Positions 1 through 64,000 of a stretch of DNA of 64,000 nucleotides are shown one piece after another. The notes under the pieces are model-generated. The model saw only the letters and a list, made by a program, of their open reading frames with translations, searched no databases and had not been told where the DNA came from. Both the position numbers and the translations under genes were made by a program. Every line of letters starts with the position of its first letter. Position 1 is the stretch's first letter. This DNA comes from Romanomermis culicivorax (lineage: Eukaryota; Nematoda; Enoplea; Mermithida; Mermithidae): positions 62,001 through 126,000 of the forward strand of contig CAWUHX010000102.1 in NCBI GenBank assembly GCA_963922205.1. Direction: 5' to 3'.

Positions 1-450
1 ATAACGCTGAATATCTGATCTTTATCAACTAGAAAACTCAATTTTTTCCAGAATTTGCAATGTCCACCGTTTTTTCTGCAAAGGAGTCTTCTGAGGAAAG
101 AAAATCAGGAATGAGGAAAAAAATTTATGCAAGGTTCTCATTGTCGAAAAAATTTTGGGGAATCGAAAACTGAAAAGATGTATTTTGGTGAACATTGGAA
201 GATTATAATCACTGTTTTTCCCGCCGGCTTTTTCGTCAAATGGTGATAGAGGTAAAAAATTTTTCCCCAATTTTCTCAAAGTCTTTTTTCGCTTAAAAAT
301 GCTCATAGACGTTTTATTTTAGTGTTTTTAAGCTTTTAAAACATGATGTTTTTAGAGCGGTTGATTTTTTCCACATGAGAACCGGACCCAAAATTTTTTT
401 CCTCATTTTCCAAAAATTTTCCCCGTTTTTAAAAACGTTTATAATGTGCC
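1..450. repeat. Dispersed repeat, family A copy
   Basis: This stretch resembles 54050-54240 (the part around a run reading GAGGAAAAAAATTT and a 'GGTTCTCATTGT' block) and 55385-55640 (the part ending 'TAGACGTTTTATTTT' and 'GTTTTTAGAGC'). The same block order appears at both ends of the window, so it is an interspersed repeat and not a gene. The short open frames in it are A/T-run artefacts. Its left limit lies outside the window. Confidence 0.6.
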
Positions 451-1179
451 TATGGATGCTTTTCCATGCAATTAGGAGCATACCCAAGCATTTTGACGCT
501 TTTGGATTCGGAAGCCTACAACCTTGCATCTCTTAAGTATGTAATGTCCAGTTCTAGAGATACTTTACTTGATCCTAAAACGGACGGTGGGGCGACGTAC
601 AAACGGCATGGGATATGGGATACGGTAGACAATGCTAATATAGAAACGCAATCGAGGATTGCTTGATTCATCGACAAAAACGCACACGCTTGCTTGCAAA
701 TAATGAAATTCGGTTTAACCGCTTTCGAATAAAATATTGCTTGCAAATAAAAAGAAACGCGGGGTGCTCGCAAATAAAACATGGATTCGGAAAATCTAGA
801 TTCTGCACGAACTAACTAAATCATGCTTTGCTTCTATTTAAATATGGCTTCTGTGGTCACTCCCTGGGCGTCACGGGAGGTATTGCTTCTGTCCATCTTC
901 TTCCACTGTATGCTTTTTGTGTCTTCCCTATGCTTGCTTCCAATGGTGGGCTTAGCCACACCTTTGTGCTTCTGTGCATGCTTCTGTATCTATTTCTTCT
1001 GTGTACACATGTTTTATGGGACCATCGCTACCATTGCACTTGAGACTACTGTCTGGCGGGGCTTTTACTTTTTACTGTGTGCAGGTGTTGTTTACAATTT
1101 TTATGAGGAATTACAGTAGCCATGGAATGTGTAGTTTAGTGTAGGTTCTAGGAGACCAGCTGCCGTTTGTGCAAATTAA
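451..1179. other. Unassigned intergenic sequence
   Basis: I see no supportable gene. Open frames of 60-100 codons occur on both strands, but they show no family motif and have overlapping shadows in other frames. The part at 823-1119 is T-rich and gives only a low-complexity hydrophobic translation. Confidence 0.5.
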
Positions 1180-1330
1180 TTGGGGCGTCTTAATTGGGTC
1201 AATAGCGGCTACCGGGGTGTGGAAGGATCAAAATAAAGTACTTCACATAATTTTACAGGAATGTTTGGGTGTGAATCCCAGACACCCTTGAGACGATAAA
1301 TTAGGAAATGAAATAATATTTAATAAATGA
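1180..1330 (+). repeat. Dispersed repeat, inverted copy at 51110-51260
   Basis: The block containing GTCTTAATTGGGTCAATAG, GGGTGTGGAAGGATCAAAAT and TTTGGGTGTGAATTCC-like text recurs in reverse complement at about 51110-51260, with only scattered differences. It ends in a shared 'CCTTGAGACGATA' block. The two copies lie 50 kb apart and mark an interspersed element of unknown class. Confidence 0.65.
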
Positions 1331-1924
1331 ATATCACATAGTGTATTCTATATTTTTACAGTACTGCGTTAGCAGGTACGTTACAAGTAATTTCCAGTTC
1401 GAAATTGCAGTTAACTATGCTTACAATTGGGGTTTTCCAGTTCCACATTTTTGTGGAACTGCACAAAAGTATGCCATTGTGAGAGCCGCAACGGACCCGC
1501 AATTGCGGGCTGCAAAATTTGGGGCCGCAAAAAAACCGGTCAAGTATGCCTACGGCTTCAGTAGTGAAACTCATCACATCCTGTCTTTGAATTTATGGCC
1601 TATTCTTATGAAATACCTCTAAAATTAAAAATTGACAAAAATTTATCCTTCGTTTATAGAAAGTTTATACTATGGAATCTTCTACTTGAAAAATTTTGAA
1701 CGTTGGCCTAGGGAAGTAGCTCACAGCGTGTGATGGTAAGCAGAAAATTGCAAGAATGTGAAATATGGGCACTTGCTTTCCAGATTCCAGAATTTACTAT
1801 TTCTAGTCTGTTTATTTTCAAATGATAGGCGAACCGATCCCATGCAGGTAAACACGGGGAGAACTTTTCCCCGTTAATTTTGAAATGATTGATGCAGTTG
1901 TCTTGTTTCGGCAAACGCAGCTTT
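1331..1924. other. Unassigned intergenic sequence
   Basis: I recognise no gene, RNA or mobile element here. Short open frames on both strands overlap each other and carry no motif. Confidence 0.5.
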
Positions 1925-2085
1925 AGAGATCAGGAAATCAATTTCGATAATCTTGAAATAGTTCCAAAGCGTGATCACCAAGGAGTCTGTATCATGAAAA
2001 AAATTTTTGAATAGGGTTTAATGAACTTTCCATAACTTTATATAAAGTTTTGGCTGCGACCTCGTTGCATCAATCATTTCAAAAT
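1925..2085 (+). repeat. Dispersed repeat, copy at 13850-14010
   Basis: Blocks such as GAAATCAATTTC, TGATCACCAAGGAGT and TTTTTGAATAG are found in the same order and orientation at 13850-14010, inside the spacer of the palindrome in SCOT intron 7. This is two copies of one interspersed repeat, diverged by substitutions and small indels. Confidence 0.55.
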
Positions 2086-2651
2086 GAGTGGCCCAACCGG
2101 CTCATTCGACTACCAGAGATCAGAGATTTTCGACCTTAGCCCTGCAGACCACGAACGTTCCCTAAGCCTAAGAAGACTACGAAGCCTAAGCTAAAATAGG
2201 TCATACCACAACATCAGATCACTCTTGGTATCTGAGATCCAAAAATTATAAAATGTCTCTAGTAGGATAACAAGGTTGGCTCACAATAGTGGAGTGTAGG
2301 AAGGTTGTTGGGAAAAAATTCCCGTCCGTGAGTGGAAAAAAGAGTAACTGAAAATTTTCTCTTCGATAGCCTGGTGAAATGGTCAAAATTTCTCCAACAG
2401 CTTGTGGGCGTCGATGCAGTTTCAATCAAGTCAAAAAAGAATATTGGCCTGCTTGTTGCGGTAAAAAATCACCATTTTTTTCTACAGAATGAAGATATGA
2501 TTGTGCGTCACATTGAACCTACTTTTTGGTTGGCACTGCGTCTATAATTTAAAACTAAATGGGATATAAAAGCATTTCAAAAAACATACAGTACGTTTTT
2601 ACGAAAGTAATGAAAATAGACTAAATATTCAAAAGATAACGAAAAATCTTA
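2086..2651. other. Downstream flank of the forkhead gene
   Basis: This contains the presumed 3' untranslated and downstream sequence of the minus-strand forkhead gene. I see no canonical AATAAA close to its stop codon. A 71-codon open frame on the plus strand at 2332-2547 has no recognisable motif and is not called. Confidence 0.4.
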
Positions 2652-6068
<3,417 letters not shown>

Positions 6069-7063
6069 ATTTTGATTGACAAACGGCTGATAAAAGCTGC
6101 TTTTGCATACAAAAATGATGCAAAAATGATAAGTCTGAAGAAACGAGAAAAATCGATAGTGTCGCCATGGAGAGTAGATCTTGCTTTCTGTGAGTTGATA
6201 AAAAAATCAACTAATGTAAAAATGGCTAAGAATTACTGAGGCATTAACAATGTAACACCGCCAATAAGTTTTGCTTGATAAAAATGCGACCCAAAAATTA
6301 TAGAAGTCATTTTTATTTACTTCTAAACACATATCGATTATTCCTTTATGATATGCTGGGTTTGTTTACCAAGAAACGCGACTTGAACTCCTAGAAATAT
6401 CGACATCAGCTGGACTGCAAGAGTACATGGATAATCCAAAAACTGACTGCCTAAAATTCCACCATAACTGTATCAGGATAAAACCGGGTTTCAGTTTTCG
6501 ATTTTGATAGAAAAATTGCAGTCCATTCACATGTTGAATAGACTTCGGCGATATAAAATAAACGGAAATGAGGAATAAATGAGAGAAGAAAAACAGTACA
6601 TGCAGTACAAAATGGCATTTTTCGTAGATCGTTACATGTCAACTTGGAAAGTATGCAGATTTACAAATGCACATGTTCTTCTGGGGTTTGAGGGATATTA
6701 CCAAGTAGACTAATTGTTGACCACCAGTAGATTCCACGTTCATATAGTCTGTTTTTCTTGAAATGCTTGTGAATATTATGAGTCAAAAGCAAATACAATT
6801 TCATATTATAGCCAATTTCAAATAAGGCTGAGATTTTGTGAGCCAACTCAAATAACCATTATTATCTTTGAGTAAACAATCCTACAGTAAAAGTTTCGTG
6901 TAAGCGGCTTTGAGGGTGTTACCTACCTTTGTCACTTTTTCCATTTAAAAGCATTTACAGAAAGCAAACAATAGACTTATTGAGTTCATCAGACCTTAGA
7001 AACCTTCAATTTTCACATGTGGAATTTTCACGTATTGATAAAAAATCTATTGACTATAATCAT
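6069..7063. other. Upstream flank of the forkhead gene
   Basis: Presumed 5' region of the minus-strand forkhead gene. I see no clear TATA or CpG-type promoter that I would defend. A fragment near 6870-6930 (CTACAGTAAAAGTTTCG, AAGCGGCTTTGAGG) recurs near 52710-52750, so part of this is repeat. Confidence 0.4.
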
Positions 7064-8784
7064 ACTAGTTTATTAGAAAATGCCCCGACGGGGCAGAAAA
7101 AAGAAGAATATACTTGCTTGGATAGCTGCCAAGCTAGAAGAAGGATTGAACTAGATTTTTGAGAACTTAGGTTAAAGTTGGAAAAAATCCACATTCGTTA
7201 TATTGGTTTTTCATTCTTTCTCAAAAAAAATTTTCCATGTCTGTGAAAAAGTATATTCTGCAGCATCATGCATTTTGTCCTTCCCCTTGCATCGACTACG
7301 CTAAAATTTTTCTATATGAAAATTATATGCACATGATTTCAAATGTAAAGAAATGGTAAACCAACAGCTTTCTAAATCCCGACTGATTCAAAACTCCTGC
7401 CTCTCATACTGAAAAATAGTTAGGCAGGCATATTATAGCCATTTTCAGAACTATGAAGGAACCTGGGGTTGGTTGCACTAACCCAACACGAGGATAATCT
7501 CAACATCGGGAGTAAATTGATGATCCTGAGTTTGAGCTAATCGTAATGTTCAAATTATTATCTTCCAGTGCAAAATAAATACTCACTTCAGGATCAACTA
7601 CTATTGAGGTGTCAGTTCGAGTTTGAGAATTGCAGACATTTTTATATTTACTTGCTTTAGAGATGAGAAAATTATGCGAAAATGTTAGTGCAACCCGACA
7701 GCTCGAGTTGGGGATAATCTCGACATCAAGCTCGTTATAATCCTGATGACATTGACATTATACCGAACATGAGATCAAACCGAGTCGCTTTTTTGTTCGA
7801 GATTATCTTGAGCTCGAGCTCAGACCCCTTTAGTGCAACTGGGCCTTGGTTACAGTCATTGGGCACCGATCTGCAAATGGGAGAACAGGGTAAAGCGTGC
7901 AAAAATGTTCCTGATTCAGCCGTGCTTATATTAGGGGTGTGCGCCGAATCCTGTACCCGGTTCTCCCCGACTCTACCGCACTCCCACGACAACAGTACGA
8001 CTTTTTTGAAAGCAGAACCGAAGCGGCAGAGATGGATGAAATTGCTTCCCGTCCGCAATCCCGCAAAAAGCGCTCTTTCTGCAAATTTCAGTTTGAATCC
8101 AAAAACTGTGAATGAAGCTATTTTGTTGAATAGTTAAATAGAAGAGAATAAATTTGTTTATAGTTTGTAATCAGTACAACTTACAGAGTGAATTCAATGC
8201 GATATGTTATATAAAAGGAATGAATTAAACATGTCTTGCACAATCGATTTAGTCCTGAGAAGACTTTGTGCTGTAGCTTTTTTTCTAAAAAAGCTGAGTG
8301 GAATCTTATATCCCACTTCCCCACAGTGATTCTGTTTTATTGACACTAAATTTAGAAAAAAAGCTCACACAGTTAGGAGCACACATGTGTGAAGAAGGAC
8401 ATGGGGATACAAACTACCACAGGGGTTTTGAAACTGGAAACGTTGTTATGAAAAAAATTTTTTGGTAAACTTTTTTTGAATTTTTTTGCCACAAAAAACG
8501 CCAAAAAACCAAGGTCCAGTCCTGTACTCTCCTCAAAATTTTGGAGATCCACATGTTTGGTAGGAAAGTGTGTTGATGCACTCAGCTGCAGAATACACTT
8601 TCTCACAGACATGGGAAATTTTTTTGAAAAAGAATGAAAATCCAATATAACGAAAGTGAATTTGTTTCAACTTCAACCCAAGCTCTCAAAAATCTAGTTC
8701 AATTTTTTTTCTAGCTTGGCAACTATCCAAGCAAGTATATTCTTCTTTTTTCTGCCCCATCGGGGCATTTTCTAATGAACTAGT
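7064..8784. mobile_element. Non-autonomous inverted-repeat element, ~200 bp TIRs
   Basis: The left arm at about 7064-7266 and the right arm at about 8577-8784 are reverse complements with few mismatches. They start ACTAGTTTATTAGAAAATG and include the small palindrome TGCCCCGACGGGGCA, then GCAGAAAAAAGAAGAATA and ATACTTGCTTGGATAG. The interior (about 1.3 kb) has no transposase frame; it contains repeated GGATAATCTCNACATC blocks. No convincing target duplication is visible, so the superfamily is undetermined. Confidence 0.75.
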
Positions 8785-8970
8785 TCACCTCTTTTTAGTG
8801 GCCTGAACCATGCATGAAAACCTTCATAGAAGCGCATTGAAGTTTTAAATTTGGTCATTTTCACATCAAAGAAACAATAAAAAATCTTAAAGCTACGAAT
8901 TCTCAAGTTCGGTGAAAGTAAAAAATGTTTAAACCGTATAGAACTAAAAACGCGTTGTAAAGAGGGTCTA

Positions 8971-9510
8971 AATTGACCATTTCCATTGAGTTCCTCATAA
9001 TCAAGAACCCCTGAACCAAAAAAACCGCAGAAAAAGCTTCGTTTACTCACAGAACAATTTTTTGTGTGAAATGATTGTGTCCATTGAATTCCGCATGGTC
9101 AGAAACCTATTTCCTCAAAAATCGCAGAAATACATTTGAAATACACTCGATATAATTTTGTGTGTAAAATGATCACATTCATTAAATTCCTCGTTGTCGA
9201 AAGCCCCTTCCATAAAAATTCACGAAAATAGGCTTGGTCACACCCGAGATAATTTTTTTTGTCTAAAGCGACGCATCCATTGGTTTCCTGCAGCCAAAAA
9301 CTCCTTCCGCAAAAAAATCACAAAAATACGCTTGTTTACACCCGAGATAATTTTTTGTGTAAAGTAATCGCATTCATCAAATTCGTGTGGTCGAAAACCC
9401 CCTTCCACAAGAAAATCAGGAAAATACGCTTGTTCACGCTTGGGGTCATTTCTCGTGTGAAGTGACCGCATCCATCGAATTCCTAATGGTCGAAAACCCT
9501 TACAGCCCAA
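8971..9510. repeat. Minisatellite, ~100 bp unit, about 5.5 copies
   Basis: Successive blocks repeat the pattern TTTTTTGTGTNAAGTGATCG, CATCCATTGAATTCCT, TGGTCGAAAACCCCTTCC, AAAAATCACAAAAATACGC, TTGTTCACACCCGAGATAA, with 10-20% differences between copies. The first copy near 8971 is the most diverged. The 90-codon open frame on the minus strand at 9238-9510 is produced by the repeat. Confidence 0.75.
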
Positions 9511-10412
9511 AAATTCAAATAAAGCTACCGGTTCAATTGAAACTGCAAAAAATTAGTAGTGCATCATGCCGCAAAAAATTATTTTTTTGAAGCCGTAAGT
9601 ATTATGTAATAAAATTGGGAAATTTATTCCCGGGACTTTGGACCACCATATAATTGAATTGTGGCCATATTTTAATAAAATAAAAAATCGCATTTGAGAT
9701 TGCACCCCCAAGATGCTTAGGCAGAAGTAAGAAGCCTGGATATACCACACCTATTGTGGCGCATGGTGGGACTGGGGACCCTCAAAAAGTGCGTTTTTTG
9801 CATGTTTTTGGGGCCCCACCGAGCACCACTTGCAGATAGAGGCAAAATGACAAAAGGCACCCCATAGTTTGGCCCTATGCCCGAAATCATGCGAAAAAAG
9901 CCGAAGGTTCTAGCTCTTACCGTTTTTGCTCTAGGGTGGGGGGGACATGAAATTTGGGGGCCAAGTGTATTATAGGTTGACGCTATAGCGCCACCTATCA
10001 TTGAAGTCTTAGGGAAATCACAAACCCAGCAGAAAAGGTCGACCAATCCCTCTGCCCGCTGAAATGCGGGTAGGTACTTTATTTTTATATGCACTTTTTC
10101 AGTCGCCGGTAGACTGAATCAGAAAAAAATTGACTATTCAGTCTTGTGAGTACAGTATCACAATAATCGTCGTGAACCAACGAATTTGGTGATTCTTCAT
10201 TTTTCGACATATTTCAGCAGGACCAATAAATTTCAAAGAAAATATCGTTCAAGAGATCATCAGCTCTCAAAAACTGACAAATTTTGGAACTATAACTTAG
10301 TCCTCATATTTTCAAATTAATTGCAATTTTGCATTCTGGATATGCATTTCCATAGAAAATTTTCCTGAAAAAACTCGAATTTGCTGATGACGCTAAAAAA
10401 GCTATTTTGTAA
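9511..10412. other. Intergenic sequence, no gene seen
   Basis: A 125-codon minus-strand frame at 9717-10094 has no motif and unusual composition, with G/C runs such as GGTGGGGGGG at 9937. I treat it as repeat-like non-coding DNA. Confidence 0.4.
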
Positions 10413-10638
10413 CTTAAAGGGTCATTTGTACTTGCCTTTTTCGACGGAACGGAATGCAATCGACACAACGTTAGCGAACGGAAGGGAAATTTTCGTTCCG
10501 TTTAGTTCGGTTGGGGGTTACCGTCGATCATTTTCTAGAAAATTGCAGTTATCCTTTCCGATCGAAAGTGGATTTTCAGGATGAACGTTTCAAGCTGTTG
10601 GCGATCTGCTCCGCCGGAAAAGGCAAATGACCCTTAAC
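10413..10638. mobile_element. Short TIR element (MITE) with TTAA ends
   Basis: The left end TTAAAGGGTCATTTG and the right end CAAATGACCCTTAA are near-perfect inverted repeats about 225 bp apart, each bounded by TTAA (or TTA). A piggyBac-type (TTAA) or Harbinger-type (TTA) MITE would look like this. The interior is GC-richer than its surroundings and has no open frame of note. Confidence 0.6.
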
Positions 10639-10658
10639 ACTGCCCGCGGCTATGCTGA

Positions 10659-10802
10659 AGCTATGATTTCGAAAACATCAAAACGAAGGTTGAGTTATTC
10701 GTGGATCCAAATACCGTGGCTTGGTCGACTGGCCTTTTAGGCGGATCCTTTCCTTCTTGGATTTCGGAAGCACAACTGCGCTTGATTGGAAACATAATTT
10801 AG
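10659..10802 (+). pseudogene. Possible actin-related-protein fragment
   Basis: A short open stretch between stops translates to a segment containing VDPNTVAWSTGLLGG and SWISEAQLRLIG. The pattern vaguely resembles the 'AWxGGxxxxS' region of actin-related proteins, followed by a 'WIS' block. There is no ATG, no flanking exon that I can join, and the glycine pattern is imperfect. It could equally be chance coding-like sequence. Confidence 0.18.
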
Positions 10803-10984
10803 CCGTTTTTCTCCGTTCAGCTAGCATCGATTTGAGGAAATCTATGACCGTAAAAAATGTGGCTTTAATTGAACTCTGCTATGATTAAACCCTTTATGAG
10901 TGTTGTTTACGCCGACCAGAATTTCATGGTTTCCTCCTTGCCAGAATAAATTTTTCCCTTATGTTTCCAGCTAGAATAATAGAC

Positions 10985-10990
10985 TTTATT
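10985..10990 (-). terminator. Poly(A) signal AATAAA for the SCOT gene
   Basis: AATAAA on the minus strand lies about 50 nt past the SCOT stop codon at 11039, a normal position for 3' end processing. Compact 3' untranslated region if used. Confidence 0.6.
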
Positions 10991-11038
10991 TGCAAAATTA
11001 ACAATATGTGTACAACGCGGTTTCTAATTGATTCTAAT

Positions 11039-14000
11039 CTAATACGACGACGTTTTCAGATCCGGATCAACCTGCAAAAAAGTTAAAATATATAGCATTC
11101 TTGTGAATCCTACATGAGATGAGTTGCGATGCAAGTTTTAATGTCCACACCAGTTGTCTAGGAGAAACAGTTTGCGGGTCCATTTGAATATAAAATTTCG
11201 TGAAAACATCAAAATACCTTGAAATCGCAAGGCGTATGCCTCCTCAAATCGTCCATAGTGACCCCATTGGCCAATTCCTTGACCGTGAGACCTAGGTGTT
11301 TATCCGTTTCGAAAACGGCCATTTCGGTAATGACAACGTTTACGACGTTTCTACCCGTCAATGGTAAAGTACATTGGGGTAAAATTTTCGGTTGACCTTT
11401 CACCGTATGCTCCATAGTGATGACGACACGCGAACCCGGAGCCGATACCAGGTCCATAGCACCGCCCATGCCTTTTATGGATTTATCCTGCAAAATTTGA
11501 GAAAGTGAAAATTGTGACTCAATCATAAATTAAAATCATGGAATTTTCATCTAAACCGTTTCCGATGCCGAAATTTTTGTAGATTATTCCTGCTTAGAGT
11601 CAGGATCGAGATGAGAGTACTGGATCTGATCATACACGCAATCATACAGCTCAGAGGTATAGGGAGGAGTCAGACGACTTTTTTATGGGCAGGGTCATCG
11701 ATTGCTCAAAATTTTTAAGAAGCGTTGTTAAAAACAAATTTTGATTTTTCTGCCTAAGAAGTCCGAAAAACAATGGTTCATAAAATTATAATTCCGTCTA
11801 AAAAGCTATTATGGCACGAAGCGCCGAAACATTAAAATTTTCGACAATTTTGGTTCATAAATGACAGTTTTCTACAAAAAAATTGTCATTTTCTAGTTTT
11901 TTGCTCCAAAAGAGTGGGGTTCTAATGGCTATCCCATTTTGGCCATACGATTATAACTTCTTTCGATTATACGCATGAATCTTCGGACCACGCAGATCAT
12001 TTTTCAAATTTTCGAATCAGAAGAGTGAAAAAAAGTACAAGAACGTAGAGCAAACAATTAAAGGTTTTAAGACACGATTTCTGAGAGATTCTACCTTTTT
12101 TTACATAGGCCTATGATAAGTTGAAAATTAATCATACCTCAAAATCAGATATTTTGGGTAGTTTCGTGCGCTGAGTTCCATGGTACCATTCGTTTTGCTT
12201 ATAAACGAAAATTCGCGCCGCTACAGTATGCCAAATTTTGAAAATTATTGATTTTCTTGCATTTTTCAGTGGTCATGCTAGCCAAGCGATATTTCGAGAT
12301 CGGATTGATCTTATTTGATGAATAAATATTCATTTTATAAAGGAGAGAATAAGCTTTCTTCTGATGTAACATTTACAGTAAATAATTCGATATTACACTT
12401 TTTAATAGGGTTTAAAGTGTCAAAAACGAGCCGTTAAAATTGAAAAAATTTTGTTTATGGGCACTCCGGGAAGCCGCAGAATTTTATTTTCTTATATTGC
12501 AGCTCATGCATATTTACTGCTTTGGTTAAATTTTCACCAAAATTTTTGTACCGTTTTGGAAGCTGCACAGCTCTGAAGAAGGCATACTCATGAAAATTTC
12601 ATAGAAATCATTGTATTTGCCAGGTGGCCCCTGTCTACCCCTTGTGATATATTTATTACCTATACTGTAGAATTATCAAATAACCAACAGACTATAGTTT
12701 CATGTATTAATTGTTTTGCAAGCAAACATTTTACACTCTGCAAGAAAGTTTGAACAGTTAAAAATTAGAAGCAAAAATTAAGAAAAAACCTGCTCAGAGA
12801 CACTTCGAGCACTTTCACCTATCATGCTGCAGAATTCCATCTTTTTATTGTTTTGTTCACACATTCCTACAGTAGATATTAAAGCAGCGTCGCGATTCGA
12901 ACACCCGTTGAGAAGCTACATAAATCCAAAGAAAGCAAAATCCGGAAAATTGTTCAAAAATCAATAAATAGTTTTTGGCATTTTTGTGTTTTCATGGAGT
13001 TGGTTCATTATTTCAATACTGGAAGGAGAAAATACATTAAAAAGGCCAAAGCCTTTTGGACACGTTGTAGCAAAATGGTGATTTATGATTTTAACTGCAT
13101 TATCATCTACTTGATAAATTTTGTTCAATCCCATTGAGTAACTGATCTAATAGTAATGATACAAGCCCCCCCCCCGCCTAATCAAACCTCACAAAGTCTA
13201 TGTTATTCACCTGAAAAAGAAAAATCATAAAGCCCACAGTGTGAATAGCAGTTTGATATCTGTATTTGCGAGTCATTTTACGTTTGTTATATACCCGTAG
13301 GGACATGATCTATCTTCATGGTTTGAAGACATGCAACATATGAAAAGAATCTCATGAGCAAATCATTAATCTAAACCAGCACTGATGATTCTTTTTCTAC
13401 TCATATAGCAAATTTTGGAAAAATTTTTGTTAAAACGCTTATGAGTACTTTGTGTTTTCTATCTACGAAACTTTATGGATGGAAATATTGTAATTACCTA
13501 TAGCATTGCACAGCTAACATAAGCAGCAAATTGTTCACTGAAAACTAAAATATTTTCTTATTGCAGTTGGTAACTTCTTTTTAGTCAGTCATACATATAT
13601 ACAAGAATCGACACAAATGAATTCGATGTAACAAATTTTGTTTTCTTTATGTTTAGGGATTCGCTATATTTGCTGACACAAACAATTGACATCTGTCTTA
13701 ATGTAAAGTAAAAAATAGTTGGTTAAGTTGATATGTCATGAAAGATGGGATCATGATCTGGCAATAGTTTCCTGTTACCTGGTCCACTAACACACTCCAT
13801 TCATTTAGAAATGATCGAAGTCGCAGTTTGGGCAAACAGAACCTTACTAGAGATTATGAAATCAATTTCAAAAATTTTGAAATGGCTAGAATAGAAAGAG
13901 TGATCGTCAAGGAGTTTGTATCATAAAGGAAAATTTTTTGAATAGACTTAATGAGTCTTCCATAATTTTGAACAAAATTTTGGCGCCAACCCTGCTCCGA

Positions 14001-17000
14001 TCATTTCAAAAAGAATGCAGTACACTGACACTTTGCTGGATACGTTCTTTTCATTTTTTGTCATTGATATTTTTTCATCAGACAAACATGAGGGATGTAT
14101 TCGGCTCAATTCTGATCTAAAATTTACAGCAATATGAACTGTAGGAGACCATTTCTCAACTTCATCGTCTTTCAATTGATTGTTAGCAGCACATTGGCAT
14201 CAAACGAATATATAGGGGGTGCCATCATTTAAGCAAAATTGATAATGATCCTACAATAAACTGCACTGTATTAAAGATGTAGGGTACCCTGAAACAAGCA
14301 ATACAAGTATAGAAATCTGAGCCTTAGAGTCAACAGAGTTTCTGCAAATTTGAAAAAACATCTAAAAATAGACAGTGACATCCCCCTGAATCTTGAGGAC
14401 TGTTGAGCTTAAAATCTAGATATTTTGTAAGTGTGCATGGGGCCGAGCTTCATCAGTAAACTTTCAGTGATACCCTTGCCCTAGGATTTTGAAAACCAAG
14501 CTATTGCCACTCGATCGGCATCAAAAGGAGAATATACACCATTTCACTGATATAATGTTGATGTTATTGTAAAATTTTGACAACGTTGGGTTATTAGTTG
14601 CACAAAAAATGGTTCGGATAACTTGAATAAGGACTCGAGTGGTAGAGAAAATTTTGTCTGTTTGAAGGTGCTGTGCTTCTGGTTCGTGGATTCTGCAACA
14701 TCTTTTCAGCGCATGGGTAGCACTCATAGTCAACAATATTTTGTATACTTCATTTTTAAATTAGGCCAATTACCAGTTTGGGTTACTATCATCCCATGCA
14801 GAGTAACCTGTTCAAAATTTCCTTATAAATTTACTGATGAAACTCGGCCCCAATCACGCTTACAAAATATCTAGATTTTGGACCCAACAGTTTGAGATTC
14901 TAGGAGGGTTTTTGCCTATTTTTGCATGTTTTTTCGAATTCGCAGAGACCATGTTGATTTTGAGGCTGGGGTTCCTATACTTATGTTGCTCCTTTTAGGG
15001 TATGCTACATCTTTGGTGCAGTGCACATTGCTGTAAGATTAAAAGACAATTTCCTTATATGATGGCTGTACATTTATGGTAGGCGCAAGTGTTTTTATCA
15101 TTTCACTCTAATAGGTTTAGATCATCAGACACAGACACAAAATGAATTCTGCTTAATTCTGATCTGAAGTTTACTGCAACAATTCACACATCAAGCATTA
15201 TGATTAATCTTTTTCAGGAGAATGACATAGACCTTGTGAGGTATGATTAGGCAGGAGGTTGTATCATCCTTTTAGATCAGTTACTCAAAGGAATTGAGCA
15301 AAATTTATCAACTAGATGACAATGCAGTTAAAATCATAAATCACTGTTTTTCTACAACATATCTGAAAGTTGTGGCCTTTTTAATGTATTTTCTCCTTCC
15401 AGTATTGAAATAATGATTCAAATCAATGAAAACACAAAAATGCCAAAAACAATTTATTGATTTTTGAACAATTTTCAGGATTTTGCTTTCTTTGGATTTA
15501 TGTAGCTCCTCAACGGGTATTCGAATCGCGACGCTGCTTTAACATCTACTGTAGGAATGTGTGAACAAAACAATAAAAAGATGGAATTCTGCAGCATGGT
15601 AGGTGAAAGTGCTCGAAGTGTCTCTGAGCAGGTTTTTTCTTAATTTTTGCTTCTTATTTTTAACTGTTCAAACTTTCTTGCAGAGTGTAAAATGTTTGCT
15701 TGCAAAACAATTAATACATGAAACTATAGTCTGTTGGTTATTTGATAATTCTACAGTATAGGTAATAAATATATCACAAGGGGTAGACAGGGGCCACCTG
15801 GCAAATACAATGATTTCTATGAAATTTTCATGAGTATGCCTTCTTCAGAACTGTGCAGCTCCCAGAACGGTACAAAAATTTTGGTGAAAATTTAGCCAAA
15901 GCAGTAAATATGCATGAGCTGCAATATAAGAAAATAAAATTCTGCGGCTTCTGATGGGAAGGTGCTCGGGAGTGCCCATAAACAAAATTTTTTCAATTTT
16001 GACGGCTCGTTCTTGACACTTTAAACCCTATTAAAAAGTGTAATATGCAATTATTTACTGTAAATGTTACATACGAAGAGAGCTTATTCTCTCCTTTATA
16101 AAATAAATATTTATTCATCAAATAAGATCAATCCGATCTTGAAATATCGCATGGCTAGCAAGACCACTGAAAAATGCAAAAAAATCAACAATTTTCAAAC
16201 TTTGGCATACTGTAGCGGCGCGAATTTTCGTTTATAAGCAAAACCAATGGTACCATGGAACTCAGCGCACGAAACTACCCAAAATATCTGATTTTGAGGT
16301 ATGATTAATTTTCAACTTATCATAGAGAAAGTAGAACTTCTCAGAAATCGTGTCTTCTGCGAGTTCAGATTTTGATCATCTTTCAGAATGATTTTAAGAA
16401 ATTACGCATCTCATATAATTTCTAATTTTGTGATTACTTTGGTCCGCTTTTGATAACATACTTCTGGATTAAAAAATTGTACAAATTGATGCTGTCGTCG
16501 AAATCGTTCACACAAAGCTCTTATTGTAGAATTTTTTAATCAAAAAAATAATTGAAAGCTAATCACGTGTGTTCACAAAATTTTCAACCCTACAAGTGAT
16601 ATATGGTTCAGCAGGAAACGCTAAAATATGTTTTCCAATTTACTTTTTTTAAAGCGTTCCAAGATTCCAAGACAAGCAGGCTATGGTCTCGGCTTCAATT
16701 CTGAAAGAAGAACTTCTGGTCGGATTAAGGTGTTCCAGAATGTCCTTCTTCCAAGTTATTCTAAATTCTCCTTCTATGCAATGAGTGTAACTCCGAATAT
16801 GGTTATATAACGTTATCTTCGAAACGACTCAAAAAAACAACAACATTAAAAAAAGTTCCATAATTTGTCTCTAAGAAATGTTTGAAAACTAGAATGACAG
16901 AAATAAGCACTGTCGTTTAGTTCATTTAAACAAATTCTTGATTGTATGCCTTTTTCCCGACCATCCCTTTTCCCCGAATAATGTTATAAATAAATTAAGA

Positions 17001-20000
17001 AAAATTTATGCCTTATTACAAGAAGTTTTCTCACGGTGCTTTACAAAACTTCAAGCCCACAGCAGGTATATATAAAGCAAAGAATGTCTGATTAGTTTAG
17101 TCTTTAATTTCTTGTCAAAAACGGATGATTATGGCCGTGCAACATTTATTTTTACCAAACATCGAAAATCGAATTTATTAAAATGGGAGACTTTGGCTAG
17201 TGGCGGTGATTTGAATCAAATTTTGTCCGATATTCAATTATTTTTGCAACACGTATCCTAGTTGTTACGATAAACACTTACTGTAATGATTCTGATTTTT
17301 GAGTATTTTGTAAAATTTAGTGAAAATAAAACAATATTCGAAGAGCTCATTTTGGAACGACTCTAGCTCTGTGCCCTGCTATGGAAAACACAGTCACACA
17401 TACACGCAGGGTGGCCCAGAAAAAAATGTGGAAATATGTAAAAGGTTATGTGTTGAAGGTATTAAAATTTTACAGTCTGATTTACTCTGCAACAAAATAA
17501 CAATGTGCAACCTGTTTCATGAAACACCCTGTATGTAATTGCTTCCTTGATTGAGAAATTTTAAACAAAAAAATGTGCCATAAGTATCAATGCTCGGGGA
17601 ATCAGGATTATCACAAAAATAGAGTCGTTCAAGAAACTTCACATTGCTCGGGGAATCGGGAATTCAAAGCATTGGTCGGTGAAAAGGGATGGTCGGGGGG
17701 AAGGGATGGTCGGGGGAAAAAGGATGGTCGGGGAAAAGGGATGGTCGGGAAATGGAGATGGTCGTGGAATGAAGATGGTCGTGGAATGGAGATACAGCCA
17801 AATTCTTGACTAAATTTTTTTACGCAAAAAAAACAGTTGAAAGCTATTTGAACATCCTCTCATATTTCCAGTCTTATGCGACATATGGTTCAGAATAAAA
17901 TCGTTCGTAAAAATATGAAATAGTACCAACTGTCTACTTTCATGGATGGAAACTACGTCAACTAACATTTTTGACCATAATTACTCTACTGACAACAAAA
18001 TTCATAAATCATAGAGCAGTTTATCCTATTACTGTAAATTTGAAACGATCTGCATTTTTATGCCACTCTAAATTCTAAGAAAAACAAACTCATCAAAATT
18101 TCTTTAAATTTTTCACACGAAGCTTACCGGAACTAACCAATTGGCCAAATCTCCATATTGTGATACTTGAAGGGCGCCGAGGATCGTAACATCGATATGG
18201 CCTCTGAGAGTTACAGTAAACGTGGAAAATAGATGGCGATAGCAAACTAACACTCCAAGTAATTGTAGGGAGAATTTTGTCCGAATGTGCCGAGAATGTT
18301 TCTGTCTGTGTCAAGTTCTGGCTCTACGATTCAGACAAAGTAGATGTTAGGTGAGAAAGTTGCATACGGAATCATTAAGTTCGATTTATAATCACAGAAT
18401 CTTTCATCTGTGTATTTACTACAGTTAATAAAATTGAAAAACCAGCACTATTTTACATTTTTACGATTTTCTGCTAAATCGTGTGTCAAATAGGATTGGA
18501 TTTTTGAGCATACTCAACTTATATTTGACAATTTTTAGAGTAAAAATTTCACCGTAAAAGCGTTATTTAAAAGATTTTAACGGCAGTACTAATTTTTGTC
18601 ATTCAATTTACAGAATTATTATAAAAATCAGACAGTTGGTTCCTACTGCAAAAAATCTAAAAATCTGACTTCAAATAAACATATCCAGAATCAGTACTGA
18701 CCCGCGAATCATGGCGAAACTGTCGTCGCTAGAGAAAAATGACGCTCCGGGTAGAACGGTAGCCGTTTCTTTGCCAGCGTTTATGAGATCTGGATCAACT
18801 TCTCCCTCTTCGGGGTATGGACCCTACAAAAAGACATTTCTTCAATGTTTCATGAGACATCGCAGCATTGTTTAGGAGGCATATTCGTATTCAAAATCTT
18901 TTTTGAATTGTGCGATTTTGAGCAGCACAGAAAGGGTCATTGTAAGCTTTAATTTTACGGATTAGCCCAAAATTTTGACGGAATAAATATTTGTCCTAAA
19001 TTGCATCATCTTTTCACCGAAAACGAGAATTTTGAAAATATGGCTAAAAAACAAGATGCATTTATTTACACAAATTTTCACAGTAATGTAAAATGATAAT
19101 TACACTTACCTCATCTAGACCTGCACGTTACAAACATGCTGAAAATTGTGTTTGATAGGACATACAGAAATGTACAAATTAATCCACCTCTGTTGATGAA
19201 ATAGCGCCGCAATTTAGGCTCATATGCATACATGCACGTGGGGGGTTGGATGGTTTTGATCCCCAGCAGATTTTTTCTGCCATCAGCAGATTTAACTCTA
19301 TAGCAATGATTGAGAAGATGACAAAGGAAAATGAGCAAGAGAGAAGAGAAAGTCGTCATAAAAATGGAAGTGCTGTAGTTTAACAATTTTTCTAAACAAA
19401 TCATACTTGATTCCAAAGAAGTGACATTAAACTTAAAAAAGTGCTGCCTCAGCAAATAATTCCACATATTTGACTAATATAGGTTGAAGAATATGTTGTT
19501 TGGCTGTTAGAAGACCTTTCCAAGACCTTTCCTTTCGTTATCAAGAACGAGAAAAAACTTTCTATTCGACTCTCTGTCCTGGCTGACCCCATCAGATTTT
19601 CTGTGCTGTGTATGTACGCTCATATATCTCGAAGAATAAAGGGGAAGCCGAACATTTCAGTTCTCAGAAAGACCTTCCAATTGAATACATCCACATGTCT
19701 TGCACTTCTTTGGTTGCTGAGATCAGGGCACGTTTGCACAGACATCCCCTTTGCGGAGAGTGCAGTTTCAGCCAATTCAGATCTGAATAACTTGTGAACC
19801 GCGAGTGGGACATTAGCTTTCTTCACGCAGTTGGATAGATCTTTGAAGCCTGCATATAATCCAAGAAATCTAAATTTTAATCGGAAAAACTCATGGAATT
19901 GATTTGGCCGAAGGGAAAGGGACGTTTGTGCAACTAGGTCCAGGGCACTACCGACTTCTAAACCTTTTGAAAAGTTCAGAAGTGCAAAAATCTGCTGGCA

Positions 20001-23000
20001 CCAACGTTTAGACGTCTGAACTTTTAGAAAGGTTTTCTGTCATTAGAAAGGTTTCGCTTGCACCAAAATCCCAAAGTTCAAAAGTCTTTTAACATGTATG
20101 TTTCCAGTGGTCGAAAAACACTCTCGATAGATGATCCGTTCCTCTATTTTCACTCCGAAAATGACGGCTTTATTTTCTACATTGGAGTGATGGACAGAAA
20201 TAGTGGTCGGCGTAAAAGTACTAGTGACTTTTGGCCCGAAGGACTTTGTTCTGTCCACTTACGAATTAAAGACACATTACTCGATTTATATGGGGACTTG
20301 TGAACTTCTGAACTACTGATAGAAAGTCGACTCGTTTGAAAATCGTTGATGTATGGCGCATTTCTAAACTTCTGAAAGGACGAAGAGTCGTTAGTGCAAG
20401 CAACTACTTCTGAACTTTTGAAAAGCACTACTGAACATCTGAACTTTTGAACTACTAGATTGGTACAAGCAGGCATTACTGTACTATTATTAGGTACATT
20501 TATGCGAATTTGAGTCTCAAATGAACGATTCCCAAGTGAGCGATTCCCATGTAAGCGATTCCCATGTAAGCGATTCTCACGTGAGCGATTTCCAATCGAG
20601 TGATTCTCAAGTGAGCGATTCAAGTGTGCGATTCCCAACCAAGTGATTCTCAACCGAGTGATTCCCATGTGAGCGATTCCCAAGAGTGGGCGATTCTCAA
20701 GTGATCGTATTCTTATTTGTCCTATATTTTTCTTTGTATGTGTTTCTTTTTCTTTGTTTTATGTGTGCATTGCTTTTGTTTTTATTTTTTGTATGTTTTT
20801 ACGTTTTCATCTTTTGTCTCTGTCTTGTTAAATTTGTTTATTGTCATCAACCAGTTTTTTTTGTAACCATAGTTTCCAGTAATCATTTTTTTATTTTTTT
20901 ATTTTTCTTAGTGTTTTTAGTGATCTTTTTTTTTTATCCCGCATAATTCTTATACAGTTCGGCATGCTCTATTTCTATTTAATTTTTCCCTTTGTTATTT
21001 TTTCTTCATTCTGACTTACTTTTCATCTTGGTTTTTTGATTTTATTCCTTTATCCTTCTCTTTTTCGATTCTGCAGTTCCTTACTTTTTTCGTTCTTTTT
21101 TCGTTCTTGCTGCTTTCTCACGTCACTTTTTCTTCCTTGTCACTTTTCTTCATGTTTGCTTTCTTTTTCTAATGCTTTCTATCTATTTTCACTTATTCTT
21201 GAATCCTTCATTTTTGATGACGTTTCCTTTCTATTGATCTCTTGTTTCTTTTAGCATTCCCTTGTTTTTCATAGAGATTTTCACACCTACAACGATGAAA
21301 TACTTGAGCATACCGAATTGTATGAGAATTACAAGAGGGCCAACACTTTTCAAAATGACCATTTGTAATGTATTGTTTGATGAGCAAAAAAGAAAAAAAG
21401 TAAATTAAAGAAAACGGACATAAAAGATGGAAACGTTGTTATCACATTCTCGATTGCTCATCCGAGAATCGGCCAATGGAGAATTTGCTCATTTGGGAAT
21501 TGCCCGCATGGAAATTGCTCAATTGGGAAGTCGCTCACTTGAGAATCACTCACTTGATAATAAAATTTAGGCCCACTAGGAAGAGCGGCTACGCCGATTA
21601 GCTTCTGGATCCAATTTTTGAATTCGGTTTTCGATTTTATTGAAAAATTTTGATCCGGGGACTGTGTAGGTCAATCTGGTTCCGAATTCTACCCCTCAGA
21701 TCTGATGTTTTGGGTCCGGAACCGTTTTTCACCCATTTTTCCAGTGTGGATTTTCACCTGAAACCGAGTTAGAGTATCGTCAGGATTATTTCCTGATGAT
21801 ACCTCTATCTAATGACGCAACTGACTGTATAAGAGAATAATCTTCGCAAAAGTTTTACAAAAGAACTTACCAAGCCCAAGATTCCATTCTCGCTCTGAAT
21901 TTGAAACTGAACATTTTCGGGAATGAATCGGAGGCAAAGGCTTGGTATTCCAACGCCAAGATTCACTGTACAAAAGAAGAAGAACAATGATCACGAAGGA
22001 AATTAAGTTTATCCTTTTCCTTACCGTAAATTCCATCCTTGAACTCCTGGGCTGCCCTTTTAGCGATTCTAAGTCTATTTTCGGTTTCTTTGATAGCGCC
22101 ATTATTTGAGCTATGTTTAGTAACAAGTTTGGCCACTCGTTTTTCATACTTGTGACCTTTCACTATACGGTCCACAAAAATTCCGGGAACGTGTACGTTG
22201 TCCGGGTCCAATTGACCGGCTGGAACCACGTCTTCGACTTCGGCGACAGAAATTTTCGCTGCTTTGCACATCAACGGATTGAAATTTCGAGCAGTTTTCC
22301 TAGAAAAACTTGTCCGGACGTCAGCAAGAGAAACATTAAAGTTTAGCACGTAATTTGTTGTAACCTGAAAATCAAATTTCCGGCTGTGTCGGCTTTCCAA
22401 GCTTTGATTAGAGCGAAATCAGCCTGCAAGGCTCTTTCCATAATATAATCTTCGCCGCCGAAATTCCTCATTTCTTTAGGTTCGGTAAAAAGCTCGATTT
22501 TACCATTTTGACCATATTTCAGGGGCAAGCCTCCATGCTGTATCAGAGTTCCGACCCCCGTGCGGGTGTAAAAGGCCGAAATACCAGCTCCAGCGGCCCT
22601 GAGTCTTTCGGCTATTGTTCCCTATGAAAAAATGGAAACTAATGACAACTGTTTCAGTTTTCTAGAAATAGTTGCCAACCTACAAACTGAACTTGATTAG
22701 TCAAGTTAAACCGAGTGACTAAATTACAGTACATAATACTGAATTCACACATGTAGAACCAGAAGTATGATTTTTCAGAAATATCGTTAAATTTTCTCAA
22801 TATCACGTCACACAGAAAATATGATTACGCTGATTACGAAAATGACTGGTGAAAATTGCAGTGAAAACAGTCATTTCCAAAGTTTTCACAAAATACGTAC
22901 ATACCTGGGGTGTTATCTCAACTTCTAATTGTCCGGATAAATATTGTTCTTCCACTTCTCTATTGTCGCCTATATAAGCTGCGATAAGTCTTTTAATCTG

Positions 23001-25793
23001 GAATTAAATTTTCAGTAATTAATATACAATAGAATAAGAATAGTACACATTGTCTACTAGATATTATATCGCGTCTCTTGGCCGGGTTTGAAACTCGGTA
23101 TTACCCAATATTTTGCGACCCGACCCAGTTCGACGCGACCCGAAGGGAAAAAAGATTCTTGACCCGACTGATCCGTTTTCGGGAAACCTTATTGCATTTC
23201 GGGTCATGGGTCAAAAATCTACGACACTATTGCGTTCAACCTAGCGAAAAACTGATTTGATTCATATATTTCCTGACTATAATTGTTTCAACCATGTCAC
23301 TCCGCTTACAACTCAAGTACGGATGTGCTGAGTTGTTAATCCAGAGTTGTCATTTTGCAGCAGCTAATATATTTTTCATCCTGTTTCGAGAATCAAGTTA
23401 TATCATTGATTTCAATTCTGACTGAAATAAATGCATTTTAAATGTAATAAGTTAATATCACGTCACTGATCGGATAACAGATTTTTCACTGAAACATCTG
23501 TATCCAGCACGATGGTACGTTACAGCAATTGGATCATAAATCTAAGAGTTCAACTTTTCAAATTCCATCTTTCGGCTGTTGATGGTTCCGATCTTGGCCA
23601 ACAACGAAAATTTTCAGCTAACCCGGAAACTAATATTTGTTCATCAGATTTGTTCGCTCAGCTTCCTAGATGTCAGGCTCGAAAAATAAGCGTTGCTATG
23701 CAAATAAATGACTTCCTATTTACCTGTTTAATTTCTCTGTAATTCTGTTATTATCGCCTGCCCCGATCGCGATACAGAAGAAGCTTCTTCCCAGAAAATC
23801 TGATCAGTGAGTGGTAACTTCGCTGTCAAACTTTTTTCTCAGTAAACTACACTCAGGAAGGTGATGAACGGAGAAAATGAGAATTGCAAGTTTCATAAAT
23901 CGCACTCAACTTATAGAAATGCATCTTCCTCCAATCTGTAAAATTCGGACTCTCTAACCAGAAAAAGTTTCTGTCATTGATTGCCCAGTGCTGACCCTCA
24001 ATAATGTAATAACCCAGACAAACGACCATCAATGAATTATAAAAAAGGCTCAACGAACATTATCCTTTCTTTATGTGTCTTGAGCCCTTCATGCCATACA
24101 TCTTTATTTTCTAATTTGAGCTTTAAGCATCGGATATTGTTGATTTCTTCCATCCATAGCATATTCAAAGTGAAGGAACACTCATCAATTGTTTAGCATT
24201 AATTTTAAAAAACTGAAGTTCGACTAGCTGAAGAGAATGTGCTGCAGCCTGCTGGTGTTAGAAAAATGGAATACCATACTTTGTATGTGGAAGTTAGAAC
24301 TAACTATGAACACACTTTAACTAATATCTGACAATCGTAGAAAGATTTTGGCCCATTACACGGTTTGCAAAGAATCGGATCTGAGATCCTCTCTATTGTT
24401 TCTGCCTGGCCAAACCCGATGTAGTCTGACCCGATACATGTTTAGAACGTTCACACGTATTTTTTCTAAGGAATGAATCAAATCACAAATTTTATGTCTG
24501 GTATCGCCTTTCTTCACCGACACATTTTTTCTCGAGTTGAATGCAGGTCTAACACAACGCCAGTGCATAAGCAGATTTTTCATCATCTGTGAGAGCATTT
24601 ATTTGCGATCCGAGTATCAGTTTGGAAAAAGGAGTAAAGTTTCAAATGTATATGTAGCGACCAGAACCAGTATTTTTTAAAATCAATTCTTTACATTATG
24701 CAGCAGTATTCGGCTATTTGCACTATAAAACACTATAAAAAGACCTTATCTTCAATCAGTATCAAACGGACAAAACAGTTAACTTTTGGTTTCTGCGCTG
24801 TAGTAGTTTGTTTAATTATAATGATAATGCTTATTAGTGGAACTATAGTTTTTCAATATATCGTTTATTGACGACCTTTATATGCATCAGAAGTCTGCCT
24901 AAAATTATCTAGTCTGTTTATCTCGAACTGCTTCTAAACAATAAACCTGGAAAGCGAGTACTACATATTCCACATTCTTACGAATCTCTGCTAAAACATA
25001 TGTCACATTAGGCAGGAAATTTCTGAACCTGACTAACTTACCGTAACTATTTTTTGAATGAAAAATTATATAGTAAAAGGTTCAGCAGAAATTGTTGTCA
25101 TTTTTCAGTTCAAAAGCGCTTTATAATAAAACAGAGAAAACAAACTACAGTTTTTTAAAATACGTAATGACCCTGACCATTCTTAATTTTAAGGGTCAAC
25201 TTTCTAGAATATTATGTTTCTTCTGCGATTTGACAAAAAACATGAAAAACCGCAATCATTTTGAAATGCAGAAAAGTAAAAACCGTAGGTTTGCCCCAAT
25301 GACTGTAGAGCTTTAGGCAAGACTATTTCAAGACCACCAAGTAAGCGAGAAATAGGTCTGACGTCAACAAGAATGTTTTTCACCACCAACAATTGTGCTT
25401 TTTTCTGGACATATTTTGCTGACGCCCAAGTAACCTGTAACATTTCCGTCATGTGACTTCAGCAGTATATCTGACAATAAAAAAACATTACTTCCACAGA
25501 ATTAAATATACTTGTTTAGTCCTGATCAACCGACCGACGCCCCAATCCGGCTGGCCGCTATTATTGGTCACTACGGTCAAATTTTGGCTGTTTTTGCGAA
25601 CTAGGGCGTCGATCAAATTTTCTGGTATGCCGCAAATTCCAAATCCACCGAGTAGAATTGACGAGCCATCTCGAACATCATCGACCGCTTGGGCCGTCGA
25701 GTCGAAAAATTTCGTTTTTCTATCTGCAAGACGACTTGTGCTAAAAAAATGCCGAAAAATCTGAAAAAACGAAATTTTAAAAACATTAAGCAT
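11039..25793 (-). CDS. OXCT1: Succinyl-CoA:3-ketoacid CoA-transferase, mitochondrial
   Basis: Moves CoA from succinyl-CoA to acetoacetate, the first step of ketone-body use in the mitochondrial matrix. Nine exons join in phase with GT-AG borders: 25793-25512, 22997-22905, 22621-22365, 22299-22025, 21965-21871, 18823-18702, 18203-18128, 11487-11218 and 11071-11039. Predicted length is 500 aa, against 520 in human. Residues 1-25 are basic and hydrophobic with 'FFSTSR', fitting a mitochondrial presequence. [16 protein letters not shown] (exon 1) is the CoA-transferase N-terminal signature. [16 protein letters not shown] and GHKYEKR follow in order. QSENGILGL in exon 5 holds the expected catalytic glutamate, near residue 328. 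[16 protein letters not shown] and [11 protein letters not shown] complete the C-terminal half. No break or missing key residue was seen, so it appears intact. Introns are large (1.4-6.6 kb) where repeats have inserted. Confidence 0.95.
12071..16354. mobile_element. 4.3 kb palindrome (foldback) in SCOT intron 7
   Basis: The outer arms, about 12071-13250 and 15175-16354, are inverted copies over roughly 1.2 kb with few differences. For example GACACGATTTCTGAGA on the left pairs with TCAGAAATCGTGTC on the right, and GGCCACCTGGCAAATACAA on the right is inverted on the left. A second inverted pair is nested inside, about 14255-14480 with 14820-15035 (CTAGATATTTTGTAAG against CTTACAAAATATCTAG). 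The space between outer and inner left arms holds a copy of the 1925-2085 repeat. No transposase frame is visible. Confidence 0.8.
17406..17533. mobile_element. Short mariner-like MITE
   Basis: The left end CAGGGTGGCCCAGAAAAAA and the right end TTTCATGAAACACCCTG are imperfect inverted repeats about 125 bp apart. CAGGGTGNCCCANAAA ends are common on Tc1/mariner-type MITEs. There is no coding capacity. Right flank is TA; the left flank is not, so the target duplication is unproven. Confidence 0.45.
17660..17800. repeat. GGATGGTCGGGGAAA minisatellite
   Basis: About seven copies of a 17-18 bp unit, GGGATGGTCGGGGAAAA drifting to GGAGATGGTCGTGGAAT. An inverted single copy (CCCGACCATCCCTTTTCCCC) sits at about 16957. 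The flanks at 16541-16620 and 17810-17895 also share blocks such as TTGAAAGCTA and ATATGGTTCAG in direct orientation, so the array lies in a larger duplicated module inside SCOT intron 7. Confidence 0.65.
20519..21560. mobile_element. Foldback element with minisatellite arms (copy 1)
   Basis: The left arm, 20519-20712, is about a dozen tandem copies of a 15-18 bp unit (GAGCGATTCCCAAGT and variants). The right arm, about 21443-21560, carries the same unit in inverse orientation (CTTGAGAATCACTCACTTG, GGGAATTGCTC). Between them is about 730 bp of T-rich, low-complexity DNA. It lies in the SCOT intron between the exons at 21871 and 18823. The architecture resembles Drosophila FB foldback elements, and copy 2 is at 27032-28163. 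Confidence 0.7.
23075..23235. repeat. GACCCGA-rich segment in SCOT intron 1
   Basis: Repeated GACCCGA and its reverse TCGGGT occur over about 150 bp. The same motif dominates the inverted pair at 59545-59665 and 62828-62940, so this is probably another fragment of that repeat family. Confidence 0.45.
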
Positions 25794-27031
25794 CTTCGAA
25801 TAAAAGTTTTACCGTATTATTAGAATTGAGTTTCAAAATCATGTTTCACAAGACTGGAAATTATAGAAATGACCTACGAATGGTACTGCGTATAAAGTCA
25901 TATCTTGCGCTACCATCTGAAAATCCGGTTTTAGAAGGACAAATATCAATCGAATGCAACAAACGGTGAAAATACTTTTTTAGGAAATTTAGCGTAGGAT
26001 CGTTGTCATAAAGTGGCAACGGCATCATTCATCTAAGAAGTTTGAAGCCGAGTGGGATTCTATGTAAAAAATTATGCGAACAAAGCTATAAAGCTGACGT
26101 GAGCAAAGCTTGGGGACAATTCCAAGCAATAATCTACAGTACGTCTCTGGAGAATCTCCTACACACTTTCTCACAGGATCTCAACAGGCGGCTCTTCCAT
26201 ATTTGTAGTCCCTTGCTCATCTCATTAATTGCTTTTTGGTGTACATTTTCGATTAATTGAAAAGTGAGTATGCACACTATTCTACAAAAGTGCTCATCAT
26301 TAAAGTTTTTTGACACTAAAGTGAAATTTGCAGCCTTACGAATTTTCAAGAGGAGCTCAGAAATCTGTCAAAAATTATAACTGACATCAAAAATTTTTAA
26401 GTGATGATGTGCAGCGATACTGACTTTTTCAGTGACAATATCGATGATTCTTCTGAAGTCCGTCAAAAAACAATATGAAAAACTATAAAAAAGCAGTGAT
26501 TCCATGTTCAAGCTTTAAATAGCAATCCGCAAATTTCGACAGATGAAATTCTGAATATAATATTGGAGCAATGTGACATAGACTGCAAACATCAAGAGGA
26601 GTATTAAATACATTTTACTTGTCTCAATTTATGCAACGCACGGGTTTTTACAGTTTCAGACACATGGGTCGGAAACCCGGGAATGGATAGAAAAAAATCA
26701 TGATAAACTGGTAAACTTGCTGATTCCGTTTTTCCTCTAAACTCTGGGTCAACAAAAATTAAATAATGCTTCTTTAGGTCTCAAAAAGTTAAAACTGATC
26801 ATTTCCAATAATTATTCCTATTCCAACAATCAAGTACAAAAATGAAATCCTGAATATGCAGTCATCCATCCCTCATCAGAAAGTTCTGTAAGACTGATGG
26901 ATTCTTGATCCATCTCTATGCCGACCGCTAATATATGAGAAATACTGATTTTATGAGAAATTATTTAACAATTAATTACGAAATTTATGAGAAATTAATT
27001 ATGAATTATGATAAATTAATTATGTATTAAT
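25794..27031. other. Upstream flank of SCOT, no gene seen
   Basis: This is the 5' region of the minus-strand SCOT gene, within a 2.6 kb interval between two minus-strand genes. I see no exon. At 26935-27030 there is A/T-rich sequence with repeated TTAATTATGA-like blocks next to foldback copy 2. Confidence 0.4.
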
Positions 27032-28163
27032 TTCGGCGTGTCCCCAATACAGCGAAACACACGACAGCGAAACTCAAAATAGCGAAACTCAATACAGCGA
27101 TTCTCAAAACAATGAAGTGTCAAAACAGCGATTCTCAATACAGCGAAATCTCCATACAAAGATTCTCAAAACAGCGATTCTCAAAAGAGCGAATCTCAAT
27201 ACAGTGAATAGTAAAAATTTCTATGCGTTAGAGTAAACGCACACATCATTTTATAATGAATATGCAAATTAGGTATTTCAAAACCTTTTTTGCTGGTTGA
27301 GAGTCTATGTTTAGTTGCATTTGGCTATCTAAGTTTTACGTGCTTCTGTGCTGCAGTTGCGGTAGGTATGCACGAACGGACCATTCCAAAATCACAAAAA
27401 AATATGTCAGAAAAACATTTTTGCAAAATGTTTGAAGGAAGGCAAACAAAAAATTATCATGAGGATCCCCAATTAAATTTGTTTTGTGTGGAGTTTAATT
27501 GCAAAAAAACATTAAATTAATGAAATAAATAAAGCAAAATGAAATAAGCAAATAAAATGAAATGAATAAAATAATTAAGCAGTAAAGAAAAAACAAAAAC
27601 AAATAATAAATAAATGAAAAGTAAAATAATACAATAAAAAGTAGGTAAAGGTAAAAAATAGAACTAAAGAACGTAACCTGAAAAAATTAAACAAAATGAA
27701 CAGAAAGTGGCTCAAAATAAAAAGAGTTTAAAAAGGAATAAGCCCATAAAGGAGAAAGAAACAAAAAACATGCATGTAAATATGTTAATAATAAACAAAC
27801 CAGAATAAAAAGCTGTAATGTCGTGAAAACACATGCTGTAGAGCCATGATGTGAGAAATCTGGCGATTCGTGCCAAAACATGTTACATCCAGTATGAACA
27901 AGATCGAAATGGAGGACCAAATAGACCAAATAGGCCATGCGCCATAACGTCTCTCCCGCCCAATCTCCATTTTTCCATTCGCATCTAAAGATACATTTTT
28001 TGAAAATACGCTATTTGGAAAATCTGTTCTGAGACCACAGTATTTTGAGAATCGCTGTATTGAGAATCACTTTTTTGAGACATCGCTGGTTTGAGAATCA
28101 CTATATTCAGTCTCGGTATTTTGAGTTTCGCTGTTGTGTGTTTCGCTGAATAGGGGTGAAACC
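27032..28163. mobile_element. Foldback element with minisatellite arms (copy 2)
   Basis: The left arm, 27032-27210, has about ten tandem copies of CAGCGATTCTCAAAA or CAGCGAAACTCAATA. The right arm, about 28030-28163, has the inverse units (TTTTGAGAATCGCTGTATTG, GTTTCGCTGTTGTGTGTTTC). The outermost blocks, CAGCGAAACACACGACAGCG on the left and the inverse on the right, match closely. The core of about 800 bp is A-rich on the plus strand. It sits between the SCOT and kinase genes. Unit length and layout match copy 1 at 20519-21560, but the unit sequence has drifted. Confidence 0.75.
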
Positions 28164-28329
28164 TTATTTGGAGGCTAGCGCTTGGAATGTAGACAGAAAT
28201 TTAGACGTTTCCAAATACAATTCTAGAGCAACAGATAGTAAACAATCCGCGATACCCAAAAATTCCTCAACTTTTTTGTAATAGTTTCTGACGTTTATGC
28301 GTGTACACTGTACATAATCATACTCAATT

Positions 28330-28339
28330 TTTATTTATT
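28330..28339 (-). terminator. Poly(A) signals for the kinase gene
   Basis: Two overlapping AATAAA motifs on the minus strand about 80 nt past the kinase stop codon at 28417. Confidence 0.5.
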
Positions 28340-28416
28340 GTAACTACAGGCGTTTATCTATGTAGCATAGCATAAGTTTTATGCAAATTAGTTCACACTG
28401 CACATAAGTCTAGTGC

Positions 28417-31400
28417 TCAAACGGCCGCCACTGAAGGGGCTATCATTTTTCGCTTGATCTCGTGGTACATCGGGTCGTTCGCCACCTGATCGGCGTGCAA
28501 TTTCCACGGTGAATTGGGTTGCCAATCGAGTAATAAATTTTTACACAATTTTTTTCTCTTGATCGTATCGTCCAATAATTTGGCGATCGTACGATAATCC
28601 GGTTCGTCGTAGTAACTATATTTTGATAATAGTGAATAAATCCGTCGGTATTCGACCGGGCAACCGATGCACAATTGATCCGGATCGTCCGTATAACGTT
28701 GTTTTATCGAACCTAACCATTTGAGATATTTTTTCTGGCCACAAGTAAAAAAAGAAAAAATTTAACATGAAATAAATGCAATAATGAGAAGATAATAAAT
28801 CCCTCGAATTCTAATTGAGATTGAAAAACCTTAAGTTAATGTTTGAAATTTTGCTATCAACTTGACCGACACTGACACTTAGATTTTAAAGCTGGTTGCA
28901 ACAGTGGAATTTCCATTTGCATCACTACTTTTGAACGAAATGGATCTGTAGTACATTTTTCCATATGAAAATAATGCTCATGCAAATAACAAACAACCTG
29001 CATGCTTAGTTGCTTTTTTTTCTCGAATTGACTGTAGCACAAAATGAAAAAAATTTTAACTTATGATGCATGGTCATCTCTTTTTTACGCATTTCTTTGT
29101 ATTCTTTTGTGTCCGGAGCTCAACTGAAAATTGATGGAGTATAGTAGTTACAGTGTGGACTGCGGCTCAAAGATGCATTTTTTAACGTTTGGTTTTCTAA
29201 AAATTGATCAACTTTGAACTAAGTTTATTCAATGAATGCTTAACCGATTGCGACATGCTTGGTACCATTCGGTAGCTTACTCATTTCCCTACAAAGTGCT
29301 GTGTATTGTTGATGAATTTGTTCCACCTACCTCTATTAAATAACAGAGAGCTATGATACATTCTTTCATCTTTTTGTGAACAATTTTCAACAATTAATGA
29401 CGTTTTTCGAGAATTTTTCAAATATAACTTGTGCTTTTTAATTTCACCTGAAACTTCAAGTTTTCCGATTTTCTATACGCTGGATGCTGATTTACTCACA
29501 AGACGTTAAGTGTAATATAAATTTTTCAGTCAGGATTAACATATCATAGTAAAATTCGCTACCATTAGAATTGTGTTAGACTTCCTTACGCAACATGTAA
29601 ATTTAAATGAAAGTAAATATATTTGCAAACAAACAAATTAAAAGACAAATACAGACACAAATACGAGCAATTTTCATTGCTTTTGAGAAATCAATTTTTC
29701 GAAAAACACCGTTAATAGTCGAAAATTGCTCAAAAAATGAAATAAAAAAGTTGTATCGTAATTCTATGTCATTTAATGGGAATCGGCGAAACAAATTCGC
29801 AAAAATATACACAGTCATGTAGGAGAATGAATAAGCTACCGAACAGCATCAAGCATGTCGTAATCCAGTATGATAACCAACAAACAGTTTTTATTGGTCT
29901 ATTTAATTGGAAATGGCGGATGTAGATTCAATTTGACACACAATTTTTTAGTTTATACTGTAGGAAAAATAAAGCAAGGATGAAGCCAAAATCAAAGAAG
30001 CACCAACTGGCCTGTCTCTTTTTGACTTTGGAATGAACCAGGCTTTTTTTAGTCATTTTAGGAGCCTGGGCTCCTAACAGTTCGAAAATGGCTCCTAAAA
30101 TTTTACTTCAAGGAGCCAATTTGGCTCCAAAAAATTCAGCTGAAGTTTAACCGAATTTTAGTTGTTTGCTATGATTATATTATATATCAAGCAACTTTAC
30201 ATGAATGTGTTTTTATTTTTAAGATCTCTTTAACAATAAATGATTTACTACTATTTTTAACTGTTTTTTCCGAGATATTTTTGTGTTTCAATGCAACAAA
30301 CGCTGGCGTTGAGTGTGGTTTTTCTCTGGTGAACAGATTAAAGACGAAAACTCGGTCACAAACAACAGTAAGGTCTTACTCGATCAAGAAACCAAATAGC
30401 AAAATTAGATTTTTCATCGATCATCAAATCAGGCTGAACATTTGGACGTCTTGATGTGTTTGCAGAAATGCCACAGCAATTGTAATAATTTTGATTTCGG
30501 AAGTGCTTACAAAATAAGGGCTAAAGAAACGTGATATAAAACTGGTGATTTTGCTAAGAAACGTAATGAATAAACGTGTCGTGTTTTGACTGAAAATAAA
30601 CTTTTTTGATGAGTTCCGTTTTAAAAGCAAATTCAAAAAATTTGCCCTATCTGCGATACAAGTAAATTTGGATTAAATACAATCAAACTATACGAATTAT
30701 ATAATGCATTAATTTTTATCAAAAGTGTGCATTGATTATTTATGGCCCCTAAAAATGTCTGTTTGGCTCCTAAAAATTTAGGTCTAGGAGCCATTTGGCC
30801 TGTAAATTTTTGACGAAAAAAAGCCTGGAATGAACTGTATCGACATCTAGATGCATTTGACCAGGTTATTGGAGAAAATTATCAGTCGGTCTGTTTGTCG
30901 CTGATATATGAGAAACTATACATGAAAAACCAGAAATAAAATTAGGATCGTCTGTTTTAATTCATAAAAAATCAATTTTATGAAAGAAACTAAAAATGCA
31001 CAGCTCAAAAATTTACTATGCTCCGACGAAGCTTTACGCATCACTAGCATCAGAAGGATAATTCATGTATTTCTACATTCTGTAAAAATGGAAGGATGAG
31101 GAAACTTACAAATGAAGATTGGGAATGACGTTACCATGTTCAAAAAGATTATTTGAATCGAAAAATATTATTATACAAAAACAGAAGACGAACGAAAAAA
31201 TTTGACAATAGGCTAACGGAAAAACAGTGAGAGGAAAAAAGGATAATAAAGTGGACTCATGAATCACGAAGATTGTGAAAAATATGATAATATTCAGGAG
31301 CGGATCAATAGCCAAGAAAAAATAATAAACTTCAAAAATGAGCAAGAACTAAGGTACATAAATTACAGAACAAAAACTATTGCACATGTGCATATATGCA

Positions 31401-34400
31401 TATACACATGAGCAGAAAATAACGAGGAAAACACACACACAAATGAGTGTGAAAGGTAAAAATGTGGAACAAAATTTAAAAAACTAACGCATTTATCAAA
31501 AATATCCGTTAACGGAGGCAAACATGTTGGGGTTACTGTGGGTGCATGTGTTCAGCTTCTGGCATCGGCGCGCAGATGGTGGACGTGGCGAAAAGTGGCG
31601 AGAAAAGAAGACAAATTTGCACGGATTGGTAGTGTCACTGTTTTGTGTGTTTTTGGCATATTATTCATTCTGTTTATTTTTGGATGAAAATGTTAGCTTC
31701 ACCGCCCATTGTCTTTGTTTTATATATTTTCTAATATTTGCATTGACAGCATCATCTCGTTTTCCCAATACAACACTTATTGGTAAATTTGTATTGTTTT
31801 GTGAGCATAGTGGAAGGTTCTTTAAGTTTAGGAGTGGAGACTTGGGTAGAAGCTCCTGAGGTACGTGCCAAGGTGTTCTGCCTGAGGTTTGGTGAAGTAC
31901 TGGAGTGTATCTGGTGAACCATGTGAGAGAGTTTTGGTTTATTGTATTTTGTTAGCCTGTGGTCAGAACTGTTGCAGCTTCGTTTGTATAAACCCAAAGG
32001 TCAGTTACATCATCTAAACCCACAGCAGCCTAACAAGTGGTGGACTCTTAATGCCTCTCATGATGGATAACCAGAGAACCACCAGGAAAACAACTAAATC
32101 ATCAGGGTTTTATAAGCAGCTGCACATGGGTAAGATAGGAAAAATGAGTGTCCCTTTAGATAAAACTTTGAGAACATCTCCTAGGTCACATGAGCCTAGT
32201 GTTTCCAAATTCCACTCTGCTGAAGAACACCCAGCCATAGGACAAATTCAAGCACAGGTGCCTGAGACCGAACTGAGGCAGAAAAGTAAAACTGCCCAAG
32301 TGTCAAGATTGGAAGAGGAGTTAATGAGGGTTAGCTTCGAGATGGCTAAGCAAGCCGAAGGTGAAGCTACTGTAGCCAGAAATGTCAAAGGTCATCAGAC
32401 CTTGGAAAGACAAAGACTGACGATGCCTCTGTTCATCTGATGACAGGAACACTGGATGAGATTAGAGGGAAATTGAAACCAGTGCGGAAGTCGAATTTGG
32501 TCGATATGAATTTGGACGATTATTATGAGGACCCGCCTGCTGAATTATATGACGATCAATATTTGAGGCAATATGAAGCGGAAATGGCAAATTGAATATG
32601 CTGGGAAGATCAAAAGGAATGAATTGACCCGAAAGATCAACAAATTAATGCCTTGGAAAAGAAGGTCGATTTATTAACAAAAATATTGGAAAGCACACAG
32701 GATCGCAAAAAAGAAAATGAGAAGAAGCGGCAAAAGAAGATAAGTGAGTCTTCTTATGCAGAGAGTAGAGTAGAAAGGGTTAGTGAACCTAAAAGAGAGG
32801 TTCAATCAGAAATTTATGTTAGATGTCAAGAGAATACAGATAGATATTCTACTAGGGATAAAGTATGGAACCCGGAACCAGAGATTTCAAGAAATGCTGA
32901 ACAAGCACAATCAAATGATTATGCTTATTCAGTAAATAGGAAATCTAGGGAAAGGAAGGTGACTTTCTGTGATGAATCCTCCCAGGGAGAGGATAGGTTT
33001 TCTCATCCTACTCCATAGAGAGATACCACAAATAGAGCCAAGTCTAGCCCTGAGAGAAGGAGAAGGAGAAAATCAAAAAGTAGAAGGAGATCTCATAGAT
33101 CTAGAGCTAGGAGCAGACATTATTCAGATAGTGATAATAGCAGTTCGTCTACGTCAAACTCTAGCTCAAGTGTGGAAGTAGATGTTAGAGATGTGGTAAA
33201 GGCCTTGAAACATAAACCTTTACATGATAGTATAAAGCAGACAGAAGCACTCAAATTCTTTACTGATCTTGGAAGTGACTTTTTGGAGAATACTACTGAT
33301 AAGATCAAGAAAGAATGTTTGAGAAGATTGTCTCAGAATATGGCTGGGAGGATAGCAAGAATGTCCTCAAGTTATACAGAAGCACAGAGTAATATCTTAA
33401 AATATCTAGCGCCAACTTATGAATTGAGGATGCTCATGAGAGAGCTATTCAACATAAGCAAGAAGAAGGTGAGATTTTAAAGAGTTTTTACAAATATATG
33501 TCCCATTTATCTTTAGAGTTTTTAAAGAGATTGAGTAATCATGTGGATCTGGTCTATGCAGATCAGACAGATCAAGTAAGGCAGGAAAATATTATTAATG
33601 CCTTCCTTTACAAAATTAGTTCATTGTACCAGACAGAGTTGCAGGATGTATTGCCATCAATGAAAACATGGCAAGACCTTGCATACACCGTAACACAAAT
33701 TGATAAAAAGTATAAAAATGTTTTTACTACTTTTGGAGCTAAAGATAAACCTATTGTGGTAAACCAAGTGGTAGCTATGGAGGAGAAATGCCCAGAAATT
33801 GCTTTTGTAGGGAATGCTCAGTATGGAAGTACTAAAAGGTATAACCAAACAAAAGCAAGACCACAAAATCAGTTGCAAAAGGCAGTTGAGGATCAGAGGA
33901 GTGACGAAAATGGCGAAGAGATGCAACCTGGTCCATCAACTCGTGACTTCAAGCAGACTAACATGGAGCAGGCCAAGGAATCATTTTTAGCTATTCTCTC
34001 AAAGGAGTGACTACAGTTGGTGCAAAAAGTGGATAAATTGCAGGTCACACAAAATGAAGCTTTGAAAGATTTGACTACTGTGAAGCAGTCTGCGTCTGCT
34101 GAAAAGAAAAAGCTAGCTAAGCAGCAGAGACCCTATTGTATTTATAAAAGAATAATACTCATGCTACGGACAATTGTAAAACTTTAGCTTATGGTCATCA
34201 GCAACAGCAACGCTGTGGATTTAACCATAGCATCCCAAATCAGTATTATGGAGGAGATAGAGGTTCTTCATTTAGAGGACAATTTAGTGGTAGAGGTGGA
34301 CTGCAATTTGGATTTAGAGGAAGAGGTAGAGGTGCCTACTATGTGGGATTTCTGGAAGAAGATCAAACCTATGGGTATGACCCAGAGTTTGAGAGATATA

Positions 34401-37400
34401 GGGAATGCTGCAGATTGAGAGAGCAAGGTATTCAATTGCAGAGGCAGCCTCAGTTGATGCTACCTGCATCAACTAGTCAACCAGTGATTCGGGCTCGTAC
34501 CATCCAGGACCAGACTGAATCATTTGTTCCGAGCCAGTCACAATCTACTTCACATAATGTTATGGTCACAAGCTGTGCAGATGTGAACAATGAAAGTGAT
34601 CTGAGTAGGGACAAATCTTGAAATCTGATTCTAGGAAGTATTATTCACCTGGATAAAGTGACCCCTCAGGAAAGAGTGAGGAGTGAAGATTCAGCTCATG
34701 TAAAGTATGAAAGGCAAGTGACAGATAAGGAAAAGAAATTGTTGGAAAATTATTTAAAGATGGTTCCATTCTACATCAATGTAGAATGGAGAAACAGCTA
34801 CATCAATGTAGAATTGGAGAAATGGCTACAAGAGCCTAATTGATACAAGAGCGCAGTGTACAGTCATGTCTTCTAAACTTTTGAAAAAGGCATTAGACAT
34901 TGACTATACAGTGTACCCCCAGATCCTTAAGGTGACTGTTGCTGATGGAAAAATTGTACATGCCTTTGCATATGTACCATTTTGTATGAGAACTGAATTT
35001 AGGCATTTTCTAGTGAATGCTATAGTGTTGCCAGATGTGGGTGAAGACCTGATCTTGGGCACAGATTTTTTGGCACACCCAGATCTAGGTGTGATAATTG
35101 ATTTCAGAAGGAATGCCATGACTATACAGGGCATTGAAAAGACGATTGATGTAATTCAAGTCCCTTCTGTAACTACTGTGCAAATGGTAGTGGAAGAAGT
35201 GCCTAAAGTTAGGGAAGCATCCATTGATTGTCAAAATCAAAATGTTTATCCGAAGGTCTGTCTTCTAAAGACAACTGTTTCAATTGTCACATGTGGGAAA
35301 ACCTACATTCCATATGGAACAGATGTTTTAATAAAGGCAAAACTTTGGGATCAACACCAAGATACTACATTGAAGAGAAAGCAGTTGTAGACAAATCACA
35401 GGAATCATTTGTAGTACTAATCTCAAATAACACGGGTTCTGGTTGTGGATTTGTTAGAGATATCAAATCATTGGCTATACGGAATCAATGTTAGTTGAAG
35501 ATGATGATACGTACAAGAAGTTGAAGAGAATGGAAAAAATAAAGGAGGAGAAGGAATATCAGACATGTATGGTGAAGGAAGAAATGCCTAGAGAATCAAA
35601 ATCAGATTCTGTAGAATTTTATAATTCACTATGCAGGATGATATCAAAAGCAAAGATTTCGGAGGAACAGAAATCAAAAGCTATAGAATCTCTGTTGCAG
35701 TATAGAGATGTCTTTAGCTTGCCTGGTGATCTGGCAACTACAACTCCAGCTCTTACTTGCATGATAGATACAGGAAATGCAAGACCTGTAGCGAAAAGGT
35801 ATTATAGAGCTGCTATTAATAGTGGTCCTGGAGTGAGGCGACATATTAAAGAGATGGTAGATCAAGGAGTGATAGAGCCCTCGAAATCACGGTGGGCTGC
35901 ACCTTTGTTCCTGGTGGGGAAAAAGGATGGAACTACGAGACCCCTAGTTGATTTTAGAGGTATAAATGAGGTGACCAAGGATGATAAATATCTGATTCAT
36001 AGAATGGATGACTATTTAGATTGCCTTGGAAAAGCCAAATTTTATACAACTTTGGATTTGAAATTGGGATATTGGCAGGTCCTGATGAAGGAGGAGAGCA
36101 AGGAGAAAATGGCTTTTATATTTCAGGAAGGCCTGTTTCAATTTAAAGTGATGCCATTTGGTTTGAAGAATGCACCTGCTGAATTTCAAAGGATGATGGA
36201 GAGAATCCTTGGAGATTTGGTATGGAAAATTTGCCTAGTGTATATAGATGATATAATCATCTTCTCCAATATGTTCGAGGAACACTTAGAGAATTTGACA
36301 TTGGTGCTACAAGCTTTGAGAAAAGGAAAATTGACCCTTATGCCAGAGAAATGTGAATTTCTTCCTGAGAAAGTCCATTTTTTAGGAGACATCTTGAACG
36401 GGAATGGAATTTCTCTGGATCCTAAGAAGGTCAAGGCCATAATGGGGTTTCCATTCCCTGATTCTGTTAAGAAAATGCAGAGATTCCTAGGTATGCTACA
36501 ATGGTGTAAGAAATTTATACCGGGCCTAGCGGCACTAGCTGAACCTTTGTACAAATTGACAGGAAAGAAGGGAATGTGGAATGTGATGGAGCAGCATTGC
36601 GAAACATTTGAGAAGCTCAAAATAACATTGACCTCAGTTCCTTCCCTACCACATCCAATTTTAGATGGATCTGCCAGATTCATTCTTCAAACAGATGCTA
36701 GTGGAATTGCATTGGGAGCAGTATTATGCAAAGAGAATGACTCAGAACGTTGGGTAATGGCCTACAATAGTCTGATATTGCAGGCAGAAGAATGAAAATG
36801 GTGTGCCACTGAAAGAGAATGCTTAGCTGTGGTCTACGGCCTTGAAATTTATAAACATTATGTTTTGGGTCAAAAGGTCATGATTCAAACTGACCATAAA
36901 CCATTATTGTCAATGAGGGTCAACACACAGACTAATGAAAAACTCAAAAGGTGGTACGCATTCATTTGTCAGTTCAACCACAAATTGGAGTATGTGCCTG
37001 GCAGGTAAAATGCCATGGCAGATTTTCTTTCGAGGAAAGAAGAGCCAGACGAGCAAAAGGAAAAGTTGCCACCAAAGTGGGAACTTATTTTTCAAAAGGA
37101 AGAATTGAAATCTCCAACTGAAGACGAAATTATTAACCAAACCACAAAGTTTTGGTGAATCAACTTTGGAAGCTCAGAGGAGATGAAGTGGATGGGGCTG
37201 TAGGAGTCTTCACTTTTGTGGAGATGGCCACAGCTTCAGAGACTTCAACATATTGTACAGGTGATGAATCTTGACTTAATCTTTCTCCAGAATTTGATAA
37301 CTATCAAGGCCCTGAGAAATATGAAATTTTGCACTAGTCACAAGACAGATGGCAAAAAACTTGCAGCAGGAAGGAAAAGAACACCCTCCTGGGCAAGAAA

Positions 37401-38818
37401 AGCCAGTGGAGGAAGTCAAACGTATTTTTGAACCAAAAGAGATAGAGTTTGAGGAAGCCCCTTAAGTTGAGGACTATAGACCAAAAAGGCTTGTCCCAAA
37501 TGCTTTAATGGCTCAATTGCAAGCCAAAAATCAAGATTTAAGAGTAATCTTCAAGAAATTAGGTGTTAACAGCAACACCATGTCTCAAAGTAACTTATAT
37601 ATCAAAGAAGGGATACTATATAGAGAGACTTTTGGCAAGGCAGAGGAGGAAGTTGTTGTGCCCTCTGTTCTCAAAAAAGTTGTCCTACATCAGTATCACT
37701 ATGCGGTCATAATGACGCAATAAGGGTTCAAGAGAACCCTTGCTATTGTTAAAAAGCAATTCTGGTGGCCAAGCATCGAAAAGGATGTTCCGAGCTGGAT
37801 CATTTTTTGTCCAGTATGTCAAATCGGGACTCCAGGAAAAGCTACGATACCACCATTAAATCCAATTACTCCTAGAGGACTGTTTGACATAGTTTCTGTT
37901 GATATCATGGGAATCTCTCCCATGAGTGAGAAGAGACCATATGTGATAGTGTTTCAAGATTATTTTACCAAATGGGTGGAAGCAGAGATGATCCAAGATC
38001 AATCTGCTGTAACCATTGTGGACAGTTTTTTGAGATACATTGTGTTCAGGCATGGAACCCCACTCAAGTTGTTGAGTGATAATGGTTCATGCTTTACAGC
38101 TGATTTGATGATGTCAGTCTGTAAATTGTTGGAATGTCAGAAAATTTTCACAACTGCCTACCATCCACAAGGAAATGGAATGTTTGAAAGGTTTACCAAA
38201 CCTTGATCAAGCAGTTGCCAAAAGTTGCTATTGAAGATTTTGATAAATGGGACATATATTTGCAATCTGTCATTTTTGCATATAATGCCACACCTCACAC
38301 CTCAACAAAGTGTTCACCATTTGCCTTGTTGAGAGGGCATGAGGCTAATTTCGGCATAAGCATTGGTGTTGCAAGAAACATAGTTCTGCCCATGAACTAT
38401 GAGGCTTATAAGCATGTGCTAACCAAAAGTTTAGTAAAAACTTATGAGACTATTTCTGAAAACATCAGAAAGGCTGTGGAGAGCAGTAAAAAGTTTTTTG
38501 ATCGTAAAGCAAAGGCATATGATTATTCCGTCAATGATTGGGTTTTGCTGAAAGTTGGTAAACAGAAAAAACTGGGTCTTGTGTGGCAAGGACTGTATAT
38601 AGTTACTGATAATAGCAGATTATCAGATAATGTGCTTACAATCGCATACTGGAGAGAGCCATTAAAAATGCAGGTTGGGTCCATGAGCAGGTTGAAGCAC
38701 TTTCGCTATGAGACGGGCAGACAGCTGCAGTCTAACGACATGTCATCAATTGAGGCACAGTTTACTGTAGCTTCGAAAATTCATAATTATAAACTGCCGT
38801 AGAGCGTAGCGCTGTATG

Positions 38819-38852
<34 letters not shown>

Positions 38853-41800
38853 AATTACCCCCCCCCCCTATTTTTCGTCCCAAATTTTGTGATTAGGTAC
38901 AAATTGTAATTATTTGTGTTTATTTCATGTATTTATCACAACTTTGTAAATTCATTTCGCGTAATACTTAAATTTTCCAAAATTTTTGGTAAAAAACCAC
39001 TTTTGGCATAAATCCAAAAACCTTAAAATTTTTTTGCGCCCCTAACTTTTCAAATTTTCCTGATTCTGAGTAATTTTTTCGGAGGAATCAGCTAATCATT
39101 GCCCCCAATTCTGTGAATATTTGGAAGAATTGGAAAACTGCAGGGTTTTGGAGTGAAAAGAGACAAAAAGTAGCGAAAGCAGAAACTGTTGATTTTTCAG
39201 CTCTCAAAAAATTTATTATAAATTCAAAAATCGATAGCGCAGATTCAAAAGAGTTTCAAAGTGAAGATCAAGAAATGTCATGACCCCCCAATGGTCATTG
39301 AATGAAGCAGTATCTAGTCACTGACCCCCAGGTGGCCTATGGACAGCGGCAACTGCGGCAAGATAATTGGTATTTTCTCATCGATGGTAAGTGACTGAAT
39401 TTATTTAACTTATTTAACCAAAACTGGGCAAAGCAGAAAGTTATAGCCCATGGGTGTCTAGATGAAGGCCTAGACAATTTCCAAAAATTGAGTGGGTTCA
39501 AAATTTTTCTGTCAAACTTGAAAAGAGTTGTGGCAAAGCTGCCCTTAGGGCGGAGTTTGTACTTTTTGCAAAACTTCGTCATTTTCCTACACACTTAGTG
39601 AATTGAATAAACTGGTCTAAGTGATGGAGAAGAAGTGGAGTGTAGCAAGTAGTTGACTATGGGTATATAATTTGAAAATTGGTCAAAATAGTCAAATTTA
39701 ATTTTTCTCTCAAAAATCTTTTAAGAATTTTTTCAAATTGTGTAAGGGGGTAAGTTTTTTCTCAAATTTTTCTTGGAAATTCTCGACTCATCGATTGGAT
39801 AGGCCGTGTTGGGCATTGGATTGAACCAGCTAGCAGTCGAGTGATGGAGGACGCAGGTGGTCTGTGCATGTACTTCCTAGTAAGGTAGAAGTCAGGGCGG
39901 CACTTGTGTTCAACTATCTGCCAACACTAACCCAATATATATTTGGCACCTTCAAATTGTCCTTTGCTTGCTATTTTCCTATTTGTCCATACTGTTTGTG
40001 GTGAAGGTGAAAATTTAACTGATGTCTGTCCGGTCAAAATCAATATTTTCATAAAAAGTTAGTAAATATTTTTTCCGAATTTCTAGACTACAACCTTAAA
40101 CGCGTTGTTAGAGTCAGCGAGTTAGAACAATGGTTTGCAACGAATTTGGGCCCATACCCATGCAAGTTAACAGAGCCGAAAATGATCGAAATTGGTAAGG
40201 TGGCTGAAATGATTGAAACGCTGAAGGATAGCAGGTTTCGGGGTCAGCCAATCATTGGTTTTGATACGGAGAAGGTAACACAGGAATATGTAAGTAAGGT
40301 CTATGCAACTTCTGGGGTTGATAACCCATTAGGGAAGGAGTTCACAAGGGTCATTAGCTTTTCAACGGTGACAGGAGACACCTTCATTATGGATACTACA
40401 GTAGTCATGCCGAAGGAATGGATGCTCATTCATGAGCTCCTAGATTCGAACATGCTTATCATTGGATACAACTTGGTTACAGATCTAGTAGCTATTCAGA
40501 ACATTAATGGTGGTGGTAGAAAGAACCAAAGTATTAATTTAATGAAGGAGATTAAACATAGAGGTCTTTGTATGGCCATTATTACGATGTAGCCAAGGTA
40601 GGAGACCTATTAAATGGAAGGTTTTTGGCATTGTCCAGGAAATTGGGACTTTGCCCCGAAACTTTTAAGCTGAAGGGGTTGTTTAGAGAGTTATATCTGA
40701 CGGATATAGATTATTTTCAAATCGATTTCCGTCAGAGAATGCAAAATGAACAATTCTGTAGGTAGAATTTAATGCAGTTTGAAATCAGATAGTCAGCACT
40801 TGACGCCTACTACTCATTAATGGTTTTCTTAGCCTTTTTCCATTATGAGTTAGCCATGGAAGTTGAGGTCCGATTCCAAAACTTTTCTCATGATTTGATG
40901 AAAGCGGATCAAATCCAGTTGATGGCTTTTAGATTCTACAAGTTTTTCAAATGATTCATGGTGAAAACTTCCCACAAATCTTTTGTGGAAGCCTGGAAGT
41001 GGAAGAGCCACAATCATTGTGGGTTTATCATGTAATGAGGCAGGAGATGTATGCCCCTATAGCTGCCCAGTTGGACACCTCATTTGGAGGCAGACCCGAA
41101 TAGAGGGAGAGATGTGAGTACCCCCAAGGGGATTCACCCTGATTATACCCTCAAGGAGAAATGTAAGAATGTTAACATGTATGATACGTTGAGTGAGGAT
41201 GAAGAGTTTGAAGGAGCTTTGTTGAAAAAAAAGATTAGAGCTCGGATTACGAAGAAAGTGGTGGATATGGTAAATCTAGGAAAAGGGTTTATTAAACTTG
41301 ATGAACCAGTATCCATGGTGTTGTATGAGAACTTTCTGAGGTACAGGAAAGAGACAGCAGTTGTTAGAAATTACATCTCTGGAAGTTGATTACCTTGAGT
41401 ATGAACAAGTCAATATACTGAATGGTAAAGACTCATACATAAGACTACACTGGAGGATGGACATAGGCCCATATTCTGAAATATTGGTACAACACATTTT
41501 TAAGAATCTGGAGGCAGCATGTAACAAGTTTCCCCTTACATTTAATTTATTTTGGCCACATAGTAGAGAAGAGTCAGAGGAGTATCTGACCTCTCTCCTT
41601 GACCACAACTATTTGAAGTCTTTTAGCCTAGAAGGGAGTTACTTTTGAAATTGTTGTGGAGAGGAGAATGGTATGGTCAGTATTTAGCTTTTAATAGTAG
41701 TTTCCCAGTGATAGAAGTGCATACACCAACTAAGGGCAATGCAATTACTTGCTGGGGAAATTGCTTCAGGTTCATACCAATTCGACTTTGGCTCAAAACC

Positions 41801-44800
41801 AAATCCTGGGAGTCCAAGCTGGCAGAGAAAAGGAACCATTTGGCGGAGTGTCCATAGTACAAAGGCAACCAGTATTGTTACCAATGATTTTACTTTCGCT
41901 AAATAGTGGTCCGACTGCTAGGACTACGATTTCCCATAGATTTGAGCGAAGATATGGTGAAAGAGAATCAGAGAAAAAGTGTGGTGGCGTATCAACCTGA
42001 GTACATACCAGGTTAGGAGCCGCCATTTTTCCAAAATATTTTGCCATTGGATCAGCCAGGGATCCAGATTACACACATTCGCAACAAGGTTATGATAACG
42101 CCGATAGGTAAGCAGCCATCAGCGCCAGTTACAGGCGCTAAGGTAAGCACAATGGCAGATCAGCAATCTGAACAGCCTAAGGTAGATAGTGGTAAGGTAG
42201 AGCAGGTGGTTGGGATGCAGGTTGAGCCTATTGCAGCACAAGCACAGCAACAAGCGATACCTGCAGACCTGAACACGTCAATAGATTTGAATCAGGAAGG
42301 AGATGATTTAGAAGTGGACAAGGAGGTCACTGTTGAATCCTCTATGCAACCTGATGAGGAGACACAGGTTATGTCTTTGGTAGACCAGACCGAAAGTTTA
42401 CTTTTTGGAATGGATGTAAGAGCGGGACAGATGATGGATGAAAGCAATTTGATCACAATTGCTGGAGGTCCAACAATGGCACAAATTGAAGCAAGGCTGC
42501 GGGAGCAAGCTGAGAAAGAAATTGGAAGACAGAAAGAAATCTTTGTTAAAAAGCTTGTGGAGCAGAAAGGGAGATTGGATGAGCAGCAGAAGCAGCTGGA
42601 GCAGGTTCTCGCTGGTTTTACGGTGCAGCCGATGCTTCTGGCAGTGCCCACATCCATTCAAGCTTCAGTTAAGCTGCCTACTGCTCATCACATACCAAAG
42701 TTAGCAGCACCGCCAGCTAGTACGCAGGTTATAAAGCCTGCAGTCAGCAAGAGAGTGCTGATAGTACAGGGACCCCAAAGGGATCCTTTAATAGATGGCG
42801 GTATACCCGATATTCATACCACTGAAGAAGTGAAGAGGTTTAGAGATAGTGGTCATACAGACGATCAAATTAAGAGGTTAGGGAGACAGAAAATCGCCTG
42901 AAAGGCCAATAGGGTGAAAAAGAGAGAAGGTGAGGATGTTATAGAGATCAGTGATAACGAAGGCAAACAAACGGAAAGTACAACATCTACGGACTCCAAA
43001 TTTGTTGGATTGACGACTTTATTGACTGATTCAACAAAGTTCAAGAAGAAAACAATGTGGATGAGCCAGATGCCTGGAACTTCAAGTTCTACGAGTCAAG
43101 CACAGTCGATGGCAGTTATGGCATAAGTACCTAGTAAATCAACTACGTGGCAGGCAAGTGCTGTGACTAAGGGTACTTGGGCAAAGCCTACATCTAAGGT
43201 AGACCAGACATCTCAGCAGACCCAGAGCAGTTCCTCGGGGAAAAAAGTTATTTCCAAAACCTCTACGTCGGAGTCGACTAAGCCGGCCAAGAGAAGTAGA
43301 GATAAAGAAGTAACTTTGGAGTACTTGAGCTCTGTTTTGAGAGACTACTGGGACGTCCATAAGAGATTTCCGGTTGTGAAAGGAAAGATAGATTTTTCGA
43401 CACCGGAGGTGATTGAATTTTTTGCACTGGATATGCTGGATTATGAAAGGAATCAAATCATCTGGGCACTAGTCAATAATGGAGTAGAAGAACTTTATGA
43501 GAACTAGGGGGATTACTTTGAAGTCCAAGGTGGTTTCCTGTATGATCACATAAATGTTCCCGAACCCATTTGGGAATACATCTGGATCAAGATGATGCCC
43601 ATCTGGTTTCACAATTTTGATGCAGAAATTGTTATGGCTGCCATGAGATACTTATGTAACATGGTTTTGCTAAAGTTAGAGCAGCAGCAGTTGGGCCGGA
43701 TACACATTGGTGCAGTTGATGCACGGGTCAAATCATTTGTTACGGAAAAGTACTACACAATCTACTTGTGGGGAGAGGGTAGAACTGCATTCAGGGAAGC
43801 TTATGCCAACCTAATGCAGGAACACCAGCAAATTGCAATGGATATGGCAACTAAGAGGAGGTTGCCAGAAGTTGTCCAGAGGTTTTCTGGAAAGTTTGAG
43901 AAAGCCGAAGATGATGAAGGTCAACCGTTTAAGATTCGGATTTTGAAAAAACGTCAGCCTAGGGATATATCCAGGAGTAGGAGCCAGCACTTGTGACATT
44001 TTATCACATTCACAGGGTAGGCAACAGCCAGGAGTATTCAAGTTACCTTATGCAAACCAACAGAGTCAAGGTAGGTCCAGTGCCTCCGCCTCTGGAGTAT
44101 CTTCCATAAGTTCCACTCAGGGCCAGCACCAGAGAGGAACTGGAGGGGGATATGGCCACGGCTGGGGTCAGGGACAGGTTCAAGGCTATGCCTTGAAGAA
44201 GGTGAATCCACAGCTGTTTAGAGGTCAGGCGACGGCTGGGGTCCTCGTGGGACAGCATCTCGAGGAGTTTTTGGGGGATTCCTCAGGGGTCACTGAACTG
44301 GGGGCAGTCCCTATCCTCGCTGTAGCAGATTTCAGTATGGCGGTTATGGAGGCGGTGGGCAACGATGATTCATTATAGCCACATAATTTTTGGACCAAAA
44401 ATCGTTATTTGGTATAAATTTTATTTCAAAAATACAAAAGACAACAACACAAATAAAACACAGAATACAAGAAAAAATTATTATCTCATCACACTATTGC
44501 TTTGAAATTTTAAAATTTTTACACATTTCCGGTGCTCAAAACTTGCCCAGCAAAATTCGTTCTTTCCGTCCATCTTCTTTCGGGGGTATATATAGCCCTT
44601 GTAATTTTGCATCATATTTCTTTTTGATTTAAGGGCCTGAAAAAGATCAAGACATGAAATATTTTACATATTATTGTAAAATTATTTCGTAATCAGGTAA
44701 ATTAGTGTAAATAGACAAAAAACTTTTTTTGTCGTTTAGGCTAGTATTGGATGTGGCAATTCGATGAACCGCTGACCATAGAAGAAGCGCATCTATGGTA

Positions 44801-47800
44801 ACCCTACGCCAGAGAAACCAGTACATGGGAGAAGAGGAATGGCGGTGCCCCGGATCTAGGCACAGATTGCTTTGCAAAGTCCAGGCCAAATGACATTCGA
44901 GATTATCCAATGTAGCCTGAAAATGAGTGCCCTGCTGAATGGAGTGGTCAAAGTTGCCGTCACCTAAAGGACCTGGTAGGGGCTGGATTGCAATTTGGAG
45001 TGGTAACCCCAAGGAGTTGTTTTTCGAGGGAGAACTATTATGCAGTCCTGGGACTCAGTATGGGACTCAGGCTGCAGAAAGGATTTCACCTCCTGTCAGT
45101 TGGTTTTGAGGGCTGAGGGATGTAGGGGTTACTGTGGGTGCACGTGTTCAGCTTCCAGCATCCGCGTGCAGGCGTTGGAAGGGGCGAAAAGTGGTGAGAA
45201 AATAAGACAAATTTGCATGGATTGGTAGTACCACTGTTTCGTGTGTTTTTGGCATATTATTCATTCTGTTTATTTTTGGATGAAAATGTTAGCGTCACTG
45301 CCTATCATCTTTGTTTTATATATTTTTTAATATTTGCATTGACGGGATCATCTCGTTGTCCCAATACAATGCTTAAAAGTAAATTTGTATTGTTTTGTGA
45401 GCATAGTGGAAGGTTCTTTAAGTTTAGGAGTGGAGACTTGGGTATGAGCTCCTGAGGTACGTGCCAAGGTGTTCTGCCTGAGGTTTGGTGAAGTACTGGA
45501 GTATCTGGTGAACCGTGTGAGAGAGTTTTGGTTTATTGTATTTTGTTAGCCAGTGATCAGAACTGTTGCAGCTTCCTTTGTATAAACCCAAAAGTCAGTT
45601 ACATCATCTAAACCCACAGGAGCCTAACAAACAAAAATCAGTGGCAACTAAAACAAAAGAAAAACAACCAAGCAAATGAAAAATTCCCGAACAAAATGGG
45701 GGAAGTCATTAGGTGAAATTAAGGAAAACAAAATATGAAGAAAGAACAAATACTAAATACTCGGACAAATAGCCGGACAGACAAAGACAAAACGTTTCGA
45801 AGAAGAATGTAGGAAGCAAAATGAAGAAAATGCAGAATAAAGCATAAATAACAAGAATAAAGCAAGGTTCTGTTGAAGCAACTCAATTCGAAAATTGAGT
45901 ACAACGAGTCATAAATGGTGCACTTACTTTGTCTCTAGGTGGCGTTGAGTCCATATCAACCCATGGTAATTTGCCTGTCGTATATTCAATAAGACAAAAT
46001 AGCCTGTAACAAAAAGAAACTGTTACTAAAATACGACAGAAATCATTACTTTATCGACAACCAAGCCCATATATCGTCACATCGACCTTGATCTTTTTCC
46101 ATTAGGGCGGAAACGGAGGCATACCTAAAAATGCTTTGGGATGCCATAACAGGGTCAAATACTGTATGCCGGCCCGTGCTCGGACGTGTAATGTCTTACC
46201 ACGGCGTGCCTCTGAATGCTACTTTTATACGAGGTCTATGAATTATTCTCTTTTCATTCAGATATAGTCTGCAAAAATGCAGAAAATTAAACAAAGAGAC
46301 AAGATACGACAAGAAAATTTAGAAACCTGCATAATCCCCAATCTAAAATATAGACTGACTTCGTATCATGGGGTTCTCTGCCGATGCACATATTAGCTGG
46401 TTTTATATCTCGATGAAGATACCTGGGTAAAAGATACATATGAATTTTCTGACAGCAGACCGATTCCAATCGAACACTTTGCATCAATATACCAGCAGTA
46501 TCGCTGCGGACCGAAGTTATCAGGCGTTGGCATCTCGTGGCAGTGAGTGAGACATTTTGCAAATTTCCAAAAATCGGTAGTGCAATGTATCAAACGCCTT
46601 ACCCTGCTCTATGGATCTCTTCCAAACTCAGCAAACTGGTTGAACCGATATGCAGACAACTGTACAAGGTGAATCGCCGAAAAGGCATGGTTTTTCGTAG
46701 CTCGTTCAAATTTTTACCCACCAAACCCATGACCACGTAGTTGAATAGCTCGGTCTTGCCGCAGCACACATAGCCTGGGTAATGTGTGGCCTTGGCGTCT
46801 CGCAAAGCCCTGAGCACGGTCACTTCCAATGGTAACATTTTGGGTGGGCCGCCTTTTTGTTCGGCGTTAGTTTCAATCTGGAGAAAAATGAACATCAAAA
46901 AACAAAAATGTTCAGCAAGGTCGGAAAAGAAATCGATGATTAGACGCATGGGGTCGAAGACTGAAGGAAAACCGAACATTTGATGTATATTCTCCATCGT
47001 CAGATATCAGACAAAATATGGAGGATGGGGGAGTATGGAGTTATCGGACGGGGGTCAATGGCGCATTCGCATTTTATAGACTGATGATAAAAAATACCAC
47101 TTTTCTCATAGTTGGCAATGACATTGCAGTAGATTTGAAGGTGAAAGAGCAAGGTGAAATTAACACGAGGTGATTTGAGAGTAACCTATAGTCGGTTTTT
47201 TTTTTAAATGCTTGTAACGCAAAAATGTTGAAAGTAAGTACGCATGCAGAATTTCGTGCCGAGATAATATCGTTGTTGACTGTATGTTGGGAATCGATTA
47301 ACCAGCAACGGTAAACTGACTAAACTTTTAATTAAACTCGATAACTCTTTCAACAATAATTTCCGTCCGATGCGAGATCCGGAAAAATTTTCGCACGGCT
47401 AAAAAATATTCGCTCTGCCCAGAAAAAGCTAAGCAAGTGACCAGCGATACGATTTGCGCTCGATTTTGAGATTTCAACTTCCCAGATCACATCAATTGTA
47501 TCACAATCTTGACTCATAAATTTTTTTCACTAAACAAAAACCACGTTCAAAAATTTTTTTTTCGTTTCCAACTTTTTTTCTCAAATCAAATAGCCTACAA
47601 TTACGGAATGCGACAAGGGCCATTTGATCTTCCAGAAAAAATTTTTTGAAGAAACCAATATGACGGCAAACATTTGATTTTCAAGTAAATTTTTTTGAAA
47701 AACCCGATACAGTTTTCCGTAAATCATCTAATTTTTCAAAATTTTATCGAGTTTTTCAAAAATTTATCAAGTTTTTTAAAAAATTTATCGGGTTTTTCAA

Positions 47801-50800
47801 ATAATGTAGGTCAATTCTACCGGTTTTTCAATTTGTTGATTTGATTGGCTGAAAATCCTAGTCACGTGATGACTTCCGATTGGCCGATGCGCGGTCTTTT
47901 GAGTTTTCCGATTGGTTGACCGCATTTTTGCGCGTCTTCGGACCCAAATTTCAATTTACATTTTGTTTTTATCGGCAGTTCTCTGCTCTAATGTTTTCGT
48001 TTTTTCGGTTTTTAAAAGGCAGAAAAATTGCAGTTTTCTGTGATCACATCGATTATTTTCCTTAAGATCTCGTGGATTTTTTAAGAAGATTGGTGAGCAG
48101 TTCAATCACAGAATTTTTTTAGGCTTAATTTGACGTCGTCGATCAAATATGGGGAGGATTATCGGTTTTTCGCGACGCTTTAGAACATTTTTTGACACTG
48201 CTCTGGTAGTGAGTTTTGAATCATGTGAGATAATCGAATGCTTAAGATAAGAATTGATTGACGTCGGTAAATCCATTATCAAGATTTTTAAATAGTTTGC
48301 TATGCCAGAACTATTTCGTGGAGCACACATGTAACAACTCCATGACGTTAGGGCTTTAGCACGTTTTTTGGTGCAGGATAAGCTGATGCGGTTCATTAGT
48401 GGGAAGGGGCGAATCGGACGCGGCCCAAAAACACGAATTTTGACCACCAATAGAAAGAAAATCGAATATGCATTCCTAAGTGTAAAAAAGTCCACAAATA
48501 ACACTCTATGGTACGAAGCATCAAATAAATCAACTTTTTCAAACCTTTTAATAAAAATCAGCACATTGAGGTTGTTATTTTTACAGGTCTGACTGAGTTT
48601 TGGGTTCTTGCTTAGATATTAATGTGTTTTTTGACAAGAATTTTCGGATTTTTTGATTCAATATTTCATTAGAGTTCTATTCCCAACCTGAAAAGCCTGA
48701 AAATAACCCACAATTGAAGAGCCAAGTCACTTTCAAAGTGATTTTTCTGAGATATTAGTTGCTAGAAATTAAAAATTATTTCTCGTCGTTCTGTAGGAAT
48801 TTACAAATCACAAATATTTTTCTGTATAAATAGTTCATTTAAAAAATATTCTAATATAATATATAATGTCAAATTTGGTACTCATTTTACATTCTTGGCC
48901 ACTTTTTTATTGAACATACGTGCCCTGTTGAAAAATTTTTTGATATGCGCCTCACTATCGAGCGGATGCATAGGATTGTTACGTAATTCAAAAATTTCTG
49001 AGCGCATTTCTTTTGCCCAGTTGATGTCTTTGACAAGAGGTATTCTGCAATGTAAATTAATTGGGCGCTACCCCCACATGATGAAAAAAATTTTAGGATT
49101 TCTAAATCAAAAGGACTTCATATTGGAAGGTCAAAACCCCAAAATTTTCCGGCGTGAAGTGCTGGTTATGTTTATAGTATATTTGTATATTTCTGTAATC
49201 CAGCTCAGCATTAGCATATAATTTTAAAGATTTTTTTATTTTGATTAGTTCAAGCTTACAACTGGCGCATTGAAGGTTTTATTAAAGTCTTCAAATTATC
49301 GATTCAATTGCCAACTCATCTGACAGAAAAACCATCAGAAACCCGAAGTTCAGAATTCTGAAAAGTATGTCTTTGCCAGCTCTGTTTTTTCCTGGTTTAT
49401 GGTGTGATGAGAGTGGGGATTTGGACCATGCACATAAAGAGTATGGGCTAAACTCTCCTACCCGAGACCCTGGACACCTCCCTGCCTGGAAAAAATCGTC
49501 AAACACCCCCCTGAACATTTTTGAAGATAGTATTTTTGATGATTTTTATGTATATTTTGTATGGAAAACACAATTTGTACATTTTTTACATCTATGTAGA
49601 GTTCTGATTTTTGGATAAATTCAGTGAGCCCTTCGTTGAATGCCAGCCGCAAAAGACCGTAGGTCAATCGGTCGCCCAGAAATGAAAACTCCACTGTCAC
49701 GTTTTTGGCAACAGTGGAAAGAAGTTAGGTGCCACTGGTGACGAAAATTTTTATGATGACAATCAAAGGAAAACGTCACTAGTAAAAAAAGTCATCAGTG
49801 CATCGACGAAAAATTTCAAGAAAAAACGAAAATATTCCACCTTTTATTTGGAAATCTATACGAATTATTCAGCATGTTGCTTGTTTTGCACGATATTTTG
49901 CTTTGAATTCCTCAAATTTTGTATTTTTTATCTCATTTATCACATATTTTATAGAATTCTTCCTTTCTTGTGAAAGCCTTAATAGCTTATTAAAGCCTTT
50001 ATATTACTGCAGAATGTAGAATTTAAGTCTTCGTTCATGAAATGTTCAAGAACTGCAAAATTTTAAATTATTTATACGAACCTTTCCGTGGAATGCTTGC
50101 TCAAAAGATTGTTTCGTTGAGTGTTTACACATTTCCAGTACCATGGAACGCATAGCTTACCAAAAAAGTCGTTGATTTTCCAATTTGAATTGAAACAAAT
50201 TCAAAACTATGGATTTCAGCATTTATGTAGGAAAAACCTTGACCATTTGAAATGAAGTTGTTGGGCATTTTTCACGCAGCGCTTTGCTGGAAAGCAATAA
50301 TAATAGAAATGGGGTACAGAGCCATTCAGCCAATCAGAAGACATCAAGAGCCGCCTATAGACCAATGAACAATCATCACCTGACTAGGATTTTCAGCCAA
50401 TCAAATTAGCAAATTGAAAAAACCGATACGTTTTTACTTTGAAAAAACTGATAGATTTTACCTACAGTATTTGAAAAAACCGATATATTTTTTTTTAAAA
50501 ACTTGACAATTTTTTTAAATAGTCAATAAAATTTTGAAAACTTATTTGATTTCCGGAAAATTATATCGAGTTTTTCAAAATTTCTTGAAAAATCAAATGG
50601 CCCTTGTCGCATTCCATATACAATGCCATCAAACTTCAATTGCCGCGTTTTTCCCGTGTGCGTGTGCACTAATTGAACAAGCAATGTATACTTCATTCCG
50701 TCTTTTTTGGTCACAAGCATTTAAAAAAAGAGACTATAGATGGTGCACAGCACTAGGTGCAGAGGTTTCATCACCACAGCATAAAATAGAATCCGCATCT

Positions 50801-53741
50801 CAGAAGTGATTCACTGTACAACACTGCTTCTGCGGTCAATATTTGCATGAGCTTGCACATCAAATTGTCACAATGCCCACATGCTGCCATTGTGCATTCT
50901 CCTCTAAACCCGTAGACTTGATGTTTCACCCACAAGTCACGGTCCCAAACTTGCATGTTTGTGATGGGCACTGCTGCACTCGCTCAGGCGATGCAGGGCT
51001 GTGCAGTTGGTGGTAGTGCACGCTACCACCTACGATGTGCGCATGCTGCCATCGTGCATTCTCCTTGTAACGTACATGCTAAGGCATTGATGTAAATGTA
51101 AAATGTAAACTTTGTGATATTCATTTTCAATTATAAATTCATATCATTAATCTATCGTCTCAAGGGTGTCTGGAATTCACACCCAAACATTCCTATAAAT
51201 TTATGTGAAGCACTCTGTTTTGATCATCCCACACCCCATTGACCCAATTAAGACATACATAATTATTGGCACCTGGCCCTCGTAATGCACATGAATATAT
51301 ACAATCTGTAAGTACAATAATTCCCCCCCCCCCAGATGCGTAAACACACCTGCCCATGTAGAAAGTACAGAAATCCCGACCCAGACAGAAGATTTAGGAG
51401 GAATGCATGGAAAACTGAAAAACACATGAAAAACCAAAAACATACAGGCGCGGCAAAGCATACTGTAGAATAAAGCATGTAAGCATGGGAATTAAGAATA
51501 AATTAAAGCAAATAGGCATGGCTAAAGAAGCATACAGTAGGCAGAAACAGGTAAGCAAAGCAGCGATTGGTTAGGCAAGCTGACGGAAGCGGACCTCTCA
51601 CGATGCGAGGTCGTGGATCAAAGAACCCGTATAAAAGACAGAAAAACGCCGAAAAAGACAGATTTTATGTGGATATTATTGAGATTTTTTTGTAAATTTG
51701 GTGAAAGCATTTTATGGGGGACGTGTCGTGAGGCTAGAAGCATATTTTTATATTTTGTGTACATTGACGCAAAGAATAGTCGACGAATTGTAATTTATTA
51801 TTTTGCCATATTATCATTTGTTCCCCCCCCCCCATTTGTCCACCGTCACACCATTTTTAGGATCAAGTAAAGTATCACTAGAAACTGGTCGTTACATCCT
51901 CTGAACCTGTAGACTTGATGTTTCACGCACAAGTCAGGGAACCACACTCAGATACTTGTGACAGGCACTGCTACACTCGCTCAGGCCATGCAGGGCTGTG
52001 CAGTTGGTGGTAGTGCTCCACTACCACCTGGTGCGACATACATTACAAAATGATTATGAGCAGAGTCAGGCCATGTTCAGAAAATCTTTTCTGCAGGAAA
52101 GATTTCTGACCACATCTGTCTTGAAACTAAAGTCATGCTTTACTGTGGGCAACCAGTGATCAGATATCTCTCATATACTCATGTGTAGTTTGATCCAGCA
52201 GACTTCAAACCTTTTTGATGATTTATAGTGAATTATCGCTCTTTCTATCATGCATTCCTAGATGATATATGATGTTATCGAACATTTGGCAATGAAAACA
52301 GTGGGTTATTGTCAGGGCTGTGCACAAGAAGGGGGGGTCGGGGGAACAGCCACCCCCCCCCCATTGAGGCAGCATGCACACAGTATATCATGTAAAATCA
52401 GCATTTTCTGGGGGTATTCAGTAAAAAAATCTAGTCTGCCCCCCACGAAAAAATCCTGTGCACGTCCTGGTTATTGTAATGGGCTGGGGTATGAATTTCG
52501 GATGTGTTTTCACTGTAGTCATGATTGAAGAGTTTCCTGTCTACATGAGCAATAGAATTTGCCCACTTCAATGATTTACAGTAAACCACTATTTTTGCGA
52601 TGTAAATTTCCCTACTTATGTAGTTTTCAGCAGAATCATATGTCATACTTATAGACCTACCAATTTGTAACCTAACTTATTTAATGCTTTGCAGTTTTGT
52701 AAGAAAACCCTACAGTAAGAGTTTCGAGTAAATGCCATGAAGACAGTACTTATTTTTGTCCTCATTTTTTGATAGATTTCAAAAAGTATGGTCAACAGAA
52801 ATGGGACTGTTGACTATGTCACACAGCAGATGATTAAGACTATGGTTTCCTTCCAATGAGTGAAAGTGTGATGTTATCTCACAGCTGCAAGTCTAGCTTC
52901 AGCACATGGAAGCAAACCTTGAAAATCATAGAGCAGACAAATGCTGGGGATGGACATAGTCTATCTCATGGTAGCCAAAGTCGAAGCATTTTGTGTCAAT
53001 GCTGATTTGCATAGATGTCGTGCATAAAAGGCTTCGTTTATGTTTTAGGTCATTGTGTGTTTATTTTATTTTTGTGAAAGAAAATCGGCGGCCAGACTGG
53101 CTATATTACTATTTTTATATTATTGGTTTTATATTTGTGAAGTTAATGCCCAAATACAACATCCCCCGCCTAGACAGTTATTGATATTCTCACAGTGGGG
53201 AGATAGAACACAGGTTAGACCCCAGATTTCTGTAGAGCCACCCTGTGTGCATGTCTACATTTACAACTCAATTCTCGGCCTGACTTCTCGGTTTTGCCCA
53301 TTGATTGGAAGTTACCTGAGCTCAGAGTCTAATGAGATCATCTGCAGTTCTTTGGAATGAAAGCAGCTGATCATTTTGTTCAAATTGGGATTGACCGAAC
53401 TGCTGCAAACTATTTCTACCTAAGGTTTCGGCCTGATTAGGTGAATTAGTGAGTGACTAATTAGGTCTCTTTCAATTCTATTCATTATATATTTCTTTAT
53501 CTAACTCAAGTCCCATTTCGACACAAATATGCTTGATTTACCTTCAAAGCAAAAATTTTAACGGGGTTTTGATTATCAACCACTTCGTAAACTGCACCGA
53601 ATGCACCCTCAAAGAACAAATCTTTCCGATCAAAAATTCATTGCATCAAGCTTGCACAAAATATACTTCGCCGAGTATTTTCACCACTTTCCAACGACCG
53701 TCGAATATAGAATCAACTTCTAATTTGCGTTCTAGAGGCAT
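28417..53741 (-). CDS. Tau-tubulin-kinase-like Ser/Thr protein kinase
   Basis: CK1-superfamily kinase of the TTBK type. Eight exons join in phase: 53741-53667, 53607-53542, 46877-46603, 46422-46327, 46268-46200, 46124-46062, 46003-45928 and 28734-28417, giving 345 aa, essentially a bare kinase domain. The glycine loop [10 protein letters not shown] spans residues 23-32 and is cut by a 59 bp intron after E25. FALK gives catalytic K47. The alpha-C glutamate is in [24 protein letters not shown] is the TTBK hinge, HRDIKPANM the catalytic loop (D144, N149). The magnesium motif is DWG (166-168) in place of DFG. FRGTPWYASVSA and GRCDDIWAW match the TTBK 'FRGTVRYASVNAH...GRHDDLWS' region; the C-lobe ends with [12 protein letters not shown]. 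No tail beyond the domain, unlike vertebrate TTBK1/2; short TTBK-like kinases are known in invertebrates. HRD, Lys and Asp are all present, so activity is plausible. Confidence 0.88.
30031..30835. mobile_element. hAT-type MITE with exact 8 bp target duplication
   Basis: The element at 30039-30827 starts CAGGCTTTTTTT and ends AAAAAAAGCCTG. It is flanked on both sides by the identical octamer GAATGAAC (30031-30038 and 30828-30835). CAGG ends plus an 8 bp duplication are the hAT signature. Subterminal regions repeat GGCTCCTAAAA and AGGAGCC in both orientations, as expected of transposase-binding repeats. There is no coding capacity. It lies in the last intron of the kinase gene. Confidence 0.88.
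31080..31500. repeat. A-rich low-complexity tract
   Basis: Plus-strand A/G-rich sequence immediately left of the LTR retrotransposon, with a short (CA)n near 31430. The same style of A-rich sequence resumes at 45630 after the element, consistent with insertion into one A-rich tract. Confidence 0.5.
31525..32035 (+). repeat. 5' LTR
   Basis: 511 bp, TG...CA ended, matching 45121-45629 along its whole length. Shared landmarks are TTACTGTGGGTGCA, GGAAGGTTCTTTAAGTTTAG, GAGGTACGTGCCAAGG and CATCTAAACCCACAG. A short open frame in it is not a gene. The sequence just inside, from TGG at 32038, is where a primer binding site should be, but I cannot match it to a tRNA with confidence. Confidence 0.9.
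32051..34621 (+). pseudogene. Retrotransposon gag region (broken)
   Basis: Open stretches at 32051-32440, 32653-33018, 33019-33480, 33498-34010 and 34343-34621 lie in three frames. Interruptions are in-frame stops (for example at about 33016) and frameshifts near 32440, 33480 and 34140. The first part is a helical, charged region. The part around 33040-33140 is Arg/Ser-rich, like an SR tract. The part at 33170-34010 is helical and probably capsid-like. A degenerate CCHC-type zinc knuckle straddles a frameshift near 34135-34180 (its HATDNC end is visible), followed by a Gly/Arg-rich patch near 34260-34340. Order and composition fit a structural Gag; there is no sequence signature beyond the knuckle. 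Confidence 0.65.
34658..35390 (+). pseudogene. Retrotransposon aspartic protease region
   Basis: The active-site motif LIDTRAQ has its Asp codon at 34842-34844 and replaces the usual DTG or DSG with DTR. The distal LILGTDFL motif at about 35051-35075 is the conserved second hydrophobic-Gly block of retropepsins. The glycine-to-arginine change predicts loss of activity in this copy. The frame upstream (34658-34843) carries a short duplicated block (CATCAATGTAGAAT twice). Confidence 0.75.
35488..37158 (+). pseudogene. Reverse transcriptase and RNase H (two internal stops)
   Basis: Ty3/gypsy reverse transcriptase with the order [35 protein letters not shown], and the catalytic [10 protein letters not shown] (Asp codons at 36247 and 36250). 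The thumb block [11 protein letters not shown] follows. RNase H follows with [27 protein letters not shown] and QTDHKPLL. In-frame stops at 36793-36795 (TGA, inside RNase H) and 37006-37008 (TAA) break it. The catalytic residues of the polymerase are intact. Confidence 0.92.
37508..38802 (+). pseudogene. Retrotransposon integrase (broken)
   Basis: The zinc-binding H2C2 part ends CPVCQ near 37820 and is split by a TAA at 37721-37723. The DDE core has Asp codons at 37901 (SVDIMG) and 38078 (LLSDNGS) and Glu at 38186 ([11 protein letters not shown]). The second Asp and the Glu are 35 residues apart, the classic DD35E spacing. A frameshift just after the Glu (about 38200) moves the rest to another frame. 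The tail contains a GPY/F-like module ([17 protein letters not shown]). No chromodomain is seen. Confidence 0.9.
38803..40085. other. Non-coding spacer after integrase
   Basis: It opens with a (GT)n microsatellite at about 38822-38849 and a C10 run near 38862. The remaining 1.2 kb has no supportable open frame. It separates pol from the extra 3' module and could hold a splice acceptor or promoter for it, but I cannot identify one. Confidence 0.5.
40086..40954 (+). pseudogene. DEDD 3'-5' exonuclease-like domain in the retrotransposon
   Basis: RNase D/WRN-type exonuclease fold inferred from four motifs in order. [10 protein letters not shown] is motif I (Asp codon 40263-40265, Glu two codons on). 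[16 protein letters not shown] fits the following beta hairpin. [14 protein letters not shown] is motif II (Asp codon 40482-40484). [11 protein letters not shown] (near 40575) fits the usual '(Y/F)D...A..LL' strand. [12 protein letters not shown] is motif III (Asp codon 40802-40804). Motif I to II is 73 residues, II to III about 107, in the family range. The frame is broken by a frameshift near 40570-40590 and stops at 40763 and 40790. Exonucleases of this family degrade nucleic acid from the 3' end. Its position between pol and the LTR suggests a captured host gene. Confidence 0.68.
41084..41860 (+). pseudogene. Middle part of the retrotransposon 3' module
   Basis: Open stretches at 41084-41389 and 41361-41648, in different frames, continue the exonuclease-like region. 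The first is charged and includes [15 protein letters not shown]; the second includes [18 protein letters not shown] recognise no domain. The codon pattern and the succession of frames suggest one long decayed reading frame and not separate genes. Confidence 0.5.
41940..43996 (+). pseudogene. Retrotransposon 3' module: coiled coil plus helical domain
   Basis: One continuous reading frame (about 690 codons) interrupted only by stops near 42026, 42899, 43124 and 43505. It holds a Pro/Gln/Glu-rich region, a strong coiled-coil candidate near 42478-42620 ([19 protein letters not shown], then [18 protein letters not shown]), a Ser/Thr-rich linker, and a helical domain from about 43300 on ([20 protein letters not shown], later [15 protein letters not shown]). 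I cannot name the family. Linker, coiled coil and helical domain in a row resemble a structural protein such as a second Gag-like product, but this is a guess from layout only. Confidence 0.5.
43997..44378 (+). pseudogene. Gly/Gln/Arg-rich tail of the 3' module
   Basis: After a frameshift near 43995 the sequence encodes a Gln/Ser/Gly-rich stretch ([16 protein letters not shown]). Another shift near 44230 leads to Gly/Arg patches such as [10 protein letters not shown] close to 44340. RGG- or GQ-rich tails are common on nucleic-acid-binding proteins. It is the end of the decayed module. Confidence 0.45.
44379..45107. other. Non-coding leader to the 3' LTR
   Basis: No supportable frame. A short open frame on the minus strand at 44671-45012 has no motif. 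Confidence 0.45.
45108..45120 (+). other. Candidate polypurine tract
   Basis: GAGGGCTGAGGGA directly abuts the 3' LTR. It is purine-rich with single C and T interruptions, in the position where plus-strand priming occurs in LTR elements. Confidence 0.5.
45121..45629 (+). repeat. 3' LTR
   Basis: 509 bp copy of the 5' LTR, starting TGTAGGGGTTACTG and ending AGCCTAACA. Substitutions are spread along it and the length differs by only a few bases. Confidence 0.9.
48890..49045 (-). other. Exon-like frame inside the TIR element
   Basis: After a good acceptor (TTACATTGCAG) the minus strand stays open for about 52 codons to a TGA. It includes [20 protein letters not shown] and [19 protein letters not shown]. 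The residue mix (charged, helical, with Trp) looks like real protein and not A/T noise. It could be the last exon of a transposon protein or of a captured gene. I do not recognise the family, and its phase does not join simply to the frame at 49590-49690. Confidence 0.35.
49590..49690 (-). other. Second exon-like frame inside the TIR element
   Basis: The minus strand encodes [19 protein letters not shown] and [16 protein letters not shown] before a GTAAAA donor-like site. Composition is protein-like. No family recognised; upstream parts not found. Confidence 0.3.
50905..51030 (+). repeat. Direct repeat, second copy at 51904-52040
   Basis: Both copies share GTAGACTTGATGTTTCAC, GCACTGCTNCACTCGCTCAGG, CATGCAGGGCTGTGCAGTTG and GTGGTAGTGC. 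The 'TGTGCAGTTGGTGGTAGTGC' block slightly resembles a tRNA D-arm (pol III A box), so a SINE origin is possible. They lie 1 kb apart in kinase intron 2, on either side of the repeat and SINE-like segment at 51110-51630. Confidence 0.55.
51110..51260 (-). repeat. Inverted copy of the 1180-1330 repeat
   Basis: Reverse complement of 1180-1330, including TATCGTCTCAAGGGTGTCTG and CCCATTGACCCAATTAAGAC. See that entry. Confidence 0.65.
51548..51632 (+). repeat. Possible tRNA-derived SINE head
   Basis: GCGATTGGTTAGGCAAGC resembles a tRNA D-arm/A box. GAGGTCGTGGATCAAAGAAC, about 45 nt on, resembles a T-arm/B box, with GGACCTC...GAGGTC pairing between them. The acceptor stem does not pair well and the B box is off consensus, so this is a tRNA-related SINE candidate and not a tRNA gene. 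Confidence 0.3.
51633..53541. other. Kinase intron 2, distal part
   Basis: Apart from the direct repeat at 51904-52040 and G/C runs near 52330-52370, I see no exon or named element. Short open frames on both strands lack motifs. Confidence 0.4.
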
Positions 53742-54049
53742 GGATTAGTATTGAAAAGTTATAAAACGGCACATGTATGATAAATGGTAGAACAACGTTT
53801 TGTAAAATAATACACGTGTTCAGTGATGCTCTCAATCTTTGTAAGATTCCAGGTAGATGCCGCTGAAGGATTTGACATTTTTGACAGCACCTAGAGGACT
53901 TTACTTGATGCTCATCAATGTGAAACCTCAAAACCAGATGATATCGAGACAAATACCTGGCGTCAGCCTGCACTATTCTGTCAATATTAGAAGCTAGTAC
54001 CTATGCGTTACTGTAACCAGCAACTTTTAACTTGAAGTGTCAGTCTACT

Positions 54050-54240
54050 ATAGATGCGTATGGAGAACTGAATTTTCCGCAATATTGTTTCCTCCATCAC
54101 CGTTTTTTTCCTCAATGGGGTCTTTTGAGGAAAAAAATTTCGGAATGAGGAGAAAAATTTTGGGTATGGTTCTCATTGTGGAAAAAATTTTGGGAAATTC
54201 AAAACCGAGAAGATGCGTTTTAGTGGACTTCAAATGTCAA
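54050..54240 (+). repeat. Dispersed repeat, family A copy
   Basis: Resembles 61-210 of the window: GAATGAGGANAAAAATTT, GGTTCTCATTGTNGAAAAAA and AAAATTTTGGG occur in order. It lies just upstream of the kinase start codon (53741). Confidence 0.6.
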
Positions 54241-54588
54241 AATCTCAAAATTTTGACCGGCGCGAGCGACGAAATGGGTATAATCTTAACTATTTTCTAT
54301 TAGGCGCGGTCGTTAGCATACTTAATTCGACTTACTAATTATTACTCAACAGTTCCTATCAATCAAGTCAGCTCGTTTCATTTTCTAATCGTTCACAGTC
54401 AATTACAATTATGTCGCCCAAAATTGAGATTTTTCATCAATTTTTTCAATTTTTTCTCTCGATGCTTGGAATTTTTAAATGTTTGCAGCTAAACTTTTGC
54501 GTTAATTGAAGATGGAAATTGAAGAAATCATTCTAGACTGCGATTTTTAGAACTTCTGTTCATGAATATCTGTTGGAGAGATTTATTT

Positions 54589-54762
54589 TCCAGCGTTTTA
54601 GAGTATAAAAACCCGAAAATTTTTCCGGCGCTCCGCGCCGGAATTTGGAAAAATTTCACTCATCAGTTTTGATTTTTACTTTTTTCTCAACGTTGTGAAG
54701 GTTCATTTTCCAGCATTTTAGAAAGTGAAAATCCAAAAATTTTTCGGCGCTCCGCGCCGGAC
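54589..54762. repeat. Two copies of a GC hairpin module
   Basis: CCGGCGCTCCGCGCCGG (54625-54641) is a 7 bp perfect stem with a 3 nt loop. A nearly identical copy lies at 54745-54760. Both are preceded by CAGCNTTTTAGAG and AAAATTTTT blocks. The module repeats at about 120 bp spacing in otherwise AT-rich DNA. Similar GGCGCTTCGC or GGCGCATAGCGC text appears at 56222 and 56515. Confidence 0.6.
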
Positions 54763-54884
54763 CAAGAACAAATAAAATTAGATGATTTTAATCGGAAGCA
54801 CAGAAATGTTATAGCGGATGATAAATTCCTGAAAACTCTATCGTTGACATGCTTCACTCGCTCCTGCAGAACACAATATATTCT

Positions 54885-55400
54885 TCATGAGCTCACGTAC
54901 CTGTACTTTTGGGGGACCCCCCCCCCCCGACCATACCTGTACTTGGGGGGGGGGGGGGTTGGGGGGGGACCCCCCCCCCAACTCGGCCAACCCTATACCC
55001 AAAATCATTTTCCCCCCCCCCAACCCCCCCCCCAGTTTGGAAAAAAAAAATTTTTTTTTTTCAAAAAAAGTGTATGTTTTTTGGCCTTTTTTGGGAAAAA
55101 TTTTCGACTTTTTCCGTACCCCCCCCCCCCCCCCCCCCCCCAAATTTCGGATTTAACCCCCCCCCCAAACTGGTCGGAGGTCTTACAGGTATGCCCCCGA
55201 CTCGGCCAACCCTGTACCCAAAATCATCCAACCAACCCCCAACCCCCCGCCCAGTTTGGAAAAAATTAAAAAAATTTGCCAAAAAGTGTATGTTTTTTGG
55301 CTTTTTTTAGGAAAAATTTCGACTTTTTTCTACCCTCCCCCAAATTGTGGATTTTCCCCCCCCCCCCTCCCCAACTGGTCGGAGGTCTTACAAGGTATGA
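54885..55400 (+). repeat. Tandem ~205 bp C/G-run repeat
   Basis: Two units (about 54975-55195 and 55196-55400). Each has ACTCGGCCAACCCTATACCC, a C run, CCCAGTTTGGAAAAAA, TGTATGTTTTTTGGC, GGGAAAAATTTTCGACTTTT, another C run, then AACTGGTCGGAGGTCTTACA. Further diverged units lie at 56530-57140 and 58250-58445. Large proline- or glycine-rich open frames on both strands are made by the homopolymer runs and are not genes. Confidence 0.75.
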
Positions 55401-55640
55401 CTCCGGAAAAAAATTTTAGGTCGGCTTCTTATGTGGAAAAAATCTTCGAGCAAAAAAAATCGGTGTCCTCCATCCTCCCCCCAGATAAAGGGGTCAAAAT
55501 TTTTTCCCAAATTTTTCTCCAAGTCGTATTTTCGCAGAAAAATGCTCTTAGACGTTTTATTTTCAAGTGTTTTTGAGCTTTTCCAAACCTTCTGGTGTTT
55601 TTAGAGCCGTTAATTCATCAAAAGTATCAAAAATCGATTT
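55401..55640 (+). repeat. Family A copy joined to the C/G-run repeat
   Basis: TTAGACGTTTTATTTTCAAG and GTTTTTAGAGCCGTT match 305-365. The same neighbour order suggests that the C/G-run unit and family A belong to one larger element. Confidence 0.5.
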
Positions 55641-56529
55641 TTCAAGGTATCTTGGGGGCTCGGTTAGTTCTGTTACGCATAGTAACCTGCGCTCCCTATT
55701 ACTTGCAGCGTGATTTACTGTGATCATTTTTCGCCTATCGTCGCATCTTTAATATGGTTCTTTTCGCGTTTTGTTTACTATTAGTAATAATTTTGTATTT
55801 TTTTTCTTGTAATTACCGCTCAAATTATATTTATTTCCAGTGACTGTCATCGTTCTTTCTAATGCAAGTAATAAATTCATCATTCATTCATTCAAAATTG
55901 AGGAAAAATTGAAATTTTCGCGTTTGAAGTCTAATCTACAAGCGTTGTGTAACAAAGTTCTCAGCAAACTATCCAAGAGCATAATGACTTTGAACATACA
56001 TGTAATTGGGGGGGGGAAGTGCTATGGGAACCCCCAGAAATCGTCGACCATATGGCTAGCCATTGGGCGACCCGCTCCCAGGATTTTCCAATCCTATGCT
56101 AGCCATATGATAGCCCTAGGAACCCCCCATACTTTTGGTCGGAAAAATACTGAAAAATGTTAATTTTTTGATGAAAAATGTCAATTTTTGAACAAAAAAT
56201 GGTCAAAAAATGTGAATTTTCTGGGCGCTTCGCACCATGAATACATTTTTTCAGTCTTTTTAGAAAAAAAATCACTATTTTTTCAACTATTTTTCGGTTT
56301 TTTTTTCGTGGAAAAATCGATTTTTTTTTCTCTGAGAGACCCCTCCCCCAAAATTTTGGGAATTACTGACCCCCGGCCCCAAAAAAAGTCTTCCAACCCC
56401 CACCCCCAGACCTCAGGGCTCCATAACATGTATGACTTTGAATTATATGAGAAATCGATGGTTGAATCCACCATGATGACAAGTGAGAGATCAAAAAAGG
56501 TGTTAATCTTTCAGGCGCATAGCGCTGGA

Positions 56530-57140
56530 AAACTTTTCTTAGGTATACCTGTAATTCCGTTGGGGGGACCCTTACCTCCAACTTGGTCGAATCCTATATC
56601 AAAATGTTGGGACCCCCATCTCCAATATTGGCCAACCCTATTCCCAACCCCTCCCCCGCATACCTGTATGATGTCCGACCATTTGGGGGAGGGTAAACCC
56701 AAAAATTTTGGTGTGGGGGGTCCGACATTTCTAAGGTTTTGGGGAGGGGTGTCGAAAAAAACCCCAAAAAGTCGGAAAAATTTCGAAAATTTTCCCAGAA
56801 AAGGCCACAAAAAGCCACTTTTTATCCTGTTTTTTCCCATTGTTTTCCGGTTTTGGGGGGTTGGGGTTAGGGTTGACCAGTTGGGGGTGGGGATCCCCAC
56901 ATTTGGGATAGGGTTCAACCAAGGTTCTGGGTGAGGTTCCTCCCCCCAATTACAGGTATGCCCCTTTCAAAATCGAAAAAATAAGGAAAAAAAATTTTTT
57001 TGTGGGAATTTTCGAAATTTTTTGACCATTTGAGGTTTTTTCGACTCTCTCCCCAAAACATTGGAAATGTTGAGACCCCAACCCAAAATTTTGGATTTAC
57101 CCTCCTCCCTAGGTCTCGACTGGTCGGACGTCTTACAGGT
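56530..57140 (+). repeat. Diverged C/G-run repeat units
   Basis: Shares TATTCCCAACCC, AATTTTCCCAGAAAAGGCCA, CAGTTGGGGGTGGGG and GGTCGGACGTCTTACAGGTAT with the units at 54885-55400 and the fragment at 4690-4800. The 248-codon plus-strand frame at 56188-56934 is low complexity from this repeat. Confidence 0.6.
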
Positions 57141-58098
57141 ATATTTTTAGGTACTTATTGACTTTCTGCGACGTTGGAAAATGAATTTTCGAACATTTAT
57201 TTCAAGAATTGGGTTCGAATTTTCTGTTAAAAAGCCGGTATTTTCTAGAAATTTATTGTTCAAAAATTTTTAAAACCAATAATTTGTTCGTAGACTTTCA
57301 TGAACTTGGCCAAAAAGATGTGGGTAAGAAGAGTTGAAATTTCCATAAACAGAATTTTTTCACCAGTCTGTTCCCTTCAAATTATGGTCCAAACTGGCAT
57401 TTTTGAACTCCTCAAGATGCCAGCTATCCAGATCAGTTCGAAAATCCAGGCACTCATGGCATTCAGAAACTCATTTGCGTGAAATCTACACACATCTCAC
57501 ATTAGTCCTCGTCACTACACAAAAATCCTACCTACTTCAAGAAATCGAACCTGGTCCACCAGCCTATGGACATAACGCGTTTGCCACTACACAATTTCAA
57601 CAGGAAAGTATAAACACTACACTATATTCCTTTAAGACCCTTGATACTATTTTAACTAACAACCTAATTTGGAAGAGCCTCAACAGTGCTGCGCCCTTCA
57701 ATCCCAGCTGCTGTACCCTAAACCTAAGCCTAAGGAAAATTTTAAAGGAAAAATGAATGTCCACTCACTATCACAGAAAATCCATGCTCAAAATTAACAA
57801 ACAACTCATATACAATAGATAGGCTAAAGGCCGGGAACCGACTTATAAAATTTAGCCAAATCTTGAAATTGAAATCTAAAATGTACCAAGATGCATATTT
57901 TCCATATCCCATCCCCAAAAATTTTCTTCTCCGAATGGCAAAGTGCCTAAAATTTTTTTCCCTTGTCCGAATTTTTTCCCCAAAAAGCATGATTTGGGGA
58001 AAAACAGTGCTGGGAAACTCACTGTTTTTCGCCAAATCGGCATACCTGTAATTGGGGGGAGTGCATGCCGCATACCAGACAACCCCATAGGGAACGGT
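57141..58098. other. Unassigned sequence
   Basis: A 117-codon plus-strand frame at 57403-57756 lacks any motif. From about 58030, ACCTGTAATTGGGGGG-type ends of the C/G-run family begin again. Confidence 0.4.
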
Positions 58099-58253
58099 AT
58101 GAGGGGGTATTACCCCCACCTAAAGTCCTAAATATTGATCACTGGATGCCTACTTTTAAGACAAAATGCAGTCATTGGTGGACATTAGCTACACTACCCT
58201 TGCAAATTTTCAACTTTACCCCTACCTAGAAAATCCGACCTTGGGAACCTATG
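58099..58253 (+). repeat. Direct repeat, second copy at 62508-62660
   Basis: Shared blocks: CCTAAAGTCCTAAA, GCTACACTACCCT, TTTTCAACTTTACCCCT and AAAATCNGACC, in the same order and orientation 4.4 kb apart. The second copy starts exactly at the right edge of the N gap. Confidence 0.7.
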
Positions 58254-58445
58254 CCACTTACCTGTAATTGGGGGGGGGTTGAGGGCCCCAACTCGGCCAA
58301 CCATATCCCCAAGCCCCCCCCCAGACTAGAAAAAATTGGCAAAAAAATGATTTTTTTGGGAAAAATTTTGACTTTTTTCGATGCCCTTCCCAAAATTTCG
58401 TGTCCTACCCCCCCTCTCCCCAACTGTCGGACCTCTTACAGGTAT
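58250..58445 (+). repeat. C/G-run repeat unit
   Basis: Contains CCAACTCGGCCAACC, GGGAAAAATTTTGACTTTTT and CTCTTACAGGTATGG in the family order; single unit. Confidence 0.65.
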
Positions 58446-59008
58446 GGGGGATGGCTCGTGTGGGGGGCACCCAACTTGTTTTTTCATCTTTTTTCATTTT
58501 TCATTGATGCTTTCTTCAGAAAATTTCATTTCCGATTTACAACTAGTGATCGTACGCGGTCAACATCCCTGAAAGAAATACCAGGGATCCCCGGATTTTC
58601 GTCCCCATCCCCATCCCCGATCTAAAGAAGTGATCGGGGACTGGGGAATTTTTATACGGTTTTTATACGTCTCAGCACATCATGTTGCTTTCACCTAAAG
58701 TAATGCAACTATACATCAATTTATAAATATGTAATTTGTGCAAAAAAAAGTTTGAGCAACGGTCGGCATCTACATCTATATTATAATATTCTGTGCTGGT
58801 GGGCTGCTGCCTGCTCGATGAAATAATAGGGGACATGCATAGAATATACCTATGCTTAAAATAACATATTGAAGGTGGTGTATTTAGGCAGATTTCAATT
58901 GTCCGAGGTCTGTTTAGTTTTTTGCATTGGATAAACTAATGTCTACTTCGTATACTAGGTATTGATGTCACTAACTTTTGGTGTGACTATTCTTCATTCA
59001 TCCTTAAC

Positions 59009-59190
59009 TGGGGGTGAGGTATAGGGAGCCAGACCTTGAATGAGATGGATTGAGTTCTAGTAATGTCATCTGTGATGACCTGCTTGGCACGATTATTCTC
59101 CAGCTGGCGCCGGCGGTGATATAGGGGGCCAGACCTCGGATGGGATGAATAGAGTTCTATACTCATGTCATCTGTGATGACCTGCTGTTT
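59009..59190 (+). repeat. Two tandem ~95 bp units
   Basis: GGTGAGGTATAGGGAGCCAG...GAGTTCTAGTAATGTCATCT...GATGACCTGCTTG is followed by GGTGATATAGGGGGCCAGAC...GAGTTCTATACTCATGTCAT...GATGACCTGCTG. Non-coding. Confidence 0.65.
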
Positions 59191-59544
59191 GAAAATCGAT
59201 TGATGTCGGGATTATAGGGCCTAAGGAGTGGTACTCGAGTTTTTCCTGATGATAATCAGACATTTTATAACAGCTCCGATTTATTCAATCTTTGATCAGT
59301 TGAGCTGAAATTTGGTTGAAAAGATTTCTGTTTATCAAAATTTCCTGCTGAAGTTTATTGAGAATTCGCAAAACCCATTAATGGAGAATTTTTGTGCAGG
59401 AGGTCGCAGTTGAATGCCCATTTTCAGGCAAAAGTAGCCAATTTTTTTCAACTTTGAGGTGAAATACTATTTTTGGCTATTCTGACAATTTCGAAGGGAA
59501 TCATGGATATTATTAATCAACCAATGAATGGTACTATACCCATT

Positions 59545-59665
59545 AGAGATGTATCAGGTACCCAGACCCAAAATGAGACCCGAAATTACCCGACCATTTT
59601 GTTGGACCCAGACCCGATATTCTCAAATTTTGGACACGGACCTGGACCCGAAATTTTTAAAATTT
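59545..59665 (+). repeat. GACCCG repeat, inverted copy at 62828-62936
   Basis: Starts AGAGATGTATCAGG and runs on through GAGACCCGAAATTACCCGAC and CCCGATATTCTCAAA. The same text in reverse complement ends at about 62936. They may be the TIRs of a 3.4 kb element, or simply two copies of one short repeat. Confidence 0.65.
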
Positions 59666-61007
59666 TTGGGACCCAAGCCCGACGAAATGTCAAAATTCTG
59701 ATTCGCATCTGATGTATAACATACTAATTCAGCTGAAAACAAATACCCATGTTAAAGAATGTGATGACACATCAATTAACTAATGAAATATAATAAGTAA
59801 CAAATCAACACTTAATTGTTTAGATCATCTTGAGACTGACTTAGATTTAAAATCTACAACACCCAAGTTATATTTCATAAGTATCGGCCATTTTCCTTGT
59901 ATTTGTCGTCTTTTCAATCTTGATTTTCATTTATAATATTAATCTAAGGATCAAAAATTAAATTATAGAGTTATTTACTCATAATGTTTCATGAGAGATT
60001 AGTGACTCGAATCGGTTTATTGTGTCTCAACCAAACCATGTGATTTCAATATGTTGTTTCTCTCACATCCATTTTCAGATGCAGTTGTGAGAAGTTTGAA
60101 TATGATATGATAAGTTGAAAAGGAATCATACCCGAAAATAGGGCATATTGTGTGGTTTTACATACTGCGTTTGAAAATTTTTTTCTAATTTTGTACTTTT
60201 TCACATTTTTACACTTTTTAGAGTGTCCGAAAGTAGGCGAAAAAACCAAAAAACTGATTGGACCTCTATCCAGACACCTTCCCATGGGATACCACAGAAT
60301 GTTTTCATCATTTTTGTAGGGACTAATGTCCAACATATTATGTTAAAATTTCAATACAAGTTCTGTGCCGTTTTTTTGAGTTGTTGAGATTGGCACACAT
60401 TGCACTGCCATTCAATTATATGTTTGAATCCGAATGAATTCCCACCCAAAAAGTTCTGAGAAAACAGGATTTGCCATCACCTATATAATAAATAAGAAAA
60501 AAATGTGGCTTCAAAGCTCGATAAGTTTTGATTCGTCTAGCTTAAATATTCGCTGAATGACATGCTTCAAATGAAAAGTCAAAAAAATTTAATTTTTATA
60601 TTAAAGTCGACAGATTGAGCCATTCTGACGTTTCTTTACAGTAAAACCTGAGAGTTATCCCAATGAACGTTTTTTATGTTTTCTGCATTTGTTAATGGCA
60701 TATTTAATGGTAGCAACAGCATCTTTGTATCAATTTTCAAGATGCGCAGACACAGCTCCCAAAAGGGTATACTAACCTGATTTAAATTTTAACACAATAT
60801 CTTGGGCACTAGTGGCTATAGAAATAGATGAAAAACTCCATAGCATCTTATTGGAGGGTGCCAAAAAAGCCTTCAAATGACTCGTTAGGTTATTTCGACT
60901 TCATTTTTTGACACTTAAGAGAGTAAGATGTCAGAAAATTTCTTTCATATCTATTGCATATAATGAATGTGTGAAGATTTGTATTTCCAAACAGACATAG
61001 AGAAATA
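59666..61007. other. Unassigned AT-rich sequence
   Basis: No exon, RNA or repeat that I can support. Frames under 100 codons only. Confidence 0.45.
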
Positions 61008-61150
61008 GAATAGGGATGGGCGGTTCTACTTTTTTGAATAGGGATGGGTGGTTCGACTTTTTTGGCAAAGAATAGGGATGGGTGGTTCGAATACGAAGAA
61101 TAGGGATGGGCGATTTGAACTGAAGAATAGGGATGAGCGGTTCGACTTTT
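61008..61150 (+). repeat. GAATAGGGATGGGCGGTTC array, five copies
   Basis: Five copies of a 26-37 bp unit starting GAATAGGGATGGG, with GTTCGACTTTTTTG in three of them. It is followed at 61150-61235 by a GGATCCGGATC-rich stretch. Confidence 0.7.
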
Positions 61151-61235
61151 TTGGTGACAGTGGATCCGGATCCAGATCCTGGAAAATTTGGTTCAGTGGA
61201 TCCGAATCTTGAGGGACAGATCCGGATCGGATCTG

Positions 61236-62407
61236 GATCTTTCAATAAGTATATGTACCATGCAGAGGTCCCCAAGGTCGAAAATTTAGGTAGGGGTAAA
61301 ATCGTAAATTTTAAGTGTAGTACTTAAAATATGCCGTGACCTTTTTTTTGCTCCCAACTTTTTTGCAGAGGAGGGGAGGAGTTGTTGCAGTACTCTAACC
61401 ACATACAACTGACAAAAATGAACTTTATGTTTTTTACAGTCAAAAAACATTTACTATTTCAGCTTCCTTTTCCAGCTCACAATCATGCAACTTCAATGCA
61501 CTAATTATATGTAGGGAATAGTCACACTTTGAAGATTGTCAAGCCAACTGATTCCTGCACATTTCAATAATCAGGCACAACATACTTCTGGAAACATTAT
61601 TTGAGCTAGCATCTGCAGCAGTATGGGCTTATTCCATCCCTGCTGGGGCTTGGAACAGTGCTTCCAATTGAAAGTCCTGATGCTGAATGCGGCTTTTAGT
61701 ATTATTATCCCATACATTATGACCTACAAGTTTGAAACCAAGTACCACTCCTGATCCACGTCAACAGACCTCACATGTCTCAACTCATAGCAGGAAAGTA
61801 TGCCACAGCTTGGGTAATCATATGCGCACAGAAGACCCAACGCAGAAGGGGGGGAAAAGGAAAGGAGAGCATGAAGAGGAAGACATCCCAAGAGGCGATT
61901 TTTTCGATAAATCACATATACATAAGTCATTATTTCTCTCCCAATTATATTAATAATGATTTCCTACAAGTAGTATATATTAATGTGCTGATATCCTTTC
62001 CTAAAAATCGCTATATGGCACAGAAGTTGCATACTTTCCCAATATGATTTGCTCAGTAAATGTGGTCAAAAACAGCAGTGAGTAATTCCTCAGAATCACA
62101 CATTGTGCAATTTTTCTCGAATTACTATAACCTACTGGGGAGAGGATGAGGTCTACCCAAATTTTTTGCTATAGTGAGCTGTTTTTATGGGGCTAGTAAA
62201 TGAATTTCCAAATCTAAGGAGGGGGGTAATACCCCCCCATATCCCCCATGGGGTGCTCTGGTACTATGTCTAATTTATCTAAAATTGAGTTTAATGAATT
62301 TATATTCATTGGTGTCAATAGATTAATAGATTATTAATGATTGAGGTGTTCATTTATTTAAATAGTTCACATGTGCTAATTAGTACTCTGCGTTGATACC
62401 ACTGCTT
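61236..62407. other. Unassigned sequence left of the gap
   Basis: No supportable gene. Two 70-90 codon frames at 61732-62047 overlap in different frames and lack motifs. Confidence 0.45.
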
Positions 62408-62507
62408 NNNNNNNNNNNNNNNNNNNNNNNNNNNNNNNNNNNNNNNNNNNNNNNNNNNNNNNNNNNNNNNNNNNNNNNNNNNNNNNNNNNNNNNNNNNNN
62501 NNNNNNN
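62408..62507. other. Assembly gap, 100 N
   Basis: Exactly 100 N, the usual placeholder for a gap of unknown size. True length and content are unknown; upstream exons of the plus-strand gene that follows could lie in it. Confidence 0.99.
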
Positions 62508-62827
62508 GGGGTTTTACCCCTGCCTAAAGTCCTAAAAATTGGTCACTAGTTGCCTGATTTTGAGACAAAATGGAGTGTTTAGTGGACATTTAGCTACACT
62601 ACCCTCGCAAGTTTTCAACTTTACCCCTGCCTGAAAAATCTGACCATGAGGACCTTTGGATAGAAAGTATAATTTTGATCAAATTCACCAATCAGAAAAA
62701 AATAAAATCTTCTAAAAACCAGTTGTTTTGATTAATTCGAGAAAAATTGAACTGAGCTAGGAAAATGGCGGAGATTTGGTGACACTAGGCGAAAAATTTA
62801 GCTGGTAACTGCTACGACTTATGAATT

Positions 62828-62936
62828 TAAGAGTTGTATCGGGTCCAAAATTTTGAGAATATCGTGTCCGGGTCCAACACAATGGTCGGGTAATTTCGGG
62901 TCTCGTTGCGGGTCCGGGTCCCTGATACATCTCTTA
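62828..62936 (-). repeat. GACCCG repeat, inverse of 59545-59665
   Basis: Reverse complement of the 59545-59665 repeat. It ends within 20 bp of the splice acceptor of the following gene, so it forms the last part of that gene's intron or upstream region. Confidence 0.65.
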
Positions 62937-62950
62937 TAAATTTTACCCAG

Positions 62951-63797
62951 GTCATGTCAGTAGAACGATTGTTGCAGCGATCAACAAGAATCACTTTGGT
63001 CAATAAAAATCCGGAGTCGCTTGATGTTCTGTGTGAAATTGATACTGACGTCAGGAAGCTAAATATTCTCAACTTTTTATTGGAACTTATTCCACTTTCA
63101 TACTCTGTACTAGTCGTCAACCCATTCAACTTTTATTCTTTAGTCTACACGACTCGGGTTGTTAATCAACGATATACGTAAAAAGTATCAGCAGATCAGT
63201 CCTGATCTATCAAAAAAATGTCGCAATATAATCAAACTGTGGCAAAAATTATTATTAGCCGGCGGAAACGTTTCGGGGTTAGGCGTCGACGGCGGCAGTG
63301 CGACAAGCAGCCCGGCTTCGGTGATCGGTGGCGCCAGTTGCGGTCAATCCGTTACACCAAAAACTCTGTTTTCCAAATTATCGTCGGCGACGGCGACCAC
63401 CGAACGCGTAGCCAGTAGCCCCGGTTTCTTACAATACGATCGAAGTTTGACACCCAAAAATCAATATTCGAAAAATGCTGTGATAATTAACGGTCATCGT
63501 CGTTTAAATAACCTCAGCCCGTCGTTGGCCGCCGACGATTTAAACGTTCCCGGTTTAGTTGCGTGGAAGAAAACGAAAAAAGTAGAAGAAAAATCCGTTC
63601 AATCAACGAAAGCAAACGATTTTTCGGCGACGACGCCGACGCCTGTTTCATTGAAAATACGTATTAAAATGACGGCCGGTGGGCCGTCGGGTACCGAACA
63701 ACAGGTGTCGATTGTTAAATCGGTTTCGGTGCCAAATTTTGGTCCCGAGAGTGAGAACAAAACGACAACAACTTTAAAAAACGGGGTCGCACGATAA
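62951..63797 (+). CDS. Mediator subunit 26-like protein (partial)
   Basis: MED26 links the Mediator complex to TFIID and elongation factors through a TFIIS N-terminal (LW) domain. Two exons are visible. The first, 62951-63106, follows a TTTTACCCAG acceptor and encodes PESLDVLCEIDTDVRKLNIL, aligning with the MED26 'MVAVLEVISSLEKYPIT' helices. A 37 bp intron (63107-63143) precedes exon 63144-63797, which opens STRLGLLINDIRKKY and then NIIKLWQKLL, close to human 'TRLGKLINDVRKK...WQKL'. The rest is Ser/Thr/Ala-rich, with DDLNVPGLVAWKK near codons 125-140. The frame closes at 63797 without the conserved MED26 C-terminal 'WPGVNG...W' region. Further exons probably lie beyond the window, or the stop is real and the protein is short. 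TFIIS or elongin A are alternatives, but MED26 fits best. True start not identified. Confidence 0.68.
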
Positions 63798-64000
63798 TAC
63801 GGTTATTCAGAACAGAGAAAATTTGATTCCATTGGAAGAAAAAGATGTCACTAAAAATAATGGTCAGTGGAGCTTATACTTGGGGACGGAAGAAGCTGAT
63901 ATGCTTGCTGGTTCGTATTAGCGCTTGAAGTAGAAATTAATGATCTTTTTTCAAAACTTTTTTGGAATTCTATGTTTGAATTTATCGAAAATAGTCTTTC
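63798..64000 (+). other. Sequence downstream of the MED26-like frame
   Basis: A GTTATTCAG acceptor-like site at about 63801-63810 is followed by about 17 open codons (starting NRENLIPLEEKDV). It could be a further exon of the MED26-like gene, with its donor in GGTCAGTG near 63863, but this cannot be settled at the window edge. Confidence 0.3.

What the first reader, a model, noticed from the sequence alone, without database searches (positions are those of the whole stretch)
40086..40954. DEDD 3'-5' exonuclease domain inside an LTR retrotransposon
Four motifs of the RNase D/WRN-type exonuclease fold occur in order between pol and the 3' LTR: FDTE, a beta-hairpin block, YNLVTD, and ALDAYYSL, with normal spacing. 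Ty3/gypsy elements usually have either env or nothing here. An exonuclease could trim cDNA ends, act on RNA primers or counter host silencing; these roles are inference. The motifs are seen directly, but this copy is broken by a frameshift and two stops.
Basis: partly seen in the sequence, partly recalled or inferred. Interest (0 to 1): 0.85.

Follow-up and report, generated by a model that had tools for sequence, protein, structure and literature searches.

The report
Exonuclease gene inside a worm retrotransposon
A large retrotransposon of a mosquito-killing roundworm carries an extra gene that begins with a divergent nucleic-acid-trimming enzyme, conserved across many copies; a similar case was already known in rotifers, so it is a striking new variant rather than a wholly new kind.

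Summary
Between pol and the 3' LTR of a decayed LTR retrotransposon (LTRs 31525-32035, 45121-45629) lie the catalytic motifs of a DEDDy 3'-5' exonuclease, split by a frameshift and two stops, one at the motif-III tyrosine. The broken pieces give no Pfam hit, but copies in the same genome settle it. The assembly's size and contig count match Romanomermis culicivorax. Of 2,766 candidate places 150 were scored and 150 match. PF01612 is the only Pfam family found, in 16 of 17 chosen sequences (best E 1.7e-4, below the curated cut-off). All five catalytic residues survive in 24 of 40 copies. Open copies show purifying selection (dN/dS about 0.13). The exonuclease heads an ORF3 that is open over 1,445 codons in two copies checked, with a coiled-coil-like part, a Gly/Arg-rich tail and no clear membrane segment; window 40.09-44.38 kb is its wreck. 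DEDDy ORF3s are published for bdelloid rotifer LTR retrotransposons (PMC5408684), so the kind is known; I found no report of it in nematodes. Fold, activity and role are unproven.

The parts
31525..32035 (+). 5' LTR (TG...CA)
   Evidence: 92.0% identical to the 3' LTR over 513 aligned bases; ends read
32018..34621 (+). gag-like region, broken into several frames; Arg/Ser- and Gly-rich stretches; label by position only
   Evidence: no gag profile in the three frames scanned (33019-33480, 33423-34010, 34148-34621)
34812..35390 (+). protease
   Evidence: PF13975 E 2.3e-6
35458..36795 (+). reverse transcriptase and start of RNase H
   Evidence: PF00078 E 2.3e-33, PF17919 E 3.4e-10
37724..38802 (+). 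integrase (zinc finger, core, C-terminal part), two overlapping frames
   Evidence: PF17921 E 1.1e-8, PF00665 E 3.4e-12 for 37724-38206; 38188-38802 has no family above cut-off and is called by continuity in copies
40070..40086 (+). candidate 3' splice site (pyrimidine-rich run ending TTTCTAG) at the upstream edge of ORF3
   Evidence: YTAG followed by ACTACRAY at this place in 22 of 25 copies looked at, window included; the G of TAG was part of the search pattern; function inferred
40086..40592 (+). exonuclease domain, first frame: motif I FDTE, strands, motif II YNLVTD
40565..40954 (+). exonuclease domain, second frame with two TAG stops: motif III SALDAYYSL
41063..41648 (+). ORF3 middle region (D1, D2), no known family
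   Evidence: follows the exonuclease on the same strand, whole or in part, in 8 of 8 fetched copies; no Pfam family at E<=1 in this part of two open copies
42017..42901 (+). ORF3 Gln/Glu-rich, coiled-coil-like region (CC)
   Evidence: present in 6 of 8 fetched copies; coiled coil judged from composition only
43127..43996 (+). ORF3 conserved C-terminal region (E1, E2)
   Evidence: dN/dS 0.08 between two copies
43947..44378 (+). ORF3 Gly/Arg-rich tail
45121..45629 (+). 3' LTR

Best explanation
The region is the wreck of ORF3 of a multi-copy LTR retrotransposon of Romanomermis culicivorax. ORF3 is a long protein (open over 1,445 codons in two copies checked), probably made from a spliced mRNA (inferred). 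Its N-terminal domain is a divergent DEDDy-type 3'-5' exonuclease of the RNase D / WRN / MUT-7 / DNA polymerase A kind. Shown: motifs, sub-threshold but exclusive profile match, retention of the catalytic residues, purifying selection, place in the element. Inferred: the fold, and that it is an active nuclease. Most likely mechanism (my estimate about 0.4 given that it is a nuclease): the coiled-coil-like part and the Gly/Arg-rich tail hold the protein on the element's own RNA or cDNA in the particle, where the exonuclease trims 3' ends of element RNA, or of cDNA before integration. Counter-silencing is the next choice (about 0.25). The confidence given is for identity and anatomy, not for the role.
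For: Profile-profile match of nine open copies to three DEDDy profiles built here: probability 58-69, 0 of 378-379 column shuffles reach it. Catalytic positions in 40 aligned rows: D 36, E 35, D 38, Y 34, D 32; all five in 24. dN/dS 0.13-0.18 in 15 pairs with L170 (dS 0.63-0.87), median 0.13 in 104 other, not independent, pairs. Own genome: 40 of 40 scored DNA matches of 369 candidates, 150 of 150 scored protein matches of 2,766 candidates. ORF3 open over 1,445 codons in both copies fetched for this (L239, L240).
Against: All Pfam bit scores shown lie below the gathering cut-off (13.9-20.6 of 23.6). The window pieces hit nothing in Pfam, and window-wide chance tests were not significant, with some shuffle controls as good. 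NCBIfam gave only a weak exonuclease/polymerase hit for the first piece (E 0.12) and nothing for unbroken L170. Both AlphaFold2 jobs failed (mean pLDDT 37 and 35), so the fold is not shown. phmmer of L170 against solved structures gave no exonuclease. The family profile scored known exonucleases only weakly (EXD2 4.6 bits, a MUT-7 homologue 3.3; 3 of 138 reported forward targets above the best reversed control). HHalign printed format warnings; real and shuffled alignments were treated alike. No activity data.
Confidence: 0.85

Rival explanations
1. A pseudo-exonuclease: the fold is kept as an RNA-binding module without catalysis, as reported for Maelstrom and EXD1.
For: Precedent is named in PMC5408684 (passage read). 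The domain is very divergent.
Against: All five catalytic residues are kept in 24 of 40 rows and each in 32-38 of 40. In the alignment all ten sequences keep FDTE and YNLVTD, and the nine that reach motif III keep YSALDA.
Confidence: 0.1
2. Chance resemblance: a conserved retrotransposon domain of unknown fold that happens to carry DxE, NxxxD and YxxxD.
For: Window-wide motif statistics are weak; scores sit under Pfam's cut-off; no structure model.
Against: One family out of 24,736 is found and it is the predicted one, in 16 of 17 members; in the open copies it covers profile positions from 29-50 to 165 of 173. Column shuffles never reach the profile-profile score.
Confidence: 0.07
3. ORF3 is an envelope-like gene in the usual position.
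For: It lies downstream of pol and may be spliced, as env genes are.
Against: No clear transmembrane segment (highest 19-residue hydropathy window 1.58 and 1.71 in two copies, both at residue 1198); no env family found in two open copies.
Confidence: 0.03
4. A one-off nested insertion or a captured host gene in this copy only.
For: None found.
Against: Same module in 150 of 150 scored matches, next to the same ORF3 parts in 8 of 8 fetched copies; integrase lies upstream in 5 of 8 plus an end fragment in 1, and an LTR in the right orientation downstream in 5 of 8.
Confidence: 0.01

Closest known systems
DEDDy ORF3 of bdelloid rotifer Juno and Vesta LTR retrotransposons (Rodriguez 2017, PMC5408684)
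   Same: LTR retrotransposon; extra ORF downstream of pol; RNase D-like DEDDy exonuclease; no membrane domain reported for that ORF
   Different: Other phylum; bdelloid Juno/Vesta carry a dUTPase between protease and RT, not found in the frames scanned here; the bdelloid motif is reported as DEED, here D-E-D-D with Tyr; the bdelloid ORF is said to lack coiled coils, here a coiled-coil-like part follows and the exonuclease heads a 1,445-codon frame. Direct sequence kinship not tested, as the rotifer proteins were not in hand
Athena / Terminon Penelope-like elements of bdelloids (as described in PMC5408684)
   Same: DEDDy ORF carried by a retroelement
   Different: Different class of retroelement
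Dada DNA transposons with a DEDDy domain (PMC3706591, passages read)
   Same: Mobile element with a DEDDy exonuclease
   Different: DNA transposon; domain lies inside the transposase
Cellular EXD2, MUT-7/Nibbler, WRN, RNase D, DNA polymerase A exonuclease domains
   Same: Motif order and catalytic residues; EXD2 and a MUT-7 homologue scored best against the family profile
   Different: Very low similarity (at most 4.6 bits); origin cannot be placed

Membership tests
DEDDy 3'-5' exonucleases (PF01612) | Motifs DxE, (N)xxxD and YxxxD in order | tested here: met
   Read in the window (Tyr is a stop there) and in copies; all five residues in 24 of 40 rows
DEDDy 3'-5' exonucleases (PF01612) | Profile match | tested here: inconclusive
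   Only family found, in 16 of 17 members, E down to 1.7e-4, but below the gathering score where bits were shown; window pieces none; profile-profile above all column shuffles
DEDDy 3'-5' exonucleases (PF01612) | RNase H-like exonuclease fold | tested here: inconclusive
   AlphaFold2 models of no confidence; no fold search was run on them
DEDDy 3'-5' exonucleases (PF01612) | Metal-dependent 3'-5' activity | not testable with these tools
   Needs a bench assay
LTR retrotransposon, Ty3-type | Paired LTRs and order protease, RT, RNase H, integrase | tested here: met
LTR retrotransposon, Ty3-type | Place in the Ty3/gypsy clade by an RT tree | not tested
   No reference RT set was in hand
Bdelloid Juno/Vesta elements with DEDDy ORF3 | DEDDy exonuclease ORF downstream of pol | tested here: met
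Bdelloid Juno/Vesta elements with DEDDy ORF3 | dUTPase domain between protease and RT | tested here: not met
   Not among Pfam families of frames 34812-35390 and 35458-36795; frame 35228-35494 and other copies were not scanned
Bdelloid Juno/Vesta elements with DEDDy ORF3 | Sequence kinship to the rotifer ORF3s | not tested
   Rotifer sequences not in hand; three protein searches with the broken pieces found one relative, from R. culicivorax
Envelope-bearing retrotransposons | Transmembrane envelope protein in ORF3 | tested here: not met
   No clear membrane segment in two open copies by hydropathy

The most novel reading that the evidence does not exclude
ORF3 is a retrotransposon-encoded silencing suppressor: its 3'-5' exonuclease erodes host small RNAs. 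A 2015 survey (PMC4323106, passages read) reports that R. culicivorax lacks PRG-1/Piwi, that piRNAs were not detected outside clade V nematodes, and that HENN-1, which protects piRNA 3' ends by methylation, shares the conservation pattern of PRG-1. Unprotected small RNA ends in this host would suit such a weapon, and its genome is reported as 68.2% repeats (PMC10879605, passage read). Nothing here tests it.
Probability: 0.18. Interest if true: 0.85.

Novelty: new variant of a known kind. Interest (0 to 1): 0.52.

Why it matters
It suggests that carriage of a DEDDy exonuclease by LTR retrotransposons is not confined to rotifers, and it gives a system where the gene is under purifying selection in a multi-copy family, in an animal reported to lack Piwi. 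The rotifer study reports no significant departures from neutrality for its extra ORFs and leaves catalysis undemonstrated (PMC5408684, passages); here dN/dS near 0.13 over the domain says the protein sequence matters to the element, so the role can be tested.

Tried and rejected
Nested insertion in this copy only: rejected. Pfam, NCBIfam and PHROGs on the broken pieces: no exonuclease family in Pfam or PHROGs, one weak NCBIfam exonuclease/polymerase hit, E 0.12. Protein database: first-frame piece found one relative, P0002 of R. culicivorax, which carries the motif-I stretch (66 residues, 76% identical) and, compared by eye, two later stretches of the same ORF3; second-frame piece none; padded first-frame piece none. 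IMG/VR scans for relatives of the piece and of WRN/EXD2: none. AlphaFold2 twice: no usable model, so no fold search. Tree with host EXD/WRN/MUT-7: not done, because the PF01612 search of the own genome did not complete. One search used a wrong query file (P0002 text appended to P0001) for the first piece and was replaced; one search timed out; two searches were script errors, replaced; one search used a wrong offset and was replaced.

Full report
Host and element. The window lies in an assembly of 359,112,060 bases in 595 contigs, which agrees with the R. culicivorax version 2 assembly (359.1 Mb, 595 scaffolds; Table 1 of PMC10879605, passage seen). The only database relative found is also from that species. 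The element has LTRs at 31525-32035 and 45121-45629, 92.0% identical, so it is not a recent insertion. Protease, RT with RNase H, and integrase follow in Ty3 order; the RT clade was not tested.

The observation. The frame breaks between motif II and motif III, and the second of two TAG stops stands at the motif-III tyrosine. From the broken pieces alone the case was moderate. No Pfam hit. HMM shuffles as good as the real first piece: 88 and 8 of 5,000 with two profiles; second piece: 25 and 3,143 of 5,000; the first piece was the best of 250 reported window frames with one profile and fifth of 231 with the other. Profile alignment shuffles: first piece 0 of 331, 1 of 331 and 0 of 330; second piece 118, 0 and 0 of 330. 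Window-wide scans did not single the place out (ranks 35, 29 and a tied 1 of 620; third, within the range of simulations).

Copies decide. The DNA stretch 40086-40592 gave 369 candidates in the own genome; 40 were scored and 40 match at 80-100% identity. The protein search gave 2,766 candidates; 150 were scored and 150 match at 71-100%. In that table I count, by eye, 66 of 150 with an open frame of at least 1,400 codons by the tool's measure; in the two copies fetched for checking, the stop-to-stop frame was 1,445 codons in each, less than the tool's 1,498 and 1,462, which I cannot explain.

Of 40 rows (39 fetched loci and the window), 12 have the domain free of stops and gaps in one frame; catalytic positions are kept as D 36, E 35, D 38, Y 34, D 32 of 40, one row having no letters at the last two; all five in 24 of 40. 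The nine unbroken copies scanned one by one match PF01612 and no other Pfam family, as do the N-terminal pieces of two open ORF3s. Of the 17 members of alignment A4, chosen for open frames apart from the window piece, 16 match PF01612 and nothing else at E<=1; the member that misses must be taken to be P0001, the window piece that ends before motif III, since it found nothing (one search gives only the count). The bit scores shown are below Pfam's own cut-off, so this is a divergent relative. Profile-profile alignment of nine open copies against three DEDDy profiles built here scored 37.5, 37.7 and 36.8, where 379, 378 and 378 column shuffles reached at most 24.0, 26.8 and 23.2; with the third profile the match covers only the motif-III half.

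Selection. Over the exonuclease part, the median dN/dS of 104 pairs of open copies is 0.13, and 15 pairs with the other subfamily (L170) give 0.13-0.18 at dS 0.63-0.87; one pair of 105 was dropped for too small dS. Pairs are not independent. Choosing open copies biases against stops, not much against missense changes. Between L239 and L240 the ORF3 parts give 0.06-0.15, except a linker at 0.31.

Anatomy of ORF3. After the exonuclease come a middle region (D1, D2), a Gln/Glu-rich coiled-coil-like stretch, a conserved C-terminal region and a Gly/Arg-rich tail. Pfam found only insignificant hits there (E 0.2 and above). Among eight further copies of 9.9 kb, D1 and D2 follow the exonuclease, whole or in part, in 8 and the CC part in 6; an LTR in the element's orientation follows in 5, and L171 has instead a mainly inverted LTR piece; integrase lies upstream in 5 and as an end fragment in 1, and in 2 no pol was found in the stretch fetched. 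These copies were chosen because they carry the exonuclease, so they do not say how many elements lack it.

Expression. In L239 and L240 the first methionine is codon 49, yet the first 60 codons show dN 0.037 against dS 0.568. A pyrimidine-rich run ending in YTAG stands just before ACTACRAY in 22 of 25 copies looked at; two more hits (L171, L175) were at wrong places and one copy (L189) had none. This suggests a spliced mRNA; it is an inference. Several copies (for instance L191, L219, L221, L230) have an in-frame ATG just upstream of this place, so an unspliced start is not excluded.

Relation to the known. PMC5408684 describes DEDDy ORF3s in bdelloid LTR retrotransposons and in Athena elements, at least two acquisitions, by Juno and by Vesta, and suggests 3'-end processing of element RNA or a silencing role, undemonstrated. 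PMC6338049 and PMC5718144 repeat the point (passages). In the listings of my searches of the open-access library I saw no report of such a gene in nematode LTR elements or in Romanomermis; one search showed 20 of 22,791 papers, and most subscription papers are not held. Hence: known kind, new variant.

Function. Of the roles, I favour 3'-end trimming of element RNA or cDNA inside the particle, from the company the domain keeps (coiled-coil-like part, Gly/Arg-rich tail, no clear membrane segment). Counter-silencing is the bolder reading and has circumstantial support from the host's reported lack of Piwi and the conservation pattern of HENN-1 (PMC4323106, passages). Neither is tested.

Noticed in passing
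40070-40094 and the same place in copies: Conserved pyrimidine-rich run ending YTAG at the upstream edge of ORF3, with the first in-frame methionine only at codon 49 in L239 and L240: a candidate splice acceptor.
   Followed up: partly
L239:117-4451, L240:116-4450: ORF3 of 1,445 codons with further conserved regions of no known family beyond the exonuclease.
   Followed up: partly
38803-40085: About 1.3 kb without a frame of 80 codons on the + strand wholly inside it, between integrase and ORF3; about 1.0-1.3 kb also separates the two in the five copies with both.
   Followed up: no
12069-13246 and 15182-16356: Inverted repeat pair, 92% identical over 1.2 kb, outside this element; perhaps another mobile element.
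   Followed up: no
3656-6206 (-), 21963-22418 (-), 63144-63797 (+): Frames that look like host genes: forkhead-like, succinyl-CoA transferase-like and Mediator-26-like; recognised from recall, no search run.
   Followed up: no
P0002 (A0A915JIQ3): A UniRef protein of R. culicivorax looks like a gene model stitched from three stretches of this ORF3, one tested, two compared by eye, so annotation may take retrotransposon pieces for a host gene.
   Followed up: partly
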